Virus record (IMG/VR): IMGVR_UViG_3300020057_000035
Location: 47,849 to 111,848 of that record
Direction: 5' to 3' (one strand)
DNA from: a virus
DNA: 64,000 nt
Both the position numbers and the translations under genes were made by a program. The notes under the pieces were generated by a model that worked only from the letters and a program-made list of their open reading frames with translations, did not search any database and had not been told where the DNA came from. Positions 1 to 64,000 of this stretch are shown here, one piece after another; position 1 is the first letter of the stretch, and every line of letters starts with the position of its first letter.

Positions 1-7
1 TAAGTAA

Positions 8-27
8 TGGCCCGCGATATCGGGCCA
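8..27. terminator. GC-rich hairpin before nrdJ
   Basis: A perfect 7-bp inverted repeat, TGGCCCG/CGGGCCA, with a 6-base loop, followed by a short AATTTA tract. It stands out in AT-rich surroundings and sits 28 bases before the nrdJ start, so it probably ends an upstream transcript. The U tract is weak, so a leader hairpin is the alternative. Confidence 0.5.
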
Positions 28-55
28 ATTTAGATCAGATTAATAAGGAAAATAA

Positions 56-3000
56 ATGAAAACTGTAGATATTAAGTTAGGTGATTTTGAAAAAAAGGGA
101 ATATCAGCTCCAGATAGTTGGAGTGAAAAAGCAATAGGAATTGCAGCTAGAATATATATGACACCAGATGAATATTCTATATATGATTTAATTGATAGAG
201 TAGTAAATAGAATAGTAGAAACTGGTGAAAGATTAAATTATTTTCCTCAAGTCATCAAAAAAGAAGAGTTTAAATATAAATTAAGAGACATATTATTAGA
301 TCAAAAAGCAGCGTTTAATACACCAGTATGGTGTAACGTTGGTGTTCCACACAGAGATGAACAATCATGGGCTTGTATTCAATATGATACTAGAATGCTC
401 ACTAATAGGGGACTGGAGAAAATAGGAGAAATAGAAAACCTAAATAGACTGTTTTATACTCCTAATGGATGGTCCGATGGTTTTTCTTGGAAAACAGGTA
501 CTAAAAAAACAATAAATATATCCTTATCTAACGGAATGAATATTACTACCACACTAGATCATAAGTTTGTAGTAGGAGAAGCATTAGAAGAAGCGCAGTT
601 TTTAAATAATTTTAAACTTGAGCCTTTTTTAGGAAAAGGAAATTGGATTAATGGAAACGATTTAGATTTGTCTTTCATAGAATTAACTAAATTGGGATAC
701 ATACAAGGAGACGGATGCGTTAGTAATGAGGGGTGGGTTGGTTATTTCGGAGAGAAAGACAACGACGTTAGGGACTTTTTCGGAAACGAAGAAGGAACAA
801 TAAGATCATCTCAAGAAACTGGAATTTATTTTGGAAAATATACATCTCTCAATAAAGCGGCGGATTTATTAGGTTTAGAAAGAGTCTCGTTGCCAAATAG
901 AGATCTTCCTAAAAATTCTTTTACTTTAACACCAGAAGGCATGGCTGCTTTTCTTAGAGGACTATATAGCGCTAATGGATACGTGTTGGTTGATAAGAAA
1001 AATGCATCTAGGATATCCCTTAAGACGACTTCTATTTCTCTCGCTATAAACACTCAAAGAATGTTATTAGCCTTGGGAATTAGATCTTCTGTAAATTCAA
1101 AGAAATCAAAAAATATAATTTGGAAAAACGGAGAATATATATCTAAAAAAGCTTACGAGCTTAATATTTTATCTAATGAATATAAGGAAAAATTTCAAGA
1201 ATTAATTGGATTTATTCATGAATATAAAAATAATAAAATAAATACTGCTTTATCCACTACTAAGAGAGAATCACGATATATTAAAATACCAGTAGTTATA
1301 AATATCGAAGAGATGGAAGAACAAGAGGTTTACGATTTTAACGTAAAGGATAATTCTCATGTTGGGTGGGCAAATGGGTTTGCTGTTCATAACTGCCTGA
1401 TCCTTGATGTAAAGGATAGTATGAAATCTATCGAAGAAGGGTGGCTTATAGAATCTAAAACATTTCAAGGTGGAAGTGGAAGCGGTGTGAATGTTAGTAA
1501 GATTAGAGCAGATGGAGAACCTATAGTAGGTGGTGGATATGGAAGTGGACCTATTTCACTATGGATGCGCCCCACAGACTCTATAGCTGGTGTAGTAAAA
1601 TCTGGCGGGAAGTGTCTTGCTGGAAATCAAAAAGTCTATACAAATAATGGTCCAAAAGAAGTTAAAGAATTAGCAGATTCTAATGAGAAATTTATTGTTT
1701 TATCTTATGATCCTCCAGCTAAAAGATATAAAGCTAAATGGGCTTCGGCATGGAAAAGTGGACAAAAAGAAGTAATAAGAATAACTACAGATAAAGGATA
1801 TTTTGATCTTTCTTATGATCATCCTATACGTTTATCTGATACTACAGTAGTTAAAACAGAAGATTTAGTAGTTGGGCAATCTTTATTTGCTTGTTCTATA
1901 GATGAATCAGAAGGATATGTTCGTGTTCATTTAAGGGATGGAAAAAAAGGAAAAGAAAAACTACATAGATTATTAGCTAAAGATATATTAAATGAAAAAA
2001 TTGATGGAATGTCAGTTCATCATTTAGATTGTAATAAAACAAATAATTCTTTACATAATATCGCAGTTCTTACTCAAAAGGAACATTCTGCAATACACGC
2101 TACTATGCAAGTAGAAAATAATTCTCATGTTTTTCAAATATCTACTTTTTCTCATGCAGGAATAGATAATGGAATGCATTCTTCAGGAACTTTTTGGAGC
2201 AATGAAGAAAAAGCTAAAGAATTTAGAAAGAAAAAATCTGAAGAGCTACTAACTAGGGGTGATGCTGCTAATATGCAAAAAACAGCAGTTAAACAAAAAA
2301 TGATTAATACTGGATTTAAATTAATTAATTTAGGTTGTGATATATCTACATTTGATAGCTATGTTTCTGCTAGAAAAACTAATATTGGACCATTAGGGTG
2401 TTCCACTAAAAAAATAGAAGAAAAATTTATAAATCAATTCGGAGGATACAATAATTATATAAAAGAATTATCCAACCTTAATCATAGAGTAGTTTCTATA
2501 GAGTCTCTTGGTATTATGGATGTTTATAGTGTTGAAGTAGAGTGTCCAACTTTAGACGATAAAACATCTGAGTCTGGGCATAATTTCGTTATTTGGTCTA
2601 ATGCTTCTGATAGTGTTTATGGAAGTGGAATAGTTGTATTTAATACACGTAGAGCTGCCAAATTAATTTGTATGGATGTTGATCATCCAGAAATAATGGA
2701 TTTTATTAAATTAAAAGCAAAAGCAGAAAAAATGGCTAGAGATTTACTTAATCTTGATTATGATATTTCGATGACTGGTAAAGACTCAGCTAATATACCG
2801 TTTCAAAATGCAAATAATAGCGTCAGAGTAACTGATAAATTTATGAATGCAGTAGAAAATGACTTAGATTGGGAAACCACATATAGAACAACAGGCGAGG
2901 TAGCGAAGACATATAAAGCGAGAGATTTATGGTATGAAATAGCAAAAGCTTCGTGGGACTGCGGTGATCCAGGACTCCAGTTTCATGATACTACTAACGC

Positions 3001-6000
3001 TATGAATAGTTGTTTGAATGACGGAGAAATAGTAGCAAGTAACCCGTGCGTTACTGCTGACACGTTAGTTTCTACTGAAAAAGGGCTTATTAAGATAATT
3101 GATTTAATAAATCAAGATATTAAAATAACAGGAGCAGATGGTGAATTACATCATATGTCTCGTGCTTGGAAAACAGGTACAAAAGAAATATTTAAACTTA
3201 CTACTAAGAGTGGTTTTTCTATTAAATTAACATCTGATCATAAGGTTCTTACTTCTTCTGGAGACATTAAAGCAAAGGATCTTACTTCTGATATGAAAAT
3301 TAAACTTAATAGATTTAATTTTGGTAAAGAACACTTAGATATTAGAATTGCTGAATTTATTGGACTAGCTGTTGGTGATGGATGTAAAACAACAGATGGA
3401 GCAATAACAATTACTCTTTCTCCAGAAGAATATACAATGGCTAAACGAATACATGACAATCTTTCTTCTTTTAAATTAGAATTCTCAGAAGATAATTTAG
3501 GAAAAAGAAAAACAAGTATTCATCAGCCTCAAAAAACCCTAAGAATAACATGTAATACAAAATTAATTAATTCTATTTCAGATAAATTTGCTATATTAAA
3601 TGAAAAATCTGATAAGAAATTATTTACTGATTCTATTTATTCTTTAGATCAAGAATCAGTAGCTTCTTTATTAAGAGGGCTTTTTTCTGCTGATGCTACA
3701 GTAGCAAATTATGGACAAAAATCACAATATATTTCTCTTGATTCTACTTCTTTAATTCTTCTAGAACAAGTTCAACTTCTTCTTTTGGGGTTTGGAATTA
3801 AAGCTAAATTATATAAAAATAGAAAACTAGCTGGTTTTTCTTTACTTCCTGATGGAAAAGGTGGGCAAAAAAAGTATCCCACTAACTGTTTGAGAATTTC
3901 TAAAGCAGGAAGAAGATTATTTCAAGAGCACATAGGGTTTTTAGAGGGAAGTAAAAAGAACCTACAACTTAATGATATGAACTCTACCATTTCTTCATAT
4001 AGTGAACCATTAGAAGATAATTTTTCTTCACTAGAATATATTGGAGAAGAAGATGTATATGATTTAACTGAGGGAAGTACTAATCATTTTGTTGCTAATG
4101 GGCTAATAGTACATAATTGCAACGAGTATGTCTGGCATAATAATACAGTTTGTAATCTGGCTTCAATTAATTTAATAAAATATCTTAAAAATGATAATAG
4201 TTTTGATACTGAGACGTTTCTAAACGACTGTAAAATAATGATTATAGCCATGGATATACTTGTAGATTTGAGTTCATATCCAACAAAAACAATAGAAAAA
4301 ACCTCCAAAAGATATAGAACATTAGGATTAGGTTTTACTAATCTTGGTGCATTACTTATGTCTTTAGGAATAGCTTACGATAGTGATGAAGGTAGAGATA
4401 TAGCAACATCAATTATGTCTGCTATGCAAGTAGCAGCTATTAATCAAAGTCAAACTTTAGGTGAAGTATTGGGGTCTTATCCAGCATTAAAAAACAATGT
4501 AGATCATCAAGCTTCCGTATTACTGAAGCATTATAATTCGTGGAAAACTAAGAGTTCTATTTATTCTCTCTCTCAAGATATAGATGAGATTTCCTCATCA
4601 GAATGGGGAAACGTTATGCCATACAGTCCACGAAGAAATGCTCAATTAAGCGTGATAGCCCCGACTGGCACGATATCGTTTTTGATGGATTGCGAAACAA
4701 CAGGAATTGAACCAGTATTAGCTGTTAATGCTAAAAAAGATTTAGTTAACGGCGGTACATTAGACGTTGGTGTAGATGAATGTGTAAAAGCAGGGATCAA
4801 TAGCATTAGAAATAATACAATTAATGGAAAAACACTATCTGATCAATATATTTTGAATTCATACACAAAAATATTTCAAACTAGTCTTGGTGATAATTCT
4901 GTCAGCCCAGAAGGACACGTCAAAATGTTAGCTGCTGTGCAGCCTTTTGTGTCTGGTAGTATTAGTAAAACCTGTAACGTACCAGCAGAGTCCACAATAG
5001 AAGATATAGAAAATATCCATATGTTAGCTTGGAAACTAGGAGTTAAAAATATTGCTATATTCAGGGATGGAAGCAAGACATATCAACCAGTTAATCAAAT
5101 TAAAAAAGAAGAAAAACTTACAAGTGAGGCTACCAACGAAATGCACAAGCTCATAGAGGCCGCACGCGGAATCAAGATGTCCGCCGAGGAGAAAGAGCGG
5201 CAACGGCGGAGTTTCGCCTATGGCAACACTCACGCTGAGAACGAAAAGATAACCCGAGCGACAATAGATGATGCGGCTGACAGGCTGACTAATGCACAAG
5301 TTATTAGTGTTACACCTACATTAGATTGGAGTGCAATTACCAACACTACAAATACTTCTTCTCATGCCTCTATGGTTATTTCTAGTGTTGCTATTTTCCC
5401 TGAACCAAAGGGAACAGTAAGAAGAAAACCAAATGGAACAAGAGTAGGAGATACGCATAAGTTCAATATAGCAGAAGATGAATATTACTTAACTATGAAC
5501 TATTATGAGGATGGGCTACCTTGTGAGATATTCCTGAGAAATAATAAACACGGTTCTAATATCGGTGGTTGGGTTGATGCTTTTTCTATTGCAATTAGTT
5601 TTGGACTCCAACATGGTGTGCCTATAGAAAAATTCATAGAGCAATTTAGAAGAAGTAACTTCTTACCTAGTGGTTTAGTAGAAAGCGACTCCAGTATTAA
5701 AATGGCAGATAGTCCATTAGACTATGTGGTAAGATGGATAGAGCACAAACTACAACACAATAAAGAAGACAAGAGATTTAACAAGAATGTGACACAATTA
5801 GATACTAGTACAGTATCCGTAGTCCCTACTTATGTCTCTTCTTATTCTCATGAACCTGATATTTATCCTAGTTTAAAAACTAATACTAGATTAAGATCTG
5901 GAGCACCAACAGAGTGTCCTTTCTGTGCTAGTGATGATATTAGAGATACAGGAACTTGTTTCACTTGTGGTACTTGCGGAGAGTCTATAGGAGGATGCGC

Positions 6001-6004
6001 TTAG
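56..6004 (+). CDS. nrdJ: Class II (B12-dependent) ribonucleotide reductase with three inteins
   Basis: Reduces ribonucleotides to deoxyribonucleotides for phage DNA synthesis. The precursor is 1982 residues; removing three inteins (residues 107-446, 520-863, 998-1354) leaves a 941-residue enzyme, a normal size for long NrdJ. After splicing the conserved joints are restored: SWA-CLILDVKDSM, SGGK-TRRAAKL and SNP-CNEYVW. The last carries the N-x-C-x-E active-site motif of the radical enzyme. The C-terminus is a cysteine-rich ribbon (CPFC...CGTC...GGCA) expected to carry the redox thiols. A segment at roughly residues 1690-1745 is GC-rich at DNA level and looks inserted (see findings). The start follows AAGGAA at good spacing. 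A small ORF overlaps the 3' side. Confidence 0.95.
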   Translation: MKTVDIKLGDFEKKGISAPDSWSEKAIGIAARIYMTPDEYSIYDLIDRVVNRIVETGERLNYFPQVIKKEEFKYKLRDILLDQKAAFNTPVWCNVGVPHRDEQSWACIQYDTRMLTNRGLEKIGEIENLNRLFYTPNGWSDGFSWKTGTKKTINISLSNGMNITTTLDHKFVVGEALEEAQFLNNFKLEPFLGKGNWINGNDLDLSFIELTKLGYIQGDGCVSNEGWVGYFGEKDNDVRDFFGNEEGTIRSSQETGIYFGKYTSLNKAADLLGLERVSLPNRDLPKNSFTLTPEGMAAFLRGLYSANGYVLVDKKNASRISLKTTSISLAINTQRMLLALGIRSSVNSKKSKNIIWKNGEYISKKAYELNILSNEYKEKFQELIGFIHEYKNNKINTALSTTKRESRYIKIPVVINIEEMEEQEVYDFNVKDNSHVGWANGFAVHNCLILDVKDSMKSIEEGWLIESKTFQGGSGSGVNVSKIRADGEPIVGGGYGSGPISLWMRPTDSIAGVVKSGGKCLAGNQKVYTNNGPKEVKELADSNEKFIVLSYDPPAKRYKAKWASAWKSGQKEVIRITTDKGYFDLSYDHPIRLSDTTVVKTEDLVVGQSLFACSIDESEGYVRVHLRDGKKGKEKLHRLLAKDILNEKIDGMSVHHLDCNKTNNSLHNIAVLTQKEHSAIHATMQVENNSHVFQISTFSHAGIDNGMHSSGTFWSNEEKAKEFRKKKSEELLTRGDAANMQKTAVKQKMINTGFKLINLGCDISTFDSYVSARKTNIGPLGCSTKKIEEKFINQFGGYNNYIKELSNLNHRVVSIESLGIMDVYSVEVECPTLDDKTSESGHNFVIWSNASDSVYGSGIVVFNTRRAAKLICMDVDHPEIMDFIKLKAKAEKMARDLLNLDYDISMTGKDSANIPFQNANNSVRVTDKFMNAVENDLDWETTYRTTGEVAKTYKARDLWYEIAKASWDCGDPGLQFHDTTNAMNSCLNDGEIVASNPCVTADTLVSTEKGLIKIIDLINQDIKITGADGELHHMSRAWKTGTKEIFKLTTKSGFSIKLTSDHKVLTSSGDIKAKDLTSDMKIKLNRFNFGKEHLDIRIAEFIGLAVGDGCKTTDGAITITLSPEEYTMAKRIHDNLSSFKLEFSEDNLGKRKTSIHQPQKTLRITCNTKLINSISDKFAILNEKSDKKLFTDSIYSLDQESVASLLRGLFSADATVANYGQKSQYISLDSTSLILLEQVQLLLLGFGIKAKLYKNRKLAGFSLLPDGKGGQKKYPTNCLRISKAGRRLFQEHIGFLEGSKKNLQLNDMNSTISSYSEPLEDNFSSLEYIGEEDVYDLTEGSTNHFVANGLIVHNCNEYVWHNNTVCNLASINLIKYLKNDNSFDTETFLNDCKIMIIAMDILVDLSSYPTKTIEKTSKRYRTLGLGFTNLGALLMSLGIAYDSDEGRDIATSIMSAMQVAAINQSQTLGEVLGSYPALKNNVDHQASVLLKHYNSWKTKSSIYSLSQDIDEISSSEWGNVMPYSPRRNAQLSVIAPTGTISFLMDCETTGIEPVLAVNAKKDLVNGGTLDVGVDECVKAGINSIRNNTINGKTLSDQYILNSYTKIFQTSLGDNSVSPEGHVKMLAAVQPFVSGSISKTCNVPAESTIEDIENIHMLAWKLGVKNIAIFRDGSKTYQPVNQIKKEEKLTSEATNEMHKLIEAARGIKMSAEEKERQRRSFAYGNTHAENEKITRATIDDAADRLTNAQVISVTPTLDWSAITNTTNTSSHASMVISSVAIFPEPKGTVRRKPNGTRVGDTHKFNIAEDEYYLTMNYYEDGLPCEIFLRNNKHGSNIGGWVDAFSIAISFGLQHGVPIEKFIEQFRRSNFLPSGLVESDSSIKMADSPLDYVVRWIEHKLQHNKEDKRFNKNVTQLDTSTVSVVPTYVSSYSHEPDIYPSLKTNTRLRSGAPTECPFCASDDIRDTGTCFTCGTCGESIGGCA
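374..1393 (+). other. NrdJ intein 1 (LAGLIDADG type)
   Basis: 340 residues, from the Cys of SWA-C to the Asn of AVHN, followed by Cys+1. Splicing blocks are visible: N-terminal CIQYDTRMLTNRG, block B TTLDHKFVV, C-terminal GWANGFAVHN. Two LAGLIDADG-like helices are present: LGYIQGDGC with its acidic residue and LRGLYSANGY, where the expected Asp is Asn. Splicing should work, but DNA cleavage is probably impaired. The insertion point is the conserved cysteine of the SACFIL-type motif. Confidence 0.93.
1613..2644 (+). other. NrdJ intein 2 (HNH type)
   Basis: 344 residues, from Cys after SGGK to Asn of VVFN, with Thr+1 (TRRAAKL). The N-terminal block is CLAGNQKVYTNNGPKEVKEL and block B is DLSYDHPIRL. 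The insert carries an HNH nuclease core, HHLDCNKTNNSLHNIAVL, instead of LAGLIDADG motifs. The residue before the terminal Asn is Phe rather than the usual His. The use of a different nuclease family from the two neighbouring inteins shows an independent origin. Confidence 0.92.
3047..4117 (+). other. NrdJ intein 3 (LAGLIDADG type) at the active-site cysteine
   Basis: 357 residues, from Cys after SNP to Asn of LIVHN; Cys+1 is the cysteine of the N-P-C-x-E catalytic motif. The N-terminal block is CVTADTLVSTEKG and block B is KLTSDHKVLT. Endonuclease helices are FIGLAVGDGC and LRGLFSADAT, both retaining the acidic residue. Until this intein is removed, the reductase cannot have a functional active site. 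Confidence 0.93.
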
Positions 6005-6005
6005 T

Positions 6006-6104
6006 ATGATGGACCAAAAACTAATTCAGTGGTATTACTATTTGTACGATTCACAGATTGTTGACTTATTAGTAAAACTTGACAAAGAAAATAAAAAGAA
6101 GTAA
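6006..6104 (+). CDS. Small ORF after nrdJ
   Basis: A 32-residue ORF starting one base after the nrdJ stop (MMDQKLIQWYYYLYDSQ...), aromatic-rich with a lysine-rich end. The close spacing suggests translational coupling. No family is recognised. Its end overlaps the promoter at 6079-6107. Confidence 0.4.
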   Translation: MMDQKLIQWYYYLYDSQIVDLLVKLDKENKKK

Positions 6105-6107
6105 TAT
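6079..6107 (+). promoter_or_regulatory. Sigma70-type promoter
   Basis: TTGACA, 17-base spacer, TAATAT. It lies about 70 bases before the first gene of the small-ORF/terminase operon at 6175. Confidence 0.55.
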
Positions 6108-6174
6108 AACAAACACATACATTATGATGTCTAAAAAAATTAATAAAATGACGATATGAAAATTTTGAGGAAAA

Positions 6175-6432
6175 ATGATAGAAGAAGAAACTGTTAAATA
6201 TTTAAATACAATTATTAAATGTGCAGAGTGTACAGGAGTAATACTTGTAGAAGAGTGCAACGTTTTGTTTCAACAACGAACATTACATATGAGATGTTTA
6301 CCTGTTAAAAGACCATCGTGGATTGTGTATACATGTAAACACAGTTTAAATTGTCATGATAGACCTGTAAATAGAGAAATTGAAAAAGCAAGATCAAATA
6401 GAGAAGATGATTCTCGGAAAGTACCAGCATGA
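6175..6432 (+). CDS. Hypothetical protein with Cys/His zinc-like motif
   Basis: 85 residues; start preceded by TTGAGGAAAA, a clear ribosome binding site. C-A-E-C near residue 16 and H-M-R-C near residue 39 could bind zinc. The basic C-terminus overlaps the next gene by ATGA. It is the first gene of the operon that leads into terminase. The function is unknown. Confidence 0.6.
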   Translation: MIEEETVKYLNTIIKCAECTGVILVEECNVLFQQRTLHMRCLPVKRPSWIVYTCKHSLNCHDRPVNREIEKARSNREDDSRKVPA

Positions 6433-6629
6433 GATTAGTAGATTACATAGTATCAATAGGGTATATATTTATATTTATTATTTGCGCTATAGCATTAGTA
6501 AATCCAGATATTTTGCCATTATTTATAAGAATAGGATTAGCAATAGGATTATGTATACCAGCATTAGGGAACTTAATGTTCATGATAAATAATGGAAAAA
6601 ATAAAGAAACTAACACAGATAGTAGCTGA
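6429..6629 (+). CDS. Small two-helix membrane protein
   Basis: 66 residues with two hydrophobic segments (about residues 4-24 and 31-53), so a small inner-membrane protein. Its start overlaps the previous stop. It could be holin-like, but nothing beyond topology supports that. The alternative ORF in the +1 frame is a shadow. Confidence 0.55.
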   Translation: MRLVDYIVSIGYIFIFIICAIALVNPDILPLFIRIGLAIGLCIPALGNLMFMINNGKNKETNTDSS

Positions 6630-6789
6630 ATTAGGTTTAGATATTAAAGAGATAAACGCCTTAATAATTAATCTTGAATACTTTATTCCACAATTTGAGA
6701 ACTACATTCAAGATACAAATACACAAATAGAAATATTGAGAAAAGAAAAACAGATGATAGAAATGTACCTTCATGTCCAAAGAAATTAA
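6592..6789 (+). CDS. Small coiled-coil protein
   Basis: 65 residues, almost entirely helical with leucine/isoleucine heptads (LGLDIKEINALIINLEYF...). It overlaps both neighbours, as is usual in this operon. The function is unknown. Confidence 0.5.
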   Translation: MEKIKKLTQIVAELGLDIKEINALIINLEYFIPQFENYIQDTNTQIEILRKEKQMIEMYLHVQRN

Positions 6790-6928
6790 GGGTCCATTTA
6801 TTCCAAAAGAGATATGCTCTTGTTCTTCTCCTAAAATAGAAAGCTATATAGATTTACTAGTTGGTTGGGGAAGAAGATGGTGTGTTTACTGCAACAAGCA
6901 CTATAAGTGGGGAGTCAAGGATGTTTAG
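6773..6928 (+). CDS. Small zinc-ribbon-like protein
   Basis: 51 residues with C-S-C-S-S-P and W-C-V-Y-C-N-K-H pairs that suggest one zinc site. It starts inside the end of the preceding coiled-coil gene and ends inside the start of the next gene (ATGTTTAG). There is no strong ribosome binding site, so translation is probably coupled. Confidence 0.5.
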   Translation: MSKEIKGPFIPKEICSCSSPKIESYIDLLVGWGRRWCVYCNKHYKWGVKDV

Positions 6929-7133
6929 AAGAGACGAAATCGCAAAAGGCACTAATAAAATGCCTTGGGTAGAAAGAGTACCGAACGATCTACTTAAGCA
7001 AAAACCAAAAACAATAGAAAAATGGTATAATAGAGATAGTACTATTAAATGCTTTATTTGTGCATTATCTATAGGTACACTAATTAAAGTTAAAGACGGG
7101 ATTTATACGCATAAAAATTGTCAAGTGAATTAA
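6921..7133 (+). CDS. Hypothetical protein upstream of terminase
   Basis: 70 residues from ATG 6921, chosen over an in-frame ATG at 6861 because it removes a long overlap and follows CAAGG. C-F-I-C near the middle and H-K-N-C at the end could form a zinc site. Its position just before terL is where a small terminase often sits, but no DNA-binding fold is evident. Confidence 0.5.
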   Translation: MFRRDEIAKGTNKMPWVERVPNDLLKQKPKTIEKWYNRDSTIKCFICALSIGTLIKVKDGIYTHKNCQVN

Positions 7134-9625
7134 GTCCAATTGACGCCATAAAACAAATGGCGAAAGACAACTTAGCAATATACATTAGTTTAGTTCATAA
7201 AACAGATAGTGGAGGAATGGCAATTCCTCCAGCGCATATCTTAAATAAAATAATTCCAGTACTAGAAGACGAAACTAACGGACATACACTAATTATTGCT
7301 CCTCCCGGTAGTGCAAAAACCAATACAATGATCGCTTACTGTTGTTGGTTATTAGGCAAAAATCCTAATTTACATATTGGGTATTTGAGTTCTACTTCTA
7401 CTCAAGCAACACAAAGATCTGTTGCTATTAGAGATATTATAGATTTAAGTAAAGAATATAGAGATATATTTCCTTTAACTTTGCCTGATAAAAGTAGAGG
7501 ATGGGCAGAAGCAGAATGGTTCGTTAAGAGAGCAGATGTAGGGGATAAAAATGCCTCTATGATTATATCTGGTACTCCGGGAAACATTCTTGGTTCTAGA
7601 TTAGACTTAATTGTGTTGGATGACATAGCGGATGAAGAAAATATGGCAACTGCTTTACAAAGAGCAAAGGTTATTAACTTTCTGCAAAAAACAGTAGATA
7701 CAAGACTAACTCCATTAGGTAGAATAGTACTAATCTGTGTTACTGGAGACAGTAAAGTATCTACTAATAAAGGACCAATAGAAATAAAGGATATAAAAAT
7801 TGGAGATCTAGTTTGGTCTTTAAATGAAAATAAACAATTTGAATTACAAAAAGTAACAGATCAATTTTCAACTGGGATAAATAAAGTATTTAAAGTATCT
7901 ACTAGATTGAAAGAAGTAAAGGCCACTGCATATCATCCATTTCTTTGTATTGAAGATGATGGATCTTTAGTATATAAAAAAGTAGAAGATCTTAAGAAAA
8001 GAGATAAATTAGTAGTTGAGCATGAATTACCTGAATATGGAACACCATATGAATTATCAGATGGAACATTTACAGACTCTGATTTTATGTGGTTATTTGG
8101 GTTTTTAACTGGAGACGGGTGGGTAACTGCTAGAAATAGAGCCGCCAAATGGCTTGTTTGTATGGCAAAAGGTGTGCATAAAGAAGTTAATGATAAAGCT
8201 TTTTCTCTGTTTACTAAATTCGGAAAAAAAGAACCATCCTATACTAGATTTGGGTATTGGAGATTAGATGATGCCCCTACTGGTAGATACGGATTCAAGA
8301 GAAACTTAGGACAGATACTAATAGATGCAGAATTTCAACAAGGAGCATGTAATAAATCTGTTCCTGATTGGATTTACACATTACCTAATGATCAACGTAA
8401 GGCTTTTATTCTTGGTCTTTTAGCGGCGGACGGACATAAAGGCACTTATTCTAATAATTCATATATATTATCCTCAGTAAGTAAGTGTTTAGTTGAGAAA
8501 ACAAGACTGTTAGCTATGACGTGTGGGATTACACCAGCTAAATTACGAGAAAGCACTAGAATAATACAAGCACCGCACTCTAAAGCCCCGTCTCTTCACA
8601 CAGAATTCTCTTGTTCTTTTAATTTTGATTATAATGTAAAAAAGAACCATATTATTCATAATAATGGTTTACATTATGAGTTTGTTAAAGAAATTGAGTA
8701 TTCAGGAGAGGAAGAAACTTTCGATATTACAGTAGAAAACACACATAACTTTGTTGTAGACGGTATGACAACCGCAAATTGTACGAGATGGTCAGAATCT
8801 GATCCAGCAGATTGGGCAATGAAGCAAGGCTGGAAAAAAGTACATATTAAAGCAATAGATGAAGAGGGCAGAGCTTACTGGCCTGATTATTGGCCTATTG
8901 AGAGATTAGCTTGTCCTGATAACATACATGGTAAGATTTTATTAACTGATGGGGGGAACGCATGCTACATGCAACCACTGCCTTCTGGTGGATTTAGACC
9001 AATTAACTGCAAGAAAAGAGCAGGTTCTGTTGCTTTTGCTCAACAGTATCAAGGTGAAGTATTTGACGAAGAAAGCAGTATAATCAAAAGAAGCTGGTGG
9101 AAATCATATGAAAAACTACCAGAAAGTACAATAGAAAAACCAATAGATTTAATAGGCGGTATCTTTATTGATACTGCACATACAGAAAAAACATATTCTG
9201 ATTACTCTGTAGCAACTGTCATGTATACAGATGGTAATAAGTTTTATATAGAAAACTTAATGAGAAAAAAATTAGAATTCCCTAGACTAAAAGATGAAAT
9301 TAAAATTATTAAATCAAGATATGACTTACCGCTCTATATTGAGTCAAGTGTTGGTTCCTTAGCTTTAATTTCTGAACTTAAACAAGATTTTCCAGACGTA
9401 ATAGCGTGGGAAAATAAAGGAAAAAGTAAAATGACCAGAGTACAATCTATTATAGGTAAAATAGAAGGCAATGGTGTGTATCTAAAACAAGATTCTCCTT
9501 GGGTAGAGGACTTTATATCAGAATGTGAAGCTTTTCCACACGGAAGACACGATGATCAAGTAGACGCTTTGTCTATGGGTTTAATGATTCTTGGTCCAAG
9601 TAAGATTGTTTGGACTACGATCTAA
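7118..9625 (+). CDS. terL: Terminase large subunit with intein
   Basis: Packages phage DNA: an N-terminal ATPase drives translocation and a C-terminal nuclease cuts concatemers. Visible motifs: Walker A APPGSAKT (about residue 65), Walker B LDLIVLDDIADEEN, coupling motif VLI-CTRW restored by intein removal, and an RNase H-like nuclease with FIDTAHTEKTYSDY, YIESSVG and HDDQVDAL acidic residues. The precursor is 835 residues and the spliced protein 487, normal for TerL. The start is a TTG overlapping the preceding gene; the first in-frame ATG is at 7157. Portal and capsid genes do not follow; a Hint-like ORF does. Confidence 0.95.
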   Translation: MSSELSPIDAIKQMAKDNLAIYISLVHKTDSGGMAIPPAHILNKIIPVLEDETNGHTLIIAPPGSAKTNTMIAYCCWLLGKNPNLHIGYLSSTSTQATQRSVAIRDIIDLSKEYRDIFPLTLPDKSRGWAEAEWFVKRADVGDKNASMIISGTPGNILGSRLDLIVLDDIADEENMATALQRAKVINFLQKTVDTRLTPLGRIVLICVTGDSKVSTNKGPIEIKDIKIGDLVWSLNENKQFELQKVTDQFSTGINKVFKVSTRLKEVKATAYHPFLCIEDDGSLVYKKVEDLKKRDKLVVEHELPEYGTPYELSDGTFTDSDFMWLFGFLTGDGWVTARNRAAKWLVCMAKGVHKEVNDKAFSLFTKFGKKEPSYTRFGYWRLDDAPTGRYGFKRNLGQILIDAEFQQGACNKSVPDWIYTLPNDQRKAFILGLLAADGHKGTYSNNSYILSSVSKCLVEKTRLLAMTCGITPAKLRESTRIIQAPHSKAPSLHTEFSCSFNFDYNVKKNHIIHNNGLHYEFVKEIEYSGEEETFDITVENTHNFVVDGMTTANCTRWSESDPADWAMKQGWKKVHIKAIDEEGRAYWPDYWPIERLACPDNIHGKILLTDGGNACYMQPLPSGGFRPINCKKRAGSVAFAQQYQGEVFDEESSIIKRSWWKSYEKLPESTIEKPIDLIGGIFIDTAHTEKTYSDYSVATVMYTDGNKFYIENLMRKKLEFPRLKDEIKIIKSRYDLPLYIESSVGSLALISELKQDFPDVIAWENKGKSKMTRVQSIIGKIEGNGVYLKQDSPWVEDFISECEAFPHGRHDDQVDALSMGLMILGPSKIVWTTI
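7736..8779 (+). other. TerL intein (LAGLIDADG type)
   Basis: 348 residues (207-554) from Cys of LI-C to Asn of TTAN, Cys+1 (CTRW). N-terminal block CVTGDSKVSTNKG, block B KATAYHPFLC, nuclease helices LFGFLTGDGW and ILGLLAADGH, both with their Asp, so a possibly active homing endonuclease. The residue before the terminal Asn is Ala instead of His. It interrupts the ATPase coupling motif. Confidence 0.93.
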
Positions 9626-10060
9626 ATGTCTTTTCCTATTTACGTGCGCTCTGGTAGCATTTCTATACGAGATATTCAATCACAAGATCTTATTCAATCT
9701 GTTGATCCGGCTTATATATTAGGAATAACAACTAAACTAATTGATAAACTGTATGTTGGATTAAATAAAACAATAAGAATAACAACAGAAAACAATCAAA
9801 TAGTTGTATCAGAAAATCAATTAATACTAACAACAGAATTTAATCCTATATTAGAAATAAAACACTATATTCTTAAAAAAATAACAGACTTATTATCTGG
9901 TGATGAGATTATTTGTATAGACATAGAAAACAAAATAACTGAACAAATAATAGAAGAAATTACACCAAATAAAATAGAGGAAACGTTTGATATAATAGTA
10001 GAAAGGAATAGATTATTTGTTTTGAATGAATTTGTTTTTTCAAATGAGGAAATAGAATAA
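9626..10060 (+). CDS. Free-standing, degenerate Hint/intein-like protein
   Basis: 144 residues starting on the base after the terL stop. The order of features follows a mini-intein: an A-like block (YVRSGSISIRDIQSQDLI), a B-like block (IRITTENNQIVVSENQLIL, with Asn-Gln where Asp/Glu-His is usual), then an F/G-like end (TFDIIVERNRLFVLNEFVF followed by SN). There is no N-terminal Cys and only four residues follow the terminal Asn, so it has no exteins to splice. Probably a decayed intein or a repurposed Hint domain; this rests on pattern similarity only. Confidence 0.55.
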   Translation: MSFPIYVRSGSISIRDIQSQDLIQSVDPAYILGITTKLIDKLYVGLNKTIRITTENNQIVVSENQLILTTEFNPILEIKHYILKKITDLLSGDEIICIDIENKITEQIIEEITPNKIEETFDIIVERNRLFVLNEFVFSNEEIE

Positions 10061-10061
10061 T

Positions 10062-10391
10062 ATGAGTAATGACAGCAAACACAGCATTCCTTGTCCGGGT
10101 GTAGCACCTATTTTCGGTCATACTATTCCATGTAATAAAATATATCAACATAATGGAGCATGTTTAAATTATGAGTTAGTATCATATTGGTGTTGGCCGT
10201 GTGAGAGTTTTGGATGTGAACACTTAAGTTCAGAAGAAATTGTTTTTAACATAGATCAACAACTAACAACAAGTATGTACACATATATGGTAAATGAACG
10301 AGAGAGACAATCAAGAGAGAATATGTTGAATTCTTTCACAAAGACATTAGAGAAACTAGGAACTACACTTGACAATGAGCTTGAGATATAG
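10062..10391 (+). CDS. Hypothetical Cys/His-rich protein
   Basis: 109 residues. The N-terminal half has several Cys and His (IPCPG, IPCNK, GAC, YWCWPCESFGCEH) suggesting zinc binding; the C-terminal half is a polar helix. Two bases separate it from the Hint-like ORF, so it is co-transcribed with terminase. The function is unknown. Confidence 0.6.
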   Translation: MSNDSKHSIPCPGVAPIFGHTIPCNKIYQHNGACLNYELVSYWCWPCESFGCEHLSSEEIVFNIDQQLTTSMYTYMVNERERQSRENMLNSFTKTLEKLGTTLDNELEI

Positions 10392-10397
10392 TATGCT
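10369..10397 (+). promoter_or_regulatory. Sigma70-type promoter
   Basis: TTGACA, 17-base spacer, TATGCT, overlapping the 3' end of the previous gene and about 25 bases before the gene at 10424. Confidence 0.55.
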
Positions 10398-10423
10398 TGT
10401 GAAAACTAACGAAACAGGGTGTC

Positions 10424-10798
10424 ATGAGTAGTAAGGATATAGTCGGTTGGGTGGAAAAGGGGTGGCTCAATTATTGTAATGATTGCGAAAGAAATAAAGA
10501 ACCAATCTCTTTATATTTTGTAAAATCATCAGATATAAGTAGAAATCCCATGATAAGGTATAAGTCTAATCAATTTACAGAGCTACACAAATGTAATGAA
10601 ATTAGACCTATTTATATTAAACAAATCCAAGAAGTTGTAAAACAGAAATATCTTAAAGAAGGCAGTAAAGTTAAAATGAAAACTTCTGGTATAGAGGCAG
10701 TAGTACATAGAATATTTGCTAGTGGAAGTGTAACATTAAAGGTAGCTGGTCAAGCAGGTGTTTTAAGAGTAAGAAAGAACGAATTGGAATTAATTTGA
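10424..10798 (+). CDS. Hypothetical protein with C-terminal beta domain
   Basis: 124 residues. N-terminal W-L-N-Y-C-N-D-C suggests a metal site. The last ~45 residues (LKEGSKVKMKTSGIEAVVHR...) look like a small beta-barrel with KOW/SH3-like spacing, which is only a guess. It has its own promoter at 10369 and overlaps the next gene by TTGA. Confidence 0.6.
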   Translation: MSSKDIVGWVEKGWLNYCNDCERNKEPISLYFVKSSDISRNPMIRYKSNQFTELHKCNEIRPIYIKQIQEVVKQKYLKEGSKVKMKTSGIEAVVHRIFASGSVTLKVAGQAGVLRVRKNELELI

Positions 10799-10977
10799 AG
10801 AAATCACTAGAAGAAATATGGGCAGAAAAAACATACAAACTACTAAAGAAATACGAATGGGTAAATGACCACGAGTGTCTTACGTTTTGTATGAGTGGGT
10901 ATTTAAGTAGTCATGTTCTTAAACATTCTGAAAAATGTGAACTAAATTCTTTATTAAAAGAATGGGAAAATGAATAA
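10795..10977 (+). CDS. Small hypothetical protein, TTG start
   Basis: 60 residues; the TTG start overlaps the previous stop (TTGA) behind TTGGAA. It contains H-E-C-L-T-F-C and H-S-E-K-C, a possible zinc site. The end overlaps the next gene (ATGAATAA). The function is unknown. Confidence 0.5.
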   Translation: MKKSLEEIWAEKTYKLLKKYEWVNDHECLTFCMSGYLSSHVLKHSEKCELNSLLKEWENE

Positions 10978-11383
10978 TTTGGAAGAACGAGAACCAGAGA
11001 TAAAAGAATCAGGACATTATGATCCTAGTAATAAATTAAAAGAAGACACACCAGATAGTATTTTTCATAGAGCACAAATCTTATTAAAGAATGAAAGCAA
11101 ATGGTGTCAAAACTCTGTAGCTATAAACAGAAACGGAGAAAAAGTAAGTGCTTTACATAAAGATGCAGTAGCTTGGGATATCTACGGTGCTATTATGAAA
11201 ACATGTAACCAGTATAGACCAGATCTTCTTATAAAAACATTAGACTATTTAGAGACATTAAATCTAGGAAAGTTTAGTTCCATTATAGATCTAAATGATT
11301 ATGGTACTCATAGTGATGTTTATTGGTTATTGTCAAAAGCGGCAATAGATTATAAATTGTGGAAAAAACGTGTTAATTCTTAG
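10970..11383 (+). CDS. Hypothetical protein, possibly DUF6197-like
   Basis: 137 residues. The stretch W-C-Q-N-S-V-A-I-N-R-N-G...A-V-A-W-D-I-Y-G-A-I resembles the pattern I associate with DUF6197 phage/actinobacterial proteins of unknown role (W...A.d.~G..~.~.~A..W...GA). The family call is from memory and uncertain. Co-directional with overlapping neighbours. Confidence 0.55.
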   Translation: MNNLEEREPEIKESGHYDPSNKLKEDTPDSIFHRAQILLKNESKWCQNSVAINRNGEKVSALHKDAVAWDIYGAIMKTCNQYRPDLLIKTLDYLETLNLGKFSSIIDLNDYGTHSDVYWLLSKAAIDYKLWKKRVNS

Positions 11384-11462
11384 TTGGCAAATTTGGCTTG
11401 TTGTTTTGTTCATAGTTTTGTTTTTTCTTATTTTAAATGGGATTCGTAATGACAGACATTGA
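11370..11462 (+). CDS. Tiny single-helix membrane peptide
   Basis: 30 residues from GTG 11370 (VLILSWQIWLVVLFIVLFF...), one transmembrane segment followed by a basic tail. It overlaps the end of the previous gene and the start of the next one. Such peptides are common near lysis or host-takeover genes. Confidence 0.35.
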   Translation: MLILSWQIWLVVLFIVLFFLILNGIRNDRH

Positions 11463-11616
11463 ATTAAATTTCGAGGGTTATTGTGAGATATGTGATGTTG
11501 CCCTCAGAGAAGATGCTATTAGAAAAGGTGAAAGTCTTTGTATAGAATGTGCATCAAGAAGAAAGAAATCGCAAAAAACTAAAAGAGAAAAAGATCCTTG
11601 GCCGGAGAAGTATTAA
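11449..11616 (+). CDS. Small zinc-ribbon protein
   Basis: 55 residues with a C-E-I-C ... C-I-E-C pair spaced like a treble-clef or ribbon zinc site, then a basic tail (RRKKSQKTKREKD). Possibly a nucleic-acid binder. Confidence 0.5.
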   Translation: MTDIELNFEGYCEICDVALREDAIRKGESLCIECASRRKKSQKTKREKDPWPEKY

Positions 11617-11911
11617 TATTAAAAGATCTATTGTTTTAGATGTTCTAGTTACTTACCAAAAAGAAATAGAAAAACGTAAACAAGAAGCAGTAGGGTATGA
11701 AACTTTATTAAAAGAGATAAAATTAAAAATAGGAAAAGTTTCTATTATGATAGCTGGCCCTTTACATTTAGCAGATAATTGTGTACAGTGTCAAGACGAC
11801 ATTATAGAGGCAAAACTAAATTTAAATTCTGCGTGGGCACTCTTGACAAATCATCAAAACAGTGGTCCGCTAGACTCAGACAAAGAAGATACTAGAATCG
11901 AACAGCATTAA
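11549..11911 (+). CDS. Hypothetical coiled-coil protein, start uncertain
   Basis: Up to 120 residues from GTG 11549, but that start overlaps the previous gene by 68 bases. An in-frame ATT at 11612, four bases after GGAG and overlapping the previous stop, would remove the overlap; this fits other possible ATT starts in this window. The body is helical with a CVQCQDD motif. The function is unknown. Confidence 0.5.
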   Translation: MHQEERNRKKLKEKKILGRRSINIKRSIVLDVLVTYQKEIEKRKQEAVGYETLLKEIKLKIGKVSIMIAGPLHLADNCVQCQDDIIEAKLNLNSAWALLTNHQNSGPLDSDKEDTRIEQH

Positions 11912-11983
11912 GAGATTTACAAAATAGCGTAAGTGGACTTAGTTTGTATGTTGATCAAATACATTCGGGGATTAGGATTAACA

Positions 11984-12229
11984 ATGATTGAAAAAATAGC
12001 TAAAATAGAAAAAACACAACTTGGAATTATGAAAAAGAAAGATTTATTACATTTAGCTGCGGAACTACTTCAGGGTAGGGGTTGGGACTACGACGACTCA
12101 GATGAAACTGTATATTGTCTTAATTGTTTAGGGGAAAAATATATTCACACTGATACATGTGAGTTAAAGAAATTTCAAGATCAATTTTTACTTAAATACC
12201 CAGATTCTTCCATTACTTTTTATAGATAA
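11984..12229 (+). CDS. Small hypothetical protein with Cys/His motif
   Basis: 81 residues from ATG 11984, preferred over an up-frame ATG at 11933 because AGGATT sits at good spacing. C-L-N-C ... H-T-D-T-C is a likely zinc site. The stop overlaps the next ATG. Confidence 0.55.
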   Translation: MIEKIAKIEKTQLGIMKKKDLLHLAAELLQGRGWDYDDSDETVYCLNCLGEKYIHTDTCELKKFQDQFLLKYPDSSITFYR

Positions 12230-12396
12230 TGATAAAAGAAAAATTCATGTGGGAAAAAGTTAATGAAAGAGTTTCTATAATAGAGGATTTAGCTCAATGG
12301 TACAAAGAAACAGAAAATAAGTTTTTAACTGGTGAAAATGTGAATAGACTAACAGAACTATGCGAAAGGGCACAAAAATTAGTAAATGTTAAATAA
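12229..12396 (+). CDS. Small helical hypothetical protein
   Basis: 55 residues, all-helical and charged (MIKEKFMWEKVNERVSII...). The ATG overlaps the preceding TAA (TAATG). No family recognised. Confidence 0.5.
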   Translation: MIKEKFMWEKVNERVSIIEDLAQWYKETENKFLTGENVNRLTELCERAQKLVNVK

Positions 12397-12429
12397 AATA
12401 ACTATTTATATTCCTGAGGGGAAAGCTTA

Positions 12430-12735
12430 ATGAGTGCAGAAGAAGGATCAATATGTCTTACATATATTGGTCAAGTAACATGCTACGGATCAGAAGAGTG
12501 TTTATTACCGCCTACTTTTAGATTAGATATTGGTGAGTACTCTGATTGGAATGGTGGGGTATACTTGTGTCATGCCCATGCCACTATCGCAATAGAGGAA
12601 GCAATTAAAAATAGGTATCAATGGCTTGATTTAGATTATTATAATAAACTTAACAAAGAAACAATAGATGGATTCAAACTAGAGCGAGATAATTTTTACT
12701 CTGCTGTTAATATAGAGTTGGAAAAAGGAAAGTAA
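12430..12735 (+). CDS. Hypothetical Cys/His protein
   Basis: 101 residues behind a strong ribosome binding site (CCTGAGGGGAAAG). It contains C-Y-G-S-E-E-C and Y-L-C-H-A-H, suggesting a metal-binding N-terminal domain, followed by a helical tail. The function is unknown. Confidence 0.6.
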   Translation: MSAEEGSICLTYIGQVTCYGSEECLLPPTFRLDIGEYSDWNGGVYLCHAHATIAIEEAIKNRYQWLDLDYYNKLNKETIDGFKLERDNFYSAVNIELEKGK

Positions 12736-12774
12736 GTATAATGATGGCTTTATTAAATGGTCCTTTTAATTGAA

Positions 12775-13009
12775 ATGCAGAAAATACTACGTGCGATAAA
12801 TGTAATGAATAGTGTACGAGTGCTTTCACTTTTCGACGGAATGTCTGTCGCATACACAAGTCCGTAAACTAACTCCTATAGAGTGTGAGAGACTTCAAGG
12901 ACTTGAGGACAATTTCACAAAAGGTGTTTCAAATACTCAACGTTATAAAATGTTGGGTAACGCATTTAATGCAGATATAATAGCACATATACTTTCGAAT
13001 ATTAAATAA
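12775..13009 (+). pseudogene. Relic of a DNA cytosine-5 methyltransferase
   Basis: The first frame encodes the SAM-binding motif I (RVLSLFDGMSVAYTSP, stop at 12865). A one-base shift at about 12860 continues into RKLTPIECERLQGLEDNFT and QRYKMLGNAFNADIIAHIL, the C-terminal motifs of the same enzyme family. Everything between, including the catalytic Pro-Cys and ENV motifs and the target recognition domain, is missing. This is an internal deletion plus frameshift, so no active enzyme is expected. Confidence 0.8.
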
Positions 13010-13017
13010 GGAAAATA

Positions 13018-13686
13018 ATGATTGATTTTGAGTACAAAGAATATACACTAACAGAAGTGACAATAAATGAAGGTGGTATAGATCTTAGATTTGGGTGGTC
13101 TTTTTTTGCAGAAGAAAACAGAGATAATATAACTCCAGAAGTTGGAGATACTGTTCGTATTTATGGAAAAGGAATTGGTTTCTCTGTTCGTGGTGTAGAA
13201 ATTGTAAATAAAGGGTTTCTTTTCTATAGAACAAAAGATCAGGAAGAAGGAAAAAGAGATCTCGAACAGCAAGAACGTATACAAGAAAAAGAAGATAATT
13301 TAACTAAAACCATGGAAATAAGAAACTTAAATTGGTCTAAGCTTCCATATTCTTTTCAAGAGCGTAAAAAAAGATTTGAAAAGAATAATCCAAACTGGAG
13401 AAGAGACCACGAAGAGTATGAATTATTTGTGTGTCAAGAAGCATTTAATTTTAGTAATCATTTTTCTACCTCTGCTGATCTATTAAGATGGCAAAAGCTA
13501 CCCTACGAAAAACAACAAGAAGCTTTTACATTTAGTGATTCTCATTCTGGAAATACTTTCGAAGCTTCTTGTTTCTTTGCTTCTTTATTTTTAGAAGAAA
13601 AAGAAGTAGAATTAGTTGCACAACATGGCTCTATTTGTCCATTAGTTGGGTGTATTGAGTATGGGTGTGTGAAAACAGATAATTAA
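13018..13686 (+). CDS. Conserved phage protein of unknown function
   Basis: 222 residues behind AAGGAAAATA. The N-terminal ~75 residues form a beta-rich part (FGWSFFAEEN...VGDTVRIYGKG...VRGVEI), then helical segments with WSKLPYSFQERKKRF and a C-terminal HSGNTFEASCFFASL...HGSICPLVGCIEYGC. I recall this architecture, including the HSGNTF box, from actinophage proteins of unknown function. No catalytic role can be assigned. Confidence 0.75.
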   Translation: MIDFEYKEYTLTEVTINEGGIDLRFGWSFFAEENRDNITPEVGDTVRIYGKGIGFSVRGVEIVNKGFLFYRTKDQEEGKRDLEQQERIQEKEDNLTKTMEIRNLNWSKLPYSFQERKKRFEKNNPNWRRDHEEYELFVCQEAFNFSNHFSTSADLLRWQKLPYEKQQEAFTFSDSHSGNTFEASCFFASLFLEEKEVELVAQHGSICPLVGCIEYGCVKTDN

Positions 13687-13714
13687 CTCTACAGAAAAAT
13701 TATATGTAATATTG

Positions 13715-13732
13715 GTATAGGATATCCTATAC
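13715..13732. repeat. 18-bp perfect palindrome
   Basis: GTATAGGATATCCTATAC, perfectly self-complementary, in the 223-base gap between 13686 and 13910. It could be a repressor site. The same stretch to 13809 reads as an open frame (IGYPIQQEEEERVRKN...) without a standard start, possibly a gene relic. Confidence 0.45.
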
Positions 13733-13846
13733 AACAAGAAGAAGAAGAGCGCGTTCGTAAGAACATATATAACACTGAATTTCATTCTATTATGTTAAAG
13801 GATATTTAAGCGATTGATAATGTTATTAAATTAATTGAAAAAACAC

Positions 13847-13875
13847 TTGACATATAGACAGAAACAAAGTAAGAT
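13847..13875 (+). promoter_or_regulatory. Sigma70-type promoter for dNMP kinase
   Basis: TTGACA, 17-base spacer, TAAGAT; about 34 bases upstream of the start at 13910. Confidence 0.7.
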
Positions 13876-13909
13876 TAAATAAAAAAGAGTAATAATAGGT
13901 TCTAATAAA

Positions 13910-14434
13910 ATGAAGATAGCATTTGTAGGTCCAATTTTCAGTGGTAAAACCCGTACAGCACTAGCATTAGGCTATGTTACTAAAATAGAAACACTGGCTT
14001 TTGGTGATTTAGTTAAAGAAGAAGTTGCTAGGGCAGTTTCAGATAATGATCCAATAGAAAGATCTAGAGTACTACATGAAATGCACACCCCAGAACTAAA
14101 ATACAAATGGAGAGAAATACTTCAAGTGTGGGGTACTGAAGTTAGACGTAGACATTATGGTGATGATTATTGGGTTAAAAAAATGGAAAATGAGTTACTT
14201 GATTTCTCTTCCATTATAGTAGATGATTGTAGATTTTGGAATGAATATGACATGCTTAAAGAGCATGATTTTTGGTTTGTAAGATGTATGCCAAAAGAGG
14301 CAAATACTTCATTAACAGCACTGCATGAGAGCGAAATGTATTGGGCACAGTTTCCAGTAGATTTAACTTTAGAGTGGAAACCAGTCGAGAAAAGAGTTAA
14401 AGATATAATTAAGAAGTTTAATTATCACATATAA
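13910..14434 (+). CDS. Deoxynucleoside monophosphate kinase
   Basis: 174 residues. Phosphorylates dNMPs, raising the dNTP pool together with NrdJ. The P-loop GPIFSGKT is at residues 7-14. REILQVWGTEVRRRHYGDDYW and VDDCRFWNEYD match the pattern of T4 gp1-type phage dNMP kinases (Q-WGTE-R, DD-R-NE). It has its own promoter at 13847. Substrate range cannot be read from sequence. Confidence 0.8.
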   Translation: MKIAFVGPIFSGKTRTALALGYVTKIETLAFGDLVKEEVARAVSDNDPIERSRVLHEMHTPELKYKWREILQVWGTEVRRRHYGDDYWVKKMENELLDFSSIIVDDCRFWNEYDMLKEHDFWFVRCMPKEANTSLTALHESEMYWAQFPVDLTLEWKPVEKRVKDIIKKFNYHI

Positions 14435-14476
14435 AGCAACTGACTGTTTTATAGAAAAGTGTGATATAATAAACAT

Positions 14477-15625
14477 ATGCCAAATAAAATAAAAACAAGA
14501 AAGCATATGATAAAAACATACCAATATAGATTACAAACAAGAAAAAATACAGAAGAGAAATTATTATTCACTCTTGAGCAGTGTAGATTGCTTTACAATA
14601 AGATATTAGAAACAAAAATTAAATATTATGAAATAGAAATTAAATCATTATCTATGTTTGATTGTAATAATTTAATTAAAACTTGGGAAATAAAAAATGT
14701 TAATGCTCAAGTATTGCAAAATGTTTCAGCAAGAGTAGATAATGCATTTAAAGGCTTTTTCAGAAGACTAAAAACAAAAGAAAAAAAAGCTGGTTTTCCT
14801 AGATTTAGGGGATTTAATAGATATGATTCTTTTACCTTTCCTCAATATGGATTTAAATTGAATGGAAAATATCTCAAACTACAAAATATTGGAATTGTTA
14901 AAGTAATTTTACATAGACCAATTGAAGGTAGAATTAAAACATGTACAATTAAACGAAATGGATTAAATCAATGGTTTGTTAGTTTTGTTTGTGAAATAGA
15001 TAAAGAAATAATTATTAGTGATAATAAAAAAGCAATAGGTATTGATGTTGGGTGTAATAAATTTGCAGTAACAAGTGATAATACAATAATTGAGCACCCA
15101 CATTATTACAGACAATCAGAAAAAAAACTAAAAGAACTTCAATCAAACTTTAATGAAGTAATCAATTTATCAAATGATAATAAAAAGAAAATAAATATAA
15201 GGAAAAAACTAACAAGAACACATATTAAAGTAAAGAATCAAAGAAAAGATTTCTTACACAAAACAAGTAGAAGTATAGTAAATGAAAATGGTATTATTTG
15301 TGTAGAAAAACTAAATATTAAGAAAATGACTTCTGATAACTGGAAGTCACTAAACAAAAGCATGCTTGATGGTGGTTGGTATAACTTCAAACAAATGCTA
15401 ACTTACAAGGCAGAATGGGCCGGTAAGAAAGTAGTTGAAGTAAATCCAGCATTCACCAGTCAAACATGTAGTAAATGTGGAAATATTAAAAAGAAAGAAT
15501 TAAATGAAAGAGTACATAATTGTTCATTTTGTGGATTAATATGTGATCGAGATTTTAATGCTTCTTTAAATATATTAAGAGTTGGGATGAACTCTTTGAG
15601 TAGAAATATTCTAAATGCTGTTTAA
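14477..15625 (+). CDS. tnpB: TnpB RNA-guided nuclease (IS200/IS605-type OrfB)
   Basis: 382 residues, full length for TnpB. RuvC-like residues: GIDVG (Asp190), VEKLN (Glu277) and the DRDFNAS box near 357-363; zinc ribbon CSKCGN...CSFCG at 331-352. TnpB is guided by an RNA from its 3' end and favours retention of its element. No TnpA transposase is nearby, so the copy depends on another source or is domesticated. TATAAT at 14465-14470 lies six bases before the ATG, suggesting a leaderless transcript. The 3' end overlaps the next gene by 11 bases. Fragments of other TnpB genes lie at 28033-28158 and 55924-56049. Confidence 0.92.
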   Translation: MPNKIKTRKHMIKTYQYRLQTRKNTEEKLLFTLEQCRLLYNKILETKIKYYEIEIKSLSMFDCNNLIKTWEIKNVNAQVLQNVSARVDNAFKGFFRRLKTKEKKAGFPRFRGFNRYDSFTFPQYGFKLNGKYLKLQNIGIVKVILHRPIEGRIKTCTIKRNGLNQWFVSFVCEIDKEIIISDNKKAIGIDVGCNKFAVTSDNTIIEHPHYYRQSEKKLKELQSNFNEVINLSNDNKKKINIRKKLTRTHIKVKNQRKDFLHKTSRSIVNENGIICVEKLNIKKMTSDNWKSLNKSMLDGGWYNFKQMLTYKAEWAGKKVVEVNPAFTSQTCSKCGNIKKKELNERVHNCSFCGLICDRDFNASLNILRVGMNSLSRNILNAV

Positions 15626-15980
15626 TAAACAAGCGCATTCGTACAGACGAATAATAGAAACGTTTGGTTACGAAATATTATTCTGGAGAGAATTTGGAAT
15701 ATTACAAGGAGATAGTTTTGTTCTTTTAAAAAAAGATTCTGATTTTGGATATTTAGTCATTGGTTGGGGCAGTTGTTTGGGGTGTGATGTGTTGATGAGA
15801 ACTACTACAGCGAAAGAATTTATAGAATTAGAAAATATCTTACAAAATAAGATATTTTGGGGAACTGCAAGTGGAATCATCAAACATATTGCAGAAGACT
15901 GTTATGATTGGTACCTTTATGAGGAAGATTTTGTTGATCTATTTAAAGAGGCAGTTGAAATAATTAAGGAAAATATCTGA
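15615..15980 (+). CDS. Hypothetical phage protein with GWGSC motif
   Basis: 121 residues; the start lies inside the end of tnpB. DFGYLVIGWGSCLGCDVL with a following acidic helical part recalls a small phage/bacterial family of unknown function. The overlap suggests that TnpB insertion replaced the original 5' flank. Confidence 0.6.
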   Translation: MLFNKQAHSYRRIIETFGYEILFWREFGILQGDSFVLLKKDSDFGYLVIGWGSCLGCDVLMRTTTAKEFIELENILQNKIFWGTASGIIKHIAEDCYDWYLYEEDFVDLFKEAVEIIKENI

Positions 15981-15988
15981 TTCTACTG

Positions 15989-16093
15989 CCACAATGCCGC
16001 TGAGAAGCTGTAGGAACGCGCTGAGACAGCTTTGTGGTTAAAAAGCTGTCTAACTACTACTTTTCTAAATGAGGGCGGAAAACGTGTTTCTGC
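15989..16093 (+). ncRNA. Structured RNA element, copy A
   Basis: Intergenic region between 15980 and the HNH gene. Stems: CCACA(15989-15993)/TGTGG(16033-16037), AAGCTGT(16005-16011)/ACAGCTT(16026-16032), then a shared single-stranded block CTAACTACTACTTTT, then GCGGAAA(16075-16081)/TTTCTGC(16087-16093) closing an ACGTG loop. A homologous element on the other strand at 54110-54240 has the same order with different stem sequences. It may be an independent RNA or a 5' leader of the HNH gene. Confidence 0.6.
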
Positions 16094-16142
16094 TATACTT
16101 AGTATATCGGAGTATACAATTATTTATACAGATTGTGTTGGA

Positions 16143-16493
16143 ATGTCGGGGGGAAAAAGAAAAAAGACATGTATGCGATGTTCTTCTGCTTTACCTCCAC
16201 GTAGAATAAAGTGGTGCTCTAATAAGTGCAGCAATTGGTGGTTCGATAATCATTGGTATTTTAAAGCCAGACGTAAGGTAGTATTAAAAGCGCGGGTACT
16301 TGACAAAAGAAAAGTTTTAGGGTACACGTGTGCTATATGTAATACTTTAGTACAAATAATAGAAGTCGATCATATAATTAGAGCAATGGGAACGCATAAT
16401 ATATTAAGCTGTCTACATCATCAAGATAATCTTAGGGTATTATGCATTCCCTGCCATAGAATAATAACCAAGGAACAAAGGAAAACAAAGTAG
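16143..16493 (+). CDS. HNH endonuclease
   Basis: 116 residues from ATG 16143; an earlier in-frame ATG at 16032 lies inside the structured RNA and is unlikely. N-terminal zinc-like CMRCSSALPP...WCSNKCSNWW, then the HNH core: CAICNTL, VDHIIRA, DNLRVLCIPCHRI. A free-standing HNH gene typical of phages (homing or packaging-associated). It sits just upstream of two methyltransferases. Confidence 0.8.
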   Translation: MSGGKRKKTCMRCSSALPPRRIKWCSNKCSNWWFDNHWYFKARRKVVLKARVLDKRKVLGYTCAICNTLVQIIEVDHIIRAMGTHNILSCLHHQDNLRVLCIPCHRIITKEQRKTK

Positions 16494-17209
16494 AAAATCA
16501 AGTAATACAAGATGATTGTTTAGCTGTTCTAAAAACTCTTCAAGATAAATGTGTTGATTTAGTTGTAACAAGTCCACCATATAATATGCGAACTCGTATT
16601 AGAAATGGTAAATATACTACGAGAGAAAAGACAGAACACTTTAGTAAAAAATATAAACACTTTGATGATGCATTATCAATAGAAGATTTTTATGAATTTC
16701 ATAGCTTTGTATTAAAAGAATTATTGCGTGTATCAAAGATAGTTTGTTACAACTTTCAAATAGTAACTGGCAGTAAAGAAGCATTTTTTAAGATCATTGG
16801 AGATTTTAACAAAGACATAAAAGATATTATTATTTGGGATAAAAACACAGGTCAACCAGCAATGCATCAGCAGGTATTAAATAGTTGTTATGAGATGATT
16901 TTAGTATTAGAAGATGATAAAAAAGCAGGTAGACTTATACAAAACGCAAAATTTAAAAGAGGAGAAATGAATAATATTTTGCGTATAGGTAGAGGTAAAA
17001 AAATATCTGATATTCATGGTGCTATTTTTCCAGAAGAGTTACCAGATATTTTAATAAAAGCATTTTCAAACGAGGGCGATGTTGTTTTAGATCCTTTTGC
17101 TGGAAGCGGAACCACTTTAGTATCCGCAAAGAAAAACAACAGGAAGTATGTAGGGATTGAAATAAGTTCAGAATATGTAAACAGTATCAATAAGAGACTA
17201 GAGGAATAA
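16490..17209 (+). CDS. DNA methyltransferase (beta group), non-standard start
   Basis: About 239 residues. Motif IV TSPPYN precedes motif I DPFAGSGTT, the order of the beta group; SPPY is commoner in N4-cytosine enzymes, so base specificity is open. The first ATG (16586) would cut off motif IV, yet the open frame upstream (VENQVIQDDCLAVL...) aligns with the start of the paralogue at 17211 and contains no ATG, GTG or TTG. AAAGGA lies about six bases before GTA 16490, taken here as the probable start. Alternatively the original start has been lost. No restriction enzyme partner is apparent. Confidence 0.75.
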   Translation, partial: VENQVIQDDCLAVLKTLQDKCVDLVVTSPPYNMRTRIRNGKYTTREKTEHFSKKYKHFDDALSIEDFYEFHSFVLKELLRVSKIVCYNFQIVTGSKEAFFKIIGDFNKDIKDIIIWDKNTGQPAMHQQVLNSCYEMILVLEDDKKAGRLIQNAKFKRGEMNNILRIGRGKKISDIHGAIFPEELPDILIKAFSNEGDVVLDPFAGSGTTLVSAKKNNRKYVGIEISSEYVNSINKRLEE

Positions 17210-17210
17210 T

Positions 17211-17921
17211 TTGGAAAAAAACACAGTTACACAAGGAGATTGTCTTTTAGTAATGAAGGACATACCTAATAAATCAATAGATATGATTTTATGCGATCTT
17301 CCTTATCAAATTACTAAATTAAAATGGGATATCATTATACCTTTTGATTTATTGTGGGAACAGTACAAAAGAATTATTAAAGACAACGGCGCAATAGTTT
17401 TGACAGCAAGTCAACCATTTACTAGTGCTTTAATTATGAGCAATATCAAAATGTTTAAATATGAATGGATATGGCAAAAGTCAAAAGCAACAGGATTTCT
17501 TGATTGTAAATTAAAACCACTCAACAACTATGAAGACATAGTGATCTTCTCTAATGGAAAAACAACCTACAACCCACAAATGATTAAGGGAAAATTACAT
17601 AAGAACGGTGGTGGGAAAACTGGACCAGCAGAAGTTTATGGTAACTTTGCAGATAGAAAGTCTAGTGAGACTGATTTGTATTATCCAAAGAGAATTATTC
17701 AATTTACAACTGAACACGGTCTTCATCCCACCCAAAAGCCAGTAAAACTATTTGAGTATCTTATCAAGACCTACACAAATGAAGGAGATCTTGTATTAGA
17801 TAATTGTGCAGGCTCAGGGACTACTGGTGTAGCTGCTATAAATACTGGTAGAAATTATATGCTTATTGAAAAAGAGCAAAAATATGTAAACAGTATCAAC
17901 AAGAGATTAAATACGACATGA
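17211..17921 (+). CDS. DNA methyltransferase (beta group)
   Basis: 236 residues; TTG start behind AGAGGAATAAT. Motif IV is CDLPYQITKLKWD and motif I is DNCAGSGTTG, with HPTQKPVKL before it, as in N6-adenine/N4-cytosine phage methylases. Paralogous to the frameshifted gene at 21581-22379 (shared IIIPFDLLWEQYKRIIK). It follows another methylase by one base and overlaps the next gene by ATGA. Likely protects phage DNA from host restriction. Confidence 0.85.
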   Translation: MEKNTVTQGDCLLVMKDIPNKSIDMILCDLPYQITKLKWDIIIPFDLLWEQYKRIIKDNGAIVLTASQPFTSALIMSNIKMFKYEWIWQKSKATGFLDCKLKPLNNYEDIVIFSNGKTTYNPQMIKGKLHKNGGGKTGPAEVYGNFADRKSSETDLYYPKRIIQFTTEHGLHPTQKPVKLFEYLIKTYTNEGDLVLDNCAGSGTTGVAAINTGRNYMLIEKEQKYVNSINKRLNTT

Positions 17922-18370
17922 GAAGAATTTTATTCAATGAATTAATAGAAGGAGCAAAGAAACTAAAAGAAAAACGTATAGATAACGAAGAATTACGCGA
18001 AATTGATAAAAATATAGCAGAACTTTTAGGATATGATGTATCAGATGGTTTTTATTACAGAGGAGGAGATCCAGAAGAAGGAGTACCAGCACACAAAGTA
18101 AGCAGAGCTATACAAATAAAACCAAAAGGAAGCGCATCATGGTTCTACAAAAACTGCCCTTATTACACGGTAGACATAAAAGCAGCATTAGAGTTAATGA
18201 ATGAAATGAAGGAGTTAAATCCTTTTCTTGGTTTTTCCGCTCATTTTTCTCGCGAGTGGGTATACACGTGGTATCCAGAAAACAGTTCTGTACCAGAAAA
18301 CAGCATCTCAGATGAACCTGCTCATGCAATAGCTTTGGGATGGCTGAAATGGAAAACTAAAGGAGAATAA
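17918..18370 (+). CDS. Hypothetical, possibly phage ABA-sandwich protein
   Basis: 150 residues. Features such as IAELLGY near the N-terminus, PYYTVDIKAALELMNEM in the middle and AHAIALGWLKWK at the end recall the small phage 'ABA sandwich' family of unknown function. The assignment is from pattern memory. Overlaps the methylase by ATGA. Confidence 0.5.
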   Translation: MRRILFNELIEGAKKLKEKRIDNEELREIDKNIAELLGYDVSDGFYYRGGDPEEGVPAHKVSRAIQIKPKGSASWFYKNCPYYTVDIKAALELMNEMKELNPFLGFSAHFSREWVYTWYPENSSVPENSISDEPAHAIALGWLKWKTKGE

Positions 18371-18436
18371 GTGAAAATATTAGAATTATTTGCAGGAAGT
18401 TGTTCTATTGGTAAAGAAGCTAAAACCACCCTCTAG
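18371..18436 (+). pseudogene. 5' stub of a second cytosine-5 methyltransferase
   Basis: Ribosome binding site AGGAG, GTG start and the sequence VKILELFAGSCSIGKEA, motif I of a C5 methyltransferase, followed after a few codons by TAG. The rest of the gene is absent because the leftward gene block begins at 18458. This looks like a deletion at the convergent boundary. Confidence 0.7.
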
Positions 18437-18457
18437 GACTTTAAATTCTATTAACAT

Positions 18458-18790
18458 TCAATGTATTTCCCATTCATTTATCTCTGCCATCACATGTGGT
18501 TCAGAATGATACCAGAACGTTTCATCATTTTTGATCCATGTTCCTGTGTGATTTTCCCAAGACTTCATTGCAGCTTCAGGAGAAGAAAATACTCCTTCTA
18601 TATATCTAACCTCAATGAAAGTTGTTAGTATATATACTTTTTTATTAAATAGTTGATTAGCTCTAATCATTCTTTGATCTAAAGAGCCATATGAGACACA
18701 CATAGAACAACCATAAGAAGAAAAATTATCAACACAAGAACAAGAAGGATCACATTGCTGTAAAACTGAGCAAGGACAAGATCTATTCAT
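18458..18790 (-). CDS. Hypothetical protein with Cys-rich N-terminus
   Basis: 110 residues. The first ~33 residues hold nine Cys (CPCSVLQQCDPSCSC...CSMC), probably metal-binding. The C-terminal half (KKVYILTTFIEVRYIEGVFSSPEAA...) looks like a compact alpha/beta fold seen in small phage proteins. It overlaps the upstream ORF by 8 bases. Last gene of a short transcript from the promoter at 19048. Confidence 0.6.
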   Translation of the reverse strand: MNRSCPCSVLQQCDPSCSCVDNFSSYGCSMCVSYGSLDQRMIRANQLFNKKVYILTTFIEVRYIEGVFSSPEAAMKSWENHTGTWIKNDETFWYHSEPHVMAEINEWEIH

Positions 18791-18941
18791 GAGTTATTGG
18801 GTGCTTTACTTTTAGTACTTTATATCCCATGTGACTAGCTAATTTAAATGTTTCAGTGTCATTATCTGTTGCATGAACTAAACTTGGTGAACTACCAATA
18901 TCATAATCATCTATTCCTTTATTTTTATATACTAAGTACAT
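18783..18941 (-). CDS. Small hypothetical protein
   Basis: 52 residues (MYLVYKNKGIDDYDIGSSPS...KVLKVKHPITHE). Its ATG overlaps the stop of the upstream micro-ORF (TAATG) and its end overlaps the next gene. No family recognised. Confidence 0.5.
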   Translation of the reverse strand: MYLVYKNKGIDDYDIGSSPSLVHATDNDTETFKLASHMGYKVLKVKHPITHE

Positions 18942-19012
18942 TATTTACATCTTCTGCATTTCTTTGGTTCTTCATTGCTTTCCCAATCATAAGTGAACAA
19001 AGTTGTTCGCAA
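18941..19012 (-). CDS. Micro-ORF after the operator
   Basis: 23 residues from TTG 19012 (LRTTLFTYDWESNEEPKKC then RRCK). It begins two bases beyond the 20-bp palindrome and ends in TAATG shared with the next gene, which supports translation. A leader peptide or the end of a lost zinc protein are the options. Confidence 0.35.
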   Translation of the reverse strand: MRTTLFTYDWESNEEPKKCRRCK

Positions 19013-19013
19013 G

Positions 19014-19033
19014 CTCACTAATTAATTAGTGAG
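19014..19033. promoter_or_regulatory. 20-bp palindromic operator-like site
   Basis: CTCACTAATTAATTAGTGAG, a perfect palindrome about 8-27 bases downstream of the predicted transcription start of the leftward promoter at 19048. Near-identical copies occur at 25506-25528 (half) and 25702-25731. Probably a repressor or activator site; the XRE protein at 24051 is a candidate ligand by proximity only. Confidence 0.6.
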
Positions 19034-19047
19034 TACTTGACACATGA

Positions 19048-19076
19048 AGTATATCAGAAAAGTGTCAGTTTGTCAA
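19048..19076 (-). promoter_or_regulatory. Strong sigma70-type promoter, leftward
   Basis: TTGACA, 17-base spacer, TATACT. Followed by the palindrome and the three small genes 19012 to 18458. Confidence 0.75.
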
Positions 19077-19084
19077 TAGGTTAA

Positions 19085-19387
19085 TTATGGTATTTTTAAA
19101 TCTGATGCACTCGGCATAGAGCTTGATGATGGGTTAGGGGGCGCGGGTAATGGATAGTTTGATGATCGATCTGCTGCCGACTGAGCTACTTGATGTGATC
19201 CCGTTATTAAGGTTACGATTGAAGTCATAAGAGCGCCTAGTGTTGCAAATAAACTCTCTGGTAAACCCCAGATAGCGATAGATGGGATAGCAATAATTGC
19301 CAATATAAGTATTGATCCTACTCCTATAGATAAACCAATAATGAGACCAGATAGTTTACGAGACTCTGCTGGATCATAAAGTTTCAT
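19085..19387 (-). CDS. Small two-helix membrane protein, holin-like
   Basis: 100 residues: hydrophobic segments at about 13-40 and 44-62, then a Ser/Pro-rich tail. The region GALMTSIVTLITGSHQVAQ and AADRSSNYPLP is similar to GALITGIGIGHQVGQ and MADRSPNYQP in the next gene, so the two are paralogues. Topology and clustering with other tiny membrane proteins suggest holin/antiholin roles, unproven. Confidence 0.6.
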   Translation of the reverse strand: MKLYDPAESRKLSGLIIGLSIGVGSILILAIIAIPSIAIWGLPESLFATLGALMTSIVTLITGSHQVAQSAADRSSNYPLPAPPNPSSSSMPSASDLKIP

Positions 19388-19641
19388 TATCTAATCCTGT
19401 TATCTTTTTTAGGACGTGATTCAGACGGTTGATAGTTTGGAGATCTATCCGCCATAGTTTGTCCAACCTGGTGACCAATACCAATTCCCGTAATCAAGGC
19501 ACCAATCTGCTCAAACAATCCCGTATCCATACCAAAAACAGACACTGCTACTATAGCAAGGATACAAAGAAGTAACAACGCACATAATACAACAATAAGA
19601 CTAATGAGTTTTCTACTAGGGGGTATGGTTGGTAAATTCAA
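19387..19641 (-). CDS. Small two-helix membrane protein, paralogue of the next
   Basis: 84 residues with two transmembrane segments (about 12-35 and 42-60) and a charged tail ending NRIR. Shares the HQVGQTMADRSPNY motif with the neighbouring gene at 19085. A holin pair is possible. Confidence 0.6.
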   Translation of the reverse strand: MNLPTIPPSRKLISLIVVLCALLLLCILAIVAVSVFGMDTGLFEQIGALITGIGIGHQVGQTMADRSPNYQPSESRPKKDNRIR

Positions 19642-19654
19642 AAATTATCTCAGA

Positions 19655-19750
19655 TTATATTGCGCCACTAGCTGTTGTTATTGCATATAAAAATACCCAT
19701 GCGGCAAAAACAACGCCTGCAATTAAAATAAGCCATTTACGACGAGTCAT
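19655..19750 (-). CDS. Tiny single-helix membrane protein
   Basis: 31 residues (MTRRKWLILIAGVVFAAWVF...), positive N-terminus and one transmembrane helix, behind AGGAGAAGGAATAAA. Overlaps the upstream ORF by ATGA. Part of the small membrane gene cluster. Confidence 0.5.
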   Translation of the reverse strand: MTRRKWLILIAGVVFAAWVFLYAITTASGAI

Positions 19751-19830
19751 TTTATTCCTTCTCCTAACATACCAACTACAAGAAATATTGATATTAGTAT
19801 TAGTATAAACCACACAACTGGTGTTTTCAT
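19747..19830 (-). CDS. Tiny single-helix membrane protein
   Basis: 27 residues (MKTPVVWFILILISIFLVVG...), one transmembrane helix. Preceded by AGGGA; both ends overlap neighbours by ATGA, which supports translation. Confidence 0.45.
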   Translation of the reverse strand: MKTPVVWFILILISIFLVVGMLGEGIK

Positions 19831-20165
19831 TTGAGAATCCCTAGGATACCATTTACAAATATCCCTCCTGTAACAAATAAAGCACCTCCTAGTAAAAACC
19901 AAATAAAAGCATTATCTAATTTATTAAGTGTTACTATTACAGCATTAATTGGTCCAACAACACCATCATGCTTTCCTTTTCTGTATGCCTTTTTTTCTAT
20001 TACTTCAATATCATCTAATGAATGTATTGTTTCATGGGAAGCACGCCACAGCTTTATTCCTGCAAGTGTGCCATTCATGGCTTTGAATTGATTTTCAAGT
20101 CCAGTAGTACGTTCTATAATAACAGTTAACTGCTTTAATACTTCTACTTCAAAAGCTTCTGCCAT
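19827..20165 (-). CDS. Membrane-anchored coiled-coil protein (XhlA-like architecture)
   Basis: 112 residues: N-terminal helix with heptads (EVEVLKQLTVIIERTTGLENQ), linker, and a C-terminal transmembrane segment (FIWFLLGGALFVTGGIFV). This resembles haemolysin XhlA or spanin-like accessory lysis proteins in layout; no specific motif proves it. Confidence 0.55.
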   Translation of the reverse strand: MAEAFEVEVLKQLTVIIERTTGLENQFKAMNGTLAGIKLWRASHETIHSLDDIEVIEKKAYRKGKHDGVVGPINAVIVTLNKLDNAFIWFLLGGALFVTGGIFVNGILGILK

Positions 20166-20183
20166 CTAATCCGCTCCTTTTAG

Positions 20184-20387
20184 TCATTTTGGTTCTTGTT
20201 TTCGTGTAGGAATTGAAAAGCCAAAATGCTCTGATGGTAATTGTACCATAGGAGTTAATCCCTTGAGACGTACTATCTCTTCTTCAAGCATAATAATGCG
20301 TAATTTATATTGCCCAAGAGCAAGCATAAGTCTACCTATTGGTAGACTCATAGACTCGTCTTCTGGAGGAGATTCTGTATTACTCAT
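20184..20387 (-). CDS. Small coiled-coil hypothetical protein
   Basis: 67 residues: acidic N-terminus, then a leucine/isoleucine heptad helix (LMLALGQYKLRIIMLEEEI). Lies within the membrane protein cluster. The function is unknown. Confidence 0.5.
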   Translation of the reverse strand: MSNTESPPEDESMSLPIGRLMLALGQYKLRIIMLEEEIVRLKGLTPMVQLPSEHFGFSIPTRKQEPK

Positions 20388-20393
20388 ATCAGG

Positions 20394-20633
20394 TTAAGGG
20401 AGGTGCTGGGTTACGGCATCAACCAAGTCATGTGCTACTCTCATGAAACTATCTTTTAATACACGTAATTCTTCAAGACAAGCATCAATGGTTTTTCCAC
20501 CTACATTAATAGGAGCTTGAACCGCTGCTTGTGCAGCATCAGCAGCACTACCAACTACTTTGATAGTGCTATCAAGTGTACTGTCAGCAAGATCAACTAC
20601 AACATTTGAGGTATTTTGGACTATATCAGACAT
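20394..20633 (-). CDS. Small amphipathic hypothetical protein
   Basis: 79 residues from the ATG at 20633, chosen because AAGGAAAAG precedes it; an ATG 18 bases upstream is in frame. Alanine-rich helical stretch (VVGSAADAAQAAVQAP). The function is unknown. Confidence 0.5.
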   Translation of the reverse strand: MSDIVQNTSNVVVDLADSTLDSTIKVVGSAADAAQAAVQAPINVGGKTIDACLEELRVLKDSFMRVAHDLVDAVTQHLP

Positions 20634-20682
20634 TTTTTCTTTTCCTTTCAATGACAGATAAAATATTATCTTGTTTCGTTAA

Positions 20683-20901
20683 TTACTTGTCACTATTAGT
20701 TTTTCTTAAAGAAACAGATCCCTGTACTAAAGAAGTTAATAGTGTAGAACCAGAGGCAGCAAAGCTTGTAATTGTTAAAGTAAGTATACTTAGCCAGTAC
20801 TGAGTAGAAGTAATATCAATAAGCTGTAGTGCTTGTAGTGCCACTAGTGGTGGACTAAGTGTTCCAGCTATTATTGAGAAAAACATACGACGTATTGACA
20901 T
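20683..20901 (-). CDS. Small membrane protein
   Basis: 72 residues with hydrophobic segments at about 5-27 and 34-58. First gene after the extended -10 promoter at 20958 and first of the small membrane protein operon running to 19085. The function is unknown, with lysis or membrane remodelling likely. Confidence 0.55.
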   Translation of the reverse strand: MSIRRMFFSIIAGTLSPPLVALQALQLIDITSTQYWLSILTLTITSFAASGSTLLTSLVQGSVSLRKTNSDK

Positions 20902-20957
20902 ATTAAACTACTTATTTTCCTTATAAGCTAAAAATTTCTCCAGCCTCTTATAAGTAT

Positions 20958-20966
20958 ATTATACCA
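20958..20966 (-). promoter_or_regulatory. Extended -10 promoter (TGGTATAAT)
   Basis: TGGTATAAT on the minus strand, about 57 bases before the gene at 20901; no good -35. The rest of the 20902-21131 gap holds only a weak ATTACA/TGTAAT hairpin. Confidence 0.5.
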
Positions 20967-21131
20967 CGAAACAATTACACAAAAGCTGTAATTGTATATA
21001 TTTTATAACAGTTTTGAACTTATTGTTTCGGTTAAGATTTCATTAAGTCTTTGCAATATACAGTGTTGTTCCCACTGATTTGTTTCTGCCACAATAATAA
21101 ACAATAGCTTTTCTTAATTCTTCTAATTAAG

Positions 21132-21494
21132 TCATAACGTGTTCGCAACAAAATACCACGTTGGAGAAACATATTTAATACTTAACGTTTCGCAGAATTC
21201 CTTAATGTCTTTTTCCCATCTAATTAGATTATTGTTTGATGGTATTTTAATTTGAACCATTTGATAATTATTTGTTAAGGTTGATGATTCTATATGATAC
21301 AAATAATATACAGTAGCTTCTTTATTTTCAGTAGGTATATTGATACTTACTTTGCAGTTTTTCCATGGTGGTTTATTTGTTACTTCTTCCCACACTTCTT
21401 CCCAATCTACCTCTTTTTGTGTCACTTTATCCTTAAAGTAAATTTGATCTTTTCTTAATGGGAAACCATAAAAAGTTGAAGCCAAAGAATCCAT
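21132..21494 (-). CDS. Hypothetical protein
   Basis: 120 residues, acidic, Trp-rich, mixed alpha/beta (VDWEEVWEEVTNKPPW, NYQMVQIKIPSNNNLI). It lies between the small membrane operon and tRNA-Gly. No family recognised. Confidence 0.55.
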   Translation of the reverse strand: MDSLASTFYGFPLRKDQIYFKDKVTQKEVDWEEVWEEVTNKPPWKNCKVSINIPTENKEATVYYLYHIESSTLTNNYQMVQIKIPSNNNLIRWEKDIKEFCETLSIKYVSPTWYFVANTL

Positions 21495-21513
21495 GTGATA
21501 CCGCCTTATTTAG

Positions 21514-22379
<866 letters not shown>

Positions 22380-22517
22380 AATAAATATTCATTTATATTT
22401 TGTTTTAATATATCCCATTCAAGTTGTGTCATTGCGTGCTTGGCTATATTCTCAAACCAAGTCTTCTGATGCCCTAATTGTCACTGGTTATTTGATCATC
22501 CCCTAAAATAGAATACT

Positions 22518-22593
22518 TGGAGCAGACAGGAGGCCATGATCCCCCAACCTCTTCATTACAAATGAAGTGCTCTACCACTTGAGCTATGCCTGC
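22518..22593 (-). tRNA. tRNA-Thr (TGT) with aberrant T-loop
   Basis: Acceptor GCAGGCA/TGTCTGC, D-arm TAGCTCAAGTGGTAGAGC, anticodon stem CTTCA/TGAAG with loop TTTGTAA (TGT), encoded CCA. The T-stem is GGGGG/CCTCC but the loop is ATCATGG, lacking the near-invariant TTC and A58, so it may be inactive or specialised. Confidence 0.75.
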
Positions 22594-22596
22594 AAA

Positions 22597-22627
22597 ATCG
22601 CACTCTGCCAACTGAGTTACACTAGCC
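22597..22627 (-). pseudogene. 5' half of a truncated tRNA
   Basis: GGCTAGT followed by a D-arm (GTAACTCAGTTGGCAGAGTG), then the sequence ends directly against the 5' end of tRNA-Thr. The anticodon, T-arm and 3' acceptor are missing. A relic of a tandem tRNA, upstream in the same transcript. Confidence 0.65.
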
Positions 22628-22698
22628 ATTATATTATTCTAGCGAAAATACTGTAATAATCAGTATAGTTGAGTGGCATGCTAACAATCTACTGTCTC

Positions 22699-22727
22699 AG
22701 TATAACAGATTGAGTCCGTATTGTCAA
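22699..22727 (-). promoter_or_regulatory. Strong promoter for tRNA-Thr
   Basis: TTGACA, 17-base spacer, TATACT, about 70 bases upstream of the tRNA fragment and tRNA-Thr. Confidence 0.75.
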
Positions 22728-22734
22728 GAGATGT

Positions 22735-22959
22735 CTAAAAAATCAAAACCTCTTTATTTCTCATTTTAATCTTTTTTGCTTTAATTGTTATATTGTCTTG
22801 ATATGCTGCATATCCGTACGCAATATTAAAATGATCATATGCAAAATTTATAGCTTCTGACAAATAAAACCCATAGTGAATATATGAATACAATTTAATA
22901 ATAGAAAAATCATCTTTTTTTGTGTAAAAATCTACTATACATTCTTCTGGTTTATTAAT
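22735..22959 (-). CDS. Hypothetical protein with probable ATT start
   Basis: 74 residues (INKPEECIVDFYTKKDDF...HYGFYLSEAINFAYDHF...). No ATG, GTG or TTG opens this frame. ATT 22959 lies seven bases after GGAG, just beyond the stop of the upstream gene, in the same frame as it; readthrough of that TAA is the alternative. The sequence has normal protein character. The function is unknown. Confidence 0.5.
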   Translation of the reverse strand: MNKPEECIVDFYTKKDDFSIIKLYSYIHYGFYLSEAINFAYDHFNIAYGYAAYQDNITIKAKKIKMRNKEVLIF

Positions 22960-22962
22960 TTT

Positions 22963-23292
22963 TTAACTCCATATTATGCTAAGTTCTGGTGTTAAACCAG
23001 AAGTTCTCCAATAAGGTTTATTATATTCTTCTTCTATAATAGTTACTTCTGGTGTTTCTATTCCTGTGAAAGTATTATTTAAATAATTGAATAATTCGCT
23101 TAATTTTTCTAATGTATGCGAATCAATTTTTACTCTCAAAAAAGCACACCAATAAACACTAGTTACATTTACTATTTTTCCGCACCCTAACATATTTAAT
23201 TTATTATGTAAGTCTTCGAATGTCTCTAATATCTCTGACTCATCTATGTCTTCTACTGTAATGTTTATTTTAAATTCTAATTCTTTTGTCAT
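22963..23292 (-). CDS. Hypothetical protein
   Basis: 109 residues, regular alternation of strands and helices (FKINITVEDIDESEILETF...). Ten bases after the RNA ligase C-half, so co-transcribed with it. No family recognised. Confidence 0.55.
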   Translation of the reverse strand: MTKELEFKINITVEDIDESEILETFEDLHNKLNMLGCGKIVNVTSVYWCAFLRVKIDSHTLEKLSELFNYLNNTFTGIETPEVTIIEEEYNKPYWRTSGLTPELSIIWS

Positions 23293-23301
23293 ATTTTTCT
23301 C

Positions 23302-23916
23302 TTATTCTTTAAAGTATAAAATGAATTCTGGATTTATTATTTTGAAACTAAGTCTACCTAGTTCTTTGTCTCTAATAGTATTGTCTTCTGATCTAATTAC
23401 AATACCCTCTGCCCACACATTATTATTTATTGTTGATTTAATTGTTGCTTTTGCAACTAATTCATCTATAGTAAATAATAATAAATCAGTACCTAAAAAG
23501 GGTACGTGTCTTAAGTCATTTATTTCACAAAAGACAAGCATCTCAAGAAAATCTAAATATCTATTTTCTTTTCTTGAGTATACGTTAAATACATATAGAT
23601 CTTGTTTAGAGAGTTTTAGTTTATTTCCTTGTATTCCCGGCCCTACTAATTCTCCTTGAACTACATAGTCATCAGAATATTTAGTTAGAATTGATTTAAG
23701 ATTTAATAGTTTTGCTATTCTCCAATAAGAATTATCTTCTGTTTCTTTTATATCTAAGTTTTTACTACACACATGTAATTCACTGTCTTCTACAAATGCA
23801 GTCATACTTGAGTTATGCACTAATATACCATTTGCAAAAAAACTATGAGTATGTTTTGTTTCTATATCATACTTATTTGAACTACAAGAAATCCTAGTTA
23901 TTTTTTTAATTTTCAT
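23302..23916 (-). CDS. RNA ligase, C-terminal half fused to C-intein (split gene)
   Basis: 204 residues. Residues 1-35 are the C-terminal fragment of a split intein (KYDIETKHTHSFFANGILVH plus Asn35). The extein begins with SSMTAFVEDSELHV, the natural continuation of the ligase nucleotidyl-transfer motif EKVDG at the end of the N-half gene (29138-29992). Further ligase motifs: VVQGELVGPGIQGN (III), AEGIVIRS (IV) and LSFKIIN (V). Trans-splicing would give a ~352-residue Rnl5/DRB0094-like ligase that seals nicked RNA with ATP. It has its own promoter at 24053 and a ~130-base leader, so both halves are transcribed separately. Each half alone should be inactive. Confidence 0.9.
   Translation of the reverse strand: MKIKKITRISCSSNKYDIETKHTHSFFANGILVHNSSMTAFVEDSELHVCSKNLDIKETEDNSYWRIAKLLNLKSILTKYSDDYVVQGELVGPGIQGNKLKLSKQDLYVFNVYSRKENRYLDFLEMLVFCEINDLRHVPFLGTDLLLFTIDELVAKATIKSTINNNVWAEGIVIRSEDNTIRDKELGRLSFKIINPEFILYFKE
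23812..23916 (-). other. Split intein, C-terminal fragment
   Basis: 35 residues starting MKIKKITRIS, ending NGILVHN, with Ser+1. The length matches known split-intein C fragments (~35-40 residues), with block F (YDIETKHTHSFF) and block G present. Partner is at 29138-29443. Confidence 0.9.
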
Positions 23917-24050
23917 TTATTCATTTTTCCTATTTCTTCTAAAATAAAACTATCTAACTCTTCATTGTGATATTAATTGAACCTCACTCGAATTAATCCA
24001 ACCTGTACTAATTACTTTAATATTAGATGTACTCAGGTTACTCCCTTGTG

Positions 24051-24569
24051 CTAGTATATCACCTTTGACTGAGAAATGTCAATAGAGGAGCTTTGCTCGC
24101 GCAAGACAGTAGGAAATGTCCAAGAAGCCGCAGTTAAACGAAAAACAATTTTAGTAGGAACATGGGTTACCCCCCTCTCCCACCTAGATACACTACTTTG
24201 ACTCACCCCTAGTGCTTTAGCGAATCCGCGCTGAGTTTGATGATTTTTTGTTAGGCCAGATGCTCTTAGTTCTATTAACTCTTCTGGCATCATTGGAGGA
24301 AGCAAACAATATTCTCTATTTCTCTCTGCATTAGCACGTTTATATTCTTCCATGCCGTTTATTTGTTCCTTATGGCTTTTCTTTATTAGATTATTGTACA
24401 AATGAAATATATCATAGTTAAATTTACGTGTTGCAAGTATCATCGGCGTAGTTGTGCCTTTTTTATTAGGAAATTGTTCTTCTATGCTCAAGCTACGCTG
24501 TCTCCAAGTTATTAATTTTCTCTTGGAAAAATACCCCATAAGCATACCATCATTGTCTTTAGTCATCAT
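24051..24569 (-). CDS. XRE-family helix-turn-helix regulator
   Basis: 172 residues. A lambda-repressor-like HTH lies near the C-terminal third: TQRGFAKALGVSQSSVSRWE. The N-terminal ~90 residues are of unknown fold and basic. It follows the metalloprotease gene closely. A candidate binder of the CTCACTAATTAATTAGTGAG palindromes at 19014 and 25703, by proximity only. Confidence 0.75.
   Translation of the reverse strand: MMTKDNDGMLMGYFSKRKLITWRQRSLSIEEQFPNKKGTTTPMILATRKFNYDIFHLYNNLIKKSHKEQINGMEEYKRANAERNREYCLLPPMMPEELIELRASGLTKNHQTQRGFAKALGVSQSSVSRWERGVTHVPTKIVFRLTAASWTFPTVLREQSSSIDISQSKVIY
24053..24082 (-). promoter_or_regulatory. Promoter for the RNA ligase C-half
   Basis: TTGACA, 18-base spacer, TATACT, overlapping the 3' end of the XRE gene. 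The 23917-24050 leader contains an open frame (VKGDILAQGSNLSTSNIKV...) broken by a frameshift, probably a gene relic. Confidence 0.7.
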
Positions 24570-24581
24570 TATTAGTTTGTC

Positions 24582-25481
24582 CTAATCCTTCGATATAAGC
24601 GGTATTTTAATGCACTTTACTGCTGGTCGTATGCCGCAAAGTGGCAGTTGGGTAGGTGTTGAAATAGGAGTCAGTGATCCCACTGGAATTAATGTTTCTG
24701 GTGTCCTAGTAGGTGTGAAAGAAAAAGTAGGTGTTCTAGTAGGGGTAGAGGTGCTAAGTGCTATTGTGGATGTTCCTACTGTGCCTGGAGGCGTATTTGC
24801 GGGAGTTCCCGAGCATACATAAACAGCACACACACCAGCAATATCATCAGAATGTGGCACTGTCATAATACCATGATATGAAGCAAACATTACTGCATTT
24901 GTATCTAAAGAATGTCCAAGTCCTGCGCAATGCCCTATTTCGTGCCATAGAACTGTTTTAAGATCTATTCCACCTGATCCCCAATTAGCATTAGAGGATA
25001 TCTCTATATCACATTCATCTGCTCCTGTCCACCAACAAGCAGTAGCTAATACAGTACCAGATATAGGATACCAATTTATAGTATTTTCTCCGTTAGAAGC
25101 AGCACCTCTACATAAATTAGCATTATCTGAAATAGAAGACAATCCTCCATATTGTAAAGATAGGTTTGGTGTTATTCCATTCCAGCTAGTAGTTACTGCG
25201 TTTGATACAACAGCTTCGTCATTTACTATAGTTAGAGATTTTCCTTCTGGATTATATCTAGTTACTATAGGCATTTTACTTCTCACAAAACCAGTTAACA
25301 CATAATTTTCTATGTTTATTTCTTCTTTTTCTAAAGAATAAACATCTATATTAAAAGTAGATCCATCTGCAAATGTTTTAGAGAATGTGTTAAAGTGTGC
25401 TTCTGCTTTAGTCATATTACTAAAAGTAATAAACACACCAAAAAACATAAACAAACTTAATAATAAATAAATATATCTCAT
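24582..25481 (-). CDS. Secreted matrixin-like zinc metalloprotease
   Basis: 299 residues. An N-terminal signal peptide (about 1-28, ending around KAEA) directs export. Zinc motif HEIGHCAGLGH at 180-190 (HExxHxxGxxH) and a Met residue in NAVMFAS match metzincin (M10-like) proteases. The last ~70 residues are a Thr/Ser/Pro-rich linker (TSTPTRTPTFSFTPTRTPET) and a short Cys tail. Such linkers are typical of Chloroflexota secreted proteins, a weak host hint. TGATAGAAT lies six bases before the ATG. Protein-digesting cargo is unusual for a phage; cell-envelope or biofilm degradation is possible. Confidence 0.85.
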   Translation of the reverse strand: MRYIYLLLSLFMFFGVFITFSNMTKAEAHFNTFSKTFADGSTFNIDVYSLEKEEINIENYVLTGFVRSKMPIVTRYNPEGKSLTIVNDEAVVSNAVTTSWNGITPNLSLQYGGLSSISDNANLCRGAASNGENTINWYPISGTVLATACWWTGADECDIEISSNANWGSGGIDLKTVLWHEIGHCAGLGHSLDTNAVMFASYHGIMTVPHSDDIAGVCAVYVCSGTPANTPPGTVGTSTIALSTSTPTRTPTFSFTPTRTPETLIPVGSLTPISTPTQLPLCGIRPAVKCIKIPLISKD

Positions 25482-25505
25482 ATTATTATTCTATCATGTT
25501 GTTTT

Positions 25506-25731
25506 TGTCAATTACTCACTAATTAATTCTACCTCTTACGTCTACTGTATATTACTTTAATGCCCAACCACCACCAACTAATGTTGTTATTGCTAAAATA
25601 ACTCATTGCTTTGCGCGTTCCAAACACCCATGCTCAATAAGAAATTATTATGTGTGGCAGGCGATTGTCAATTCGCCAATAGTGGGAAAAACTTCTCACA
25701 AGCTCACTAATTTATTAGTGAGTAATTGACA
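25506..25731. repeat. 226-bp segment with 23-bp terminal inverted repeats
   Basis: Left end TGTCAATTACTCACTAATTA (25506 onward), right end the inverse complement with one mismatch over 23 bases; the right copy extends to the full CTCACTAAT/ATTAGTGAG palindrome (25703-25722). The interior has a GGCGA/TCGCC hairpin and no convincing gene, only short open frames. No target duplication is visible. Either a MITE-like relic or a pair of regulatory sites, as the same 30-base unit occurs at 19005-19045. Confidence 0.55.
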
Positions 25732-26175
25732 TTAGTGTTCTCCAAAAGCTAATCTGAAATTATTTGGTTTGTATACAGATTCTCTCTGCATCATTCTCTC
25801 CTCTAATTCTGGATTGTGTTTTCTTATCAAAGATAAATACTCTTTGTAAAATACAGAATTGTGTTTTTCTTGTATTCCTACTTTGTAATGAGCTAGTTCA
25901 TGCAAACAAACTATCATTGCATCAATATGATCTTTTCCTATTCTTATAATTATATGTCCATCTCCGAAAGTTGTTCCACTAGAAAAAAACCCGCGTTCTT
26001 CTAATTTTCTAGTTTTAGTTATTGGTCTTATTTTTAGCTCTCTGTTTCCCTCTGATTTCCATTCTATTACAGGAGCAAAGGACTCATTATCAAATTCTTT
26101 TTCCAACAATATATACATAAATTTTTTAATTTTGTAATCGTGAAGCTTACTTACTAATATTTCTTTACTTATCAT
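25732..26175 (-). CDS. SprT-like zinc metallopeptidase
   Basis: 147 residues with CLHELAHYKVG (HExxH zinc motif) followed by HNSVFYKEYLSLI, the layout of SprT/WSS1-like intracellular zincins, which cleave proteins from DNA or act on unknown substrates. No signal peptide. It abuts the DUF1937-like gene (stop and start share bases). Confidence 0.7.
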   Translation of the reverse strand: MISKEILVSKLHDYKIKKFMYILLEKEFDNESFAPVIEWKSEGNRELKIRPITKTRKLEERGFFSSGTTFGDGHIIIRIGKDHIDAMIVCLHELAHYKVGIQEKHNSVFYKEYLSLIRKHNPELEERMMQRESVYKPNNFRLAFGEH

Positions 26176-26534
26176 TAAAATCCATAATTTGGATTAATGT
26201 ATATTATTTTTTTAGATCGTATATTCATGTCTATTAACGTATTCCAATATTTAATTTCTTCTGTTACACCAACACTATAATTCCATCCATCTAGTTTAAG
26301 TATCCACAACTCATCTGCTAAATTAAGCATATGAAAATCGTGCTTTTCCCATAGCTTAAATCCATGTACATCTGGTTCTTTAATAAATGGAACTAGACCA
26401 TGTGAGTGAGAAATAGGGGAATAAATGAAATACCCTTTACTAACATAATAAGCAGCAACTTCACATACTGCTTTTATCCTGTAATCTCTAGTTTCTTGTG
26501 ATTTATGTGAATATGGACTTGCCAAATAAATCAA
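26175..26534 (-). CDS. DUF1937-like nucleoside deoxyribosyltransferase-fold protein
   Basis: 119 residues beginning MIYLASPYSHKSQETRDYRI, then FIYSPISHSHGLV and ADELWILKLDGWNYSVGVTEE. These match the DUF1937 family, related to nucleoside 2-deoxyribosyltransferases (SPYS motif, distal ExE region). Likely acts on a nucleotide or modified base. Overlaps the next gene by 4 bases. Confidence 0.75.
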   Translation of the reverse strand: MIYLASPYSHKSQETRDYRIKAVCEVAAYYVSKGYFIYSPISHSHGLVPFIKEPDVHGFKLWEKHDFHMLNLADELWILKLDGWNYSVGVTEEIKYWNTLIDMNIRSKKIIYINPNYGF

Positions 26535-26824
26535 GTATTTTTTACAGCTAACTGTAGTGCATTCTCAACGCGATCCCAACCTACACCATAGAGATCTCCA
26601 TAAGTCTTTCGAATGTATCTCCATTCTGATAAAGTATCAGCGAGCATCGTTATCAACTCTTCGTGGGTATTGAGGATACGAAACATCTCCCTCAGTATGT
26701 CATCACAAAAGTCTCCATCATCGCGAACAACCTCACATAGTAAAGTGTTTCCTTGTACTATGTATTGAACACCAAATGTAGTAGACTTATAAAGCTTCCA
26801 TACTGTATCATTTTGTTCACTCAC
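26531..26824 (-). CDS. Hypothetical protein
   Basis: 97 residues, acidic, with WKLYKSTTFGVQYIVQGN and a helical C-terminus. Overlaps both neighbours by 4 bases. No family recognised. Confidence 0.55.
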   Translation of the reverse strand: MSEQNDTVWKLYKSTTFGVQYIVQGNTLLCEVVRDDGDFCDDILREMFRILNTHEELITMLADTLSEWRYIRKTYGDLYGVGWDRVENALQLAVKNT

Positions 26825-27129
26825 TTGGTATTTATCACCTTTAATAGCTGAGAGTAAAGATACTCTTGTCTTGAAATTAATTGTTGAAAATCTAAAACTC
26901 TACCTTGATTAGTATATCCATACTTTAGAATGGCTTTAAGGCAATTAGGTAAATCGCTGTAATATCCAATAAAGGACTCTACAGTACCCTCAAGAGCCTC
27001 TTTTGTTTTTAGATTTCTTCTTTGTCTATCGTTTTTTCTGTTTACTTGCCAACCTGTTCCCTCTACTGAACATTCAAATATTACCCACTCATCAATTTCT
27101 AATCTAGTTGCATCTCTTGTTGTTTTCAT
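26821..27129 (-). CDS. Hypothetical protein, leaderless start
   Basis: 102 residues: N-terminal strands (WVIFECSVEGTGWQV), then FIGYYSDLPNCLKAIL and VLDFQQLISRQEYLYSQL, a layout seen in small phage proteins of unknown role. The -10 of the promoter at 27136 ends six bases before the ATG, so the mRNA is probably leaderless. Confidence 0.6.
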   Translation of the reverse strand: MKTTRDATRLEIDEWVIFECSVEGTGWQVNRKNDRQRRNLKTKEALEGTVESFIGYYSDLPNCLKAILKYGYTNQGRVLDFQQLISRQEYLYSQLLKVINTK

Positions 27130-27135
27130 AAGTTT

Positions 27136-27164
27136 ATGTTACTCTCTCTTATTCTGTTTGTCAA
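27136..27164 (-). promoter_or_regulatory. Sigma70-type promoter
   Basis: TTGACA, 17-base spacer, TAACAT, six bases before ATG 27129. It overlaps the 3' end of the upstream gene. Confidence 0.65.
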
Positions 27165-27369
27165 GCGGCTCAAAGAATCTTCCATCTTGGCCGCAATATC
27201 CTAGTCTATTTTGTCGTTGTATTTTTGCAAAATTATAAATTTCTGTAATTTCTCCTGTTGATTTATCTATCTCTTCTTTAATCGCAGAAATATGAGTACA
27301 AAAACTCCATCTGTCTCTGTTTCTAGGCTCTATTTTATAATGTTTACATTCTATACAGATTTTTACCAA
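27139..27369 (-). CDS. Small zinc-binding protein
   Basis: 76 residues with CIECKHY, WSFCTH and LGYCGQDGRFFEP, a four-Cys metal site and the C-G-x-x-G-x-F-F-E-P ending seen in small phage/bacterial ribbon proteins of unknown function. Confidence 0.6.
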   Translation of the reverse strand: MVKICIECKHYKIEPRNRDRWSFCTHISAIKEEIDKSTGEITEIYNFAKIQRQNRLGYCGQDGRFFEPLDKQNKRE

Positions 27370-27393
27370 TCTTTTATATTCTCCGGTTCTAAA

Positions 27394-27750
27394 TCAATCA
27401 TTTATTCTATCATTTATTCTATTCACTGCTTCTAAGTATTCACTTACTATTCGCGCCCAATAAAAGTATCTTTTTTTAACATATAATATTGCTATATTAA
27501 AATATTCTGTATTATGTAATCTAACAATATATGCTGCTATTTCCACATCATTAGGATTGTATTTATTTTTACTATTCCATCCCATTTTTTTAACCCAATT
27601 AAACACTACTACATCAGATTTATTTAATAGAAACTCATATACTTCTGATTGTTTTATTTTTTCTATTGCATCATTGGCGTGTCTACAATTTAATACTAGC
27701 TTATTAAGTTTCTTAACATCTGTTCTCGGGGCTAGTACTATAGCACTCAT
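27394..27750 (-). CDS. Hypothetical protein
   Basis: 118 residues, largely helical and basic (VLNCRHANDAIEKIKQSEVY...YWARIVSEYLEAVNRI). No family recognised. Confidence 0.55.
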   Translation of the reverse strand: MSAIVLAPRTDVKKLNKLVLNCRHANDAIEKIKQSEVYEFLLNKSDVVVFNWVKKMGWNSKNKYNPNDVEIAAYIVRLHNTEYFNIAILYVKKRYFYWARIVSEYLEAVNRINDRIND

Positions 27751-27755
27751 ATTAT

Positions 27756-28040
27756 TTAATCCTCTGGGAGGATATAATTATTATCGTTTGCTTTAAGTTG
27801 CGCTAGCATTTCTGCTATCTTAGGGTTTTTGTGCTTCATAAGAGGACTATTATGGTTAGTCTTAGAGTACCACGCTTGAAAACCTCCAGTTACTGTAGTA
27901 GATATATGGAAGGCAATATACCCTTTATCTAATAACTGTTTAGGTATATACCAAAATATGTCATTGTTTTCTAATGAATCAAAAGCGGTAAGAGGGAGAA
28001 ATTTCTCTAAATCTTCGTATAGTTTTTCAATATTAATCAT
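27756..28040 (-). CDS. Hypothetical protein
   Basis: 94 residues, alpha/beta, with FHISTTVTGGFQAWYSKTNH in the centre. The ATG lies inside the upstream TnpB relic. No family recognised. Confidence 0.5.
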   Translation of the reverse strand: MINIEKLYEDLEKFLPLTAFDSLENNDIFWYIPKQLLDKGYIAFHISTTVTGGFQAWYSKTNHNSPLMKHKNPKIAEMLAQLKANDNNYILPED

Positions 28041-28158
28041 AAATATATATTCTTAATTCTAAACCATGTTTGTTTAGTTTCCCACACTCAGGACAAAGTT
28101 GTGTTGAAGGAAAACTTCTTGAAACGAGTATTGTCTCTGATTTCTTTTGTAAATCATT
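28033..28158 (-). pseudogene. C-terminal fragment of a TnpB
   Basis: An open frame without a start, beginning at the stop of the kinase gene: ETILVSRSFPSTQLCPECGK then LNKHGLELR. The pattern F-x-S-x-x-C-x-x-CG-x-x-x-K-x-x-L-x-x-R matches the zinc-ribbon half of the intact TnpB at 14477 (FTSQTCSKCGNIKKKELNER). It stops before the second Cys pair. Confidence 0.6.
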
Positions 28159-29014
28159 AAAATTCCTTACCGCTTTGATTTACGTCAAACACAAATAAAC
28201 CCATCCTTCTCCACATTCTCACAACTCTTGGTCGATCATCAATTACAAACAAAACATTCCAAAAATCTTTAATATAGTTATTAAAAATTTCTCTTTTTAC
28301 AATATCATCTGCTCTATGATCTCCTTCTTTTCTCATAAACAAAGCTAAATATTCTACATTGTGTTTCTTGAGCCATTGTTCTGTCTCTTCTCTGAATTCA
28401 GAAGTTCTACCAGACAAAAGTATTATTTCATATGGTAAAGCAGAAATAATATTGTATACAGGCAAATTTAATTCATCATTTATGAAATCTCTCTTGTAGG
28501 GATTTTTATCTCCACCAAAAATCGAGAGTGTGCCGTCGATGTCCACAGTTACGGCTTTTTCTAGTTCTGTGTTTGGTACATATTGTTTTAGTTCTTGAAC
28601 CTGATCTCCATATCGTTTATCATAATCTCTAATTACTTTTTCCCCTACTGATTTATCTCTTAACGAATCGCGTCTGATTGCTTCTTCTACTTCAATAGGT
28701 ACTTGAATAATTTGCATTCCAATATTAGGGTCAATCAATTGTGCAAGCGCAGAAATATGAATAATAGCGTTACCAAAATTAGTATTATCTACTACTACTG
28801 TTTGATTATTCTCAATACCAATTCTGATAATCTCATCTTGAATAAGATTTACAATACGTTCATTTGGTTTACTGTGTCTGGAGTCATGAAGCATGGATCT
28901 TATGTCGTCTTTTGAAACCCTGAGTGATGTGTCTGGTAATTTACTTACTATTTCTCTTGCTTTAGTACTTTTTCCTGCGGCAATTCCCCCTTGCATTACA
29001 ATTATAGTAGACAT
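28157..29014 (-). CDS. pnk: Polynucleotide 5'-kinase / 3'-phosphatase
   Basis: 285 residues. The N-terminal kinase has P-loop GGIAAGKST (residues 9-17) and DDIRSMLHDSRHSKPNE, as in T4 Pnkp. The C-terminal half is a HAD phosphatase with VDIDGTLSIFGG, LLSGRT and VIDDRPRVVRMWRRMGL. It heals broken RNA ends (removes 3'-phosphate, adds 5'-phosphate) for the ligase. The gene lies between the ligase halves, 124 bases after the N-half, which supports an RNA repair unit of the T4 type that counters host anticodon nucleases. Confidence 0.92.
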   Translation of the reverse strand: MSTIIVMQGGIAAGKSTKAREIVSKLPDTSLRVSKDDIRSMLHDSRHSKPNERIVNLIQDEIIRIGIENNQTVVVDNTNFGNAIIHISALAQLIDPNIGMQIIQVPIEVEEAIRRDSLRDKSVGEKVIRDYDKRYGDQVQELKQYVPNTELEKAVTVDIDGTLSIFGGDKNPYKRDFINDELNLPVYNIISALPYEIILLSGRTSEFREETEQWLKKHNVEYLALFMRKEGDHRADDIVKREIFNNYIKDFWNVLFVIDDRPRVVRMWRRMGLFVFDVNQSGKEF

Positions 29015-29137
29015 TTCTTATATTCCTCATATTTTTTTAAATCTTTATCTAAAAATTTCATTGTTTTATTCTCTAGTAGTTCGTCTTATTTGTCCTATCC
29101 CCGGAAGGTATTCCATTTAGATATATTATTGTTTCCA

Positions 29138-29443
29138 CTATAATTGATCAACTAACATTAAAAGATCCCCCACCTTTAAAAGATCTGCTCTCCTATAACA
29201 ATTCAATTCAGGAACCCAGACCTTGTGATTACCAGTTAAGGTTATATTTGTTCCGTTCTCTAATTCAATTTCATACCAATCATTTGATTTTGAACCTATT
29301 GAATGCCCAACAACATCATCCCAGAACACTTCTTCTTTTTCAGTGTCAAAAGACTTTATTTTACCAGTATATTTAATATCACAAACTTCTTTTATAGTCT
29401 TTGGTCCATCCTCTGTATCTATTACAGCACAGTCCGAAAGACA
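29138..29443 (-). other. Split intein, N-terminal fragment
   Basis: 101 residues with Cys1, an A block, a B block containing the NHK variant of the TxxH motif, and an ending at DLLMLVDQL, the usual break point where an endonuclease domain would sit. No endonuclease is attached to either half. Confidence 0.9.
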
Positions 29444-29992
29444 GCCATCAACTTTCTCTGTGACGTAGATAGGAACGCCAGAATGCCTCTGTAGCACAGT
29501 AGGAACACTCTGTATTCGTGTTTCGTCTGTTTTCGATATGAAACTAGGGAAAGATCCTCGCACGAGTCCAGAGAGCGATCCAATTAAAGGTATCTCATAT
29601 TTATGAATCCCCATTAACTCGGTTACATCCGTTCCTTCTTCAAGAATATCTTGTGTAAATCCATAATTAGACATGAAACTTGATAAATCAGAAATAGGTA
29701 AACATAAGCCTTGTGACACAGATCCGCGCAAGCGAACCGTACGTAATCTGTATCCTTCTTTTGTTTCTCCATTTACATTCATAGTTTTTCTTCCGTCTTT
29801 TTCCATGAATTCAAATAGGGTGTGTATAGGTAAAAAAGCATCAGGTTCAATAAATACAACTGTATCATTTACATTAAATTTGCCTTTTTGTACGCACAAA
29901 TTCCAGCCCAAAACAACCGCTATTTCTAGCAGATCAGCGTTGGGGTGTTTTTTTATTTCTTTAATTTTCTGGATGCTTGCGATTTTTCTCAA
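29138..29992 (-). CDS. RNA ligase, N-terminal half fused to N-intein (split gene)
   Basis: 284 residues. Residues 1-100 resemble the N-terminal OB-like domain of Rnl5/PHA02142-type ligases (MRKIASIQKIKEIKKHPNAD, RTVRLRGSVSQGLCLPI). Residues 179-183 are EKVDG, with Lys180 the expected AMP-accepting lysine. At Cys184 a 101-residue split-intein N fragment begins (CLSDCAVIDTEDGPKTIKEV; block B TLTGNHKVWV) and runs to the stop. The partner half is 5.2 kb downstream at 23302-23916. TTG start behind AAGGAG; promoter at 30015. Confidence 0.92.
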   Translation of the reverse strand: MRKIASIQKIKEIKKHPNADLLEIAVVLGWNLCVQKGKFNVNDTVVFIEPDAFLPIHTLFEFMEKDGRKTMNVNGETKEGYRLRTVRLRGSVSQGLCLPISDLSSFMSNYGFTQDILEEGTDVTELMGIHKYEIPLIGSLSGLVRGSFPSFISKTDETRIQSVPTVLQRHSGVPIYVTEKVDGCLSDCAVIDTEDGPKTIKEVCDIKYTGKIKSFDTEKEEVFWDDVVGHSIGSKSNDWYEIELENGTNITLTGNHKVWVPELNCYRRADLLKVGDLLMLVDQL

Positions 29993-30014
29993 AATTAAGA
30001 TGCTCCTTGTTTGT

Positions 30015-30043
30015 ATCTTAACTGAAACTTAGTATTTTGTCAA
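30015..30043 (-). promoter_or_regulatory. Promoter for the RNA ligase N-half
   Basis: TTGACA, 17-base spacer, TAAGAT, within the end of the upstream gene and about 22 bases before TTG 29992. Confidence 0.7.
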
Positions 30044-30218
30044 GCGGTCGGTGACATTTATTTTCCCAACACGCCATCGTAACTTTCTTTCCTTTTTCCC
30101 CCTGCGTTATGTGCCAATGATCAAATGATAAATAAGTATGATAATCTTCTTTTTCATCTTTACACATGTTGCAATATCTTTTTGAACCATCTACTTTAGG
30201 ATAATGGAAATGTCTCAT
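30018..30218 (-). CDS. Small Cys/His zinc-finger-like protein
   Basis: 66 residues: YCNMCKDEKEDYH...HWH...CWENKCH gives several metal ligands. One base separates it from the upstream gene. The function is unknown. Confidence 0.55.
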   Translation of the reverse strand: MRHFHYPKVDGSKRYCNMCKDEKEDYHTYLSFDHWHITQGEKGKKVTMACWENKCHRPLDKILSFS

Positions 30219-30219
30219 T

Positions 30220-30591
30220 CTAACTCTGCTTTTTGAAAACCCTTACATCTCCTACTTGAACATATTGAACTAGTCTTTTTTTACACCTACTACATATTTC
30301 TATTTTTTCTGTCCACAAACATGCCCACCCAGGATTCCCAGGAAATGCTTCATTGCAATTAGTTGTTACATCTACTCCATTTATTTCAACATATAATTCT
30401 GTACTTTGTATATCTACTCCGTCTACTTCTATATATAATCCAGACATACCATGAGTTTTATCTATTCTAATAGGAAAATCAAATCTATTACATTTTAAAC
30501 ACAATAACTGATTATTCATCCATGATCGATCTACTAATTTAGCTTTTTCTGGATCTGCATTAATTGTTTTAAATCTATTGTTTCTATTCAT
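30220..30591 (-). CDS. Zinc-ribbon protein with internal duplication
   Basis: 123 residues. LLCLKCNRFD near the middle and ICSRCKKR near the end could form one zinc ribbon. Between them LYIEVDGVDI and LYVEINGVDV are a tandem repeat of about 15 residues. The function is unknown. Confidence 0.6.
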   Translation of the reverse strand: MNRNNRFKTINADPEKAKLVDRSWMNNQLLCLKCNRFDFPIRIDKTHGMSGLYIEVDGVDIQSTELYVEINGVDVTTNCNEAFPGNPGWACLWTEKIEICSRCKKRLVQYVQVGDVRVFKKQS

Positions 30592-30643
30592 TTGGTACTA
30601 ATATTGCTCCTTCTACTTAAACTGCATATTAACATTTATTGCC

Positions 30644-33133
30644 TTAGCCAACAGATCCATCCATTTGTAGCTCTATTAATCTATTTAGTTCTACAGCATA
30701 TTCCATTGGTAGTTGTTTTACGATTGGTTCTATAAAGCCATTAACAATCATTTTTGCGGCGGAATCTTCACTCATACCTCTACTCATAAGATAAAATAAT
30801 TGATCTTCACCAAGTTTCGAGACATACGCTTCGTGCTGAATATGTACATCTGATGAATCTATTTCCATCGTCGGATACGTGTCCGAGCGAGAAGTTTCAC
30901 CTACGAGAAGCGCATCACATCTTACATTCGATTTAATGTTTTCACAATTATCATATACTTTAAGTAATCCACGATAACTCGTTCTTCCACCATCAATACT
31001 TACTGATTTTGAAACAACTGTTGAAGTAGTATTAGATGCGCTATGAATTACTTTTCCACCAGCGTCTAAATGTTGTCCTTTTCCAGCAACAGCAAGAGAA
31101 AGTATTTCTCCGTGTGCTCTTTCTCCCATTAAATAAATGCTGGGATACTTTAGAGTTAAGCAACTTCCTCCGTTGAAATCTGTCCATTCCATAACTGAAT
31201 CTTCATATGCAACTGCGCGTTTAGTAACAAGATTATATACATTATTAGACCAATTTTGAATTGTTGTATACCTTACTCTTGCGCCTTTTTTAACTATTAT
31301 TTCTACTACAGCACTGTGTAATGATTCAGAACTATACACGGGGCTGGAACAGTTGTGAACAACAAAACCAGAAGCTAAATAACTATTAGGAAAATCAACA
31401 TTTAAATTATAAACAGGCTCTGAAATATCTCTAGTAGATATTTTTTTAATAGGAACTAGAAAATATTCTCCAGCGTCCCGTACTTCTCGTGAACCATTAC
31501 CCCCTTCTGTCCATTGAACTTGATACAATGCGTGACGCATTATATGCCTACCTAAAATTTCTCCTGACCCAGCTACTCGTGACATACTAATAGTAGAATA
31601 AATATCTAATGTAGCCATAATTGATTGAAGCTGAAGTGCCCACGTTCGAGAGGTAGTGTGTGCTCTTTTCCAATCTACATTTTTTCTTTTGATAACATTA
31701 CCATCACCATACATATATGTTTCTACCAAATTTTTAAGAAATTCTTTATTTTGTCCCATTAAGACAGAAGATAGTTTTTTGCTATATGATCTAGTTCCAA
31801 TATGATTTTTCATTGCATCATATCCTTCGTTTGTATAAACAAGAACTCTTCCCTCATGTTTTTTCTTGTCATAATAAACTGATCCGCTAGATCCATATAA
31901 ATATTTACAAATACTTTGAACTTCTTCAATATATTGTGTTTCATTAATATGAAAGGAGAAACTCAAAGCTTTGTATTTATTACATAATTGCGCAGATCCT
32001 TCAGCAAGATAATATCCAGCTAATCTAGCAAACTCTATAGGCATGTTAATATTTGACTTAATGTGTTTTGGTTTAGGGAACACTAAAAAGTCTCCATCAA
32101 GTACATCTTTTGCTTTAACCCATTCAGGAATAGAATTTATTAGTGATGGGCTATTAACTTCAGGTTTATTTTGCTTACGTTGTTTACGTTTTATTAACAC
32201 TTTAAGTCTTGGAACAATCAACAAGGGGTGTTCTCCCGTAACTGAAAAAGCACTATTTGGTGATATTGGTTTAAATGTAAATAGTGTTCCAGAAAAATCT
32301 CGTACTTGTGTAGCATTAACTCGGACAGGGCTACCGTTTTGATCTAATACATGATCTCCGACTTTTACATCTTCAATTCCAGACCAACTACCGTCCGCCA
32401 TGGATATTGATTCTCCCGCTATAAGACACCCTTCAAGGTAGTGGACTTGACTATCTTCATCAGCAATAATCAATGTTCTTTCGAATTGTCCCATTACTTC
32501 TGTATTGATTCTAAAATATGCCTGTAAAGGAATATCCACTTTTACACCTTTTGGTATATAAATAAAACTGCCCCCTGACCAACAGGCGCTATTAAGTGCG
32601 GCGTATTTATTATCTCCGGGAGGTATTATTGTACTAAAATATTCTCTAAGTAAATCTGGATATTCTATTAGTGCTTGATCTGTACTTAAAAATATAACAC
32701 CAAGTTTTTCAAGATCTTCCCTTAATTTATGATAAATAACAGTAGAATCCATTTGCGCTCCAACGCCAGCCAAATACTTCTTTTCTGCTTCTGGTACCCC
32801 TAATTTATCAAAAGTTGTTTTGATATATTCTGGTACATCTTCCCAAGAACTTTCGTCTTTATCAGAAGCTGTTACATAATACCTTATGTTATCAAAGTCG
32901 ATATTTTCTAGTTGATTTGTGCTTGTCCACGTTGGATTTTTTTGTTTATAAAATAAATCAAGTGATTTAAGTCTAAATTTTCTCATCCACTCCGGTTCAT
33001 TTTTCATATCAGATATTGTATTAATAATATCAGAACTTAAACCCTTATTAGATTTAAATACAGGAGGGGTGTCATCGTGGAAACCATACTTGGTTTCGTA
33101 ATTTTCTTCTTTTACTAATGTAGCACTGTTCAT
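30644..33133 (-). CDS. sufB: SufB Fe-S cluster scaffold protein with intein
   Basis: 829-residue precursor; splicing out residues 236-594 leaves 470 residues, normal for SufB. SufB with SufC and SufD assembles Fe-S clusters. Hallmarks: GDNKYAALNSACWSGGSFIYIPKGV, HYLEG-CSSPVYSSESLH at the splice joint, and the C-terminal SDTYPTMEIDSSDVHIQHEA. No sufC, sufD or sufS is in the window, so it would use host partners or unseen genes. It may support the predicted Fe-S proteins in this genome (Cas4-like nuclease, UDG domain on PolA). The adjacent HAD gene is 4 bases upstream. Confidence 0.95.
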   Translation of the reverse strand: MNSATLVKEENYETKYGFHDDTPPVFKSNKGLSSDIINTISDMKNEPEWMRKFRLKSLDLFYKQKNPTWTSTNQLENIDFDNIRYYVTASDKDESSWEDVPEYIKTTFDKLGVPEAEKKYLAGVGAQMDSTVIYHKLREDLEKLGVIFLSTDQALIEYPDLLREYFSTIIPPGDNKYAALNSACWSGGSFIYIPKGVKVDIPLQAYFRINTEVMGQFERTLIIADEDSQVHYLEGCLIAGESISMADGSWSGIEDVKVGDHVLDQNGSPVRVNATQVRDFSGTLFTFKPISPNSAFSVTGEHPLLIVPRLKVLIKRKQRKQNKPEVNSPSLINSIPEWVKAKDVLDGDFLVFPKPKHIKSNINMPIEFARLAGYYLAEGSAQLCNKYKALSFSFHINETQYIEEVQSICKYLYGSSGSVYYDKKKHEGRVLVYTNEGYDAMKNHIGTRSYSKKLSSVLMGQNKEFLKNLVETYMYGDGNVIKRKNVDWKRAHTTSRTWALQLQSIMATLDIYSTISMSRVAGSGEILGRHIMRHALYQVQWTEGGNGSREVRDAGEYFLVPIKKISTRDISEPVYNLNVDFPNSYLASGFVVHNCSSPVYSSESLHSAVVEIIVKKGARVRYTTIQNWSNNVYNLVTKRAVAYEDSVMEWTDFNGGSCLTLKYPSIYLMGERAHGEILSLAVAGKGQHLDAGGKVIHSASNTTSTVVSKSVSIDGGRTSYRGLLKVYDNCENIKSNVRCDALLVGETSRSDTYPTMEIDSSDVHIQHEAYVSKLGEDQLFYLMSRGMSEDSAAKMIVNGFIEPIVKQLPMEYAVELNRLIELQMDGSVG
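31352..32428 (-). other. SufB intein (LAGLIDADG type)
   Basis: 359 residues from Cys of EG-C to Asn of VVHN, Cys+1 (CSSPVY). Block A CLIAGESISMADGSWSGIED, block B FSVTGEHPLLIV, helices LAGYYLAEGS (Glu in place of Asp) and VETYMYGDGN. The EGC insertion point of SufB is a known intein site in bacteria. It could convert SufB synthesis into a redox- or splicing-controlled step, which is inference. Confidence 0.93.
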
Positions 33134-33137
33134 TTCA

Positions 33138-33503
33138 CTAACCTACTATTTCTCTAAGTCTGTCTAAAGCTTTTGGATCTATTAGTAGTCCATTAACTTT
33201 TATATTCATATCATCTACTATAATGTCATCTTTTGTTGGGTATGTCAAGTTTTTATCTAAAACTAAAATACCAGAAAGATGATTTAATATTCTTCTTTTC
33301 CACATATCTGCATAGTCTATACCACCACCAGACCAAACAACAATTAAACCTAGATTTTTATTATGCCATTTTTCTACTAAGTCTACAAGTTCTGTATTTA
33401 CTGTGTAATGATCACCTTTCCACACTGTAGTCCCTTCAGGAATGTGATTGGGTGGATCATGCCAAATTATCAACGTATTATCACAATCGCAGTATAGTAT
33501 CAT
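33138..33503 (-). CDS. HAD-like phosphatase
   Basis: 121 residues: DCDNTLIIWHD (HAD motif I, D-x-D-N-T), VVWSGGG (motif II Ser) and IIVDDMN (acidic motif). No cap domain. Substrate unknown; possibly a nucleotidase. Its promoter lies at 33538. Confidence 0.75.
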   Translation of the reverse strand: MILYCDCDNTLIIWHDPPNHIPEGTTVWKGDHYTVNTELVDLVEKWHNKNLGLIVVWSGGGIDYADMWKRRILNHLSGILVLDKNLTYPTKDDIIVDDMNIKVNGLLIDPKALDRLREIVG

Positions 33504-33537
33504 TTTAAGAAAGGTGAAATCAATTCCTCACCTGTCT

Positions 33538-33566
33538 ACTATATCACACATGTAGGTGAATGTCAA
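33538..33566 (-). promoter_or_regulatory. Sigma70-type promoter
   Basis: TTGACA, 17-base spacer, TATAGT, 35 bases before the HAD gene. It ends at the base before the lysozyme gene stop. Confidence 0.7.
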
Positions 33567-34001
33567 TCACTCCCACCAATCGTACCAATGTTTCTTAAAG
33601 CTATTATTTCCGTCTTTCCATTTTTTATAGCCTTGATACATACATGTTTCTGGGTTAAATATTCCTTCATATGTTGGATATTGTTGAATCCAACAAGAAG
33701 CACCAGACGTAGGATTTATTGCACATAAATCTCCGCCGCTCTCATTATGTATAATATAAGCAAGTTCATCTAAAGGCCAATCATATTTTTCTGCATATTT
33801 CATCCAATTAAATCTATCTGGATGTTCATAGCAAGTATTATATACTGGTTTGGTTTCTCCTACAGAAGAAGCTATTACTTTTGATTGTTGTATTTCTGTT
33901 ATCGATGGGAAAAACTCTTCAAAGATATAAACTGTTGAGTTTGATGTTTGATTAAACATTGATAAAATCAATAATATAAAAAACAGTAATATGCTAAACA
34001 T
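33567..34001 (-). CDS. Lysozyme/transglycosylase-like lysis protein with N-terminal membrane anchor
   Basis: 144 residues. Residues 1-17 are a hydrophobic signal-anchor. The rest has the lysozyme-like pattern: WMKYAEKYDWPLDELAYIIH, NESGGD with Glu87 as likely catalytic acid, SGASCWIQQYPTYEG and a final Trp-rich segment. It would cleave peptidoglycan at the end of infection. A secreted or SAR-type endolysin would not need a holin for export. Confidence 0.75.
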   Translation of the reverse strand: MFSILLFFILLILSMFNQTSNSTVYIFEEFFPSITEIQQSKVIASSVGETKPVYNTCYEHPDRFNWMKYAEKYDWPLDELAYIIHNESGGDLCAINPTSGASCWIQQYPTYEGIFNPETCMYQGYKKWKDGNNSFKKHWYDWWE

Positions 34002-34024
34002 AATACGCTCCTTATATGTAATTT

Positions 34025-34110
34025 TGGCTGAAAGTAAGTGATTCGCACACTTGAGGCTTTAACACCCGCTTGTTTTCAAGACAAGTTCTTCGTCTATCCA
34101 GTCACTTTCA
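34025..34110 (-). tRNA. tRNA-Ser (TGA)
   Basis: Acceptor TGAAAGT/ACTTTCA, anticodon stem CTTGT/ACAAG with loop CTTGAAA (TGA), long variable arm as expected for serine, T-arm AAGTG/CACTT, encoded CCA. The D-arm is poorly paired. Confidence 0.75.
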
Positions 34111-34114
34111 ATTT

Positions 34115-34188
34115 TGGCTCCCCCACTAGGTCTCGAACCTAGCCCAAATTTTTAACAGAAATTTATACTGCTACTATACTATGGAGGA
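34115..34188 (-). tRNA. tRNA-Asn (GTT)
   Basis: Acceptor TCCTCCA/TGGGGGA (one G-U), anticodon stem AATTT/AAATT with loop CTGTTAA (GTT), T-arm CTAGG/CCTAG with loop TTCGAGA, encoded CCA. D-arm weak. Four bases from tRNA-Ser; the 34189-34270 spacer shows nothing else. Confidence 0.8.
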
Positions 34189-34270
34189 ACTATATAAAAC
34201 TAAAATAATTCTTAAACTATTTTAACTGAGCATGTAAACTCAGACCTAAGAATTATTAATTTATTAAATT

Positions 34271-34346
34271 TGGCAAGGGTGACAGGAATCGAACCTGTAT
34301 TATGGGGTCTGGAAGCCCATGTGTTTATCCATTACACTACACCCCC
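34271..34346 (-). tRNA. tRNA, probably Trp (CCA)
   Basis: Acceptor GGGGGTG/CACCCTT, D-stem GTGT/ACAC, T-arm ACAGG/CCTGT, discriminator G and encoded CCA. The standard 5-7-5 anticodon arm gives loop TTCCAGA (anticodon CCA) with a C-C mismatch at the loop end; G73 fits Trp. An enlarged loop would instead give TCC (Gly). Confidence 0.65.
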
Positions 34347-34357
34347 GCACTATATCT

Positions 34358-34366
34358 ATTATACCA
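34358..34366 (-). promoter_or_regulatory. Extended -10 promoter for the tRNA cluster
   Basis: TGGTATAAT on the minus strand, 11 bases before the 5' end of the Trp-like tRNA; would transcribe the tRNA-Trp-Asn-Ser set. Confidence 0.55.
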
Positions 34367-34374
34367 CAAACTGA

Positions 34375-34959
34375 TCAATCCCAAAGCTGGGGTAGTAAAA
34401 CTCCTAATTGAACTACACACCATGGCACAAAGTTTTGTCCATAAAGTGCTTCTGGATCTTTTTTCTTTTGCATTGCTTTATAAGCAACAATAGAACTAAA
34501 TAACTGCTCTACTCCTTTTAGTTCTTCATGTTTTGCCATAAAGTTCATGTCGTGTTTACATGCCCATATATATCCAGCAAGGAATTGAGACATAAACTCT
34601 AATATTGTTTCTTCATTTTCCCAATATTTCTTTACAGATATTTTTATTTCTTTATATGGATTATCTTTATGAAAATGCCAACCTCTGGCTAGATTTTCTG
34701 CATCTTCTATAGATCTATATTTAGTCCATATGTTTTTAGTATTATATTTAAGATTATCATAATCATCTATGATTAATATATCAGACTTAATCCACGATAA
34801 AACTTTACTTCTTGCGTCATCTTCTCTTTGATCTTCGTCTCCCTTAGAACACGTAATGTAGTTAGAATTTATTAATTCAGTACATAGTTCACTAAAAACT
34901 ACTGCTTTATCGTCTTTCATATACTCTTTTAGATCAAATTTGCTTTTTATTTTTTTCAT
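34375..34959 (-). CDS. Hypothetical protein
   Basis: 194 residues, acidic and mostly helical (IDDYDNLKYNTKNIWTKY, FMSQFLAGYIWACKHDMNF, VEQLFSSIVAYKAM). Flanked by tRNA genes. No family recognised. Confidence 0.6.
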   Translation of the reverse strand: MKKIKSKFDLKEYMKDDKAVVFSELCTELINSNYITCSKGDEDQREDDARSKVLSWIKSDILIIDDYDNLKYNTKNIWTKYRSIEDAENLARGWHFHKDNPYKEIKISVKKYWENEETILEFMSQFLAGYIWACKHDMNFMAKHEELKGVEQLFSSIVAYKAMQKKKDPEALYGQNFVPWCVVQLGVLLPQLWD

Positions 34960-34980
34960 ATTTGCCTCTTATTTTAATTA

Positions 34981-35054
34981 TGGAGTGTAGTTCAAGAATC
35001 GAACTTGATCCAGTTCGGCCACAACGAACCATTCTGCCAATAAACTAACCACAC
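34981..35054 (-). tRNA. tRNA-His (GTG)
   Basis: Acceptor GTGTGGT/ACTACAC (one G-U), anticodon stem GTTCG/CGAAC with loop TTGTGGC (GTG), T-arm TCAAG/CTTGA with loop TTCGATT, encoded CCA. Discriminator is T rather than the usual C, so identity features are imperfect. Confidence 0.8.
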
Positions 35055-35089
35055 AAAATCTCGTGCTACCCCCACAACGATACTAGTTA

Positions 35090-35452
35090 TCAACTACCGC
35101 AGGAGCGAGCTTTACCAGAACCATCTGCTGTCTGAAAACTTGAGCCACAAGAGCAACTTTTTGTTGCATTTGGATTGAAAATAGAAAAACCACTCTTCAT
35201 AATGTCTTCTACATAGTCTATCTCTACTCCATCTATGTGTTTAATAGAGTCTGGGTCGATAACTATCCTAACATCCTTTATTGATAATACAATATCATCA
35301 TCTTCTGCTTCTTTACTTAAAGCCATTGCATATTGGTACCCAGAACACCCACCACCAGATACGAACACACGAAATAATCCGTCTGGCATTTCTTTGTGAA
35401 TAAGTATCTCTTTAACTTTGTTTGCTGCCGTTGCTGTTAGTGTTAATTCCAT
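35090..35452 (-). CDS. A-type Fe-S carrier (IscA/SufA/ErpA/HesB family)
   Basis: 120 residues, the usual length. Family motifs: LTATAANKVKEIL at the start, VSGGGCSGYQYAMAL with the first Cys, and the C-terminal KSCSCGSSF pair. It receives clusters from the Suf/Isc scaffold and passes them to client proteins, so it fits with the phage SufB. The strong promoter at 35459 suggests independent expression. Confidence 0.92.
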   Translation of the reverse strand: MELTLTATAANKVKEILIHKEMPDGLFRVFVSGGGCSGYQYAMALSKEAEDDDIVLSIKDVRIVIDPDSIKHIDGVEIDYVEDIMKSGFSIFNPNATKSCSCGSSFQTADGSGKARSCGS

Positions 35453-35458
35453 GTCTTA

Positions 35459-35488
35459 AGTATACATTACCTTTCCGTTAGTTGTCAA
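35459..35488 (-). promoter_or_regulatory. Promoter for the Fe-S carrier
   Basis: TTGACA, 18-base spacer, TATACT, ending 6 bases before ATG 35452, so another possible leaderless mRNA. Confidence 0.7.
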
Positions 35489-35699
35489 CCCTGTTGGGTA
35501 ATATGTCTGTTGGTTTACACTGTGTACAATTTATCGTTTTTGGTGACATTATTGAATTGCATTTTGGGCACTCCCAGCCATAGTTAGTTGAGGGCTGATT
35601 ACTATTACCCCAATCTACAACAACTTTTTCTAAATGATGATGTAATGCTGTCCCTTGTTCTTCTCCACATCCCTTACACATACGTCCGTAATTACTCAT
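35478..35699 (-). CDS. Zinc-ribbon protein
   Basis: 73 residues with MCKGCGEEQGTALHHH and WECPKCNSIM...NCTQCK, two potential zinc sites. Overlaps the MazG gene by ATGA. The function is unknown. Confidence 0.6.
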   Translation of the reverse strand: MSNYGRMCKGCGEEQGTALHHHLEKVVVDWGNSNQPSTNYGWECPKCNSIMSPKTINCTQCKPTDILPNRVDN

Positions 35700-36022
35700 T
35701 TATTCACTATTTCTTTCTTATTATGATTAATTTTTGCATAAATAGCCGTCTCTAGATCTATTCTATAGAATGCACATATATCAGCTATATATATAAATAT
35801 GTCTGCCAATTCTATTGAAAATCCTACAGGCTTCCCATCCTTAAAATAGAATCCGGGATAAAGATTAGGACTATCTGTTTCTGAATCTTTATAGCACTGA
35901 TATGCTTCTATTACTTCTTTATTTATATTTAAAAGTATTTCTTCTATTGATCTTTCTTTATTCCATTTTCCTTTTGCAGTGGACAAAGAGTGAACATCCT
36001 GAATTAGTTCTTGTATGTTAAT
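35696..36022 (-). CDS. MazG-like nucleotide pyrophosphohydrolase, probable ATT start
   Basis: 108 residues from ATT 36022. The family pattern IQELIQDVHSLSTAKGKW starts upstream of the first standard codon (TTG 35986); the frame opens with ATT overlapping the previous stop. EEILLNINKEVIEAYQ and FSIELADIFIYIADI supply the acidic residues of the MazG/all-alpha NTP pyrophosphatase fold, which hydrolyse NTPs or alarmones. A second MazG-like gene is at 47021. Confidence 0.75.
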   Translation of the reverse strand: MNIQELIQDVHSLSTAKGKWNKERSIEEILLNINKEVIEAYQCYKDSETDSPNLYPGFYFKDGKPVGFSIELADIFIYIADICAFYRIDLETAIYAKINHNKKEIVNK

Positions 36023-36392
36023 CTACGTCTTTCCCATCTTGGCTTCCACCTATATCTCCATTCCAAACATTAGTAGCTAATTCAAGTAATTTTCCAACAT
36101 CATCTCTAGAGTAATTACTGAGATCTATGTTATTAGTAGTAATTGTGCTTTCTACCTCAACCCTAGTTGTGACTTTTCCCCTAGTTCTTTCTAGAAGTAA
36201 TTTAATAGCTTCGATTGATGGTTTCTCTCTATATATTCTAATTGTTCCACCATTACCAAGTGGTTCTTCTCTCCAAAGACCCTCTATTAATTCTGTTAAT
36301 GCGATTGGAGTTTTAGACAATAAAGCATGTAGTTCTCTATCATTAGAGTCGTACATCTCTCCATATATTTCTTCTCTTGATTTTCTTGCCAT
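36018..36392 (-). CDS. Hypothetical, possibly small terminase-like
   Basis: 124 residues: helical N-terminus (REEIYGEMYDSNDRELHALL), then IEAIKLLLERTRGKVTTRVE and NYSRDDVGKLLEL. The 'RxxGK...' segment followed by a late short helix recalls C-terminal parts of some phage small terminases. It is far from terL, so this is weak. Confidence 0.45.
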   Translation of the reverse strand: MARKSREEIYGEMYDSNDRELHALLSKTPIALTELIEGLWREEPLGNGGTIRIYREKPSIEAIKLLLERTRGKVTTRVEVESTITTNNIDLSNYSRDDVGKLLELATNVWNGDIGGSQDGKDVD

Positions 36393-36430
36393 TTGATTTC
36401 TCCAAAACGTTTGTTTATATTCTAATTATA

Positions 36431-36928
36431 TCATGTAGGGTTGTTATTATTTAATAAAGCACTTTGAGCTATCCATAGTGCGTCTGCTGTATTGTCGTCT
36501 TCTGGAATTATTCCCCATTTTTTTATGGCGGAATCTATCATATCTTGTTTTGACGCCTTACCACTACCTATTGCTAACTTTTTAATACTCATAACGTATA
36601 CACAGGCACAGTGTATATTTCTATTTGCACAAATTAACTGTATGATTGCTATAATACCACCATACATATGCGCCGCTGCTGTTCCTATGTGTCTTGATAC
36701 CTTCTCATAACATATCAACAATTCTTTTGTTATATCTATATTTAATATTTGTAAAATAATCCAATCAATAAGCTCATTTATCTTATTATAAATTGCCAAA
36801 AACTGATCTTTTGTTTCTTCATTTTTTTTTCTTGTGAAGTTACTAGTCTTAGCATATAATATGTTTGAGTTTTTGTCAAGTACCGCTATTCCCATATGTG
36901 TTCCGGGATCTATACCAACATAGATCAT
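36431..36928 (-). CDS. ruvC: RuvC-like Holliday junction resolvase
   Basis: 165 residues from ATG 36928, chosen because GAGGTGGG sits just upstream; a longer frame exists. RuvC residues: YVGIDPGTHMG (Asp), ICYEKVSRHIG (Glu) and EDDNTADALWIA (Asp/Asp). It resolves branched DNA before packaging. Its start overlaps the stop of a zinc protein. Confidence 0.85.
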   Translation of the reverse strand: MIYVGIDPGTHMGIAVLDKNSNILYAKTSNFTRKKNEETKDQFLAIYNKINELIDWIILQILNIDITKELLICYEKVSRHIGTAAAHMYGGIIAIIQLICANRNIHCACVYVMSIKKLAIGSGKASKQDMIDSAIKKWGIIPEDDNTADALWIAQSALLNNNNPT

Positions 36929-37098
36929 CCATCCCACCTCAGGCCATATCTCTCTTTTAGTATCTTCTCCTCGCCACATTTTTTACATACAGATCTTCTA
37001 CCAAACAATAATTTATTTTTTATTTCTTCTTTAGAGAATTGAACAGCCTCAGTTGTCTCTATTATCCAATGATGAATACAGTTTTGGGTTTGCTCCAT
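36925..37098 (-). CDS. Small zinc-finger protein
   Basis: 57 residues, MEQTQNCIHHWIIETTEAVQ...CKKCGEEKIL: the C-x-H-H-W-x-I-E...C-K-x-C-G pattern recurs in actinophage-type zinc-finger proteins. It overlaps the RNase HII 3' end by 50 bases and RuvC by ATGA. Confidence 0.65.
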   Translation of the reverse strand: MEQTQNCIHHWIIETTEAVQFSKEEIKNKLLFGRRSVCKKCGEEKILKERYGLRWDG

Positions 37099-37708
37099 TT
37101 AGTATTTCCGCAATCGGTTTAGTGTTTTTCCTATGAACATTGGTTACTCCAAATTTCAATATCGCATCCATGTGTTGTGGTGTACCGTATCCTTTATGTG
37201 TTCCAAATCCGTATTCAGGATAAACAGAATCTAAAGAATGCATATACCTGTCTCTCACGACTTTTGCACAAATAGAAGCTGCCGAAACCTCTTTAATTTT
37301 AACATCAGCTTTAATTATTGGATAGCCTATGTCAAAATCGTGCGTTCCGTCTATAATAACACATATTTCAGATGGTAAGGAAAACTCTTTTTTAATTTTT
37401 AAAATTACTTCTTGAAATGCTTTTTTAAGAGAGTTTGTGTGTCCAATACTTTCTATTTCATCTGGGTATATAAAAAAGGTCGCCCAAGGAATACCAGATA
37501 GAGCTATTTTAGTAAAAAGATATTCTCTTTTTTTCTCTGATAATTTCTTACTGTCTCTCAGGTCTGACCAAAACTCTGGGATTTTTATTGGTGTTGCAAC
37601 TGCCCCACAAACGATAGGGCCAGCAAGTGGGCCAGTTCCTACTTCATCCGTTCCAATGATTCTTCCCTCTAATAATGCTTTAATTCGTGAAGAATATTTC
37701 AAATACAA
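37049..37708 (-). CDS. rnhB: Ribonuclease HII
   Basis: 219 residues. Motifs: IIGTDEVGTGPLAGP (Asp-Glu), LRDSKKLSEKKRE, VIIDGTHDF, SAASICAKVVRDRYM and YGFGTHKGYGTPQH, the complete RNase HII set. It removes RNA primers and misincorporated ribonucleotides during replication. Overlaps neighbours at both ends. Confidence 0.93.
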   Translation of the reverse strand: MYLKYSSRIKALLEGRIIGTDEVGTGPLAGPIVCGAVATPIKIPEFWSDLRDSKKLSEKKREYLFTKIALSGIPWATFFIYPDEIESIGHTNSLKKAFQEVILKIKKEFSLPSEICVIIDGTHDFDIGYPIIKADVKIKEVSAASICAKVVRDRYMHSLDSVYPEYGFGTHKGYGTPQHMDAILKFGVTNVHRKNTKPIAEILNGANPKLYSSLDNRDN

Positions 37709-37908
37709 ATACAGTTTCTGTGTATTGCAGCAATTAGATTATTCTCTTTATCCAACACATAATATATATATTCTTCTCCACCATCATTATCCGGGACATT
37801 CACCTTTTCTCGTTGAAATAAAAGTGAATTTCTAAATAGATCTATATTATATTGTTTAGGTAATATATATCCGTTTTGGTTATTAAACACAGACAATAAA
37901 CCTGCCAT
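37699..37908 (-). CDS. Small hypothetical protein
   Basis: 69 residues, overlapping the macro-domain gene by 26 bases and RNase HII by 10. Includes EEYIYYVLDKENNLIAAIH. No family recognised. Confidence 0.45.
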   Translation of the reverse strand: MAGLLSVFNNQNGYILPKQYNIDLFRNSLLFQREKVNVPDNDGGEEYIYYVLDKENNLIAAIHRNCICI

Positions 37909-38326
37909 CTAGTATATTTTCTAACATCGGTTTTACTTGTATTTCCCAATTTAATCCACCTAAACCGCATCCTAACTTTGGTAATGCAATTTTATCGTCT
38001 TTTGAAACATGCTCACTTACTAAAATAGCATTTTGTTTAATTAGTTCAATAGAAGAAGAGTCTTTCCAATGTATTTTAGTAGGAAAGCATATTAAGGATT
38101 TTGGTTTTCCGTTTATATCAGAAGTGGTTATTGCTTTAGGCTTATCTTTTTTATATTGTATCGCCTTGCCATATAAGTACTGTAGTCTTGAATATTTATC
38201 AGATGCTTGCTTAGCCAAACCTGCTCCCATAACAGCAGTTCCATCTTTTCTGATTTGACAATTTGTGGGTATTATGATATAGTCACAATCTATTTCCCAA
38301 ATATCTATCCCAGCTACAGTAATCAA
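37883..38326 (-). CDS. Macro-domain ADP-ribose-phosphate phosphatase-like protein
   Basis: 147 residues. IIIPTNCQIRKDGTAVMGAG and ALPKLGCGLGGLNW match macro domains of the Poa1/ADP-ribose-1''-phosphate phosphatase type. These bind ADP-ribose and clean up 2'-phosphate tRNA-repair by-products or remove ADP-ribosyl marks. Relevant beside an RNA repair set, or as a counter to host ADP-ribosylating defence; the choice is open. Confidence 0.85.
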   Translation of the reverse strand: MITVAGIDIWEIDCDYIIIPTNCQIRKDGTAVMGAGLAKQASDKYSRLQYLYGKAIQYKKDKPKAITTSDINGKPKSLICFPTKIHWKDSSSIELIKQNAILVSEHVSKDDKIALPKLGCGLGGLNWEIQVKPMLENILDGRFIVCV

Positions 38327-40875
38327 TTAGAAAAATAAACAGGATACAGGGCCTCCAGACCTCTTTTTTCGCTCATCACAAGCACAGTTTGTGATGGTTT
38401 ACTTATTTTACCATATGCCTTAAGGTACCAGTTGCTTCCGCCGTCAATCGTGCCATTCTGACATACTGTGATTCCTCCGACTCTGAAACTAGCGAAATCA
38501 TGCCTGTGTCCCGTAAGTACTAACTCGGGTGTGCATTTAAATATGTTTGATAAAGCCCATTGTGGTAGTAATCTTTGTAGATCCCACACTGGTCCTCTCC
38601 ATTGATCTCCATGCATCATTACTACATCGTGACTTAATGAGTTAAGTTTACCCCACCAATTTTCGTGTATATTCCATTTTATATTTGATTGATTTATACA
38701 TTTATCTTGCGCCCACCAAGCTAACATTGTATCAAAGTTGTCTTCTGGATCAGCATAATCATTTTTACCATTTGGTCTACCATGATTACCGGGAACACTA
38801 TCTACTATTACTTCTGGAAAATAACTTGCCATGTCCATAGCTAATGATGCTACTAATCTTGCTGCCATTGGTATTTGTCTTGTTATTCTATGTGAATTAG
38901 CTGTCTTATCTAACCCAGAAACGTTTTGTCCAGCGTAAATAAAACAGTTATGAGTAACAACACCATCTGCTATAAAGGTATGATCTTGATCGACGGTTAT
39001 GTTATACACAGGCTCTGCTATTTCACTTTTGTTTATCTCTAACACCTTAGAATATCTACACCCTAAAGGAGGATCTACGACTCTTCCTTTATCACAAACT
39101 GGATAAGTGGTAACTCTCCTAGTCCTTTTTTTGTTGCCCCACCTTTTATTATATATAGGTGTATAAGAGCCTACTTTCATATTTAAATCTGAGGAGTTAC
39201 ACATAGAAACCCACAACACAGACTCCATTGATCCTCCTTGTGGAAGAGGACATATTCTAGTTTGTGATCTAATTCTAGATGTTAATAATCCCGAAGTGAC
39301 ACACAATTCATTAATATCTCTAATAAGATCTTTATTAGTAGAGCTATAAACTATTTGTCCTAGTTTATTAACGTATCCATCTGAATCTAAATATCCCCTA
39401 AGAAATGCTAATTTATACTCATTAGATAAATTAAATACCCATTTTGGAACCCGTTTAGTTCTAGCATATCCAGCTACACCAGCATTAACCATTATCTCTG
39501 CTGCTTGTTTTGAACTAAACCTAGATCCGCTTTCATTTAGACCAATGTGTATTTGTTCTCCGTTGTGTTTTATAAATAATTGTTTACATATATCCCAATA
39601 TCTATCCATGTATCCAATATTTTTATTATCATGAGATAAATAAATACCAGAAGGATTTCCTTTTATGTCTCTTGTTAAACACCCATTCCCTAAGTAAAAA
39701 CCCAATATTTCCATTAACTCAATAGATGCTGTTCCAACCGGAGTATAATTACTTTCAGATTTAACATCATCAACTATACATAATAAATCCCCCTCTCTAA
39801 CATCAGAGGCTCTGATGTATTCATGTGTGGTTATGTATCTATTTCTCTTTGGAAGAACATGAGTAGATATTTTAGTTCTTCGTTGTACCAAAATAGGATG
39901 TTCTGCATTAGCTTTAATTGTTTTCTCTATAGATCCAATTGTATATATTGGATCTATCCCAGTCATTTCAGAAGCAATTACTTCTCTTGCTTTAAACCCA
40001 CTCCCTGTATATGCCCAAACATAATCTCCTTTTTGTATATTTTGAATTTCTATTGGACCTGTCGGCGTAGACACTATAGATCCAGCAGGTAAGCATCCTT
40101 CGACGAGATCTCCAAGTAAGACTAACCTACCAGTATTGATTGGACAACCAGACGCTTTGAAGTGTTCTGTGATTTTTCTTGCTGCGTCCATTAGTCTAGG
40201 TATTCTTTCTTCTTCCATTATTTTAATACCTATCCCATTTTCCATTTTTCCTATTTGCCAATCAGAAGCCACTACAATAATTTCTCTCTCACTCTTTGAA
40301 GAATTATTTTTATTAGGAATTGGAACGATAGGAAATCTTAATTCTGGGGTTGAGTCATGTAGGTCTTTTAATTCGAATCTCATAAAGTCTCGTAATGAGG
40401 TTAAGTATGTATTTTTTCTTATTAATTGATTTTTTTGTTCAAATGCTCTTTTTGCCATTTCAAGATTAGTAGCATCGGGCAACAGAGATCCCTCTTCTTG
40501 AAGTATCTCTTCTGTAGTCCATTCTAAATCAGAATTATGGCACACAGAAGAACAAAAGAAGTTATTAGCATTTACTGGAACAAATCTATTTATGCAAAGT
40601 TTATTTTTACATCGTCTTGTTATTGATGTTTCTGTAATTTCTTCTTTTATTATTTTTGAAATTCCTGCTCCCTTTCCTCTAGAAATAAACTTACCATGTA
40701 CTCTTTTTACATATTCTGATACGGATTTTGCACTCTTAATTACACCGAAATTTGTAGCTATACTTTCAGATATGTTTTTTCCTATATGTACATCATCACT
40801 ATTATTGATCTCTTGATCAATAAAATCAGATATAAGTTTTTTTGTTTCTTTATCACACTCTTTATAAAGAATCAA
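38323..40875 (-). CDS. Calcineurin-like metallophosphoesterase with intein
   Basis: 850-residue precursor; 467 after removing residues 261-643. The N-terminal ~120 residues contain a zinc-like CKNKLCINRFVPVNANNFFC. The catalytic part has ASDWQIGK, GDLVEG-CFIYAGQ, PGNHGRPNG, MMHGDQ and TGHRHD, the metal-binding motifs of calcineurin-like phosphatases/nucleases. Similar phage proteins occur in replication regions. A DNA or nucleotide substrate is likely. TTG start overlapping the upstream gene. Confidence 0.9.
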   Translation of the reverse strand: MILYKECDKETKKLISDFIDQEINNSDDVHIGKNISESIATNFGVIKSAKSVSEYVKRVHGKFISRGKGAGISKIIKEEITETSITRRCKNKLCINRFVPVNANNFFCSSVCHNSDLEWTTEEILQEEGSLLPDATNLEMAKRAFEQKNQLIRKNTYLTSLRDFMRFELKDLHDSTPELRFPIVPIPNKNNSSKSEREIIVVASDWQIGKMENGIGIKIMEEERIPRLMDAARKITEHFKASGCPINTGRLVLLGDLVEGCLPAGSIVSTPTGPIEIQNIQKGDYVWAYTGSGFKAREVIASEMTGIDPIYTIGSIEKTIKANAEHPILVQRRTKISTHVLPKRNRYITTHEYIRASDVREGDLLCIVDDVKSESNYTPVGTASIELMEILGFYLGNGCLTRDIKGNPSGIYLSHDNKNIGYMDRYWDICKQLFIKHNGEQIHIGLNESGSRFSSKQAAEIMVNAGVAGYARTKRVPKWVFNLSNEYKLAFLRGYLDSDGYVNKLGQIVYSSTNKDLIRDINELCVTSGLLTSRIRSQTRICPLPQGGSMESVLWVSMCNSSDLNMKVGSYTPIYNKRWGNKKRTRRVTTYPVCDKGRVVDPPLGCRYSKVLEINKSEIAEPVYNITVDQDHTFIADGVVTHNCFIYAGQNVSGLDKTANSHRITRQIPMAARLVASLAMDMASYFPEVIVDSVPGNHGRPNGKNDYADPEDNFDTMLAWWAQDKCINQSNIKWNIHENWWGKLNSLSHDVVMMHGDQWRGPVWDLQRLLPQWALSNIFKCTPELVLTGHRHDFASFRVGGITVCQNGTIDGGSNWYLKAYGKISKPSQTVLVMSEKRGLEALYPVYFSN
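38947..40095 (-). other. Metallophosphoesterase intein (LAGLIDADG type)
   Basis: 383 residues from Cys of VEG-C to Asn of VTHN, Cys+1 (CFIYAG). Block A CLPAGSIVSTPTGPIEIQNI, block B KANAEHPILV, helices LGFYLGNGC (Asn in place of Asp) and LRGYLDSDGY. It interrupts the GDxxEG metal-ligand motif, so the enzyme is inactive until spliced. One of two nuclease centres looks dead. Confidence 0.93.
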
Positions 40876-41375
40876 CGTACCAACCTAATCTCTGCGTCTC
40901 TTCTGCTTTGCTCTCTGCTTAGTGTGTTAATTTGTTTTTCATATATTTTCAATTGCGTTTCCAATCTTGTCACTCTTGCTTTTCTATAAATTAAATTAAG
41001 TGCCATTGCTTTTAAATTATCATTATCTTTAATTGTTGCACCCTCTATCATTTCTTTAGGAATAGATCCCTTAGTGTCAAGTAGTGTTTTTTTGTAATCT
41101 AACATAGAAGAATTTAAGGTTATAGAATATGCTGTTTCAAATGCATTTAGCTCAAACTCCTCTCTTCCCAATTCTTCTATAACATAAGTAGCAAATGCTG
41201 TTAGTTTTAGTTGTAATGAACCTAACTCTATTGAATTAACTTGCTTTACTTCTGTGGGAAAAGAGTAATTTTTCTCTACTAATTCTGGTTTTGTTTGCCT
41301 CATTATTTGTAATGAATCTATAAAACCTTCTGTTTTTTGAATAAGATCAGTTAAGCTAAACCACTGTACCACCAA
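40872..41375 (-). CDS. Hypothetical coiled-coil protein
   Basis: 167 residues, all-helical, with a long C-terminal heptad region (ARVTRLETQLKIYEKQINTL). In the recombination gene block between the phosphoesterase and the Cas4-like nuclease. No family recognised. Confidence 0.6.
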   Translation of the reverse strand: MVVQWFSLTDLIQKTEGFIDSLQIMRQTKPELVEKNYSFPTEVKQVNSIELGSLQLKLTAFATYVIEELGREEFELNAFETAYSITLNSSMLDYKKTLLDTKGSIPKEMIEGATIKDNDNLKAMALNLIYRKARVTRLETQLKIYEKQINTLSREQSRRDAEIRLVR

Positions 41376-42185
41376 CTAATCCTTTACCATATCTAAAGCA
41401 TACTCTACTGCTTTAAGTGTTTCTGGGTCTTTATCTTGTACTCTGTAACACAAAGACTCTTTATAGCAGGCTCTACACTGTTTACTTGTTCTAACAAAAG
41501 GTGGCTCTATTAGTTCACCCCTCTTACTGTATTCTCTTGCTACCATTGGAAGAGCAAACAAATCATTCATTAGCTTTGTATCAGGCTTAACATATCTTAT
41601 TTTATACTCTTGAGTATCTGTATTCTCAAATAAGAATATTCCTACATCTGATGTCTTATACTCTGTGTCTTTGAATATTTTAATATATTGAGCTAATTGA
41701 TACATATATGATCTTTCTTGTATAGCAAACATTCTAGCCATTTGTTCTAGATCTTCTGTTTGTTCTGGAAGACTTTTATATCTAAATGCGTTCATTGTTT
41801 TTATTTCTAAAATAAAATTTTCATCAGTGAGTGGATTTTTTACTATGACATCGCACTCTCCACTCCAACCTATTTCTTCTACTTTCAGTCTAACATTTTT
41901 GGCTACCAGTATTCCTGATGCTTCAAATTCATCATTCCATCTATCGTGTGCGGCTGTACCGTTTCTTGTTCTTCTTAGGTTTTGTGGTTTCATTTTTTCT
42001 CTGAAACCTAACATAGAAAATTGAATAGCTCTTGAGCAATTACCACCAGAACTAGATGGTCTAATAGATAACACGGGTGGAGAATTTAGACCATTTTTAT
42101 TGCCTTCTCTAAATAGTTGTTGATCTAAGTTTTCTCCTACCCAATCTTTGTCTCTTATTTGTTTTAGAAACCTACTTATTCCCAT
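41376..42185 (-). CDS. Cas4-like PD-(D/E)xK exonuclease with Fe-S cysteines
   Basis: 269 residues. Nuclease core: NGTAAHDRW, WSGECDVIVKNP (Asp) and FILEIKTMN (ExK). Cys50 (GGNCSR) and a C-terminal C-x2-C-x5-C (CRACYKESLC, 237-246) give the four-cysteine pattern that holds a [4Fe-4S] cluster in Cas4/AddB nucleases. Likely a recombination exonuclease acting with RecA. Not near any CRISPR array. A probable client of the phage Fe-S proteins. Confidence 0.88.
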   Translation of the reverse strand: MGISRFLKQIRDKDWVGENLDQQLFREGNKNGLNSPPVLSIRPSSSGGNCSRAIQFSMLGFREKMKPQNLRRTRNGTAAHDRWNDEFEASGILVAKNVRLKVEEIGWSGECDVIVKNPLTDENFILEIKTMNAFRYKSLPEQTEDLEQMARMFAIQERSYMYQLAQYIKIFKDTEYKTSDVGIFLFENTDTQEYKIRYVKPDTKLMNDLFALPMVAREYSKRGELIEPPFVRTSKQCRACYKESLCYRVQDKDPETLKAVEYALDMVKD

Positions 42186-42534
42186 TAAATTTATCCATTC
42201 TGTCTGAGATCGTCCACATATGCTCTTCTACAAAACTTTCTATAATCAACAGAAGCTGTTCTTTATCTTTTAATTGTACTTCATTTATTCTCAAAATAGG
42301 AACACCGGCTATTTCTAAAAACCAAAGATCTCTATTTTTGTCATGAAGTTTTTGTTTCGGAGAATCATGCATTGGTCCATCATATTCAAACCCTAAATGC
42401 ACTTCTTCTACATAACAATCAAGAGTGTATTTTCCTATTTGCTTCTCGTCTTCTACACCAAACCCTATGTCAGAAATAATAGAATGTAATTCTCTATGTG
42501 GTTTAGTTAAAGATGTTGGTTGTGTGACAGACAT
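42172..42534 (-). CDS. Small endonuclease-fold protein (DUF559/Vsr-like)
   Basis: 120 residues. GKYTLDCYVEEVHLGFEYDG, followed by KNRDLWFLEIAGVPILRI, matches the very-short-patch-repair/DUF559 endonuclease fold with an acidic D...E core. Adjacent to RecA and the Cas4-like nuclease. May nick recombination intermediates; not certain. Confidence 0.7.
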   Translation of the reverse strand: MSVTQPTSLTKPHRELHSIISDIGFGVEDEKQIGKYTLDCYVEEVHLGFEYDGPMHDSPKQKLHDKNRDLWFLEIAGVPILRINEVQLKDKEQLLLIIESFVEEHMWTISDRMDKFNGNK

Positions 42535-43592
42535 TAAAAAGAAGACTCTTCTATAGGAAGACTTAAATCATCTTTTAAATATTGCTCTAACTCTGGAGTA
42601 GATTTAATAAGATCTATAAAACCAGCTTTTCCCATAATCTTATTTTCTTTATAATCATAGTATGCTCCGCGTTTAATTATGATACCTCTTTCTACTGCCT
42701 CTGTTACCATACTCCAAATATAATCAATTTTACCTGTTGCGAACATAAAAGGTATTTCTGTTTTTTGAAAAGGAACTCCTTGTTTGTTTTTTTCAACAAT
42801 CAATTCAAGCATATATCCAACTTTAGCTTTACTAGCTCCTACACCTTCCTCAATCCATTCTCCTCTCTTAACTCTAATTTTTTGCCAAGCCCAATAAGCA
42901 GAAGAACGCCCCCCTGGTTGTGTTTCTGGATTACCATACATAGTTGGTGAAACTCTTGTTTGATTTATAATCAAAAGCATGGTACCTTCATTCTCAGCCA
43001 TTGCATTGTTTAATCCCATTTGATTCAAAGAAGCATTAGCCATAGGTTGAGGTTTTTCAAACATCTCATTTAAATCTTTATTTAAAGACTTAGAGGAAGC
43101 TATAGAAGCAAGAGAATCTATAACAATTACACCTACTCTCTTTCTTATCCAGAAAATTACAGCTTCCCAGACCTCTTCTCCTGTTTTTGGTCTTACAACA
43201 AGGACATCATTTGAGTTTACCCCAACCTTAGCTGACCACTCAGGAACCCAAGAATGCTCTACATCTATGTAGATAATGCTTAGATTTTGATCCTGTGCTG
43301 CCTTCATAGCTAATAATGCTACTACTGTTTTTCCAGCAGAGGCATCTCCAAATATCATATTTACTCTATCGAACGCTAAGCCACCATCTAAAAGATTATC
43401 TAGGGTTGGAATACCAAAAGGAAGTAACTTAAGCTCAAACTTTTCATTGTCTCCCCAGTTTAATTTAGAATTAAGTTCTTGTTCAATTTGTTTTTGTTGT
43501 TCTTTAAGATTTTCGATTGAAAGCAGGTGAGAAGAACCCTCACCCACTTCTTTATTTTTAGATTTAACCACGAACTGCTTTTGATAGTTCAC
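42534..43592 (-). CDS. recA: RecA/UvsX-like recombinase
   Basis: 352 residues; GTG start. Walker A GDASAGKT (about 79-86), YIDVEHSWVPEWSAKVGV, Walker B VGVIVIDSLAS, and L2-like INQTRVSPTMYGNPETQPGG. Promotes strand exchange in recombination-dependent replication and repair. Lacks the long C-terminal domain of cellular RecA. It overlaps the upstream gene by 29 bases. Confidence 0.93.
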   Translation of the reverse strand: MNYQKQFVVKSKNKEVGEGSSHLLSIENLKEQQKQIEQELNSKLNWGDNEKFELKLLPFGIPTLDNLLDGGLAFDRVNMIFGDASAGKTVVALLAMKAAQDQNLSIIYIDVEHSWVPEWSAKVGVNSNDVLVVRPKTGEEVWEAVIFWIRKRVGVIVIDSLASIASSKSLNKDLNEMFEKPQPMANASLNQMGLNNAMAENEGTMLLIINQTRVSPTMYGNPETQPGGRSSAYWAWQKIRVKRGEWIEEGVGASKAKVGYMLELIVEKNKQGVPFQKTEIPFMFATGKIDYIWSMVTEAVERGIIIKRGAYYDYKENKIMGKAGFIDLIKSTPELEQYLKDDLSLPIEESSF

Positions 43593-43947
43593 TAATTAAA
43601 TTAGTTTGTTCTTTAATCTTGTCTACCATGAGTTTATTATTAGATCTCATTGTTTCCATGTTTCTCAAAGTATTACTTAATATCTCTTCAACTTCAGTTA
43701 CTCTATCAGTGACACCTTTTGTTCCTAGTGCCCCACCTATTAAGTTAGAGACAGCAATTTCCATATGCTTATCAATAGCTACCCACATTGCAGTAGCTGC
43801 ACTTAATGCTAAGGATATTTGAGTCTCTACGTCACCACTTGGATCTAACCCATCTATTTTTATTAGAGGTTTTATATTTCCGAAGCCTTTTTCAGAGAGA
43901 GGCATTACTGCCCCCAACTCTACTGAAACTGTTAATTTATCTGTCAT
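43564..43947 (-). CDS. Hypothetical protein upstream of RecA
   Basis: 127 residues: beta-rich start (TVSVELGAVMPLSEKGFGNI) and DGLDPSGDVETQI, then helical with a coiled-coil end. Conserved placement beside SSB and RecA suggests a recombination accessory. No known motif. Confidence 0.6.
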   Translation of the reverse strand: MTDKLTVSVELGAVMPLSEKGFGNIKPLIKIDGLDPSGDVETQISLALSAATAMWVAIDKHMEIAVSNLIGGALGTKGVTDRVTEVEEILSNTLRNMETMRSNNKLMVDKIKEQTNLISELSKAVRG

Positions 43948-44727
43948 TTAGTCGAACGAAACTATTTCATCACTAGGAACGTTTCCAAAAGAAAGCAAGT
44001 CATCATTGTCGTCTGTATTTCTAGCAACCACTGTTCTAGGTTTAAATGAAGCAAATTCAGCTAAAATTACTTCTTCTAAATCAGGTGCGTTTTTTCTAGC
44101 TTCTATGACTTCTGGTGTTATTACTGAATTAGCAAGCTCTCGTAAAGTTTCCATTGTATTTACTCCAGAACCAGTTCTTTCTAAAGCAAAAGCTCTATCA
44201 AGCAGTGTAGGGTTTTCTTTTGGCTGTAAATCAGAACCTTGATATGCTCCAATTAATTGAGGTATAAGTTTAGGTTTTGCTACTAATAACCAAACATCTT
44301 TTACTTCCTCAACATATACAAATCCAGAAACGCTTTTAGGAGACTTTTTCTTTTCCCAGACAACACCCTCTCTATCAGAAGGCGATACGTGTAGAATACT
44401 ATCTACATAAACTAAGCAGCACCCTCTACCCCAAGGACCGGGAAGTCCATCAGTACAATACTGACACTTTTCATCATCATCTTCTGGTGTTGCTTTTTCG
44501 CAAAGTACGTCTTTCTTCCATACCCCGCCAGACTTTTTATTAACTTCTATCAGGTGTACATTAGGAATTAATAAATCTTCTGCGTCAGTTACGAAATAAA
44601 TCTTTGCTGTTTCATTTTCTTTTAACCACAGCTTAAATATCTTATTGCTTTGTTGCGCTCTTTTTTCTGCTTGTTCATTCTGTTGTTCTTGTAGGAATCT
44701 TAGTCCTTTTGAAAATCCACTTATCAT
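43948..44727 (-). CDS. Single-stranded-DNA-binding-like protein
   Basis: 259 residues. KIFKLWLKENETAKIYFVTD begins an OB-like region, CEKATPEDDDEKCQYCTDG...GRGCC gives a structural zinc site, and the acidic tail (DDNDDLLSFGNVPSDEIVSF) is typical of SSBs that recruit partners. It sits between primase/sigma and RecA genes. Inferred from layout. Confidence 0.6.
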   Translation of the reverse strand: MISGFSKGLRFLQEQQNEQAEKRAQQSNKIFKLWLKENETAKIYFVTDAEDLLIPNVHLIEVNKKSGGVWKKDVLCEKATPEDDDEKCQYCTDGLPGPWGRGCCLVYVDSILHVSPSDREGVVWEKKKSPKSVSGFVYVEEVKDVWLLVAKPKLIPQLIGAYQGSDLQPKENPTLLDRAFALERTGSGVNTMETLRELANSVITPEVIEARKNAPDLEEVILAEFASFKPRTVVARNTDDNDDLLSFGNVPSDEIVSFD

Positions 44728-45314
44728 AATGTTAAATACCTCTTTATTGAATTTAGTTGTTTTTTGTTTCTTTGAATCTGTTTGTAATCTGCTGATTCTA
44801 GTTTTTGATCATTTATTATTTTAATCACTGTTCTCTGTAGCCCTTTATTTAATTTAGTTAAGAATAAATTTACTCCTGTTTTATCTTCTATTTCTTGAGC
44901 AGCAGAATATATTTCTATATTTAAATATTCTGTTTGTCCATAAATTATTTTTCGCTCTGTTTTTCCACACTCAACACATTTTTTATGTTTTGTATATATA
45001 GGGATTATAGCACTACAAAACAAACATGTCAAGTGTTTTATTGGTCTATTAATAAGATAATTTTTTAGTAGGGATTTGTATGTATTATTTAAACAATACT
45101 CATAAAATACTGTTTCATATACGCCGTGAGTTGGAGAAAAAGAAATATAGCTTTTCCATAGTGTTATACATAATTCTTGAAAGCAATCTTCTTGTTCAAG
45201 ACCTACTTTTTCAAGTGCAATGGTTTTTTTATGTATTAAATCTTTATATTTATAAAACACTATACTAAAATCTTTTGTCTCTGTAGTTTGTAGTAAATTA
45301 TTCCATCTACTCAA
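44724..45314 (-). CDS. Sigma-factor-like protein with zinc insert
   Basis: 196 residues; TTG start. Residues 20-80 resemble sigma-70 region 2 (GLEQEDCFQELCITLWKSYI and YETVFYEYCLNNTYKSLL). Between this and a weak region-4-like end sits CLFCSAIIPIYTKHKKCVEC, a zinc ribbon. It may redirect host RNA polymerase to late phage promoters. Probably acts at the structural genes, which lack TTGACA boxes. Confidence 0.65.
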   Translation of the reverse strand: MSRWNNLLQTTETKDFSIVFYKYKDLIHKKTIALEKVGLEQEDCFQELCITLWKSYISFSPTHGVYETVFYEYCLNNTYKSLLKNYLINRPIKHLTCLFCSAIIPIYTKHKKCVECGKTERKIIYGQTEYLNIEIYSAAQEIEDKTGVNLFLTKLNKGLQRTVIKIINDQKLESADYKQIQRNKKQLNSIKRYLTL

Positions 45315-45319
45315 TTACA

Positions 45320-46255
45320 TTATACCATAGCAGAGGCCCACTCCCACGCTTTAATTTTGTTTTTATATGCCTTTTCTATTTCTATTTTATTTAAATTCTG
45401 TACATCCCTACCTACTGGTAGTGGTAATATACTACACTCTATTCCTTTAAGCTCTTGTATTACTTTTTTTGTAGCCCTTATTCCCGGAGATTCTAGTTTT
45501 CCAGAAGACATCATTATAGGAACGTCATTATCTAAAGCCAATACTATTTCAGAAAATCTGCCCAATAATTTATTTTTCTGTATTCTAGATATATCTAATC
45601 CCATTAAAGCAATTGCTGGATACCCTAGTTGATTTAACCAAACAGCATTTAATGGTCCTTCAACTACAAACGTCCATTTACTTGAAGGATCTACATGGTC
45701 TATTCCAAATAAATAATTACTTTTAATAAACCCAGTAGAAGTAATATATTTCATTGGTTTACCTGTAATTGTTCTTGTTATTAATCCTACTAATCTACCG
45801 TCTTCTTTTACTGGTATAGCTATTCCATGTAGCTCTGGCTCATATCCTATTTGCCATTTTTTTGCTGTCTCAACAGTAAACCCTCTATCGAGAAAATATT
45901 TTGGTAGTTTATTTCTATCATAAAAGATTGGCTCTTGCTTTTTATAAACAATCTCCGTCGGTGCTAACATATCAGCTAACGCTCTTGGATCACTTGCCAC
46001 TTTCCAAAACAAATCTTTTCTTGCTTGCGCAAAAGATGTTTTATTAACTGTTGCTATTAATACAGCCAAGTCTTTATTGCCTCCACACCCAGACCAACAT
46101 CTCCATTCTCCAGTATTAATATTTATAGAGAAACTAGGAGATTTATCATCATGTAATGGGCACTTCGCTTTCATCCACCCTTGGTAATTTGAGTTTCCTT
46201 GTCTTATTCCCAGCGATCTTAATGTTTCTTGTACTATTGTCGGGCCATAGTTCAT
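45320..46255 (-). CDS. dnaG: DnaG-type DNA primase
   Basis: 311 residues. N-terminal zinc-binding domain KCPLHDDKSPSFSI...CWSGCGG and TOPRIM catalytic motifs FVVEGPLNAVWL and IVLALDND. Makes RNA primers for lagging-strand synthesis. No C-terminal helicase-binding domain is evident. The start overlaps the upstream ORF by 107 bases. Confidence 0.92.
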   Translation of the reverse strand: MNYGPTIVQETLRSLGIRQGNSNYQGWMKAKCPLHDDKSPSFSININTGEWRCWSGCGGNKDLAVLIATVNKTSFAQARKDLFWKVASDPRALADMLAPTEIVYKKQEPIFYDRNKLPKYFLDRGFTVETAKKWQIGYEPELHGIAIPVKEDGRLVGLITRTITGKPMKYITSTGFIKSNYLFGIDHVDPSSKWTFVVEGPLNAVWLNQLGYPAIALMGLDISRIQKNKLLGRFSEIVLALDNDVPIMMSSGKLESPGIRATKKVIQELKGIECSILPLPVGRDVQNLNKIEIEKAYKNKIKAWEWASAMV

Positions 46256-46502
46256 TTATAATTTTTCCTTCCTTGAGTATGTTAATACTTTCTTTTATTT
46301 CTTTTATAGTATGAAGTAAGTCCTCATATTGATCCGTTAATTGTTTAATACTATCTAAGTATTCTTTAATTAATAAACCGACAGCTATAGATTGTCCTTC
46401 AAAGTCTGTAAGAACTTTTTCTAAAAGAATCAGAGAAGCACTATGTGTATCTCTTGTAAACTCTACTGTTTCTATATTTATGCTAATGCTTGATCTCCCC
46501 AA
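46149..46502 (-). CDS. Coiled-coil hypothetical protein overlapping primase
   Basis: 117 residues. A long helix with heptads (VLTDFEGQSIAVGLLIKEYL... QLTDQYEDLLHTIKEIKESI) and a basic end. It fills the gap between methylase and primase; 107 bases overlap the primase gene in another frame, more than usual here. Confidence 0.5.
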   Translation of the reverse strand: MGRSSISINIETVEFTRDTHSASLILLEKVLTDFEGQSIAVGLLIKEYLDSIKQLTDQYEDLLHTIKEIKESINILKEGKIINELWPDNSTRNIKIAGNKTRKLKLPRVDESEVPIT

Positions 46503-47020
46503 CTAGAGAAATTTTCTGCTGTGTTCCTAGCAAAAAGCTCCAATCTCGGTTCTGGCGAAGAAGCTCTAATGTAATCGTACATCTGTGCTGGCTTCTTAGA
46601 ATGAATATTTCTTTCTGCCATAATTACATTTGGTATATTATTTTGCGAAGTCATTAATTTTCCTTTAACTCCAAATAAACATATCTCTGTAGAATTTCTA
46701 AAATATCTACCCATTCCTATTCTTACATTTCCGTTTTTTGCAGTTTTTACCCACACTATGTTTGTTTTCGGAGTGAAGCCCCACGCTCTCATTACCTCAA
46801 AACCTAGTTCAAGGAAACTATTTGTTGTCCATAAATATAAATGAGCGTTTGGTGCCGTTATCTCACTTACTGGCATATTCACTATGTCTTGATTACTCAT
46901 TACTCTATAATGTTTTTCCGCCCCTCTCCCGGGGCCGGGTAGTCGATCGGAAAATTGCCACGGACAATCGGCTAATATGGTTTTCCATCCTCCGTCTACA
47001 ACAGGGAAAGGCTCACACAT
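46478..47020 (-). CDS. MT-A70 family N6-adenine methyltransferase
   Basis: 180 residues. ILADCPWQFSDR (DPPW-type motif), HLYLWTTNSFLELGFEVMRA, NIVWVKTAKNG and RNSTEICLFGVKG match MT-A70 phage adenine methylases. Probably modifies phage DNA against restriction. The codons around DCPWQFSDRLPGPGRG are unusually GC-rich (46921-46950). Confidence 0.88.
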   Translation of the reverse strand: MCEPFPVVDGGWKTILADCPWQFSDRLPGPGRGAEKHYRVMSNQDIVNMPVSEITAPNAHLYLWTTNSFLELGFEVMRAWGFTPKTNIVWVKTAKNGNVRIGMGRYFRNSTEICLFGVKGKLMTSQNNIPNVIMAERNIHSKKPAQMYDYIRASSPEPRLELFARNTAENFSSWGDQALA

Positions 47021-47407
47021 TTAAATACCCAACACCTTTCGTAAGTCTGGTTTTCTATAATTTGGACCTTTAAGGATCTTTCCATCACTTCTGACTATTG
47101 GTTTTCCATCGACATCTAGTTTTGAGAGATTGGATTTTTGAATTTCTAATAAAACAGCGCATAGATCTATTCCATGTGCTAATGCAGCGCCATACACAAC
47201 ATAGATTATATCTCCCATGGCGTCCGCCATCGCCGTGAGATCTCCTTCTTTTTCTGCATCTACATACTCTTGACATTCTTCTACAATAAGATCTACTCTT
47301 AGTTGTCTTTCTGGTATATCTAAGATTGGTGTAGATCTTATTAGATGATTGAATACTACATGAAACTCTGTTACTAAATCCGTTGGATCAACTTTCATAC
47401 AAAACAA
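47021..47407 (-). CDS. MazG-like NTP pyrophosphohydrolase
   Basis: 128 residues. RQLRVDLIVEECQEYVDAEK and DLTAMADAMGDIIYVVYGAA carry the EExxE...ExxD metal ligands of the MazG/phosphoribosyl-ATP pyrophosphatase fold. It may hydrolyse modified dNTPs or (p)ppGpp. Start probably ATG 47407 or the next Met three codons later. Confidence 0.85.
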   Translation of the reverse strand: MFCMKVDPTDLVTEFHVVFNHLIRSTPILDIPERQLRVDLIVEECQEYVDAEKEGDLTAMADAMGDIIYVVYGAALAHGIDLCAVLLEIQKSNLSKLDVDGKPIVRSDGKILKGPNYRKPDLRKVLGI

Positions 47408-47495
47408 CCTCTTTTATGTTCCATCTATCTTTAATTATTTTTCCATTTTTAATTATTAAAATTGCTTTTTCTTCTTTATCTGAACTTCCTACCAC
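47388..47495 (-). CDS. Small hypothetical protein
   Basis: 35 residues from GTG 47495, eight bases after AGGAG (VVGSSDKEEKAILIIKNGKI...). It bridges the helicase 3' end and the MazG start, overlapping both. Confidence 0.45.
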   Translation of the reverse strand: MVGSSDKEEKAILIIKNGKIIKDRWNIKEVVLYES

Positions 47496-48781
47496 TGTAT
47501 TTCTCCTACTTCGTCTATTTCATCTTCAAAATCTGGCATTATTTGAAATATATTTCCTGTATCTACATCAAAGTGTAAATATTGTTTAGTTAGGATTTGT
47601 TCTCCATCTCTGTGTTTAACCACTCTGAATATCCTTTGATCTTTTACTCCTCTTTTTGCGGCTAAAGATATTACTCTGTTTGCTGCTTCTGATAAACCCA
47701 TGCCATATGCTTCTTGTCCTAGCTCTGCTGTTTCGTCTGCTGCTAGTACTGCTTCTCTTTTAACCTGAGATCCAGCTATAACAGTACACCCTTGATATTG
47801 AGCTAGCCCTTTAATTTGTTCTGCGGAAGATTTCATATTTTCCCAAGTTTTACCCCCATTTGATATCAAATGAAATCCGTCTACAAAAACTAGATCTGGT
47901 TTATATTCTCGCATTAAGGAGGTAATATCATCAATAGTAAAAGCTCCTTTATCCCCAGAGTCTCTAATAATAAAATCTTTTCTTCCTTTTGCTGCTATTT
48001 CTCTTAAATATTTTTCATATGCTTTTGGCTCTTGTGTTCCATTCCTAATTCCCCTGTTGGACAAGGTATATCCCATAAATCTACCTATAACTGGGTCTAG
48101 TCTCGCATTAATGTCACTTATTGTATTCTCTGGAGACATAAACAATACTTTAGCATTACTATAATAATACGCATATGCAGCAAAATATATGAGAAGCCAA
48201 GACTTACCTGTATTTAGTGGCCCATATACTCCTACTACTTCTCCAGGTTTCCACGTATCTCCTTTTTTATCAAACACACCTAAACCAGTAGGTATTCCTA
48301 TAGACTCTCCATTATCTATTTTTATTCTTTTCTGTAAATAATCTTCAAATCTAGCTAAAGCATCTGCGTCAAAGAAAGATTGTCTAGTATTTACTGGGCG
48401 ATGTAAATCAGATAACGCTAGGATTAGTTTTTGAATGGTGTTTAGGGGATCTATGGATAATTTATCACTTAAGGTCAACAAGGCTATTTGAGCGCGTTTT
48501 GAGACTGTCCTGAGAGACAATTCAGTTAGATACACATCAGAATCTTCAAGATTTTCTTTAAGCACAACATTAAAACTTGAATTAATGTCTTCTGTTGATA
48601 CTTTTCTATTTTCCTTAAATCTAGAAACTAAATATTCCCATATTTGAGAATTAATATCTAGATTAAAACTATCTTCTTTAATTCCACTTTCTAATGCAAA
48701 ATTAATTCTCTCTGTAGTTAAATGTGTTGATATAAAACATATTTCTAATTCTTCTGGTGTTATATTGTTAAGTCTGATAAT
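47489..48781 (-). CDS. dnaB: DnaB-like replicative helicase with ATT start
   Basis: 430 residues from ATT 48781. Unwinds DNA at the fork. The ATPase has Walker A VYGPLNTGKSW, LVFVDGFHLIS (Walker B), VIAGSQVKREA and RVVKHRDGEQ. The first ATG/GTG/TTG in frame is GTG 48565, which would delete a well-formed DnaB N-terminal domain (NNITPEELEICFISTHLTTE...). The frame opens with ATT six bases after GAGGAGGT, the best ribosome binding site in this operon. Translation from AUU is therefore the best reading. Confidence 0.9.
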   Translation of the reverse strand: MIRLNNITPEELEICFISTHLTTERINFALESGIKEDSFNLDINSQIWEYLVSRFKENRKVSTEDINSSFNVVLKENLEDSDVYLTELSLRTVSKRAQIALLTLSDKLSIDPLNTIQKLILALSDLHRPVNTRQSFFDADALARFEDYLQKRIKIDNGESIGIPTGLGVFDKKGDTWKPGEVVGVYGPLNTGKSWLLIYFAAYAYYYSNAKVLFMSPENTISDINARLDPVIGRFMGYTLSNRGIRNGTQEPKAYEKYLREIAAKGRKDFIIRDSGDKGAFTIDDITSLMREYKPDLVFVDGFHLISNGGKTWENMKSSAEQIKGLAQYQGCTVIAGSQVKREAVLAADETAELGQEAYGMGLSEAANRVISLAAKRGVKDQRIFRVVKHRDGEQILTKQYLHFDVDTGNIFQIMPDFEDEIDEVGEIQW

Positions 48782-49214
48782 CTTCTACCTCCTCTGGATC
48801 TAATTTCTCTAGCATCCTAATTGCTTTATCACTGTCGTCTGTGTCTATCCAATATCCTATCCAATAATCAATAGCTTGCTGTAATCTTGATCCATCTTTT
48901 TCTTTATATGCTATTAATGAATACTTTAACGCTCTGTCTGGTACAGGAACTTTTGATCTAATAGATGAGATAGTTCCTATGTGTAATGCTGTTTGTGGTT
49001 TAAACCTCTCTTTATACATATCTACTGTTAATAAACACAATAGTTCTATTTGATGTTTATCTGGTATTAATTTAATTAATTCTTTTACCTTACTTCTAGT
49101 TACTGCATACTCTAATTGTAACAATTTTCTATTATATTTTTGCAATAATCTATCATAAATAATATCAGCTAGTTCTTGGTCTTGTGGTTTAGTTTTTTTG
49201 GACGAGACTGCCAT
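48768..49214 (-). CDS. Hypothetical protein upstream of dnaB
   Basis: 148 residues, helical (ADIIYDRLLQKYNRKLLQLE..., IDYWIGYWIDTDDSDKAIRM). Overlaps polA (26 bases) and dnaB. Could be a helicase loader or accessory by position; no motif supports it. Confidence 0.6.
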   Translation of the reverse strand: MAVSSKKTKPQDQELADIIYDRLLQKYNRKLLQLEYAVTRSKVKELIKLIPDKHQIELLCLLTVDMYKERFKPQTALHIGTISSIRSKVPVPDRALKYSLIAYKEKDGSRLQQAIDYWIGYWIDTDDSDKAIRMLEKLDPEEVEDYQT

Positions 49215-52200
49215 TTTCCACCGTGTATTCTATTCCTTCTCCCCAATACTGTCCTATTTTAACATTAGCTACAAGCTTTACCGGAGGTACTATGTTGTAT
49301 TTCTTAAAGATTGCTGGGTTTTCCATTATCTCTGCTATTTTTATTCCCCACTCTTCTGCTTTGTCTTCACGTATTTGATAAAGAACAGCATCGTGAATAT
49401 CTCCTACTAATAAACCTTCGGATAATGGCATTATTTTATGTAGTTCATTCATAGCATTTAATGTTAAGTCTCCACCTAATCCTTGTACCGGTGAATTACC
49501 TGTTATAAACACTGAACCTCTTCTTCTAGCTACCCAGAAAGAATTTTCAACAGTAGGACACCAAACTCCTATTTTTTCATTTCTTTTTTCGAACTGTCCT
49601 TCAACTATTTGTGTTTTGTTTCTTTTAAGTAAGGAAACTAAATTAACTATACTAGGCTTAGGGATGTTTTTCATATTTTCAGACAACTTTCTTTCATATT
49701 TTGAATTATCTTTAGTGTATACCGTAGTAGCTATACCTAATAATGAGCATAAAATCTGAAAAAGATCTGTTTGTTCTTTATCTGCACATATAAATCTTCT
49801 GCCTTCTGTTCCATCACCCAGCATCATTGCTTCTAATAATAACTCTGCTTGTTTTCTAGTAAGAGAACAAATAAAATCTATATTTAGTCTCTTATTTGGT
49901 AATAGTTGTCTTATCTGCTTAGCTGTTTCATCAGTAAATGACCAGATGAAACAATCACTCCATTTAATATGAGATTTTTTATGTTTAATGTTTAATGATT
50001 TAAATATATTATCTATTATTTTTACTTTTTCTGAATTCGCTCGATTACTTTGAGTGAGAGATATAGTGGATAGATTATATTTTGGATCAGTTTTAAAGTG
50101 TCCGTCTGTTAAAATCCACCCACATAATGATATAAAATAATCATTATATATAGATATTTCTGGAAAAACATAATTACCAGTTCTGTGTATTCTATTATCT
50201 CCCCATATACCTATATTCTCTGAAGTAACTTCCCTATTTTTACCTGTACTTTTACTTGTAGTCAACCATCTATGATTTGACGTAGTTAATGCATTAAAGG
50301 ATTTAGATTTAAATTCTATTATCTCCCCTTCATATTCCGGGTAAATATTTATTTTTTCAACTTTTTCCCACTCTAATTCATTTGAGATGAAGTTTTTAGT
50401 AAGAACTAAGTCCTCATTGTTTAGTTGATTATAATATAACCACCCTCTCTTAGAAAGAATTTCAGTTTCAAAATCAACACAATTTATTCCTTGGGCTTTA
50501 GCTAACCACTGTTGATAAGAATCATCAGACAGTACTCTAATAAGGTTTCTATTTCTTCCTATAGGGCTCTCTATACTTCTATGTTTAATTACATATCTCT
50601 TAGTTCTCTCGTGCCATCGAACGAGATCGGGAAAAGCTTCGAAGAATCTATCCTTAAATAACTTGGCTTCTTCTATAGTAACTTCTACTCCGAACATATC
50701 TCTTGCATATTCTTTGAATGAAGTATGACTCATTCCATAAATAAAACCAAGAACAATAGCTTTTCCTTTTTGTCTATCTTCTTTTGTTACGTTTTCTTCT
50801 TTTATTCCTAAAACTAAAGATGCAATTTTTCTATACGCATCTCCACCTTCTTTAAAAATAGCCAGTAGGTTTTCTTCTTCTGAAAACCAAGCAGCAATTC
50901 GTACTTCGACCATACTGAAGTCAACCTCTATCAGCTTCCAACCTTTTGGAGCACCTAAACAACCACGTAATCGTGCGTCTCTGGGTACTTGTTGAAGATT
51001 TGGTCTATCACAAGATCTTCTTCCTGTTACAGTTCCAGTTAAATTAAAATACGGATGTATTCTATTGTCGTTATCTATAAACTCTTGCCATTGAACAAAG
51101 AATTGTAATAATTTAGTTACTTTCTTCAATTCTAATAAACTTTTAATTGCCGGATGAACAAGCCTCTTTAATGTTGCTTCATTTACTTGAGCTTGTCCTG
51201 TTTTTTCTGTTGTGCTTATCGGAACGAGACCTAATCCATCTGGTGTAGGACTAAATAGCCATTTCCTAAGAAAGAAAGCATTATCAATATCTGCTGTTTC
51301 TCTAAAATCTTCTGGAATAAAACTTAATACTTTATTTTTAAGTTCTATTTGATCTAATAGTAGTTGTTTTCTTTCTATAGATACCTTTTCTGGATCTACC
51401 CAAATACCATTTAGTTGCATCTGTAATACAGACTTCATTGCAGGAAGTATTAGGTTTTTCATCAATAAAGCTTGAGATTGTCTATTTCGTAACTTACCAG
51501 CTAATTTTTCATAAAGTAAATGAGTGTAACCAACATCGAATCCACAGTAGGATCCCATTCCATTTTCACCCCAAAGATCAGACGGTGGTTTGCCATCATC
51601 TCCCCATTGTTGAATACCTTTACCCCAATTATCTACCCCTAACTCGCTTCCGGCCACATTAAGAAGACTTAACGGTAGTTCTTCATTAAGAAGATGAGCA
51701 GCAACCATAGTATCAAATGCAATAGTGAAATTAATAGGTAAAGTATAATTATATCTTTCAGATAGACGTATTAGGTGTCTTAAATCGAACACAACATTAT
51801 GATTATTTATTTTATTATTAAATAAAACATCACATAGTTTAGTTACTACTTTTTTCATTAATTCTCTATCTTCGCTAAACGGAGATTGAGGATGTTCTAA
51901 AGGTATATGAAAAACCCGTATACCTTTTTCATCTCTATCACCAACAGTAATAGCCATTGTCCACATTTTAGAGTACTCAGGCAAGTAGTCCTTAAATCCT
52001 CTTGTTTCTGTATCAAAAGTAAATACTTTCTTTTTACTATTAACTAGTTCTGTTATTGCGCTATTAAATTGATCTATATTCTCTACATGAATGATGTTTA
52101 CTTTAGGAGCAATGTTTTCTCCTTTAATTATTCTTGCAAATTTTGCAATATCACTAATAAAAAGATCATGATATTGTGGGTTAGTAAGTATATATTCTGA

Positions 52201-52713
52201 TGTAAAAGTAGGTACTACTTTTACATTTCTTGTTTCTGTAAGCAACGGATATTCTATAATCTGTCCTCTACGCTTATCTAATCCTGCTCTGTGCTGAAAG
52301 AAATAAAAAGGAAGTTTACCTAAAGATAATATAGCTATTGGTTTAATATCTTCTATTTCTTTATCTAAATATAAAGAAGTGCATGTTTTCATCGCCGCCT
52401 CTTCTTTTCCTGTATAAAACTCAGAAACTCTGCACTTTGTAGAATAAGTACTATATAAACTACTTAATTCTATTCCCTCATCAGCTAGTACCTGCTCTAA
52501 GTATTGTCTTGCTTTCGTAGGAATAATTCTTCCATAAACATCATCTACATCATTTGGGCTATCAAAAACAATCATACCTTTTGTTTGTAATTTACCTTCT
52601 CCATAAATACATACGTTTTTTGTATATTTATGCAGCTCGCAATTGGTACAATCTTTATTTCTTTTTTCTTTTGAATATTGAATTATTTCATTACTGAGAG
52701 GATCTAGTTCCAC
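49189..52713 (-). CDS. polA: DNA polymerase I (family A) fused to a UDG-like domain, with intein
   Basis: 1174-residue precursor, 845 after splicing. Residues 1-190: uracil-DNA-glycosylase family 4-like domain with Cys22, 25, 94 and 111 in the C-x2-C...C-x16-C pattern of a [4Fe-4S] cluster. Next a 3'-5' exonuclease (FTFDTETRG, HNVVFDLRHL). Then family A polymerase: LIEVDFSMVEVRIAA (motif A), KAIVLGFIYGMS (motif B), QGIN-SPVQGLGGD and GDIHDAV (motif C). A similar UDG-polymerase layout is known from SPO1-type phages. It replicates the phage genome. Confidence 0.95.
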   Translation of the reverse strand: MELDPLSNEIIQYSKEKRNKDCTNCELHKYTKNVCIYGEGKLQTKGMIVFDSPNDVDDVYGRIIPTKARQYLEQVLADEGIELSSLYSTYSTKCRVSEFYTGKEEAAMKTCTSLYLDKEIEDIKPIAILSLGKLPFYFFQHRAGLDKRRGQIIEYPLLTETRNVKVVPTFTSEYILTNPQYHDLFISDIAKFARIIKGENIAPKVNIIHVENIDQFNSAITELVNSKKKVFTFDTETRGFKDYLPEYSKMWTMAITVGDRDEKGIRVFHIPLEHPQSPFSEDRELMKKVVTKLCDVLFNNKINNHNVVFDLRHLIRLSERYNYTLPINFTIAFDTMVAAHLLNEELPLSLLNVAGSELGVDNWGKGIQQWGDDGKPPSDLWGENGMGSYCGFDVGYTHLLYEKLAGKLRNRQSQALLMKNLILPAMKSVLQMQLNGIWVDPEKVSIERKQLLLDQIELKNKVLSFIPEDFRETADIDNAFFLRKWLFSPTPDGLGLVPISTTEKTGQAQVNEATLKRLVHPAIKSLLELKKVTKLLQFFVQWQEFIDNDNRIHPYFNLTGTVTGRRSCDRPNLQQVPRDARLRGCLGAPKGWKLIEVDFSMVEVRIAAWFSEEENLLAIFKEGGDAYRKIASLVLGIKEENVTKEDRQKGKAIVLGFIYGMSHTSFKEYARDMFGVEVTIEEAKLFKDRFFEAFPDLVRWHERTKRYVIKHRSIESPIGRNRNLIRVLSDDSYQQWLAKAQGINCVDFETEILSKRGWLYYNQLNNEDLVLTKNFISNELEWEKVEKINIYPEYEGEIIEFKSKSFNALTTSNHRWLTTSKSTGKNREVTSENIGIWGDNRIHRTGNYVFPEISIYNDYFISLCGWILTDGHFKTDPKYNLSTISLTQSNRANSEKVKIIDNIFKSLNIKHKKSHIKWSDCFIWSFTDETAKQIRQLLPNKRLNIDFICSLTRKQAELLLEAMMLGDGTEGRRFICADKEQTDLFQILCSLLGIATTVYTKDNSKYERKLSENMKNIPKPSIVNLVSLLKRNKTQIVEGQFEKRNEKIGVWCPTVENSFWVARRRGSVFITGNSPVQGLGGDLTLNAMNELHKIMPLSEGLLVGDIHDAVLYQIREDKAEEWGIKIAEIMENPAIFKKYNIVPPVKLVANVKIGQYWGEGIEYTVENGSLVQKN
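49495..50481 (-). other. PolA intein (LAGLIDADG type)
   Basis: 329 residues from Cys of GIN-C to Asn of ITGN, Ser+1 (SPVQG). Block A CVDFETEILSKRGWLYYNQL, block B ALTTSNHRWLTT, helices CGWILTDGHF and EAMMLGDGTE, both with Asp. The residue before the terminal Asn is Gly, not His. It lies in the polymerase active-site region. Confidence 0.92.
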
Positions 52714-53618
52714 GTGTCTAAAACCTCAGAAACTAACTCAAATGGGCCTCCATTAATGAAATGTATATCTGATCCATTAAATGCTTTTTTATTCACTGTG
52801 TTTCCTATTTTTGTTTTATTAAAATGTATTATCATGAGTGGTGCTTGTTTATTAGTATCTTTACATGTTCCTTTTATTGTTTCAGAAACTGCTTTCAATG
52901 TATGTGGTGTATCCTTGGCTCCATATGGCCTCCAAACAAGATATGTGTCATCTGCTTTAGCTCTACTTTTAATTCTATACCACGATATTTTATCTATAGA
53001 AGGAACTACTTCCCTGTTCTCATTTACCGTGAAGAATGGTAGTATAGCAAATCTTGCTTTGTTTGTCAATACGAAGCCAGACTCTATAGAAAAATCAATA
53101 TTTCTATTGTATAATTCTAAGCCTAAATCTAGTGCTACTTTTCTAATTGGATTTTGTTTTTTGATAACATCTGCTCTATTTTGCAGATGTTGAGTTACTA
53201 GATAGTGTGCGGGCTTAACAAAAGCTCTCGGTACCCACTGATAAATAACTTCTGTAAATAAACATTCTATTTTTTTTATTTGAATCACATACTTTGTTAG
53301 TGCTTTATTTTGTACAATACACATACCATTTAAATGATCTACAGCTAGTTTACTATCGGAGTTAACTACAACAGATTTTGATCCTGCCAATAAAGCAGTT
53401 TGTAAACCCAAAAGAATTGCTGCATGTTCTGCAATATTATTGCTAATATTTAATCCTAAATAAATACATTTATTCCCAAGTTGTTTTAACCCGTCTTGGG
53501 TGAATAGAACAGCCGCTGCTGCTCCGTGTCCGGGGTTTGGTCTTGCTCCACCATCTGTTTTTATTAAAACTTTGTTGAATGCTTCTGTCGGTAAAGACAG
53601 AACATCGGAATTACTCAT
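52704..53618 (-). CDS. RNase H-like protein with unknown C-terminal domain
   Basis: 304 residues. N-terminal half is RNase HI: IKTDGGARPNPGHGAAAAV, NIAEHAAILLGLQTAL, VVNSDSKLAVDHLNG. The C-terminal ~150 residues (SGFVLTNKARFAILPFF..., TYLVWRPYGAKDTPHTL) have no recognised fold. Likely primer removal; overlaps polA by 10 bases. Confidence 0.85.
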   Translation of the reverse strand: MSNSDVLSLPTEAFNKVLIKTDGGARPNPGHGAAAAVLFTQDGLKQLGNKCIYLGLNISNNIAEHAAILLGLQTALLAGSKSVVVNSDSKLAVDHLNGMCIVQNKALTKYVIQIKKIECLFTEVIYQWVPRAFVKPAHYLVTQHLQNRADVIKKQNPIRKVALDLGLELYNRNIDFSIESGFVLTNKARFAILPFFTVNENREVVPSIDKISWYRIKSRAKADDTYLVWRPYGAKDTPHTLKAVSETIKGTCKDTNKQAPLMIIHFNKTKIGNTVNKKAFNGSDIHFINGGPFELVSEVLDTWN

Positions 53619-54075
53619 ATTCCTCTTTTCGTCCTGTGATTGCTATTGTTAGTGATCTTTCTGTCGAAGGAAGAATAGCTAGATCAAGCATAGAATTAGT
53701 TACTAATTCTTTATCCAAAGCTATTCTCCATTCCTTTTCGTTTAATTCTATTGATTTAACTGATATCACCCGAAGAAAAACCTCGGGGTCTTTAACTTGC
53801 TCTAATAATAACATAGCACATAGCTGAGGGTTTGTCTCTCCTCTGGTTACTCGTAATGCCACACTGTCATTAGGAAGATTCATGTAACTAGATTTTCCCT
53901 CTTGAATTGGTAAAGAATATTTATTTACTATGACTGATATGTCTCTCTTTATTCTATCTTCTTCTTTTTTTAAATAAGATAATGCGTTCTTGGTTTCTTT
54001 CATTTCATCAATAAGAACGTACAGAATCTCTCTCGTTGTGTCATCTAATTCTTCGGTTTCGGGGGATTGGTTCAA
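53611..54075 (-). CDS. Hypothetical coiled-coil protein
   Basis: 154 residues; TTG start behind GAGGAG. N-terminal coiled coil (IDEMKETKNALSYLKKEEDR), then a beta-rich part. It is the first gene downstream of structured RNA copy B, which would lie in its 5' leader. Confidence 0.6.
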   Translation of the reverse strand: MNQSPETEELDDTTREILYVLIDEMKETKNALSYLKKEEDRIKRDISVIVNKYSLPIQEGKSSYMNLPNDSVALRVTRGETNPQLCAMLLLEQVKDPEVFLRVISVKSIELNEKEWRIALDKELVTNSMLDLAILPSTERSLTIAITGRKEEYE

Positions 54076-54109
54076 TGTTCTCCTCGATCAATTTTTATTT
54101 CGTGTCTGC

Positions 54110-54240
54110 GAAGCCGTAGAAACACGTTTTCGGCTTCTTTTAGAAAAAAGTAGTAGTTAGGTAGCTCTAGGTGCCCTAATGCCCTTTCCACGCGATTGTG
54201 GACTTCCTCAGAGGCATTAGGACGAGTGCTCGCTAACTAC
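54110..54240 (-). ncRNA. Structured RNA element, copy B
   Basis: Occupies most of the 318-base gap 54076-54393. Stems read on the minus strand: GTAGTTAG/CTAACTAC (54233-54240 with 54153-54160), CCTAATGCC/GGCATTAGG (54213-54221 with 54175-54183), TCCAC/GTGGA (54098 region is outside; pairing bases are 54187-54191 and 54198-54202), and GAAGCCG/CGGCTTC (54131-54137 with 54110-54116). Homologous to copy A at 15989, sharing CTAACTACTACTTTT and the GAAAACGTGTTTC hairpin. No family recognised. Confidence 0.7.
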
Positions 54241-54393
54241 ATTTAGCCAAACCCACTATCAGGTCTGTTCTTATGCCCAAAGTAAAGACAAGGTAAAGAT
54301 TTTGCTCTTTTCAAAAGTTTTGTCCACAGATCTGGCTCAACCTCTGTATTATATAGGATACCAGTTTTATTCCTTTAGTATTTTCCGTAGGAA

Positions 54394-55389
54394 TTAAAAC
54401 CCTTCGGTCACTTCTATTAGTTTTGAGATATTAGTGATCGATTTGAACCCACCACGCTCAAAGGTCTCTTTTATCTTCAAATCGGAAGAATCTCTTCCTA
54501 ATCGAGTTAAAGCATTGTACCAACCAAAAAGACTATTTTCCTCAGATCTGAGTGCTTCACTCACTGATCCAACAAAAGAAGTAGGCACCGAGGACTGTCT
54601 TAACAGTTTTTTAATGAAAGCATTTCTTTCATCATCTAATAATTCAGAAAAAGGAACACTTACCTGTGCCATAATCGGTAAAGTGTTTCCATATTCTTCC
54701 ATTAAAGCACATGTATCTCTTGCTGCATTAGCAGCTATTATTGATCTTTCGTTTTGATTAATCCAATCAATATTTCTAACATCTCTTCTTGCATTAATAT
54801 TTTCATTAGCTACTGCACCATTAGTGCAGATTAATCTAAATAATAAACCCCTGATGCCTAATCCAACTTCTGAATTTTCTCTTATCATTATTTCAGATCC
54901 ATATTTAACAATGTCATTGACTTTTGGTGTAACAATATTAGAATCTGAGATAATTCTTAGTTTAATTCCAGTTTCTGACACATTCCATTTTGTTAATGGA
55001 TAAGTAGAATTAATATCTGATAATTTATCAACTAATGTTTTGGGATCAATATTGTTTTTGTTTTCATTAATGATAGAAACAATTCTCTCTTGTTCTATAG
55101 TTAGGATTACATTACCACTTGCTGTGGGTAGTAGTTTATTGAAGTTGTATGCACTTATTTCATTAGTGGTATTAATAATGAATTGTGGTGGTATTCCTAC
55201 TTTTTTAGCTAATTGTTTTGCAGAAAAAGAAGTTAAAGGAAGATTATATGTATTTAGTTGTCCAGTATTTTCATCTATGGATAGATTGCTTATTGGTATT
55301 GTTATTTCTTCTCTAACTCTTGAATTTATTAAAGAGTATAAAGAATTGTAATCTTCTCCTGAAGACTGTAAACTAGGAGATACTTGCAT
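54394..55389 (-). CDS. DUF932-like protein
   Basis: 331 residues. GLGIRGLLFRLICTNGAVAN near the centre is the signature I associate with DUF932 phage/plasmid proteins of unknown function. The rest is alpha/beta with a helical end. Expressed with the small HTH gene (TAATG overlap). Confidence 0.75.
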   Translation of the reverse strand: MQVSPSLQSSGEDYNSLYSLINSRVREEITIPISNLSIDENTGQLNTYNLPLTSFSAKQLAKKVGIPPQFIINTTNEISAYNFNKLLPTASGNVILTIEQERIVSIINENKNNIDPKTLVDKLSDINSTYPLTKWNVSETGIKLRIISDSNIVTPKVNDIVKYGSEIMIRENSEVGLGIRGLLFRLICTNGAVANENINARRDVRNIDWINQNERSIIAANAARDTCALMEEYGNTLPIMAQVSVPFSELLDDERNAFIKKLLRQSSVPTSFVGSVSEALRSEENSLFGWYNALTRLGRDSSDLKIKETFERGGFKSITNISKLIEVTEGF

Positions 55390-55595
55390 TATTTTTTGCC
55401 TCTAAAGTTTAATGTTTTTTTCGAATAATTGTTTGCTGGTATGTCTATGGACAGAGCTATTTTAGAAATTCTGCTTCTGGACAAATTGTATTGTAAAGAT
55501 ATTTCTGTAGCAAACCCGCGCGGATATGTTCCGTCTGGTAGTGTGTTTTGTCTTATTTTATTTTCTATTTCTAGTGTATTAAGTGATTTTTTCAG
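55389..55595 (-). CDS. Small HTH-like protein with CTG start
   Basis: 68 residues: LKKSLNTLEIENKIRQNTLP and a helix-turn-helix-like stretch TEISLQYNLSRSRISKIAL. No ATG, GTG or TTG is in frame. CTG 55595 overlaps the preceding stop as CTGA, five bases after AGGA, the layout of normal ATGA coupling here. Probably a DNA-binding regulator. Confidence 0.55.
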   Translation of the reverse strand: MKKSLNTLEIENKIRQNTLPDGTYPRGFATEISLQYNLSRSRISKIALSIDIPANNYSKKTLNFRGKK

Positions 55596-55924
55596 TTTAG
55601 TCCTAACTTTTCTTTTAAACTTAATCTGTGTGTGGGGACTACCTCTGTTCCTTTTTGCAATCTATTTGCAAGTAATTTAAGAATTGAAAATGCTAATAGT
55701 TTTGGGTGTGTTCCTGCTGTTTCTACATCTAGTATTCTAACTAACATCCCATTTACTTTTTCTTTTGCAGTACAAGTAGAAGAGTAGAAACTACACTCCC
55801 ATGTTCGTTTTGCTGTGCCTTCTATTACTAAAAAGAATGTTTGTCCTGACGAATCTATATGGCAATTTAATCCTATAGCCCTAAGATATTCAGAAACAGC
55901 GCCGACTGTTACATTATCTTGCAT
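55592..55924 (-). CDS. Hypothetical protein
   Basis: 110 residues: alpha-beta-beta layout (VSEYLRAIGLNCHIDSSGQT, FFLVIEGTAKRTWECSFYSS) loosely like YbjN/CesT chaperone-type folds. ATG overlaps the stop of the TnpB stub. The function is unknown. Confidence 0.55.
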   Translation of the reverse strand: MQDNVTVGAVSEYLRAIGLNCHIDSSGQTFFLVIEGTAKRTWECSFYSSTCTAKEKVNGMLVRILDVETAGTHPKLLAFSILKLLANRLQKGTEVVPTHRLSLKEKLGLN

Positions 55925-56049
55925 TAACTTCTTCCTTCAACCATTTCGTAACCTACTTTGTCCAGAAGCGTAAATTCGGGCAATGCCTGCCCTATTTGTT
56001 CTTTTTGTTTTTCGTCTGGGTACAGTCTATATTTGTAAGATTTAAGCAA
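55924..56049 (-). pseudogene. N-terminal stub of a TnpB
   Basis: TTG start behind AGGTAGGTG; LLKSYKYRLYPDEKQKEQIG is the classic N-terminus of IS605-type TnpB, then the frame runs into ALPEFTLLDKVGYEMVEGRS and stops. The missing ~340 residues imply a deletion fusing it to other sequence. Whether the 41-residue fusion is translated is unknown; its SD is strong. Confidence 0.65.
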
Positions 56050-56097
56050 AGCACCTACCTATACATTATTATATTATATTTGATCATTCATGTATGC

Positions 56098-56126
56098 AGT
56101 GTATCACGTTTTTGATTATTTGTCAA
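56098..56126 (-). promoter_or_regulatory. Sigma70-type promoter
   Basis: TTGACA, 17-base spacer, TACACT, at the head of the leftward operon from the TnpB stub into DUF932 and beyond. Confidence 0.65.
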
Positions 56127-56310
56127 TATCATAAGGGTTAATTCTTGGAAAAAAATCTATTTCTGGCCAACACAAAGGGCACCAAAACTTGCCGGAACAT
56201 TTGTCCCACCAAGTAATTTTACATGACAAACATTTATATTTTGGGTGATCTCTTTGTTTTTGAACAAGAATTGTTTTACTATTTAAACAATTACACGGTT
56301 TTAAAAACAT
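56116..56310 (-). CDS. Small Cys-rich zinc protein
   Basis: 64 residues with CNC, CLSCKITWW and CPLCWPEIDFF, several possible zinc ligands. Last gene before the replication-side promoter. The function is unknown. Confidence 0.55.
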   Translation of the reverse strand: MFLKPCNCLNSKTILVQKQRDHPKYKCLSCKITWWDKCSGKFWCPLCWPEIDFFPRINPYDIDK

Positions 56311-56313
56311 ATA

Positions 56314-56424
56314 TTATTGCGAACGAACATTTCCTGTTAATTCTACTTTTGCCTGAACAGAGCCTTGTAATATAACTATTTCTTTGTTGGATCCAATAAG
56401 GTATATTATTTTTGGTGTTGGCAC
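56314..56424 (-). CDS. Small hypothetical protein
   Basis: 36 residues from GTG 56424 (VPTPKIIYLIGSNKEIVILQ...KVELTGNVRSQ), beta-rich. It begins three bases after the stop of the structural gene at 56428, so it may belong to the same structural unit. Confidence 0.45.
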   Translation of the reverse strand: MPTPKIIYLIGSNKEIVILQGSVQAKVELTGNVRSQ

Positions 56425-56427
56425 TTA

Positions 56428-56790
56428 TTACTGTCCAGCAACAAGTGTTAGGTATGCTTGCCCGAAAGACAACACAGTATCATTAGGATCATTAGTTCTC
56501 CATAAAGAAAACCAATACCAACCCTCGACCAATGTTAGTGTATCTGCTCTAACTGTTGTTACGTTGGCTCTATCATTAGTTCCTGCTCCATTTACTATTT
56601 GTATATCAGAAGTAGTTGTTTTAGAAAAAACAATTGATCCTTTTGCTGATTTTGATCTAATAATAAACTTTAAAGCCCATCCAGTCATGTCTTGTGCTGT
56701 AACTTTATCTTCTTGTTTTATATTAAAGCGCCAAACAAGATCTGCACCAGCAAACCATTGTCCTCTATTAATTGTAGTCTCAATAGCCAT
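56428..56790 (-). CDS. Phage structural protein, baseplate/tail type
   Basis: 120 residues beginning TTINRGQWFAGADLVWRFNI and including TGWALKFIIRSK and TLVEGWYWFSLWR. The motif of a beta-sandwich with a 'D-x-T-G-W-x-L' strand resembles small phage tail or BppU-type N-terminal proteins. Follows the large repeat protein in the same operon. Confidence 0.55.
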   Translation of the reverse strand: MAIETTINRGQWFAGADLVWRFNIKQEDKVTAQDMTGWALKFIIRSKSAKGSIVFSKTTTSDIQIVNGAGTNDRANVTTVRADTLTLVEGWYWFSLWRTNDPNDTVLSFGQAYLTLVAGQ

Positions 56791-56807
56791 ATTTTTCTAC
56801 GAAATCC

Positions 56808-59405
56808 TTAATTCGGTTTAAACGAACCTACTATAGTTATTATACCAGCATTTGATCCTAAAATAGTTATTGTTGAAGTATTAGATCCTACTATATCTAT
56901 ATGCTTAGGATCGTAAGTAGGTATATGAGAAGAAAGTCCTAACCATGACAAAATAGCAGTACTTATTTTTCCTGGAATTCTTTTAAGATCTCCGATTGTA
57001 GAAAAAGAACCACTAAAGAATAAAAATCTAGTATTTCCATAATTTCCTATCAAAAACGGAAACCCATTAAATATTCTAGATATTGTTATTATCTTAGTTC
57101 CTGCTAATTGAATAGCCCCTTCTTTTGGTAATTGCGGTGTTTTTATTAACAGGCTGCTGATAAGTAGGGTAGCTAATACAGATAAGGGAGTATTTTTTAT
57201 AACAGTTCCTATAGATGTAAGTGTTCCGGCTATTGTTTTATTTGATTGATTATATATGTATCCCAAAAGAATTATAAACTGACCAGCTAGATATTTATTA
57301 GTAACAGGAGATAAGACAGAAGATAAAGTTAGCACCCCATTTAAAGATCTGGTCATTGCTTTTTGAGTAGCGCCAACAGAAGAAAAAATACCAGTAAGTA
57401 GTTTTGTAAGAGATTGTGTTATATTTGAACCAATTAAATTAATACTTGCAGTTTGTGTTTTATTTATTATTTTTGTTAGATTTCCGATTATATTTAATGT
57501 TGAAGTAAGTAAAACACTACTAACAAAACTCAAAGTACCACTAGTAGTTATTATTCCTGTTTTAGTAAAAAATATAGATCTGCTAGACATTGTTCCAACT
57601 GAAGAAAAACTAGCCAATAATAGTTTAAGAGTATTATTATATATTATAGAATTAAGTGTTATTGTTCCTGCTCGTGATATAAAGTGTCCAAATATTACTT
57701 GAGAAGCAGAAATAGATAAAGAAGATATCATTTTAGTATTTATCTCTTTTATAATTGTTGATGAATTATTTAATATACCAATAATAGACATAAGTTTTAG
57801 GGGAAAATGAGAAACACTACTTGATGTAGATAAAGATGAAACTAGTAATCTAGATATTGATTTAACTATAGAAGAAAAAGTGGTTAATATAGCTATAATG
57901 TTTTTCTCTATAGTATATCTAATAATTGAAGTAAAAGATAAGACTGAAGAAAGTATTTTTCCTCTTGTGCCAATAGTAATAGATGAAGTAGACAAGGAAG
58001 AAAATAAAGATCTATTTATTGTTTTATACAAAGAACCAATACTAGACAGAGATGCAATAATAGTTTTAGTAATAGATCTATTAGATATTATTCCAGAAGA
58101 TATTAGTGTTCCTATTAAATACTTTAGGGGGCTAAGTGTGTTTATTCCTGATGTAGTTAATGATCCAATATATGTTTTATTTATGTTTTCATTTAATGCG
58201 CCATTAAATGAAAAAGAACCAATAATAGATCCAGTAATAGATTTTAATACACTACTTGATGTTGATAAAGAGCCAATTAGTATTTTGCTAACATTACGAA
58301 GTGAAATTACACCAGAAGTAGATAATGATGCAATGAGTGTCTGTAAAAACACACGTATTATAGTAGAAGTGCCAGATGATATTAGTGTACCTAAAAATGA
58401 TCTATTTGTTTCTTTAATTAAAGTGCCAATAGAAGACAGAGTACCAACTACATATTTTTCTATTGTCCACGATCCCAAAACACCGGAAGAAGTAAATACA
58501 CCAGAAAATAGTTTATTTAATGTTTTTATTAAAGTAGAAGTTGACGCAACTGTTACTGATTTTATAGTAGAATATAGTTTTGTTATTGTGCTAGATAGAC
58601 CCAACGTACCAACTATTATTTTATTATTTGTAAATGCAAATAAAGAACTAAAAGAAACAGTTGATGATAATAGTTTAATGTTATTTTTAATTAGATTTGC
58701 AGAAAAAGACAAAGAAGAAAATAGGGATCTAGTTATTGATGTATTTACTATTGAAGACGTGTTTAGTGCTCCTATTAGTGTTTTAGTTAAGTCTCTAAGT
58801 GAAATAACACCAGAAGAGTCAAGAACACTAGAAAAATATTTACCATAAGAACGAAAAACTAATGATCCAGAAGAAATTAATATACCAGTTAATATCACAG
58901 ATAAATTATATAATCTAGTCATAGAAGATGTAGAAGTAGAAACAGTAATTAAACTTTTTATGCTATTTTTTATTAGATTTGATGCACTAGTAACCGCACC
59001 AGAAAATATTCTAGCTATTTTTTTAATCATATCTCCAGATAATGTTAGTGTGCCAGAATAAAAAGAATTACTATTAATTAACTTAACTACAGAAGAAGTA
59101 GTATATAAAACAGAAGACCAAACAAATGGATTTTTTGGACTAATTGTTTTTATAATATTGGCGAAAGTGGATAATGTAGCCGTGTTTATTTTATTTGCTG
59201 TTTTAAGGGTAGATACAATAGAGATAACACTAGTAGATAAAATATTTGCAAATATTTTATTTACAATTAGTGTAGGAGTAGAGACAGAAACTAAGGATAA
59301 AATTTTATTTATTGTTTTAATCAAAGAAGAAGTAGATACAGAAGTGACAGATAATGTACTTAAAAAAGTTTCATTTTTGTTTTTAAATAAAAGAAGAAGA
59401 CTCAA
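56808..59405 (-). CDS. Giant Ser/Thr-rich repeat protein (tail-associated?)
   Basis: 865 residues made of roughly 45 degenerate 18-19-residue units of the form S-T-S-G-x-I-x-K-x-I-N-K-x-I-I-G-S-L. Hydrophobic and Ser/Thr positions alternate, as in a stacked-beta structure. The last ~120 residues differ (FPFLIGNYGNTRFLFFSG, DIVGSNTSTITILGSNAGII). Flanked by structural genes and related to the protein at 61957. A fibre or surface role is inferred, not shown. TTG start, no clear SD. Confidence 0.7.
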   Translation of the reverse strand: MSLLLLFKNKNETFLSTLSVTSVSTSSLIKTINKILSLVSVSTPTLIVNKIFANILSTSVISIVSTLKTANKINTATLSTFANIIKTISPKNPFVWSSVLYTTSSVVKLINSNSFYSGTLTLSGDMIKKIARIFSGAVTSASNLIKNSIKSLITVSTSTSSMTRLYNLSVILTGILISSGSLVFRSYGKYFSSVLDSSGVISLRDLTKTLIGALNTSSIVNTSITRSLFSSLSFSANLIKNNIKLLSSTVSFSSLFAFTNNKIIVGTLGLSSTITKLYSTIKSVTVASTSTLIKTLNKLFSGVFTSSGVLGSWTIEKYVVGTLSSIGTLIKETNRSFLGTLISSGTSTIIRVFLQTLIASLSTSGVISLRNVSKILIGSLSTSSSVLKSITGSIIGSFSFNGALNENINKTYIGSLTTSGINTLSPLKYLIGTLISSGIISNRSITKTIIASLSSIGSLYKTINRSLFSSLSTSSITIGTRGKILSSVLSFTSIIRYTIEKNIIAILTTFSSIVKSISRLLVSSLSTSSSVSHFPLKLMSIIGILNNSSTIIKEINTKMISSLSISASQVIFGHFISRAGTITLNSIIYNNTLKLLLASFSSVGTMSSRSIFFTKTGIITTSGTLSFVSSVLLTSTLNIIGNLTKIINKTQTASINLIGSNITQSLTKLLTGIFSSVGATQKAMTRSLNGVLTLSSVLSPVTNKYLAGQFIILLGYIYNQSNKTIAGTLTSIGTVIKNTPLSVLATLLISSLLIKTPQLPKEGAIQLAGTKIITISRIFNGFPFLIGNYGNTRFLFFSGSFSTIGDLKRIPGKISTAILSWLGLSSHIPTYDPKHIDIVGSNTSTITILGSNAGIITIVGSFKPN

Positions 59406-59442
59406 ATTATTATTTTATCACTTTACATCAAACTTTATATAT

Positions 59443-59469
59443 ATTATACCAAAGAGCAGATGATATAAT
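59443..59469. promoter_or_regulatory. Divergent extended -10 promoters
   Basis: TGGTATAAT on the minus strand (59443-59451) faces the repeat protein; TGATATAAT on the plus strand (59461-59469) faces the gene at 59504. No -35 boxes, so late or activator-dependent use is possible. Confidence 0.5.
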
Positions 59470-59503
59470 TTAAGTAAGAATATATATAATTAGGATTTAA
59501 TAT

Positions 59504-60769
59504 TTGGCAGACTCAGTTGGAACAAAAGATAATACAGACAATACTAATAAGCTAGTATCTACTGATGAAGTAACTAGAAACGCTCAACAAGAACACATTC
59601 AACTAATGAAAATAGCTCTTGGGGCAGAAAATGCTTTAGATTTAGTATTAGATTCTGCTCAGCAAACTATGGCTAATTCTTTACCAGTAGTTATTGCGTC
59701 TGATCAATCAGCGTTAAGTATTTCTACTTTAACTACATCAATAGTGCCGGGAACAGGAGCAACGCATTTAGGAAAAGCCGAAGATGCTGCCCACACTACC
59801 GGTGATACTGGTATATCTGTACTCGCTGTTAGAAATGATGGCGGTGCTGCTCTAGCTGGTACTACTGGTGACTATATACCACTAACAACCGACTCTCTAG
59901 GTAGACTATATGTTACTGGAGCATCAACTACACAACCAGTATCAATAGCAGCTACTGTTAGTACAACAGGAACCAACAGTGTGCCAACGGATGGAAGTAC
60001 CTTTTCTTCTACTTTAATATTTGATGCCGGAGTTTTATATAATTATAATGGCGCTACTTGGGATAGAGTTAGAGGAGGAACTACAAATGGTCTTTTTGTT
60101 GATGTTAAACAACAAGTTCCTGGTGTTGGTGCTACTAATCTAGGTAAAGCGGAAGATGCTGTAGCAGCAAGTGGAGATACTGGCGTTGCTTTATTAGCAG
60201 TAAGAACAGATACACCAGCAGATAGTACTAGTGCAACCGGTGATTATGCAATTCTTCACACTAATTCTATGGGAGAACTACAGATTGGTGGTGTAGCTAA
60301 TGACGCCGTAGATGCTGGTAATCCAATAAAAATAGGCGCTCAAGCTAGAGCTACCGATCCTGTTGCTGTTGTTGATGCTGATAGAGTAAATATACTTGCT
60401 GATGTTCTAGGTAAAGTAATACAATTACCGTATGCCATTTCCCCAAGACATTTTCAATATGCTGCTGCATCTGGTGGTGAAACTGGTACTGGAGACATAG
60501 CAATTAAAGCTGCTGGTTCAGCAGGAATTAGAAATTATATCACTTCTGTAGACGCTGTTAATCAACATGCAAGTGTTGATACAGAAGTAGTTATTAAAGA
60601 TGGTGCTACTGTTATTTGGAGAGGATATTGTCGTGCTGGTGGTGGTGGTTATTCTCTTGTTTTTCCTACTCCTTTGCGCGGAACTGCTGCTACTGCAATG
60701 AATTTTGCAAATATTACTACTGGCTCTAAAGTGTACTTAAATGCTCGTGGTTATCAGGCAATAGATTAA
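59504..60769 (+). CDS. Phage structural protein with internal repeat
   Basis: 421 residues; TTG start behind AGGATT. Two similar blocks, GATHLGKAEDAAHTTGDTGI and GATNLGKAEDAVAASGDTGV, each followed by VLAVR or LLAVR and TTGDY or ATGDY, show an internal duplication. Gly/Ala/Thr-rich, typical of virion or tail-tip proteins. The C-terminal ~100 residues form a beta domain (NYITSVDAVNQHASVDTEVV). Confidence 0.75.
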   Translation: MADSVGTKDNTDNTNKLVSTDEVTRNAQQEHIQLMKIALGAENALDLVLDSAQQTMANSLPVVIASDQSALSISTLTTSIVPGTGATHLGKAEDAAHTTGDTGISVLAVRNDGGAALAGTTGDYIPLTTDSLGRLYVTGASTTQPVSIAATVSTTGTNSVPTDGSTFSSTLIFDAGVLYNYNGATWDRVRGGTTNGLFVDVKQQVPGVGATNLGKAEDAVAASGDTGVALLAVRTDTPADSTSATGDYAILHTNSMGELQIGGVANDAVDAGNPIKIGAQARATDPVAVVDADRVNILADVLGKVIQLPYAISPRHFQYAAASGGETGTGDIAIKAAGSAGIRNYITSVDAVNQHASVDTEVVIKDGATVIWRGYCRAGGGGYSLVFPTPLRGTAATAMNFANITTGSKVYLNARGYQAID

Positions 60770-61867
60770 GTGGCAATATTAAATTTCTATGGTATGGAAA
60801 CTGGTAATTTATTAGAATTTGCTTCTACTGTTGCTGGAGGAACTATATCAAACGTTACCACATCTCCCTTAACGGGATCTAGATGCTTAGAAGCAGTTAC
60901 AGGTGGGGGTTTTTCTTCTTATGCAGAGATTAAAAAAATAGCAGCAGATGGAACAAGCAACACTAATATAGGATTAACCACAGTATATATGAGCTTTGGG
61001 TATTATCATGCAGGTGGTACTGGAAATCATGGCATAGTACAATTTATGGATAGTGCTGGTAATATAGCTGTTTCCTTTGAAAGAAATAATAGTAGTGGAA
61101 ATTATTGGCTTAACGGAGCTACTGCATCAGGGTCAATAACATTAAGTGATTCTACGTGGTATGATATTTTACTAAAAATAACTCAAAATGGAACATGTGA
61201 GTTATCTATAAATAATGCGTCCGGGGGAGGAATAACGACCTGCACTGCTAGTAATTTTATTATAGATAAAATTAGAGTTGGATCATTTGCTAATGGGGCA
61301 ACAGTGTGGACGGAAAGATTTGATGATATTGTAGTTAGTGATACTGGTATACCTTCTGGATTAAAAGTTAATATATTAACACCGAATGGAGTAGGTAGCA
61401 ACTCTTTTACTTCTGGAACATATACAGATGTAGATGAAATACCACATGATTCTGATACTACGTATGTAGAGGCAGTAAACTTAGCTAGTGCCACTATAAA
61501 CATTGCTATGACATCCTCTTCCTCTATTTCTGCACAAAATACAAAAATATTAGCTATTAAAGCAACAGCAATAGGAAGAAAAGTATCAGGTACAGCAACA
61601 AGCATTCTTTCTTTTAGACAAGAAAGTTCTGAACTTCAAACAGGAAGTAGAACACTAGGCGCAAGTTTCGAGTCTACGAGTAAAATAATAGAAACACAAG
61701 TAGTTAATACATCCTTTCCTTTGACTGGACCCTCATTAGATGACATTAGTGTAAGCATAGATCATACTGGAGCAGCAGGAACTACCAGACACACACAAGG
61801 TATGATAGAAGTATTATATGATCCATTCTCACCAAAAAGAAGAAATTTAACCGGTGTTGGTTACTAG
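60770..61867 (+). CDS. Phage structural protein with LamG-like N-terminus
   Basis: 365 residues; GTG start directly after the previous stop. Residues 1-190 look like a concanavalin/LamG sandwich (TVYMSFGYYHAGG, WYDILLKITQNGTCELSINN, IDKIRVGSF). The C-terminal part (YTDVDEIPHDSDTTYVEAVN) resembles other virion-surface modules. Likely receptor- or glycan-binding. Confidence 0.7.
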   Translation: MAILNFYGMETGNLLEFASTVAGGTISNVTTSPLTGSRCLEAVTGGGFSSYAEIKKIAADGTSNTNIGLTTVYMSFGYYHAGGTGNHGIVQFMDSAGNIAVSFERNNSSGNYWLNGATASGSITLSDSTWYDILLKITQNGTCELSINNASGGGITTCTASNFIIDKIRVGSFANGATVWTERFDDIVVSDTGIPSGLKVNILTPNGVGSNSFTSGTYTDVDEIPHDSDTTYVEAVNLASATINIAMTSSSSISAQNTKILAIKATAIGRKVSGTATSILSFRQESSELQTGSRTLGASFESTSKIIETQVVNTSFPLTGPSLDDISVSIDHTGAAGTTRHTQGMIEVLYDPFSPKRRNLTGVGY

Positions 61868-61956
61868 GTTGCTCTTGTTGAAGATGTGGTACTTAGGGCG
61901 GTATAACATTAATTTCCAAAACCTTAGTCGATTACTGTACTTATTATATAACAAAG

Positions 61957-64000
61957 TTAATATTCTCCGATGATAGCAATAAAGTTTTTGTACATACCAG
62001 TAATAGATACACTACTAGAATAATTACCTAAAATATTTAGTACTTCAAGAATAGGTAATTTTAAGAATCCACTTAAAGCTATTGATCCAGTTAATATTCT
62101 AGCATATATTATATTTTTAGTTAATATAGAAGTGTTTGTTGATGTAATAGTTAATATCTTTATCACTATTTTATTAACTATTAAAGTATAGACGGATGTA
62201 ATAGTTACAGACAAACTCTTTAGAATAGATCTAATTATTAGTGGTATTGAAATAGATATTATAGATATTAATTTATTTATATTGCGAATCATTAGGGCAG
62301 AGGCCGTTGATGTAGTAATTAAATCAATTAGGTATATAGTCGCACCATCACTAATATTAGATAAAATGGATGATAAATTTAGTACTGCTGATAGTGTTCT
62401 ACTTATTTCGCGTTTTAAGACAGAAAATGAAGAAACAATACCTGTAAACATGCTCTGAATAGCTCTAGAAACAGCCACAGAGGCGCTTACAGAGATAATC
62501 AGTACTTTACTACTACTTTTTATTAAAGTGCCTTGAAAAGCGAATGTACCGCTAATTGTCTTATTTATCGACTTAAATAATATAACAGTTGAAATTATAT
62601 TTATAGATAGTGGTTTTCCTACAGATCTCATCATACTGCTTGTTGAAGCGGAAACAACACTTAGGATTTTATTTACGCTTCTACTTAATATTGAAGATGA
62701 GGAAGATATAACTGAAAAAGTCTTATTTATAGATTTAAGCATTGAAGACAAAGAAACAATTATTAAAGACAAAGTTTTATTTATTGATTTAAGTAATGTA
62801 ACAGCAGAAGTTACTGTAATAGTCAAAACAACAAGAATAACTTTAATAGAAGACATAGTAGATGTGTTGTTTACTATAATTGATAAAGTTTTGTTTACAG
62901 ATTTTATAATAGTAGGAATTGAAACATTTGTAATATTTAATGTTTTACTAATAGATTTAATTATATTTGAAGTTGAGTTTACTGTAATATTTAAGACTAC
63001 ACGGATAACCTTTATGGAAGTCAAGGTAGAGATATTAGTTACTGTAACTAATAAAATTTTGCCTATAGATTTAATAAAAGTTGGCGTTGTAACAGAAATA
63101 ATACTAAAAGACTTATTTATAGATCTGATAGTGGATATGGTTGAGATACTAATTAAAGATAAAACCTTACCAATGGATTTAATAATTGTTACAGTAGACA
63201 GACTTGTTACTATTAAGGACATAAGAATTACTTTAATTGATGTTAGTGTTGAGACATTATTGACTACTACACTAATAATCTTACTTACCGGTTTTATTAT
63301 TAACGAAGCAGAAGAGGATACTATATTTAGTGTTTTATTAGTAGACCTTACTATAGTTGAAGACGTAGTTGATATAACAGACAAGGCTTTAGCAAACACA
63401 CCAGATCTAACTAATGTAGCCACAGATATAACAGCTACGCTTAGAGGTTTACCTACGGATTTAATTAGTGCAACTGTAGATATTACAGTTACAGACAATG
63501 ATAGTATTTTACCAGTAGACCGTATCATATTCAAGGTAGTGTTTGATACTAAAGATAAACCTTTACCAATAGACTTAATTAATATAGGTGTAGATATCAC
63601 TATTACACTCAATGTTTTATTAATAATAAACGAAGCTATTAAAGCAACAACTGAAATAACTGTTACAGATAAAGTTTTACTTGCGTCTTTAATAACTGAG
63701 GGTGTTGATGTAGAAATAGCAGATATTATTTTGCTGATAGATCTTATAAATGAAGTCGAAGAAATAGATGCTATAGATAAATTCTTTCCAATAGATTTAA
63801 TGACGGTTGGAGTAGTAATAGATACTACAGTTAATATTTTAACAAAAGACTTTACTATTGATTTAGTGGAAGCAGAAGTAATACTTAATAATTTACCAAC
63901 ATTTTTAATAAAAATAGGGGTGGAAGTAGAAACTAAAAATAAAGGTTTATTTACAGACTTAATTATTGTCGGAGTAGAGATAGAGGTAATACTTAATAAT
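61957..64000 (-). CDS. Giant repeat protein, 5' end beyond the window
   Basis: The open frame continues to the window edge; at least 681 residues. Units of 18-19 residues of the form S-x-S-T-P-T-I-I-K-S-I-G-K-x-L-S-V repeat from the edge to about residue 70 from the end. Related to the protein at 56808 but with K-S-I-G-K rather than K-x-I-N-K cores. The C-terminus is KLPILEVLNILGNYSSSVSI then IAIIGEY. The gap 61868-61956 shows only a short VALVEDVVLRAV frame. Confidence 0.7.
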   Translation of the reverse strand, partial: LLSITSISTPTIIKSVNKPLFLVSTSTPIFIKNVGKLLSITSASTKSIVKSFVKILTVVSITTPTVIKSIGKNLSIASISSTSFIRSISKIISAISTSTPSVIKDASKTLSVTVISVVALIASFIINKTLSVIVISTPILIKSIGKGLSLVSNTTLNMIRSTGKILSLSVTVISTVALIKSVGKPLSVAVISVATLVRSGVFAKALSVISTTSSTIVRSTNKTLNIVSSSASLIIKPVSKIISVVVNNVSTLTSIKVILMSLIVTSLSTVTIIKSIGKVLSLISISTISTIRSINKSFSIISVTTPTFIKSIGKILLVTVTNISTLTSIKVIRVVLNITVNSTSNIIKSISKTLNITNVSIPTIIKSVNKTLSIIVNNTSTMSSIKVILVVLTITVTSAVTLLKSINKTLSLIIVSLSSMLKSINKTFSVISSSSSILSRSVNKILSVVSASTSSMMRSVGKPLSINIISTVILFKSINKTISGTFAFQGTLIKSSSKVLIISVSASVAVSRAIQSMFTGIVSSFSVLKREISRTLSAVLNLSSILSNISDGATIYLIDLITTSTASALMIRNINKLISIISISIPLIIRSILKSLSVTITSVYTLIVNKIVIKILTITSTNTSILTKNIIYARILTGSIALSGFLKLPILEVLNILGNYSSSVSITGMYKNFIAIIGEY

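What the first reader, a model, noticed from the sequence alone, without database searches (positions are those of the whole stretch)
23302..29992. Fractured RNA ligase joined by a split intein, halves 5.2 kb apart
The gene at 29138-29992 ends in a 101-residue intein N fragment placed directly after EKVDG, the ligase nucleotidyl-transfer motif. The gene at 23302-23916 begins with a 35-residue C fragment followed by SSMTAF and motifs III-V of the same ligase family. Seen: both fragments, both ligase halves, separate promoters (30015-30043 and 24053-24082), and a dozen unrelated genes between. Known: fractured genes with split inteins exist in phage metagenomes for helicases, NrdJ, IMPDH and others. 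I do not recall an RNA ligase case. Inference: ligase activity requires trans-splicing, which may delay or gate RNA repair.
Basis: partly seen in the sequence, partly recalled or inferred. Interest (0 to 1): 0.95.

Follow-up and report, generated by a model that had tools for sequence, protein, structure and literature searches.

The report
Phage RNA ligase split between genes
A bacterial virus encodes one RNA-repair enzyme as two separate half-genes, each tipped with half of a self-splicing protein (a split intein) that should weld the halves together after translation; two other phages have the same broken enzyme with a cutting-enzyme gene still sitting in the break.

Summary
Window 29138-29992(-) encodes residues 1-183 of an Rnl5-type RNA ligase plus a 101-aa intein N fragment, placed three residues after the nucleophilic Lys180 (EKVDG|C). 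Window 23302-23916(-), 5.2 kb away, encodes a 35-aa intein C fragment plus the remaining 169 residues. The joined 352-aa product aligns without a gap at the junction to continuous ligases and to the Naegleria ligase structure. All class-1 splicing residues are present. The intein belongs to a clan of phage split inteins, not to the six cis inteins of the same contig. I found two further Rnl5 genes broken at the same site, each with a homing-endonuclease-like gene between compact halves, and one with a complete cis intein there. The window therefore looks like a late state: endonuclease lost, ten genes between the halves, a promoter-like site for each half. I found no published intein-split RNA ligase in the library I could search; the original fractured-gene paper was not available. 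The "gating" idea is unproven, and the contig also carries a continuous T4 Rnl1-like ligase. Pnkp, a usual partner in RNA repair, lies next to the N half and beside continuous Rnl5 genes in relatives.

The parts
29444..29992 (-). Rnl5 RNA ligase N-extein, residues 1-183: OB fold (PHA02142) and start of the nucleotidyltransferase domain, ending in motif I EK180VDG
   Evidence: AF2 model matches Naegleria RNA ligase
29141..29443 (-). Intein N fragment, 101 aa: C1 LSDC..., block B TGNH at intein positions 70-73, ends at a natural stop
   Evidence: the N-gene model matches Npu DnaE split intein 4qfq
23812..23916 (-). Intein C fragment, 35 aa: MKIKK...YDIETKHTHSFFANGILVHN, terminal His-Asn
23305..23811 (-). 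Rnl5 RNA ligase C-extein, 169 aa from +1 Ser (SSMTAF...), with the later catalytic motifs (joined-product E237, E318, K340)
   Evidence: AF2 model matches Naegleria RNA ligase E 1.2e-14
30015..30043 (-). Promoter-like TTGACA-17-TAAGAT ending 22 nt before the N-half start codon, same type as the element repeated at the left end of the contig; AAGGAG at 30003-30008
24053..24082 (-). Promoter-like TTGACA-18-TATACT with extended -10, about 137 bp upstream of the C-half gene
28157..29014 (-). Pnkp-like polynucleotide kinase-phosphatase, directly downstream of the N half; adjacent to continuous Rnl5 genes in L023, L054, L078
24051..28040 (-). Nine further ORFs (76-299 aa) between Pnkp and the C half: HTH regulator, matrixin-like metalloprotease, WLM-like, DUF1937 and small unknowns; none is a recognisable homing endonuclease

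Best explanation
The two genes are the halves of one Rnl5-type RNA ligase, interrupted in motif I (KxDG|S) by a naturally split class-1 intein. Translated separately, the IntN and IntC fragments associate, the intein excises itself and joins G183 to S184, giving a continuous 352-aa ligase; neither half alone has a complete active site (Lys180 and its motif are on the N half, the later catalytic motifs on the C half). The enzyme probably works with Pnkp, encoded next to the N half, in RNA repair. The locus most likely descends from a compact 'fractured gene' (N half, homing endonuclease, C half), as still seen in two other phages, that lost its endonuclease and had its halves separated to 5.2 kb. 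Shown by sequence: the parts, the same-site relatives, the clan of split inteins, the absence of a recognisable endonuclease. Inferred: splicing, ligase activity, the order of evolutionary steps.
For: Gap-free junction and full-length alignment of the joined product. The residues of Naegleria ligase targeted in the deposited mutant structures (K121, R149, K170, D172 / E227, E312, K326) are all kept: K131, R159, K180, D182 on the N half; E237, E318, K340 on the C half. Intein C1, TGNH, C-terminal HN and +1 Ser present. Split intein 45% and 42% identical to those of two other fractured Rnl5 ligases, and grouped (82/91 support, drawn as an open fork) with L161, L174 and NrdJ-1 apart from the six resident cis inteins. 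Fractured Rnl5 with an endonuclease-like gene between the halves in L195 and L196; full-size cis intein at the same site in L107. No other PF09414 ligase in the contig; no endonuclease of this family in the contig. Pnkp beside continuous Rnl5 in L023, L054, L078.
Against: No expression or splicing data exist. The contig (111.8 kb, linear, completeness unknown) comes from a metagenome, so a misassembly between the halves is not formally excluded; I found no second genome with the 5.2-kb layout. Motif Ia has Lys where most of the family has Arg (CSKN for CSRN). Base composition of the halves differs more than in any of 53 continuous ligases (GC 0.380 against 0.276), so the halves may have had different recent histories. 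The fractured ligases are not shown to be one clade, so homology of the break by descent is not established.
Confidence: 0.88

Rival explanations
1. The halves are decaying remnants: the phage has a continuous Rnl1 ligase, and the fractured Rnl5 no longer makes an active enzyme.
For: A continuous Rnl1-like ligase is encoded at contig 41801-42898; compositional difference between the halves; motif Ia Arg replaced by Lys.
Against: Both ORFs are intact, all key catalytic and splicing residues are kept on both halves, each gene has a promoter-like site, and the C-half model still folds like a ligase with high confidence. Two other intein-bearing genomes, one of them with a fractured Rnl5, also carry an Rnl1.
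Confidence: 0.07
2. The split layout is an assembly artefact: in the real genome the ligase carries a compact fractured locus or a cis intein.
For: Metagenomic contig; only one genome shows the 5.2-kb separation.
Against: IntN ends at a natural stop at the length of other split inteins (98-105 aa) and IntC has its own start; genes between run on one strand without breaks; a misjoin would have to cut cleanly between an intact IntN gene and an intact IntC gene.
Confidence: 0.04
3. The separation is regulatory: two promoters make the ligase an AND gate that delays RNA repair.
For: Promoter-like sites before both halves, more than expected by chance.
Against: Both sites are sigma70-like; no sign of different timing; a second continuous ligase exists; in relatives the fracture accompanies an endonuclease-like gene, a non-regulatory origin.
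Confidence: 0.05

Closest known systems
Fractured genes with split inteins and free-standing EDxHD/Vsr homing endonucleases (Dassa et al. 2009; paper not held, cited through PMC12350094 and PMC6892783)
   Same: A conserved enzyme broken in two at an intein site, with IntN and IntC on separate genes in N-to-C order on one strand; the split intein is related to NrdJ-1
   Different: Host enzyme is an RNA ligase; no endonuclease between the halves; halves 5.2 kb and ten ORFs apart
Fractured Rnl5 ligases found here in IMGVR 3300023174_000197 (L195) and 3300003358_000005 (L196)
   Same: Same enzyme family, same insertion point KxDG|C, split inteins 42-45% identical
   Different: Halves about 1 kb apart with one 332-366 aa endonuclease-like gene between, directly abutting or overlapping the C half
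Rnl5 with a cis intein, IMGVR 3300036766_000678 (L107)
   Same: Same ligase family and insertion site
   Different: One 705-aa ORF with a 363-aa full-size intein, placed apart from the split inteins (30% identity)
Cyanobacterial split DnaE (Ssp/Npu DnaE)
   Same: Two distant genes, split intein, no endonuclease in the break (general knowledge); the N-gene model matches Npu DnaE
   Different: Different host enzyme, cellular chromosome, far greater separation (general knowledge)
Naegleria gruberi RNA ligase / Rnl5 nick-sealing ligases
   Same: Domain order, catalytic residues, full-length sequence and fold match of the two halves
   Different: Continuous polypeptide

Membership tests
Rnl5-type RNA ligase | N-terminal OB fold (PHA02142) followed by the nucleotidyltransferase domain | tested here: met
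Rnl5-type RNA ligase | Catalytic residues K170, D172, R149, K121, E227, E312, K326 (Naegleria numbering) | tested here: met
   All conserved, distributed over both halves
Rnl5-type RNA ligase | Seals nicked RNA duplexes | not testable with these tools
   Needs purified spliced protein
Naturally split class-1 intein | Cys1, block B TxxH, C-terminal His-Asn, +1 Ser/Thr/Cys, fragments on separate genes at one extein site | tested here: met
Naturally split class-1 intein | Sequence kinship with known naturally split inteins | tested here: met
   NrdJ-1 E 1e-8; grouped with five split inteins (moderate support)
Naturally split class-1 intein | Trans-splicing activity | not testable with these tools
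   Needs co-expression
Canonical fractured gene (Dassa type) | Free-standing homing endonuclease gene between the halves | tested here: not met
   None of the ORFs in the gap is a recognisable homing endonuclease, and endonuclease-like proteins of four fractured relatives find no match in the contig
T4 Pnkp/Rnl1 tRNA-repair pair | Ligase half of the pair is Rnl1 | tested here: not met
   The split ligase is Rnl5; a separate Rnl1-like gene exists elsewhere in the contig

The most novel reading that the evidence does not exclude
Separation of the halves under two promoters has been kept because it regulates RNA repair: ligase appears only when both transcripts are made and the proteins are spliced.
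Probability: 0.06. Interest if true: 0.85.

Novelty: new variant of a known kind. Interest (0 to 1): 0.6.

Why it matters
Several fast split inteins used in biotechnology come from phage fractured genes (general knowledge). This adds an RNA-repair enzyme as host and, more usefully, one insertion site (motif I of covalent nucleotidyltransferase ligases) at which four states can be compared: uninterrupted, cis intein, split intein with an endonuclease-like gene, and split intein with dispersed halves and no endonuclease. That makes the proposed route from a mobile intein to a DnaE-like permanently split gene open to test. It also offers a new natural split intein whose IntN is acidic (net -9) and IntC basic (net +4).

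Tried and rejected
Gating of RNA repair: no support. Descent of the split intein from one of the contig's own inteins: rejected, 20-24% identity against 42-45% to other fractured ligases. A hidden endonuclease remnant in the contig: none found. Mosaic origin of the halves: separate trees looked different at first, but the N-half data do not reject the clade seen with the C half (AU p 0.50), so no claim is made. A single clade of fractured ligases: neither supported nor rejected (p 0.55 for N, 0.069 for C). Searches for close relatives of the contig through each half and Pnkp gave no near genome. Pattern scans of genome contigs mostly hit chance frames; real same-site inteins there were in other ligase families (L130, L152, L153). 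The Dassa 2009 and Carvajal-Vallejos 2012 papers are not held, so I could not check their lists of host enzymes.

Full report
OBSERVATION. The N gene (29138-29992, minus) holds ligase residues 1-183 and a 101-residue intein N fragment that begins directly after EKVDG. The C gene (23302-23916, minus) holds a 35-residue intein C fragment and 169 ligase residues starting SSMTAF. Pfam recognises the OB fold and Hint/intein domain on the first gene and the intein and RNA_ligase domains on the second. The joined product aligns along its whole length to continuous phage ligases, with no gap at the junction (nearest L002, 353 aa, 47%), and to the Naegleria gruberi RNA ligase (E 8e-54). Predicted structures agree: the C gene's ligase part folds like Naegleria ligase (E 1e-14) with IntC disordered, and the N gene matches Naegleria ligase and the Npu DnaE split intein. 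The intein pair matches the NrdJ-1 split intein.

WHERE IT IS BROKEN. The break lies three residues after the nucleophile Lys180. The residues mutated in the Naegleria structures fall on both sides: K131, R159, K180, D182 on the N half and E237, E318, K340 on the C half. From the known mechanism of covalent nucleotidyltransferases, neither half should be active alone (inference). One conserved motif Ia Arg is Lys here.

RELATIVES. In the 80 best Rnl5 relatives in IMG/VR the ligase match is a single uninterrupted stretch; that ranking favours continuous genes. Scans for an intein junction at motif I found two more Rnl5 ligases split at the same residue. In L195 (contig 3300023174_000197) and L196 (contig 3300003358_000005) the halves flank one gene of 366 or 332 aa. 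These two genes are homologous to each other (E 7e-45) and to the genes in two other split ligase-like loci, L161 (a DNA-ligase-like gene) and L174; three of the four match DUF7487, two also DUF559 weakly, and they share an (I/L)E(V/F/I)NGxxWHA motif, which fits the EDxHD/Vsr homing endonucleases described for fractured genes (PMC12350094). L107 has a complete 363-aa cis intein at the same site. Other ligase families carry same-site cis inteins (G008, G009, L130). Motif I of ligases is thus a repeated intein target.

INTEIN KINSHIP. The window's split intein is 45% and 42% identical to those of L195 and L196, 39% to L174, 33% to L161 and NrdJ-1, 30% to the L107 cis intein, and 20-24% to the six cis inteins in the same contig. 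The six split inteins group together (support 82/91, an open fork), apart from the resident inteins. The NrdJ-1, gp41-1 and IMPDH-1 sequences used in that comparison were written from general knowledge.

WHAT IS DIFFERENT IN THE WINDOW. No endonuclease lies between the halves, and none of the four endonuclease-like proteins finds a match in the contig. Ten ORFs of at least 76 aa separate the halves. Each half has a promoter-like site. Three minus-strand sites with at least 11 of 12 consensus matches were found in the region against 0.33 expected, one of them before the C half. The N-half site is TTGACA-17-TAAGAT, the type found about 40 times at the left end of the contig, and it ends 22 nt before the start codon. 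In L195 and L196 the C half overlaps or abuts the endonuclease-like gene, so a separate promoter would have been useful once that gene was lost (inference). GC of the N extein exceeds that of the C extein by 0.104, more than in any of 53 continuous ligases, which suggests that the halves have drifted in different surroundings or that one was moved.

FUNCTION. The N half is directly upstream of Pnkp. Pnkp is also next to a continuous Rnl5 in L023, L054 and L078, which supports a joint role in RNA repair (inference). The contig also encodes a continuous Rnl1-like ligase (contig 41801-42898), and so do two of the four intein-bearing genomes checked. The split enzyme is therefore not the phage's only RNA ligase, and the claim that RNA ligation as such waits for trans-splicing does not hold.

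KNOWN OR NEW. Split-intein genes in phages are known (PMC6892783 describes a PolB case with an HNH endonuclease gene between the halves). In the papers I could search, no RNA ligase case appeared, but the key 2009 paper was not held. As I recall its description, the canonical fractured gene has a free-standing endonuclease in the break; that feature was tested here and not met. I file this as a naturally split intein gene and a variant of the fractured-gene arrangement, with an RNA ligase as host.

VERDICT.

Noticed in passing
window 56-6004 (+): Ribonucleotide reductase gene (1982 aa) holds three separate inteins (340, 344 and 357 aa); the second has an HNH-type match, the others LAGLIDADG-type or related homing-endonuclease matches.
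   Followed up: partly
window 7118-9625, 30644-33133, 38323-40875: Three more genes carry full-size inteins: terminase large subunit, SufB and a probable metallophosphoesterase, so with the split one this contig has seven inteins.
   Followed up: partly
contig G000 1-23000 (L011 and start of L012): About 40 dispersed copies of a sigma70-like promoter element (TTGACAcaaat...gcTAAGAT/TATGAT, then a Shine-Dalgarno-like stretch) before tiny minus-strand ORFs, in a region of about 47% GC against 33% elsewhere; possibly an early-gene promoter array.
   Followed up: partly
contig G000 41801-42898 (L013:1801-2898): Continuous T4 Rnl1-like RNA ligase, 365 aa, motif I EKKDGSL.
   Followed up: yes
window 49189-52713 (-): DNA polymerase A with an N-terminal uracil-DNA-glycosylase-superfamily domain in the same ORF (1174 aa).
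   Followed up: no
window 24582-25481 (-): Matrixin-like metalloprotease with a likely signal peptide and a Pro/Thr-rich tail, between the ligase halves.
   Followed up: no
L161 (IMGVR_UViG_3300028549_002475) 1-2300: DNA-ligase-like gene split by an intein right after its KLDG motif, with a 299-aa endonuclease-like gene between the halves.
   Followed up: partly
L164, L165, L173, L175, L177, L178, L187: A recurrent phage gene of 160-180 aa ending in an intein N fragment after T(T/Q)KLDG; probably another split ligase-like family, C halves not looked for.
   Followed up: no

Follow-up and report, generated by a model that had tools for sequence, protein, structure and literature searches.

Introduction

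In Staphylococcus aureus, a set of AUU and AUA starts lies behind extended Shine-Dalgarno (SD) sequences, among them those of infC (AUA), cvfC1 (AUU), and ccpN (AUA), and in the same report the non-canonical starts of cvfC1, ccpN, and citZ gave about 10% of the reporter output of AUG in poor medium (PMC13009471). Initiation factor levels bear on such starts: raised IF3 inhibits non-canonical initiation, and when IF3 is overproduced, re-initiation is reduced and the propagation of M13 is impaired (PMC2268962). Among titles and abstract openings of the literature on AUU or ATT starts and phage, we found no phage replication gene. In E. coli, infC reportedly begins with AUU and is under IF3 feedback, and pcnB is likewise said to have an AUU start. 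AUU-mediated initiation has reportedly been found in IS911 as well, where an SD-type site lies inside the upstream frame, and gene 26 of phage T4 has an internal AUU start. A preliminary description of the locus considered here had held that AUU starts are known mainly from infC; infC is among the known cases, but the S. aureus starts, pcnB, and IS911 make this statement too narrow.

Here we analyze a dnaB-like helicase gene in a window of 64,000 nucleotides, positions 47,849–111,848 of a 111,848-base virus record. The gene has no canonical start codon at its conserved N terminus, and we think it probable, judging from the sequence, that this phage DnaB-type helicase is translated from an AUU at 48781, driven by an extended SD that overlaps the upstream gene. 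A phage replicative helicase is an unexpected place for an AUU start.

Results

The helicase frame opens one codon before ATT

Read on the minus strand from 48793, the start region is AGGAGGT AGAAG ATT ATC AGA CTT AAC AAT ATA ACA CCA. In the dnaB frame TAG (48787–48785) is followed by AAG and then by ATT (48781–48779), from which 430 codons run to the stop at 47491–47489. No ATG, GTG, or TTG occurs in this frame before the GTG at 48565 (codon 73), 72 codons after ATT. The frame read from ATT 48781 in the preliminary description, with a stop just before it and 72 codons free of ATG, GTG, and TTG, was thus confirmed on the minus-strand sequence. The spacing of six bases given there needs correction: five bases separate GAGGAGGT from ATT, and six are obtained when counting from GGAGG. 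The upstream gene has a coding score of 41.2 in its frame, with negative scores in the other two frames, and gave no family match in Pfam or PHROG. RNA folding around the dnaB start is unremarkable (z = −0.42), and a masking RNA structure at this site was rejected, there being nothing special at that value. Coordinates are collected in Table 1.

Table 1. Features of the dnaB start region in window coordinates; L007, L011, and L090 are relatives discussed in the text
Feature	Position	Strand	Evidence or remark
dnaB-like replicative helicase, 430 aa, proposed AUU start	47489..48781	-	frame; Pfam DnaB_C, PHROG 19, and DnaB fold matches
Proposed start codon ATT	48779..48781	-	aligned spacing 5 from AGGAGGT; equals spacing of the L090 ATG
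ATC, second-best candidate start	48776..48778	-	aligned spacing 8
Extended SD AGGAGGT, within last codons of upstream gene	48787..48793	-	
In-frame stop TAG closing the dnaB frame upstream	48785..48787	-	
Upstream gene, 148 aa, 14-nt overlap with dnaB	48768..49214	-	coding score; same position in L007 and L011
GTG, first canonical in-frame start, codon 73, without SD	48563..48565	-	

The first 72 codons encode the conserved DnaB N-terminal domain

The dnaB product carries a DnaB_C/RecA-like motor (PF03796, E = 3.4e-12, 46.7 bits versus a cut-off of 27) and matches PHROG 19 (E = 1.5e-38). In an AlphaFold2 model built from 36 sequences (mean pLDDT 89.6), a helical N-terminal domain is joined to the motor, with predicted helices between residues 9 and 124; those within residues 1–72 span residues 9–19, 23–31, 42–56, and 63–70. 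The full-length model matches the solved DnaB structures of E. coli and V. cholerae (best E = 7e-21; TM no higher than 0.71 among the top 50 listed), and a search of solved structures with the sequence of the product gave no match.

In their own frame codons 1–72 score 28.5 bits, as against −12.6 and −23.2 bits in the other two. When 72-codon controls were scored, none of 308 wrong-frame stretches reached 28, and the right-frame median was 29.3 (n = 150); the dnaB frame was left out of training, and the control stretches came from long ORFs, nearly all of which were also in the training set. A profile of 34 non-redundant relatives, excluding the window protein itself, matches residues 11–66 of the isolated 72 residues with an E value of 2.9e-10 (from a two-sequence search). 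Because of the coding score, the match to a profile made from relatives only, and the predicted helices, we conclude that codons 1–72 are real protein and encode the conserved N-terminal domain of DnaB.

The strongest Shine-Dalgarno sequence precedes ATT

The dnaB SD forms a duplex with the 16S tail at an energy of −13.3, the strongest bin among 117 called canonical-start genes being −11 (genes were called with our own simple codon model and no published gene finder). It is also the only 7-base match; the best among 81 scored canonical-start genes is 6 bases, found in 4 genes. The claim that dnaB has the best ribosome binding site therefore holds for duplex energy and for match length, but AGGAGGT as a sequence is not rare in the window (3 found versus 4.86 expected). 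AGGAGGT followed after five bases by ATT was found twice, versus 0.13 expected. The second occurrence is at 19876–19890 on the minus strand, inside a called ORF (contig 67675–68013).

In relatives, the same start site has a canonical codon

A single-protein scan of IMG/VR found no relatives, and neither near-identical viral strains, including a sister strain, nor relatives in bacterial genomes (with the protein of L007 as query) were found. Two alignment-based IMG/VR scans yielded 127 loci with relatives of dnaB. In 39 of them the match stops short of the N terminus; 88 were examined, 5 of which run off the locus, leaving 83 relatives with complete N termini, a set that includes near-duplicate loci and hence does not amount to 83 independent cases. 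In every one of the 83, an ATG, GTG, or TTG lies no more than 30 codons from residue 1 of the window protein. Since a chance start codon is common in a span of 60 codons, position is the informative part, and most of the canonical starts listed fall at residues 4–10.

The closest relative, L007 (44% identity), shares the gene order polymerase–small gene–dnaB–primase, and its dnaB starts with GTG at residue 5, behind GAGGAG. In L090 (37%) the sequence is AGGTAGAGG-ATG, its counterpart in the window being AGGTAGAAG-ATT, and in L011 the ATG of dnaB comes directly after the upstream stop TAA. Distant homologues in named phages, e.g., Gordonia phage GMA6, start within a few residues of the same point. 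Relatives start at the same place and do so with canonical codons; the window alone has none there. Given the aligned starts of the relatives, the dnaB start site is where the preliminary description had placed it. None of the 83 comparable relatives is without a canonical start, and the AUU feature itself is therefore not conserved; conservation of the non-canonical start is seen in some members of the AUU-plus-extended-SD class and does not strictly define it. The dnaB locus has the long, properly spaced SD of this class (AGGAGGT, aligned spacing 5) and no canonical start at the conserved N terminus.

The polymerase gene of the window (49189–52713, minus strand) is of the DNA polymerase I type. 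A stretch in its C-terminal half interrupts the match to phage polymerases and looks like an intein or other insert.

AUU does not seem to be used widely in the contig

In six of 87 genes scoring at least 25, dnaB included, no canonical start lies close to where coding is predicted to begin. The other five are a gene cut by the end of the contig, a false alarm, since it has a good ATG (44727), an ORF that is GIY-YIG-like by eye, a broken methyltransferase, and a methyltransferase whose frame overlaps that of an HNH-like ORF. Inspection by eye showed no strong SD ahead of a near-cognate codon in any of these five genes. Each has another explanation or is an accessory gene lacking an evident strong SD, so the phage seems not to use AUU widely.

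Two of the methyltransferase frames deserve a description of their own. At 16032–17209 (plus strand), an ORF that is HNH-like by eye overlaps the frame of a DNA methyltransferase that has no canonical start before SPPYN; the HNH-like frame ends in ACA AAG TAG, with AAGGA repeats upstream, so that a −1 frameshift fusion with the methyltransferase is conceivable. At 21581–22379 (minus strand), the frame of another methyltransferase is interrupted immediately after DLPYG; compared with its paralogue at 17211–17921, it has about ten additional bases.

Two regions elsewhere in the record were also noted. The first 20,000 bases of the contig (L087 1–20000, outside the window) have 47% GC, compared with 32.5% in the window, and contain no ORF of at least 180 aa. 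The minus strand has 49 near-identical extended −10 promoters there and the plus strand none; an SD and a start follow within 90 nt after 30 of the 49, and the ORFs are small (median 66 aa). This arrangement resembles an early region in which each small gene has a promoter of its own. At L088 17171–17623 (plus strand), an ORF is separated by an in-frame TAA from the next open frame, which has a Fic-like HPFIDANKR (by eye).

Initiator tRNAs are marked by a 1:72 mismatch, three G-C pairs in the anticodon stem, and purine 11:pyrimidine 24. A phage-encoded initiator was rejected, as none of the 13 tRNAs found has the full signature. One tRNA-Met(CAT) (L088:15034–15107, plus strand), located beside a tRNA-Ile(TAT), is partly initiator-like and falls short of the full set of marks: it has an unpaired C1·T72, a stem of G·T, C-G, and G-C, and T11:A24. 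No match to PF00707, the IF3 family, was found in the contig.

Alternative explanations

The presence of canonical starts in 83 of 83 comparable relatives is also what would speak for a wrong contig base, or a private mutation of the assembled population, at 48779, the working phage having ATG there. A single substitution at this position gives ATG and leaves the overlapping upstream frame unharmed, and some accessory genes of the contig are broken. However, the long core genes are unbroken, and in the single broken gene inspected in detail the difference from the paralogue amounts to about ten bases and is not a base-call error. Consensus error rates are near 1e-5 per base, and two E. coli genes are known to have an AUU start. 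An error would have to strike one of the three bases of a start codon, an event that over about 120 genes is, by estimate rather than computation, rarer than a true AUU at the E. coli rate. We regard error or private mutation, the main rival reading, as unlikely. ATC (48778), the codon after ATT, could also serve as the start, alone or together with ATT, the same SD then having an aligned spacing of 8, inside the usual range; but the spacing of 5 at ATT equals that of the ATG in L090, and use of ATC seems very unlikely.

The upstream and dnaB frames overlap between TAG 48785 and TAA 48768 with an SD-like site upstream, an arrangement in which a +1 ribosomal frameshift stimulated by the SD could join the 148-aa frame to dnaB. 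Yet, as judged by the prfB rule, no good +1 re-pairing site is available among the overlap codons (GAT TAT CAG ACT), and relatives that have the upstream gene start dnaB independently (GTG in L007, ATG after TAA in L011), with no fusion; a frameshift origin is highly improbable. Equally hard to credit is a truncated helicase from GTG 48565 as the sole product. This is the start that a gene finder limited to ATG, GTG, and TTG gives, but it has no SD, and beginning there would, in the model, cost the protein four of its six N-terminal helices, in a part where coding constraint is seen. A recoded stop was rejected: upstream of AAG the dnaB frame meets several TAGs inside the well-scored upstream gene, and TAA, TGA, and TAG each end called genes.

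Discussion

Though unproven, the AUU start of dnaB is well supported, and it would add a new case to a known rarity. In the mechanism that we propose, AGGAGGU in the last codons of the upstream gene, being well spaced, would hold the 30S subunit over AUU, and the ordinary initiator tRNA of the host would start there despite the third-base mismatch; the predicted N terminus is fMet-Ile-Arg-Leu-Asn-Asn-Ile-Thr. From the start region we infer that ribosomes use this AUU, with a yield that should lie below that of AUG and that, by analogy with other non-canonical starts, would fall when IF3 rises. IF3 control of dnaB through AUU is plausible on the same analogy. An inefficient non-canonical start is not what one expects in an essential gene, although small amounts of a hexameric helicase probably suffice. 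That the lineage has put dnaB under start-codon control, with AUU holding down DnaB relative to the product of the gene before it and the onset of replication responding to the IF3 or ribosome state of the host, is a speculation that we consider quite doubtful.

If dnaB is translated from AUU, a core phage replication gene starts at a codon that ordinary gene finders ignore, and its N-terminal domain is therefore silently lost in annotation (358 versus 430 aa). Such a start would add support to an emerging rule, namely that AUU can be licensed by an extended SD, and it would offer a simple way of asking whether the replication of a phage depends on initiation-factor levels.

Like phage dnaB, E. 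coli infC and pcnB are full-length genes with an AUU start, but infC encodes IF3 itself, whereas dnaB encodes a phage helicase for which any link to IF3 is inferred. IS911 is a mobile element that, like the phage, has an AUU start with an SD-type site inside the upstream frame; it combines AUU with −1 frameshifting, and no shift site was seen at dnaB. T4 gene 26 shares with dnaB the AUU start of a phage gene, but there the start is internal and yields a shorter product, whereas in dnaB it would be the main start of a replication gene. The S. aureus starts are described as chromosomal and conserved and are backed by ribosome profiling, with reporters for cvfC1 and ccpN, whereas the phage case is a single gene, known from sequence only and not conserved; in both, AUU or AUA stands behind an unusually strong, well-spaced SD, and cvfC1 is the published parallel (PMC13009471).
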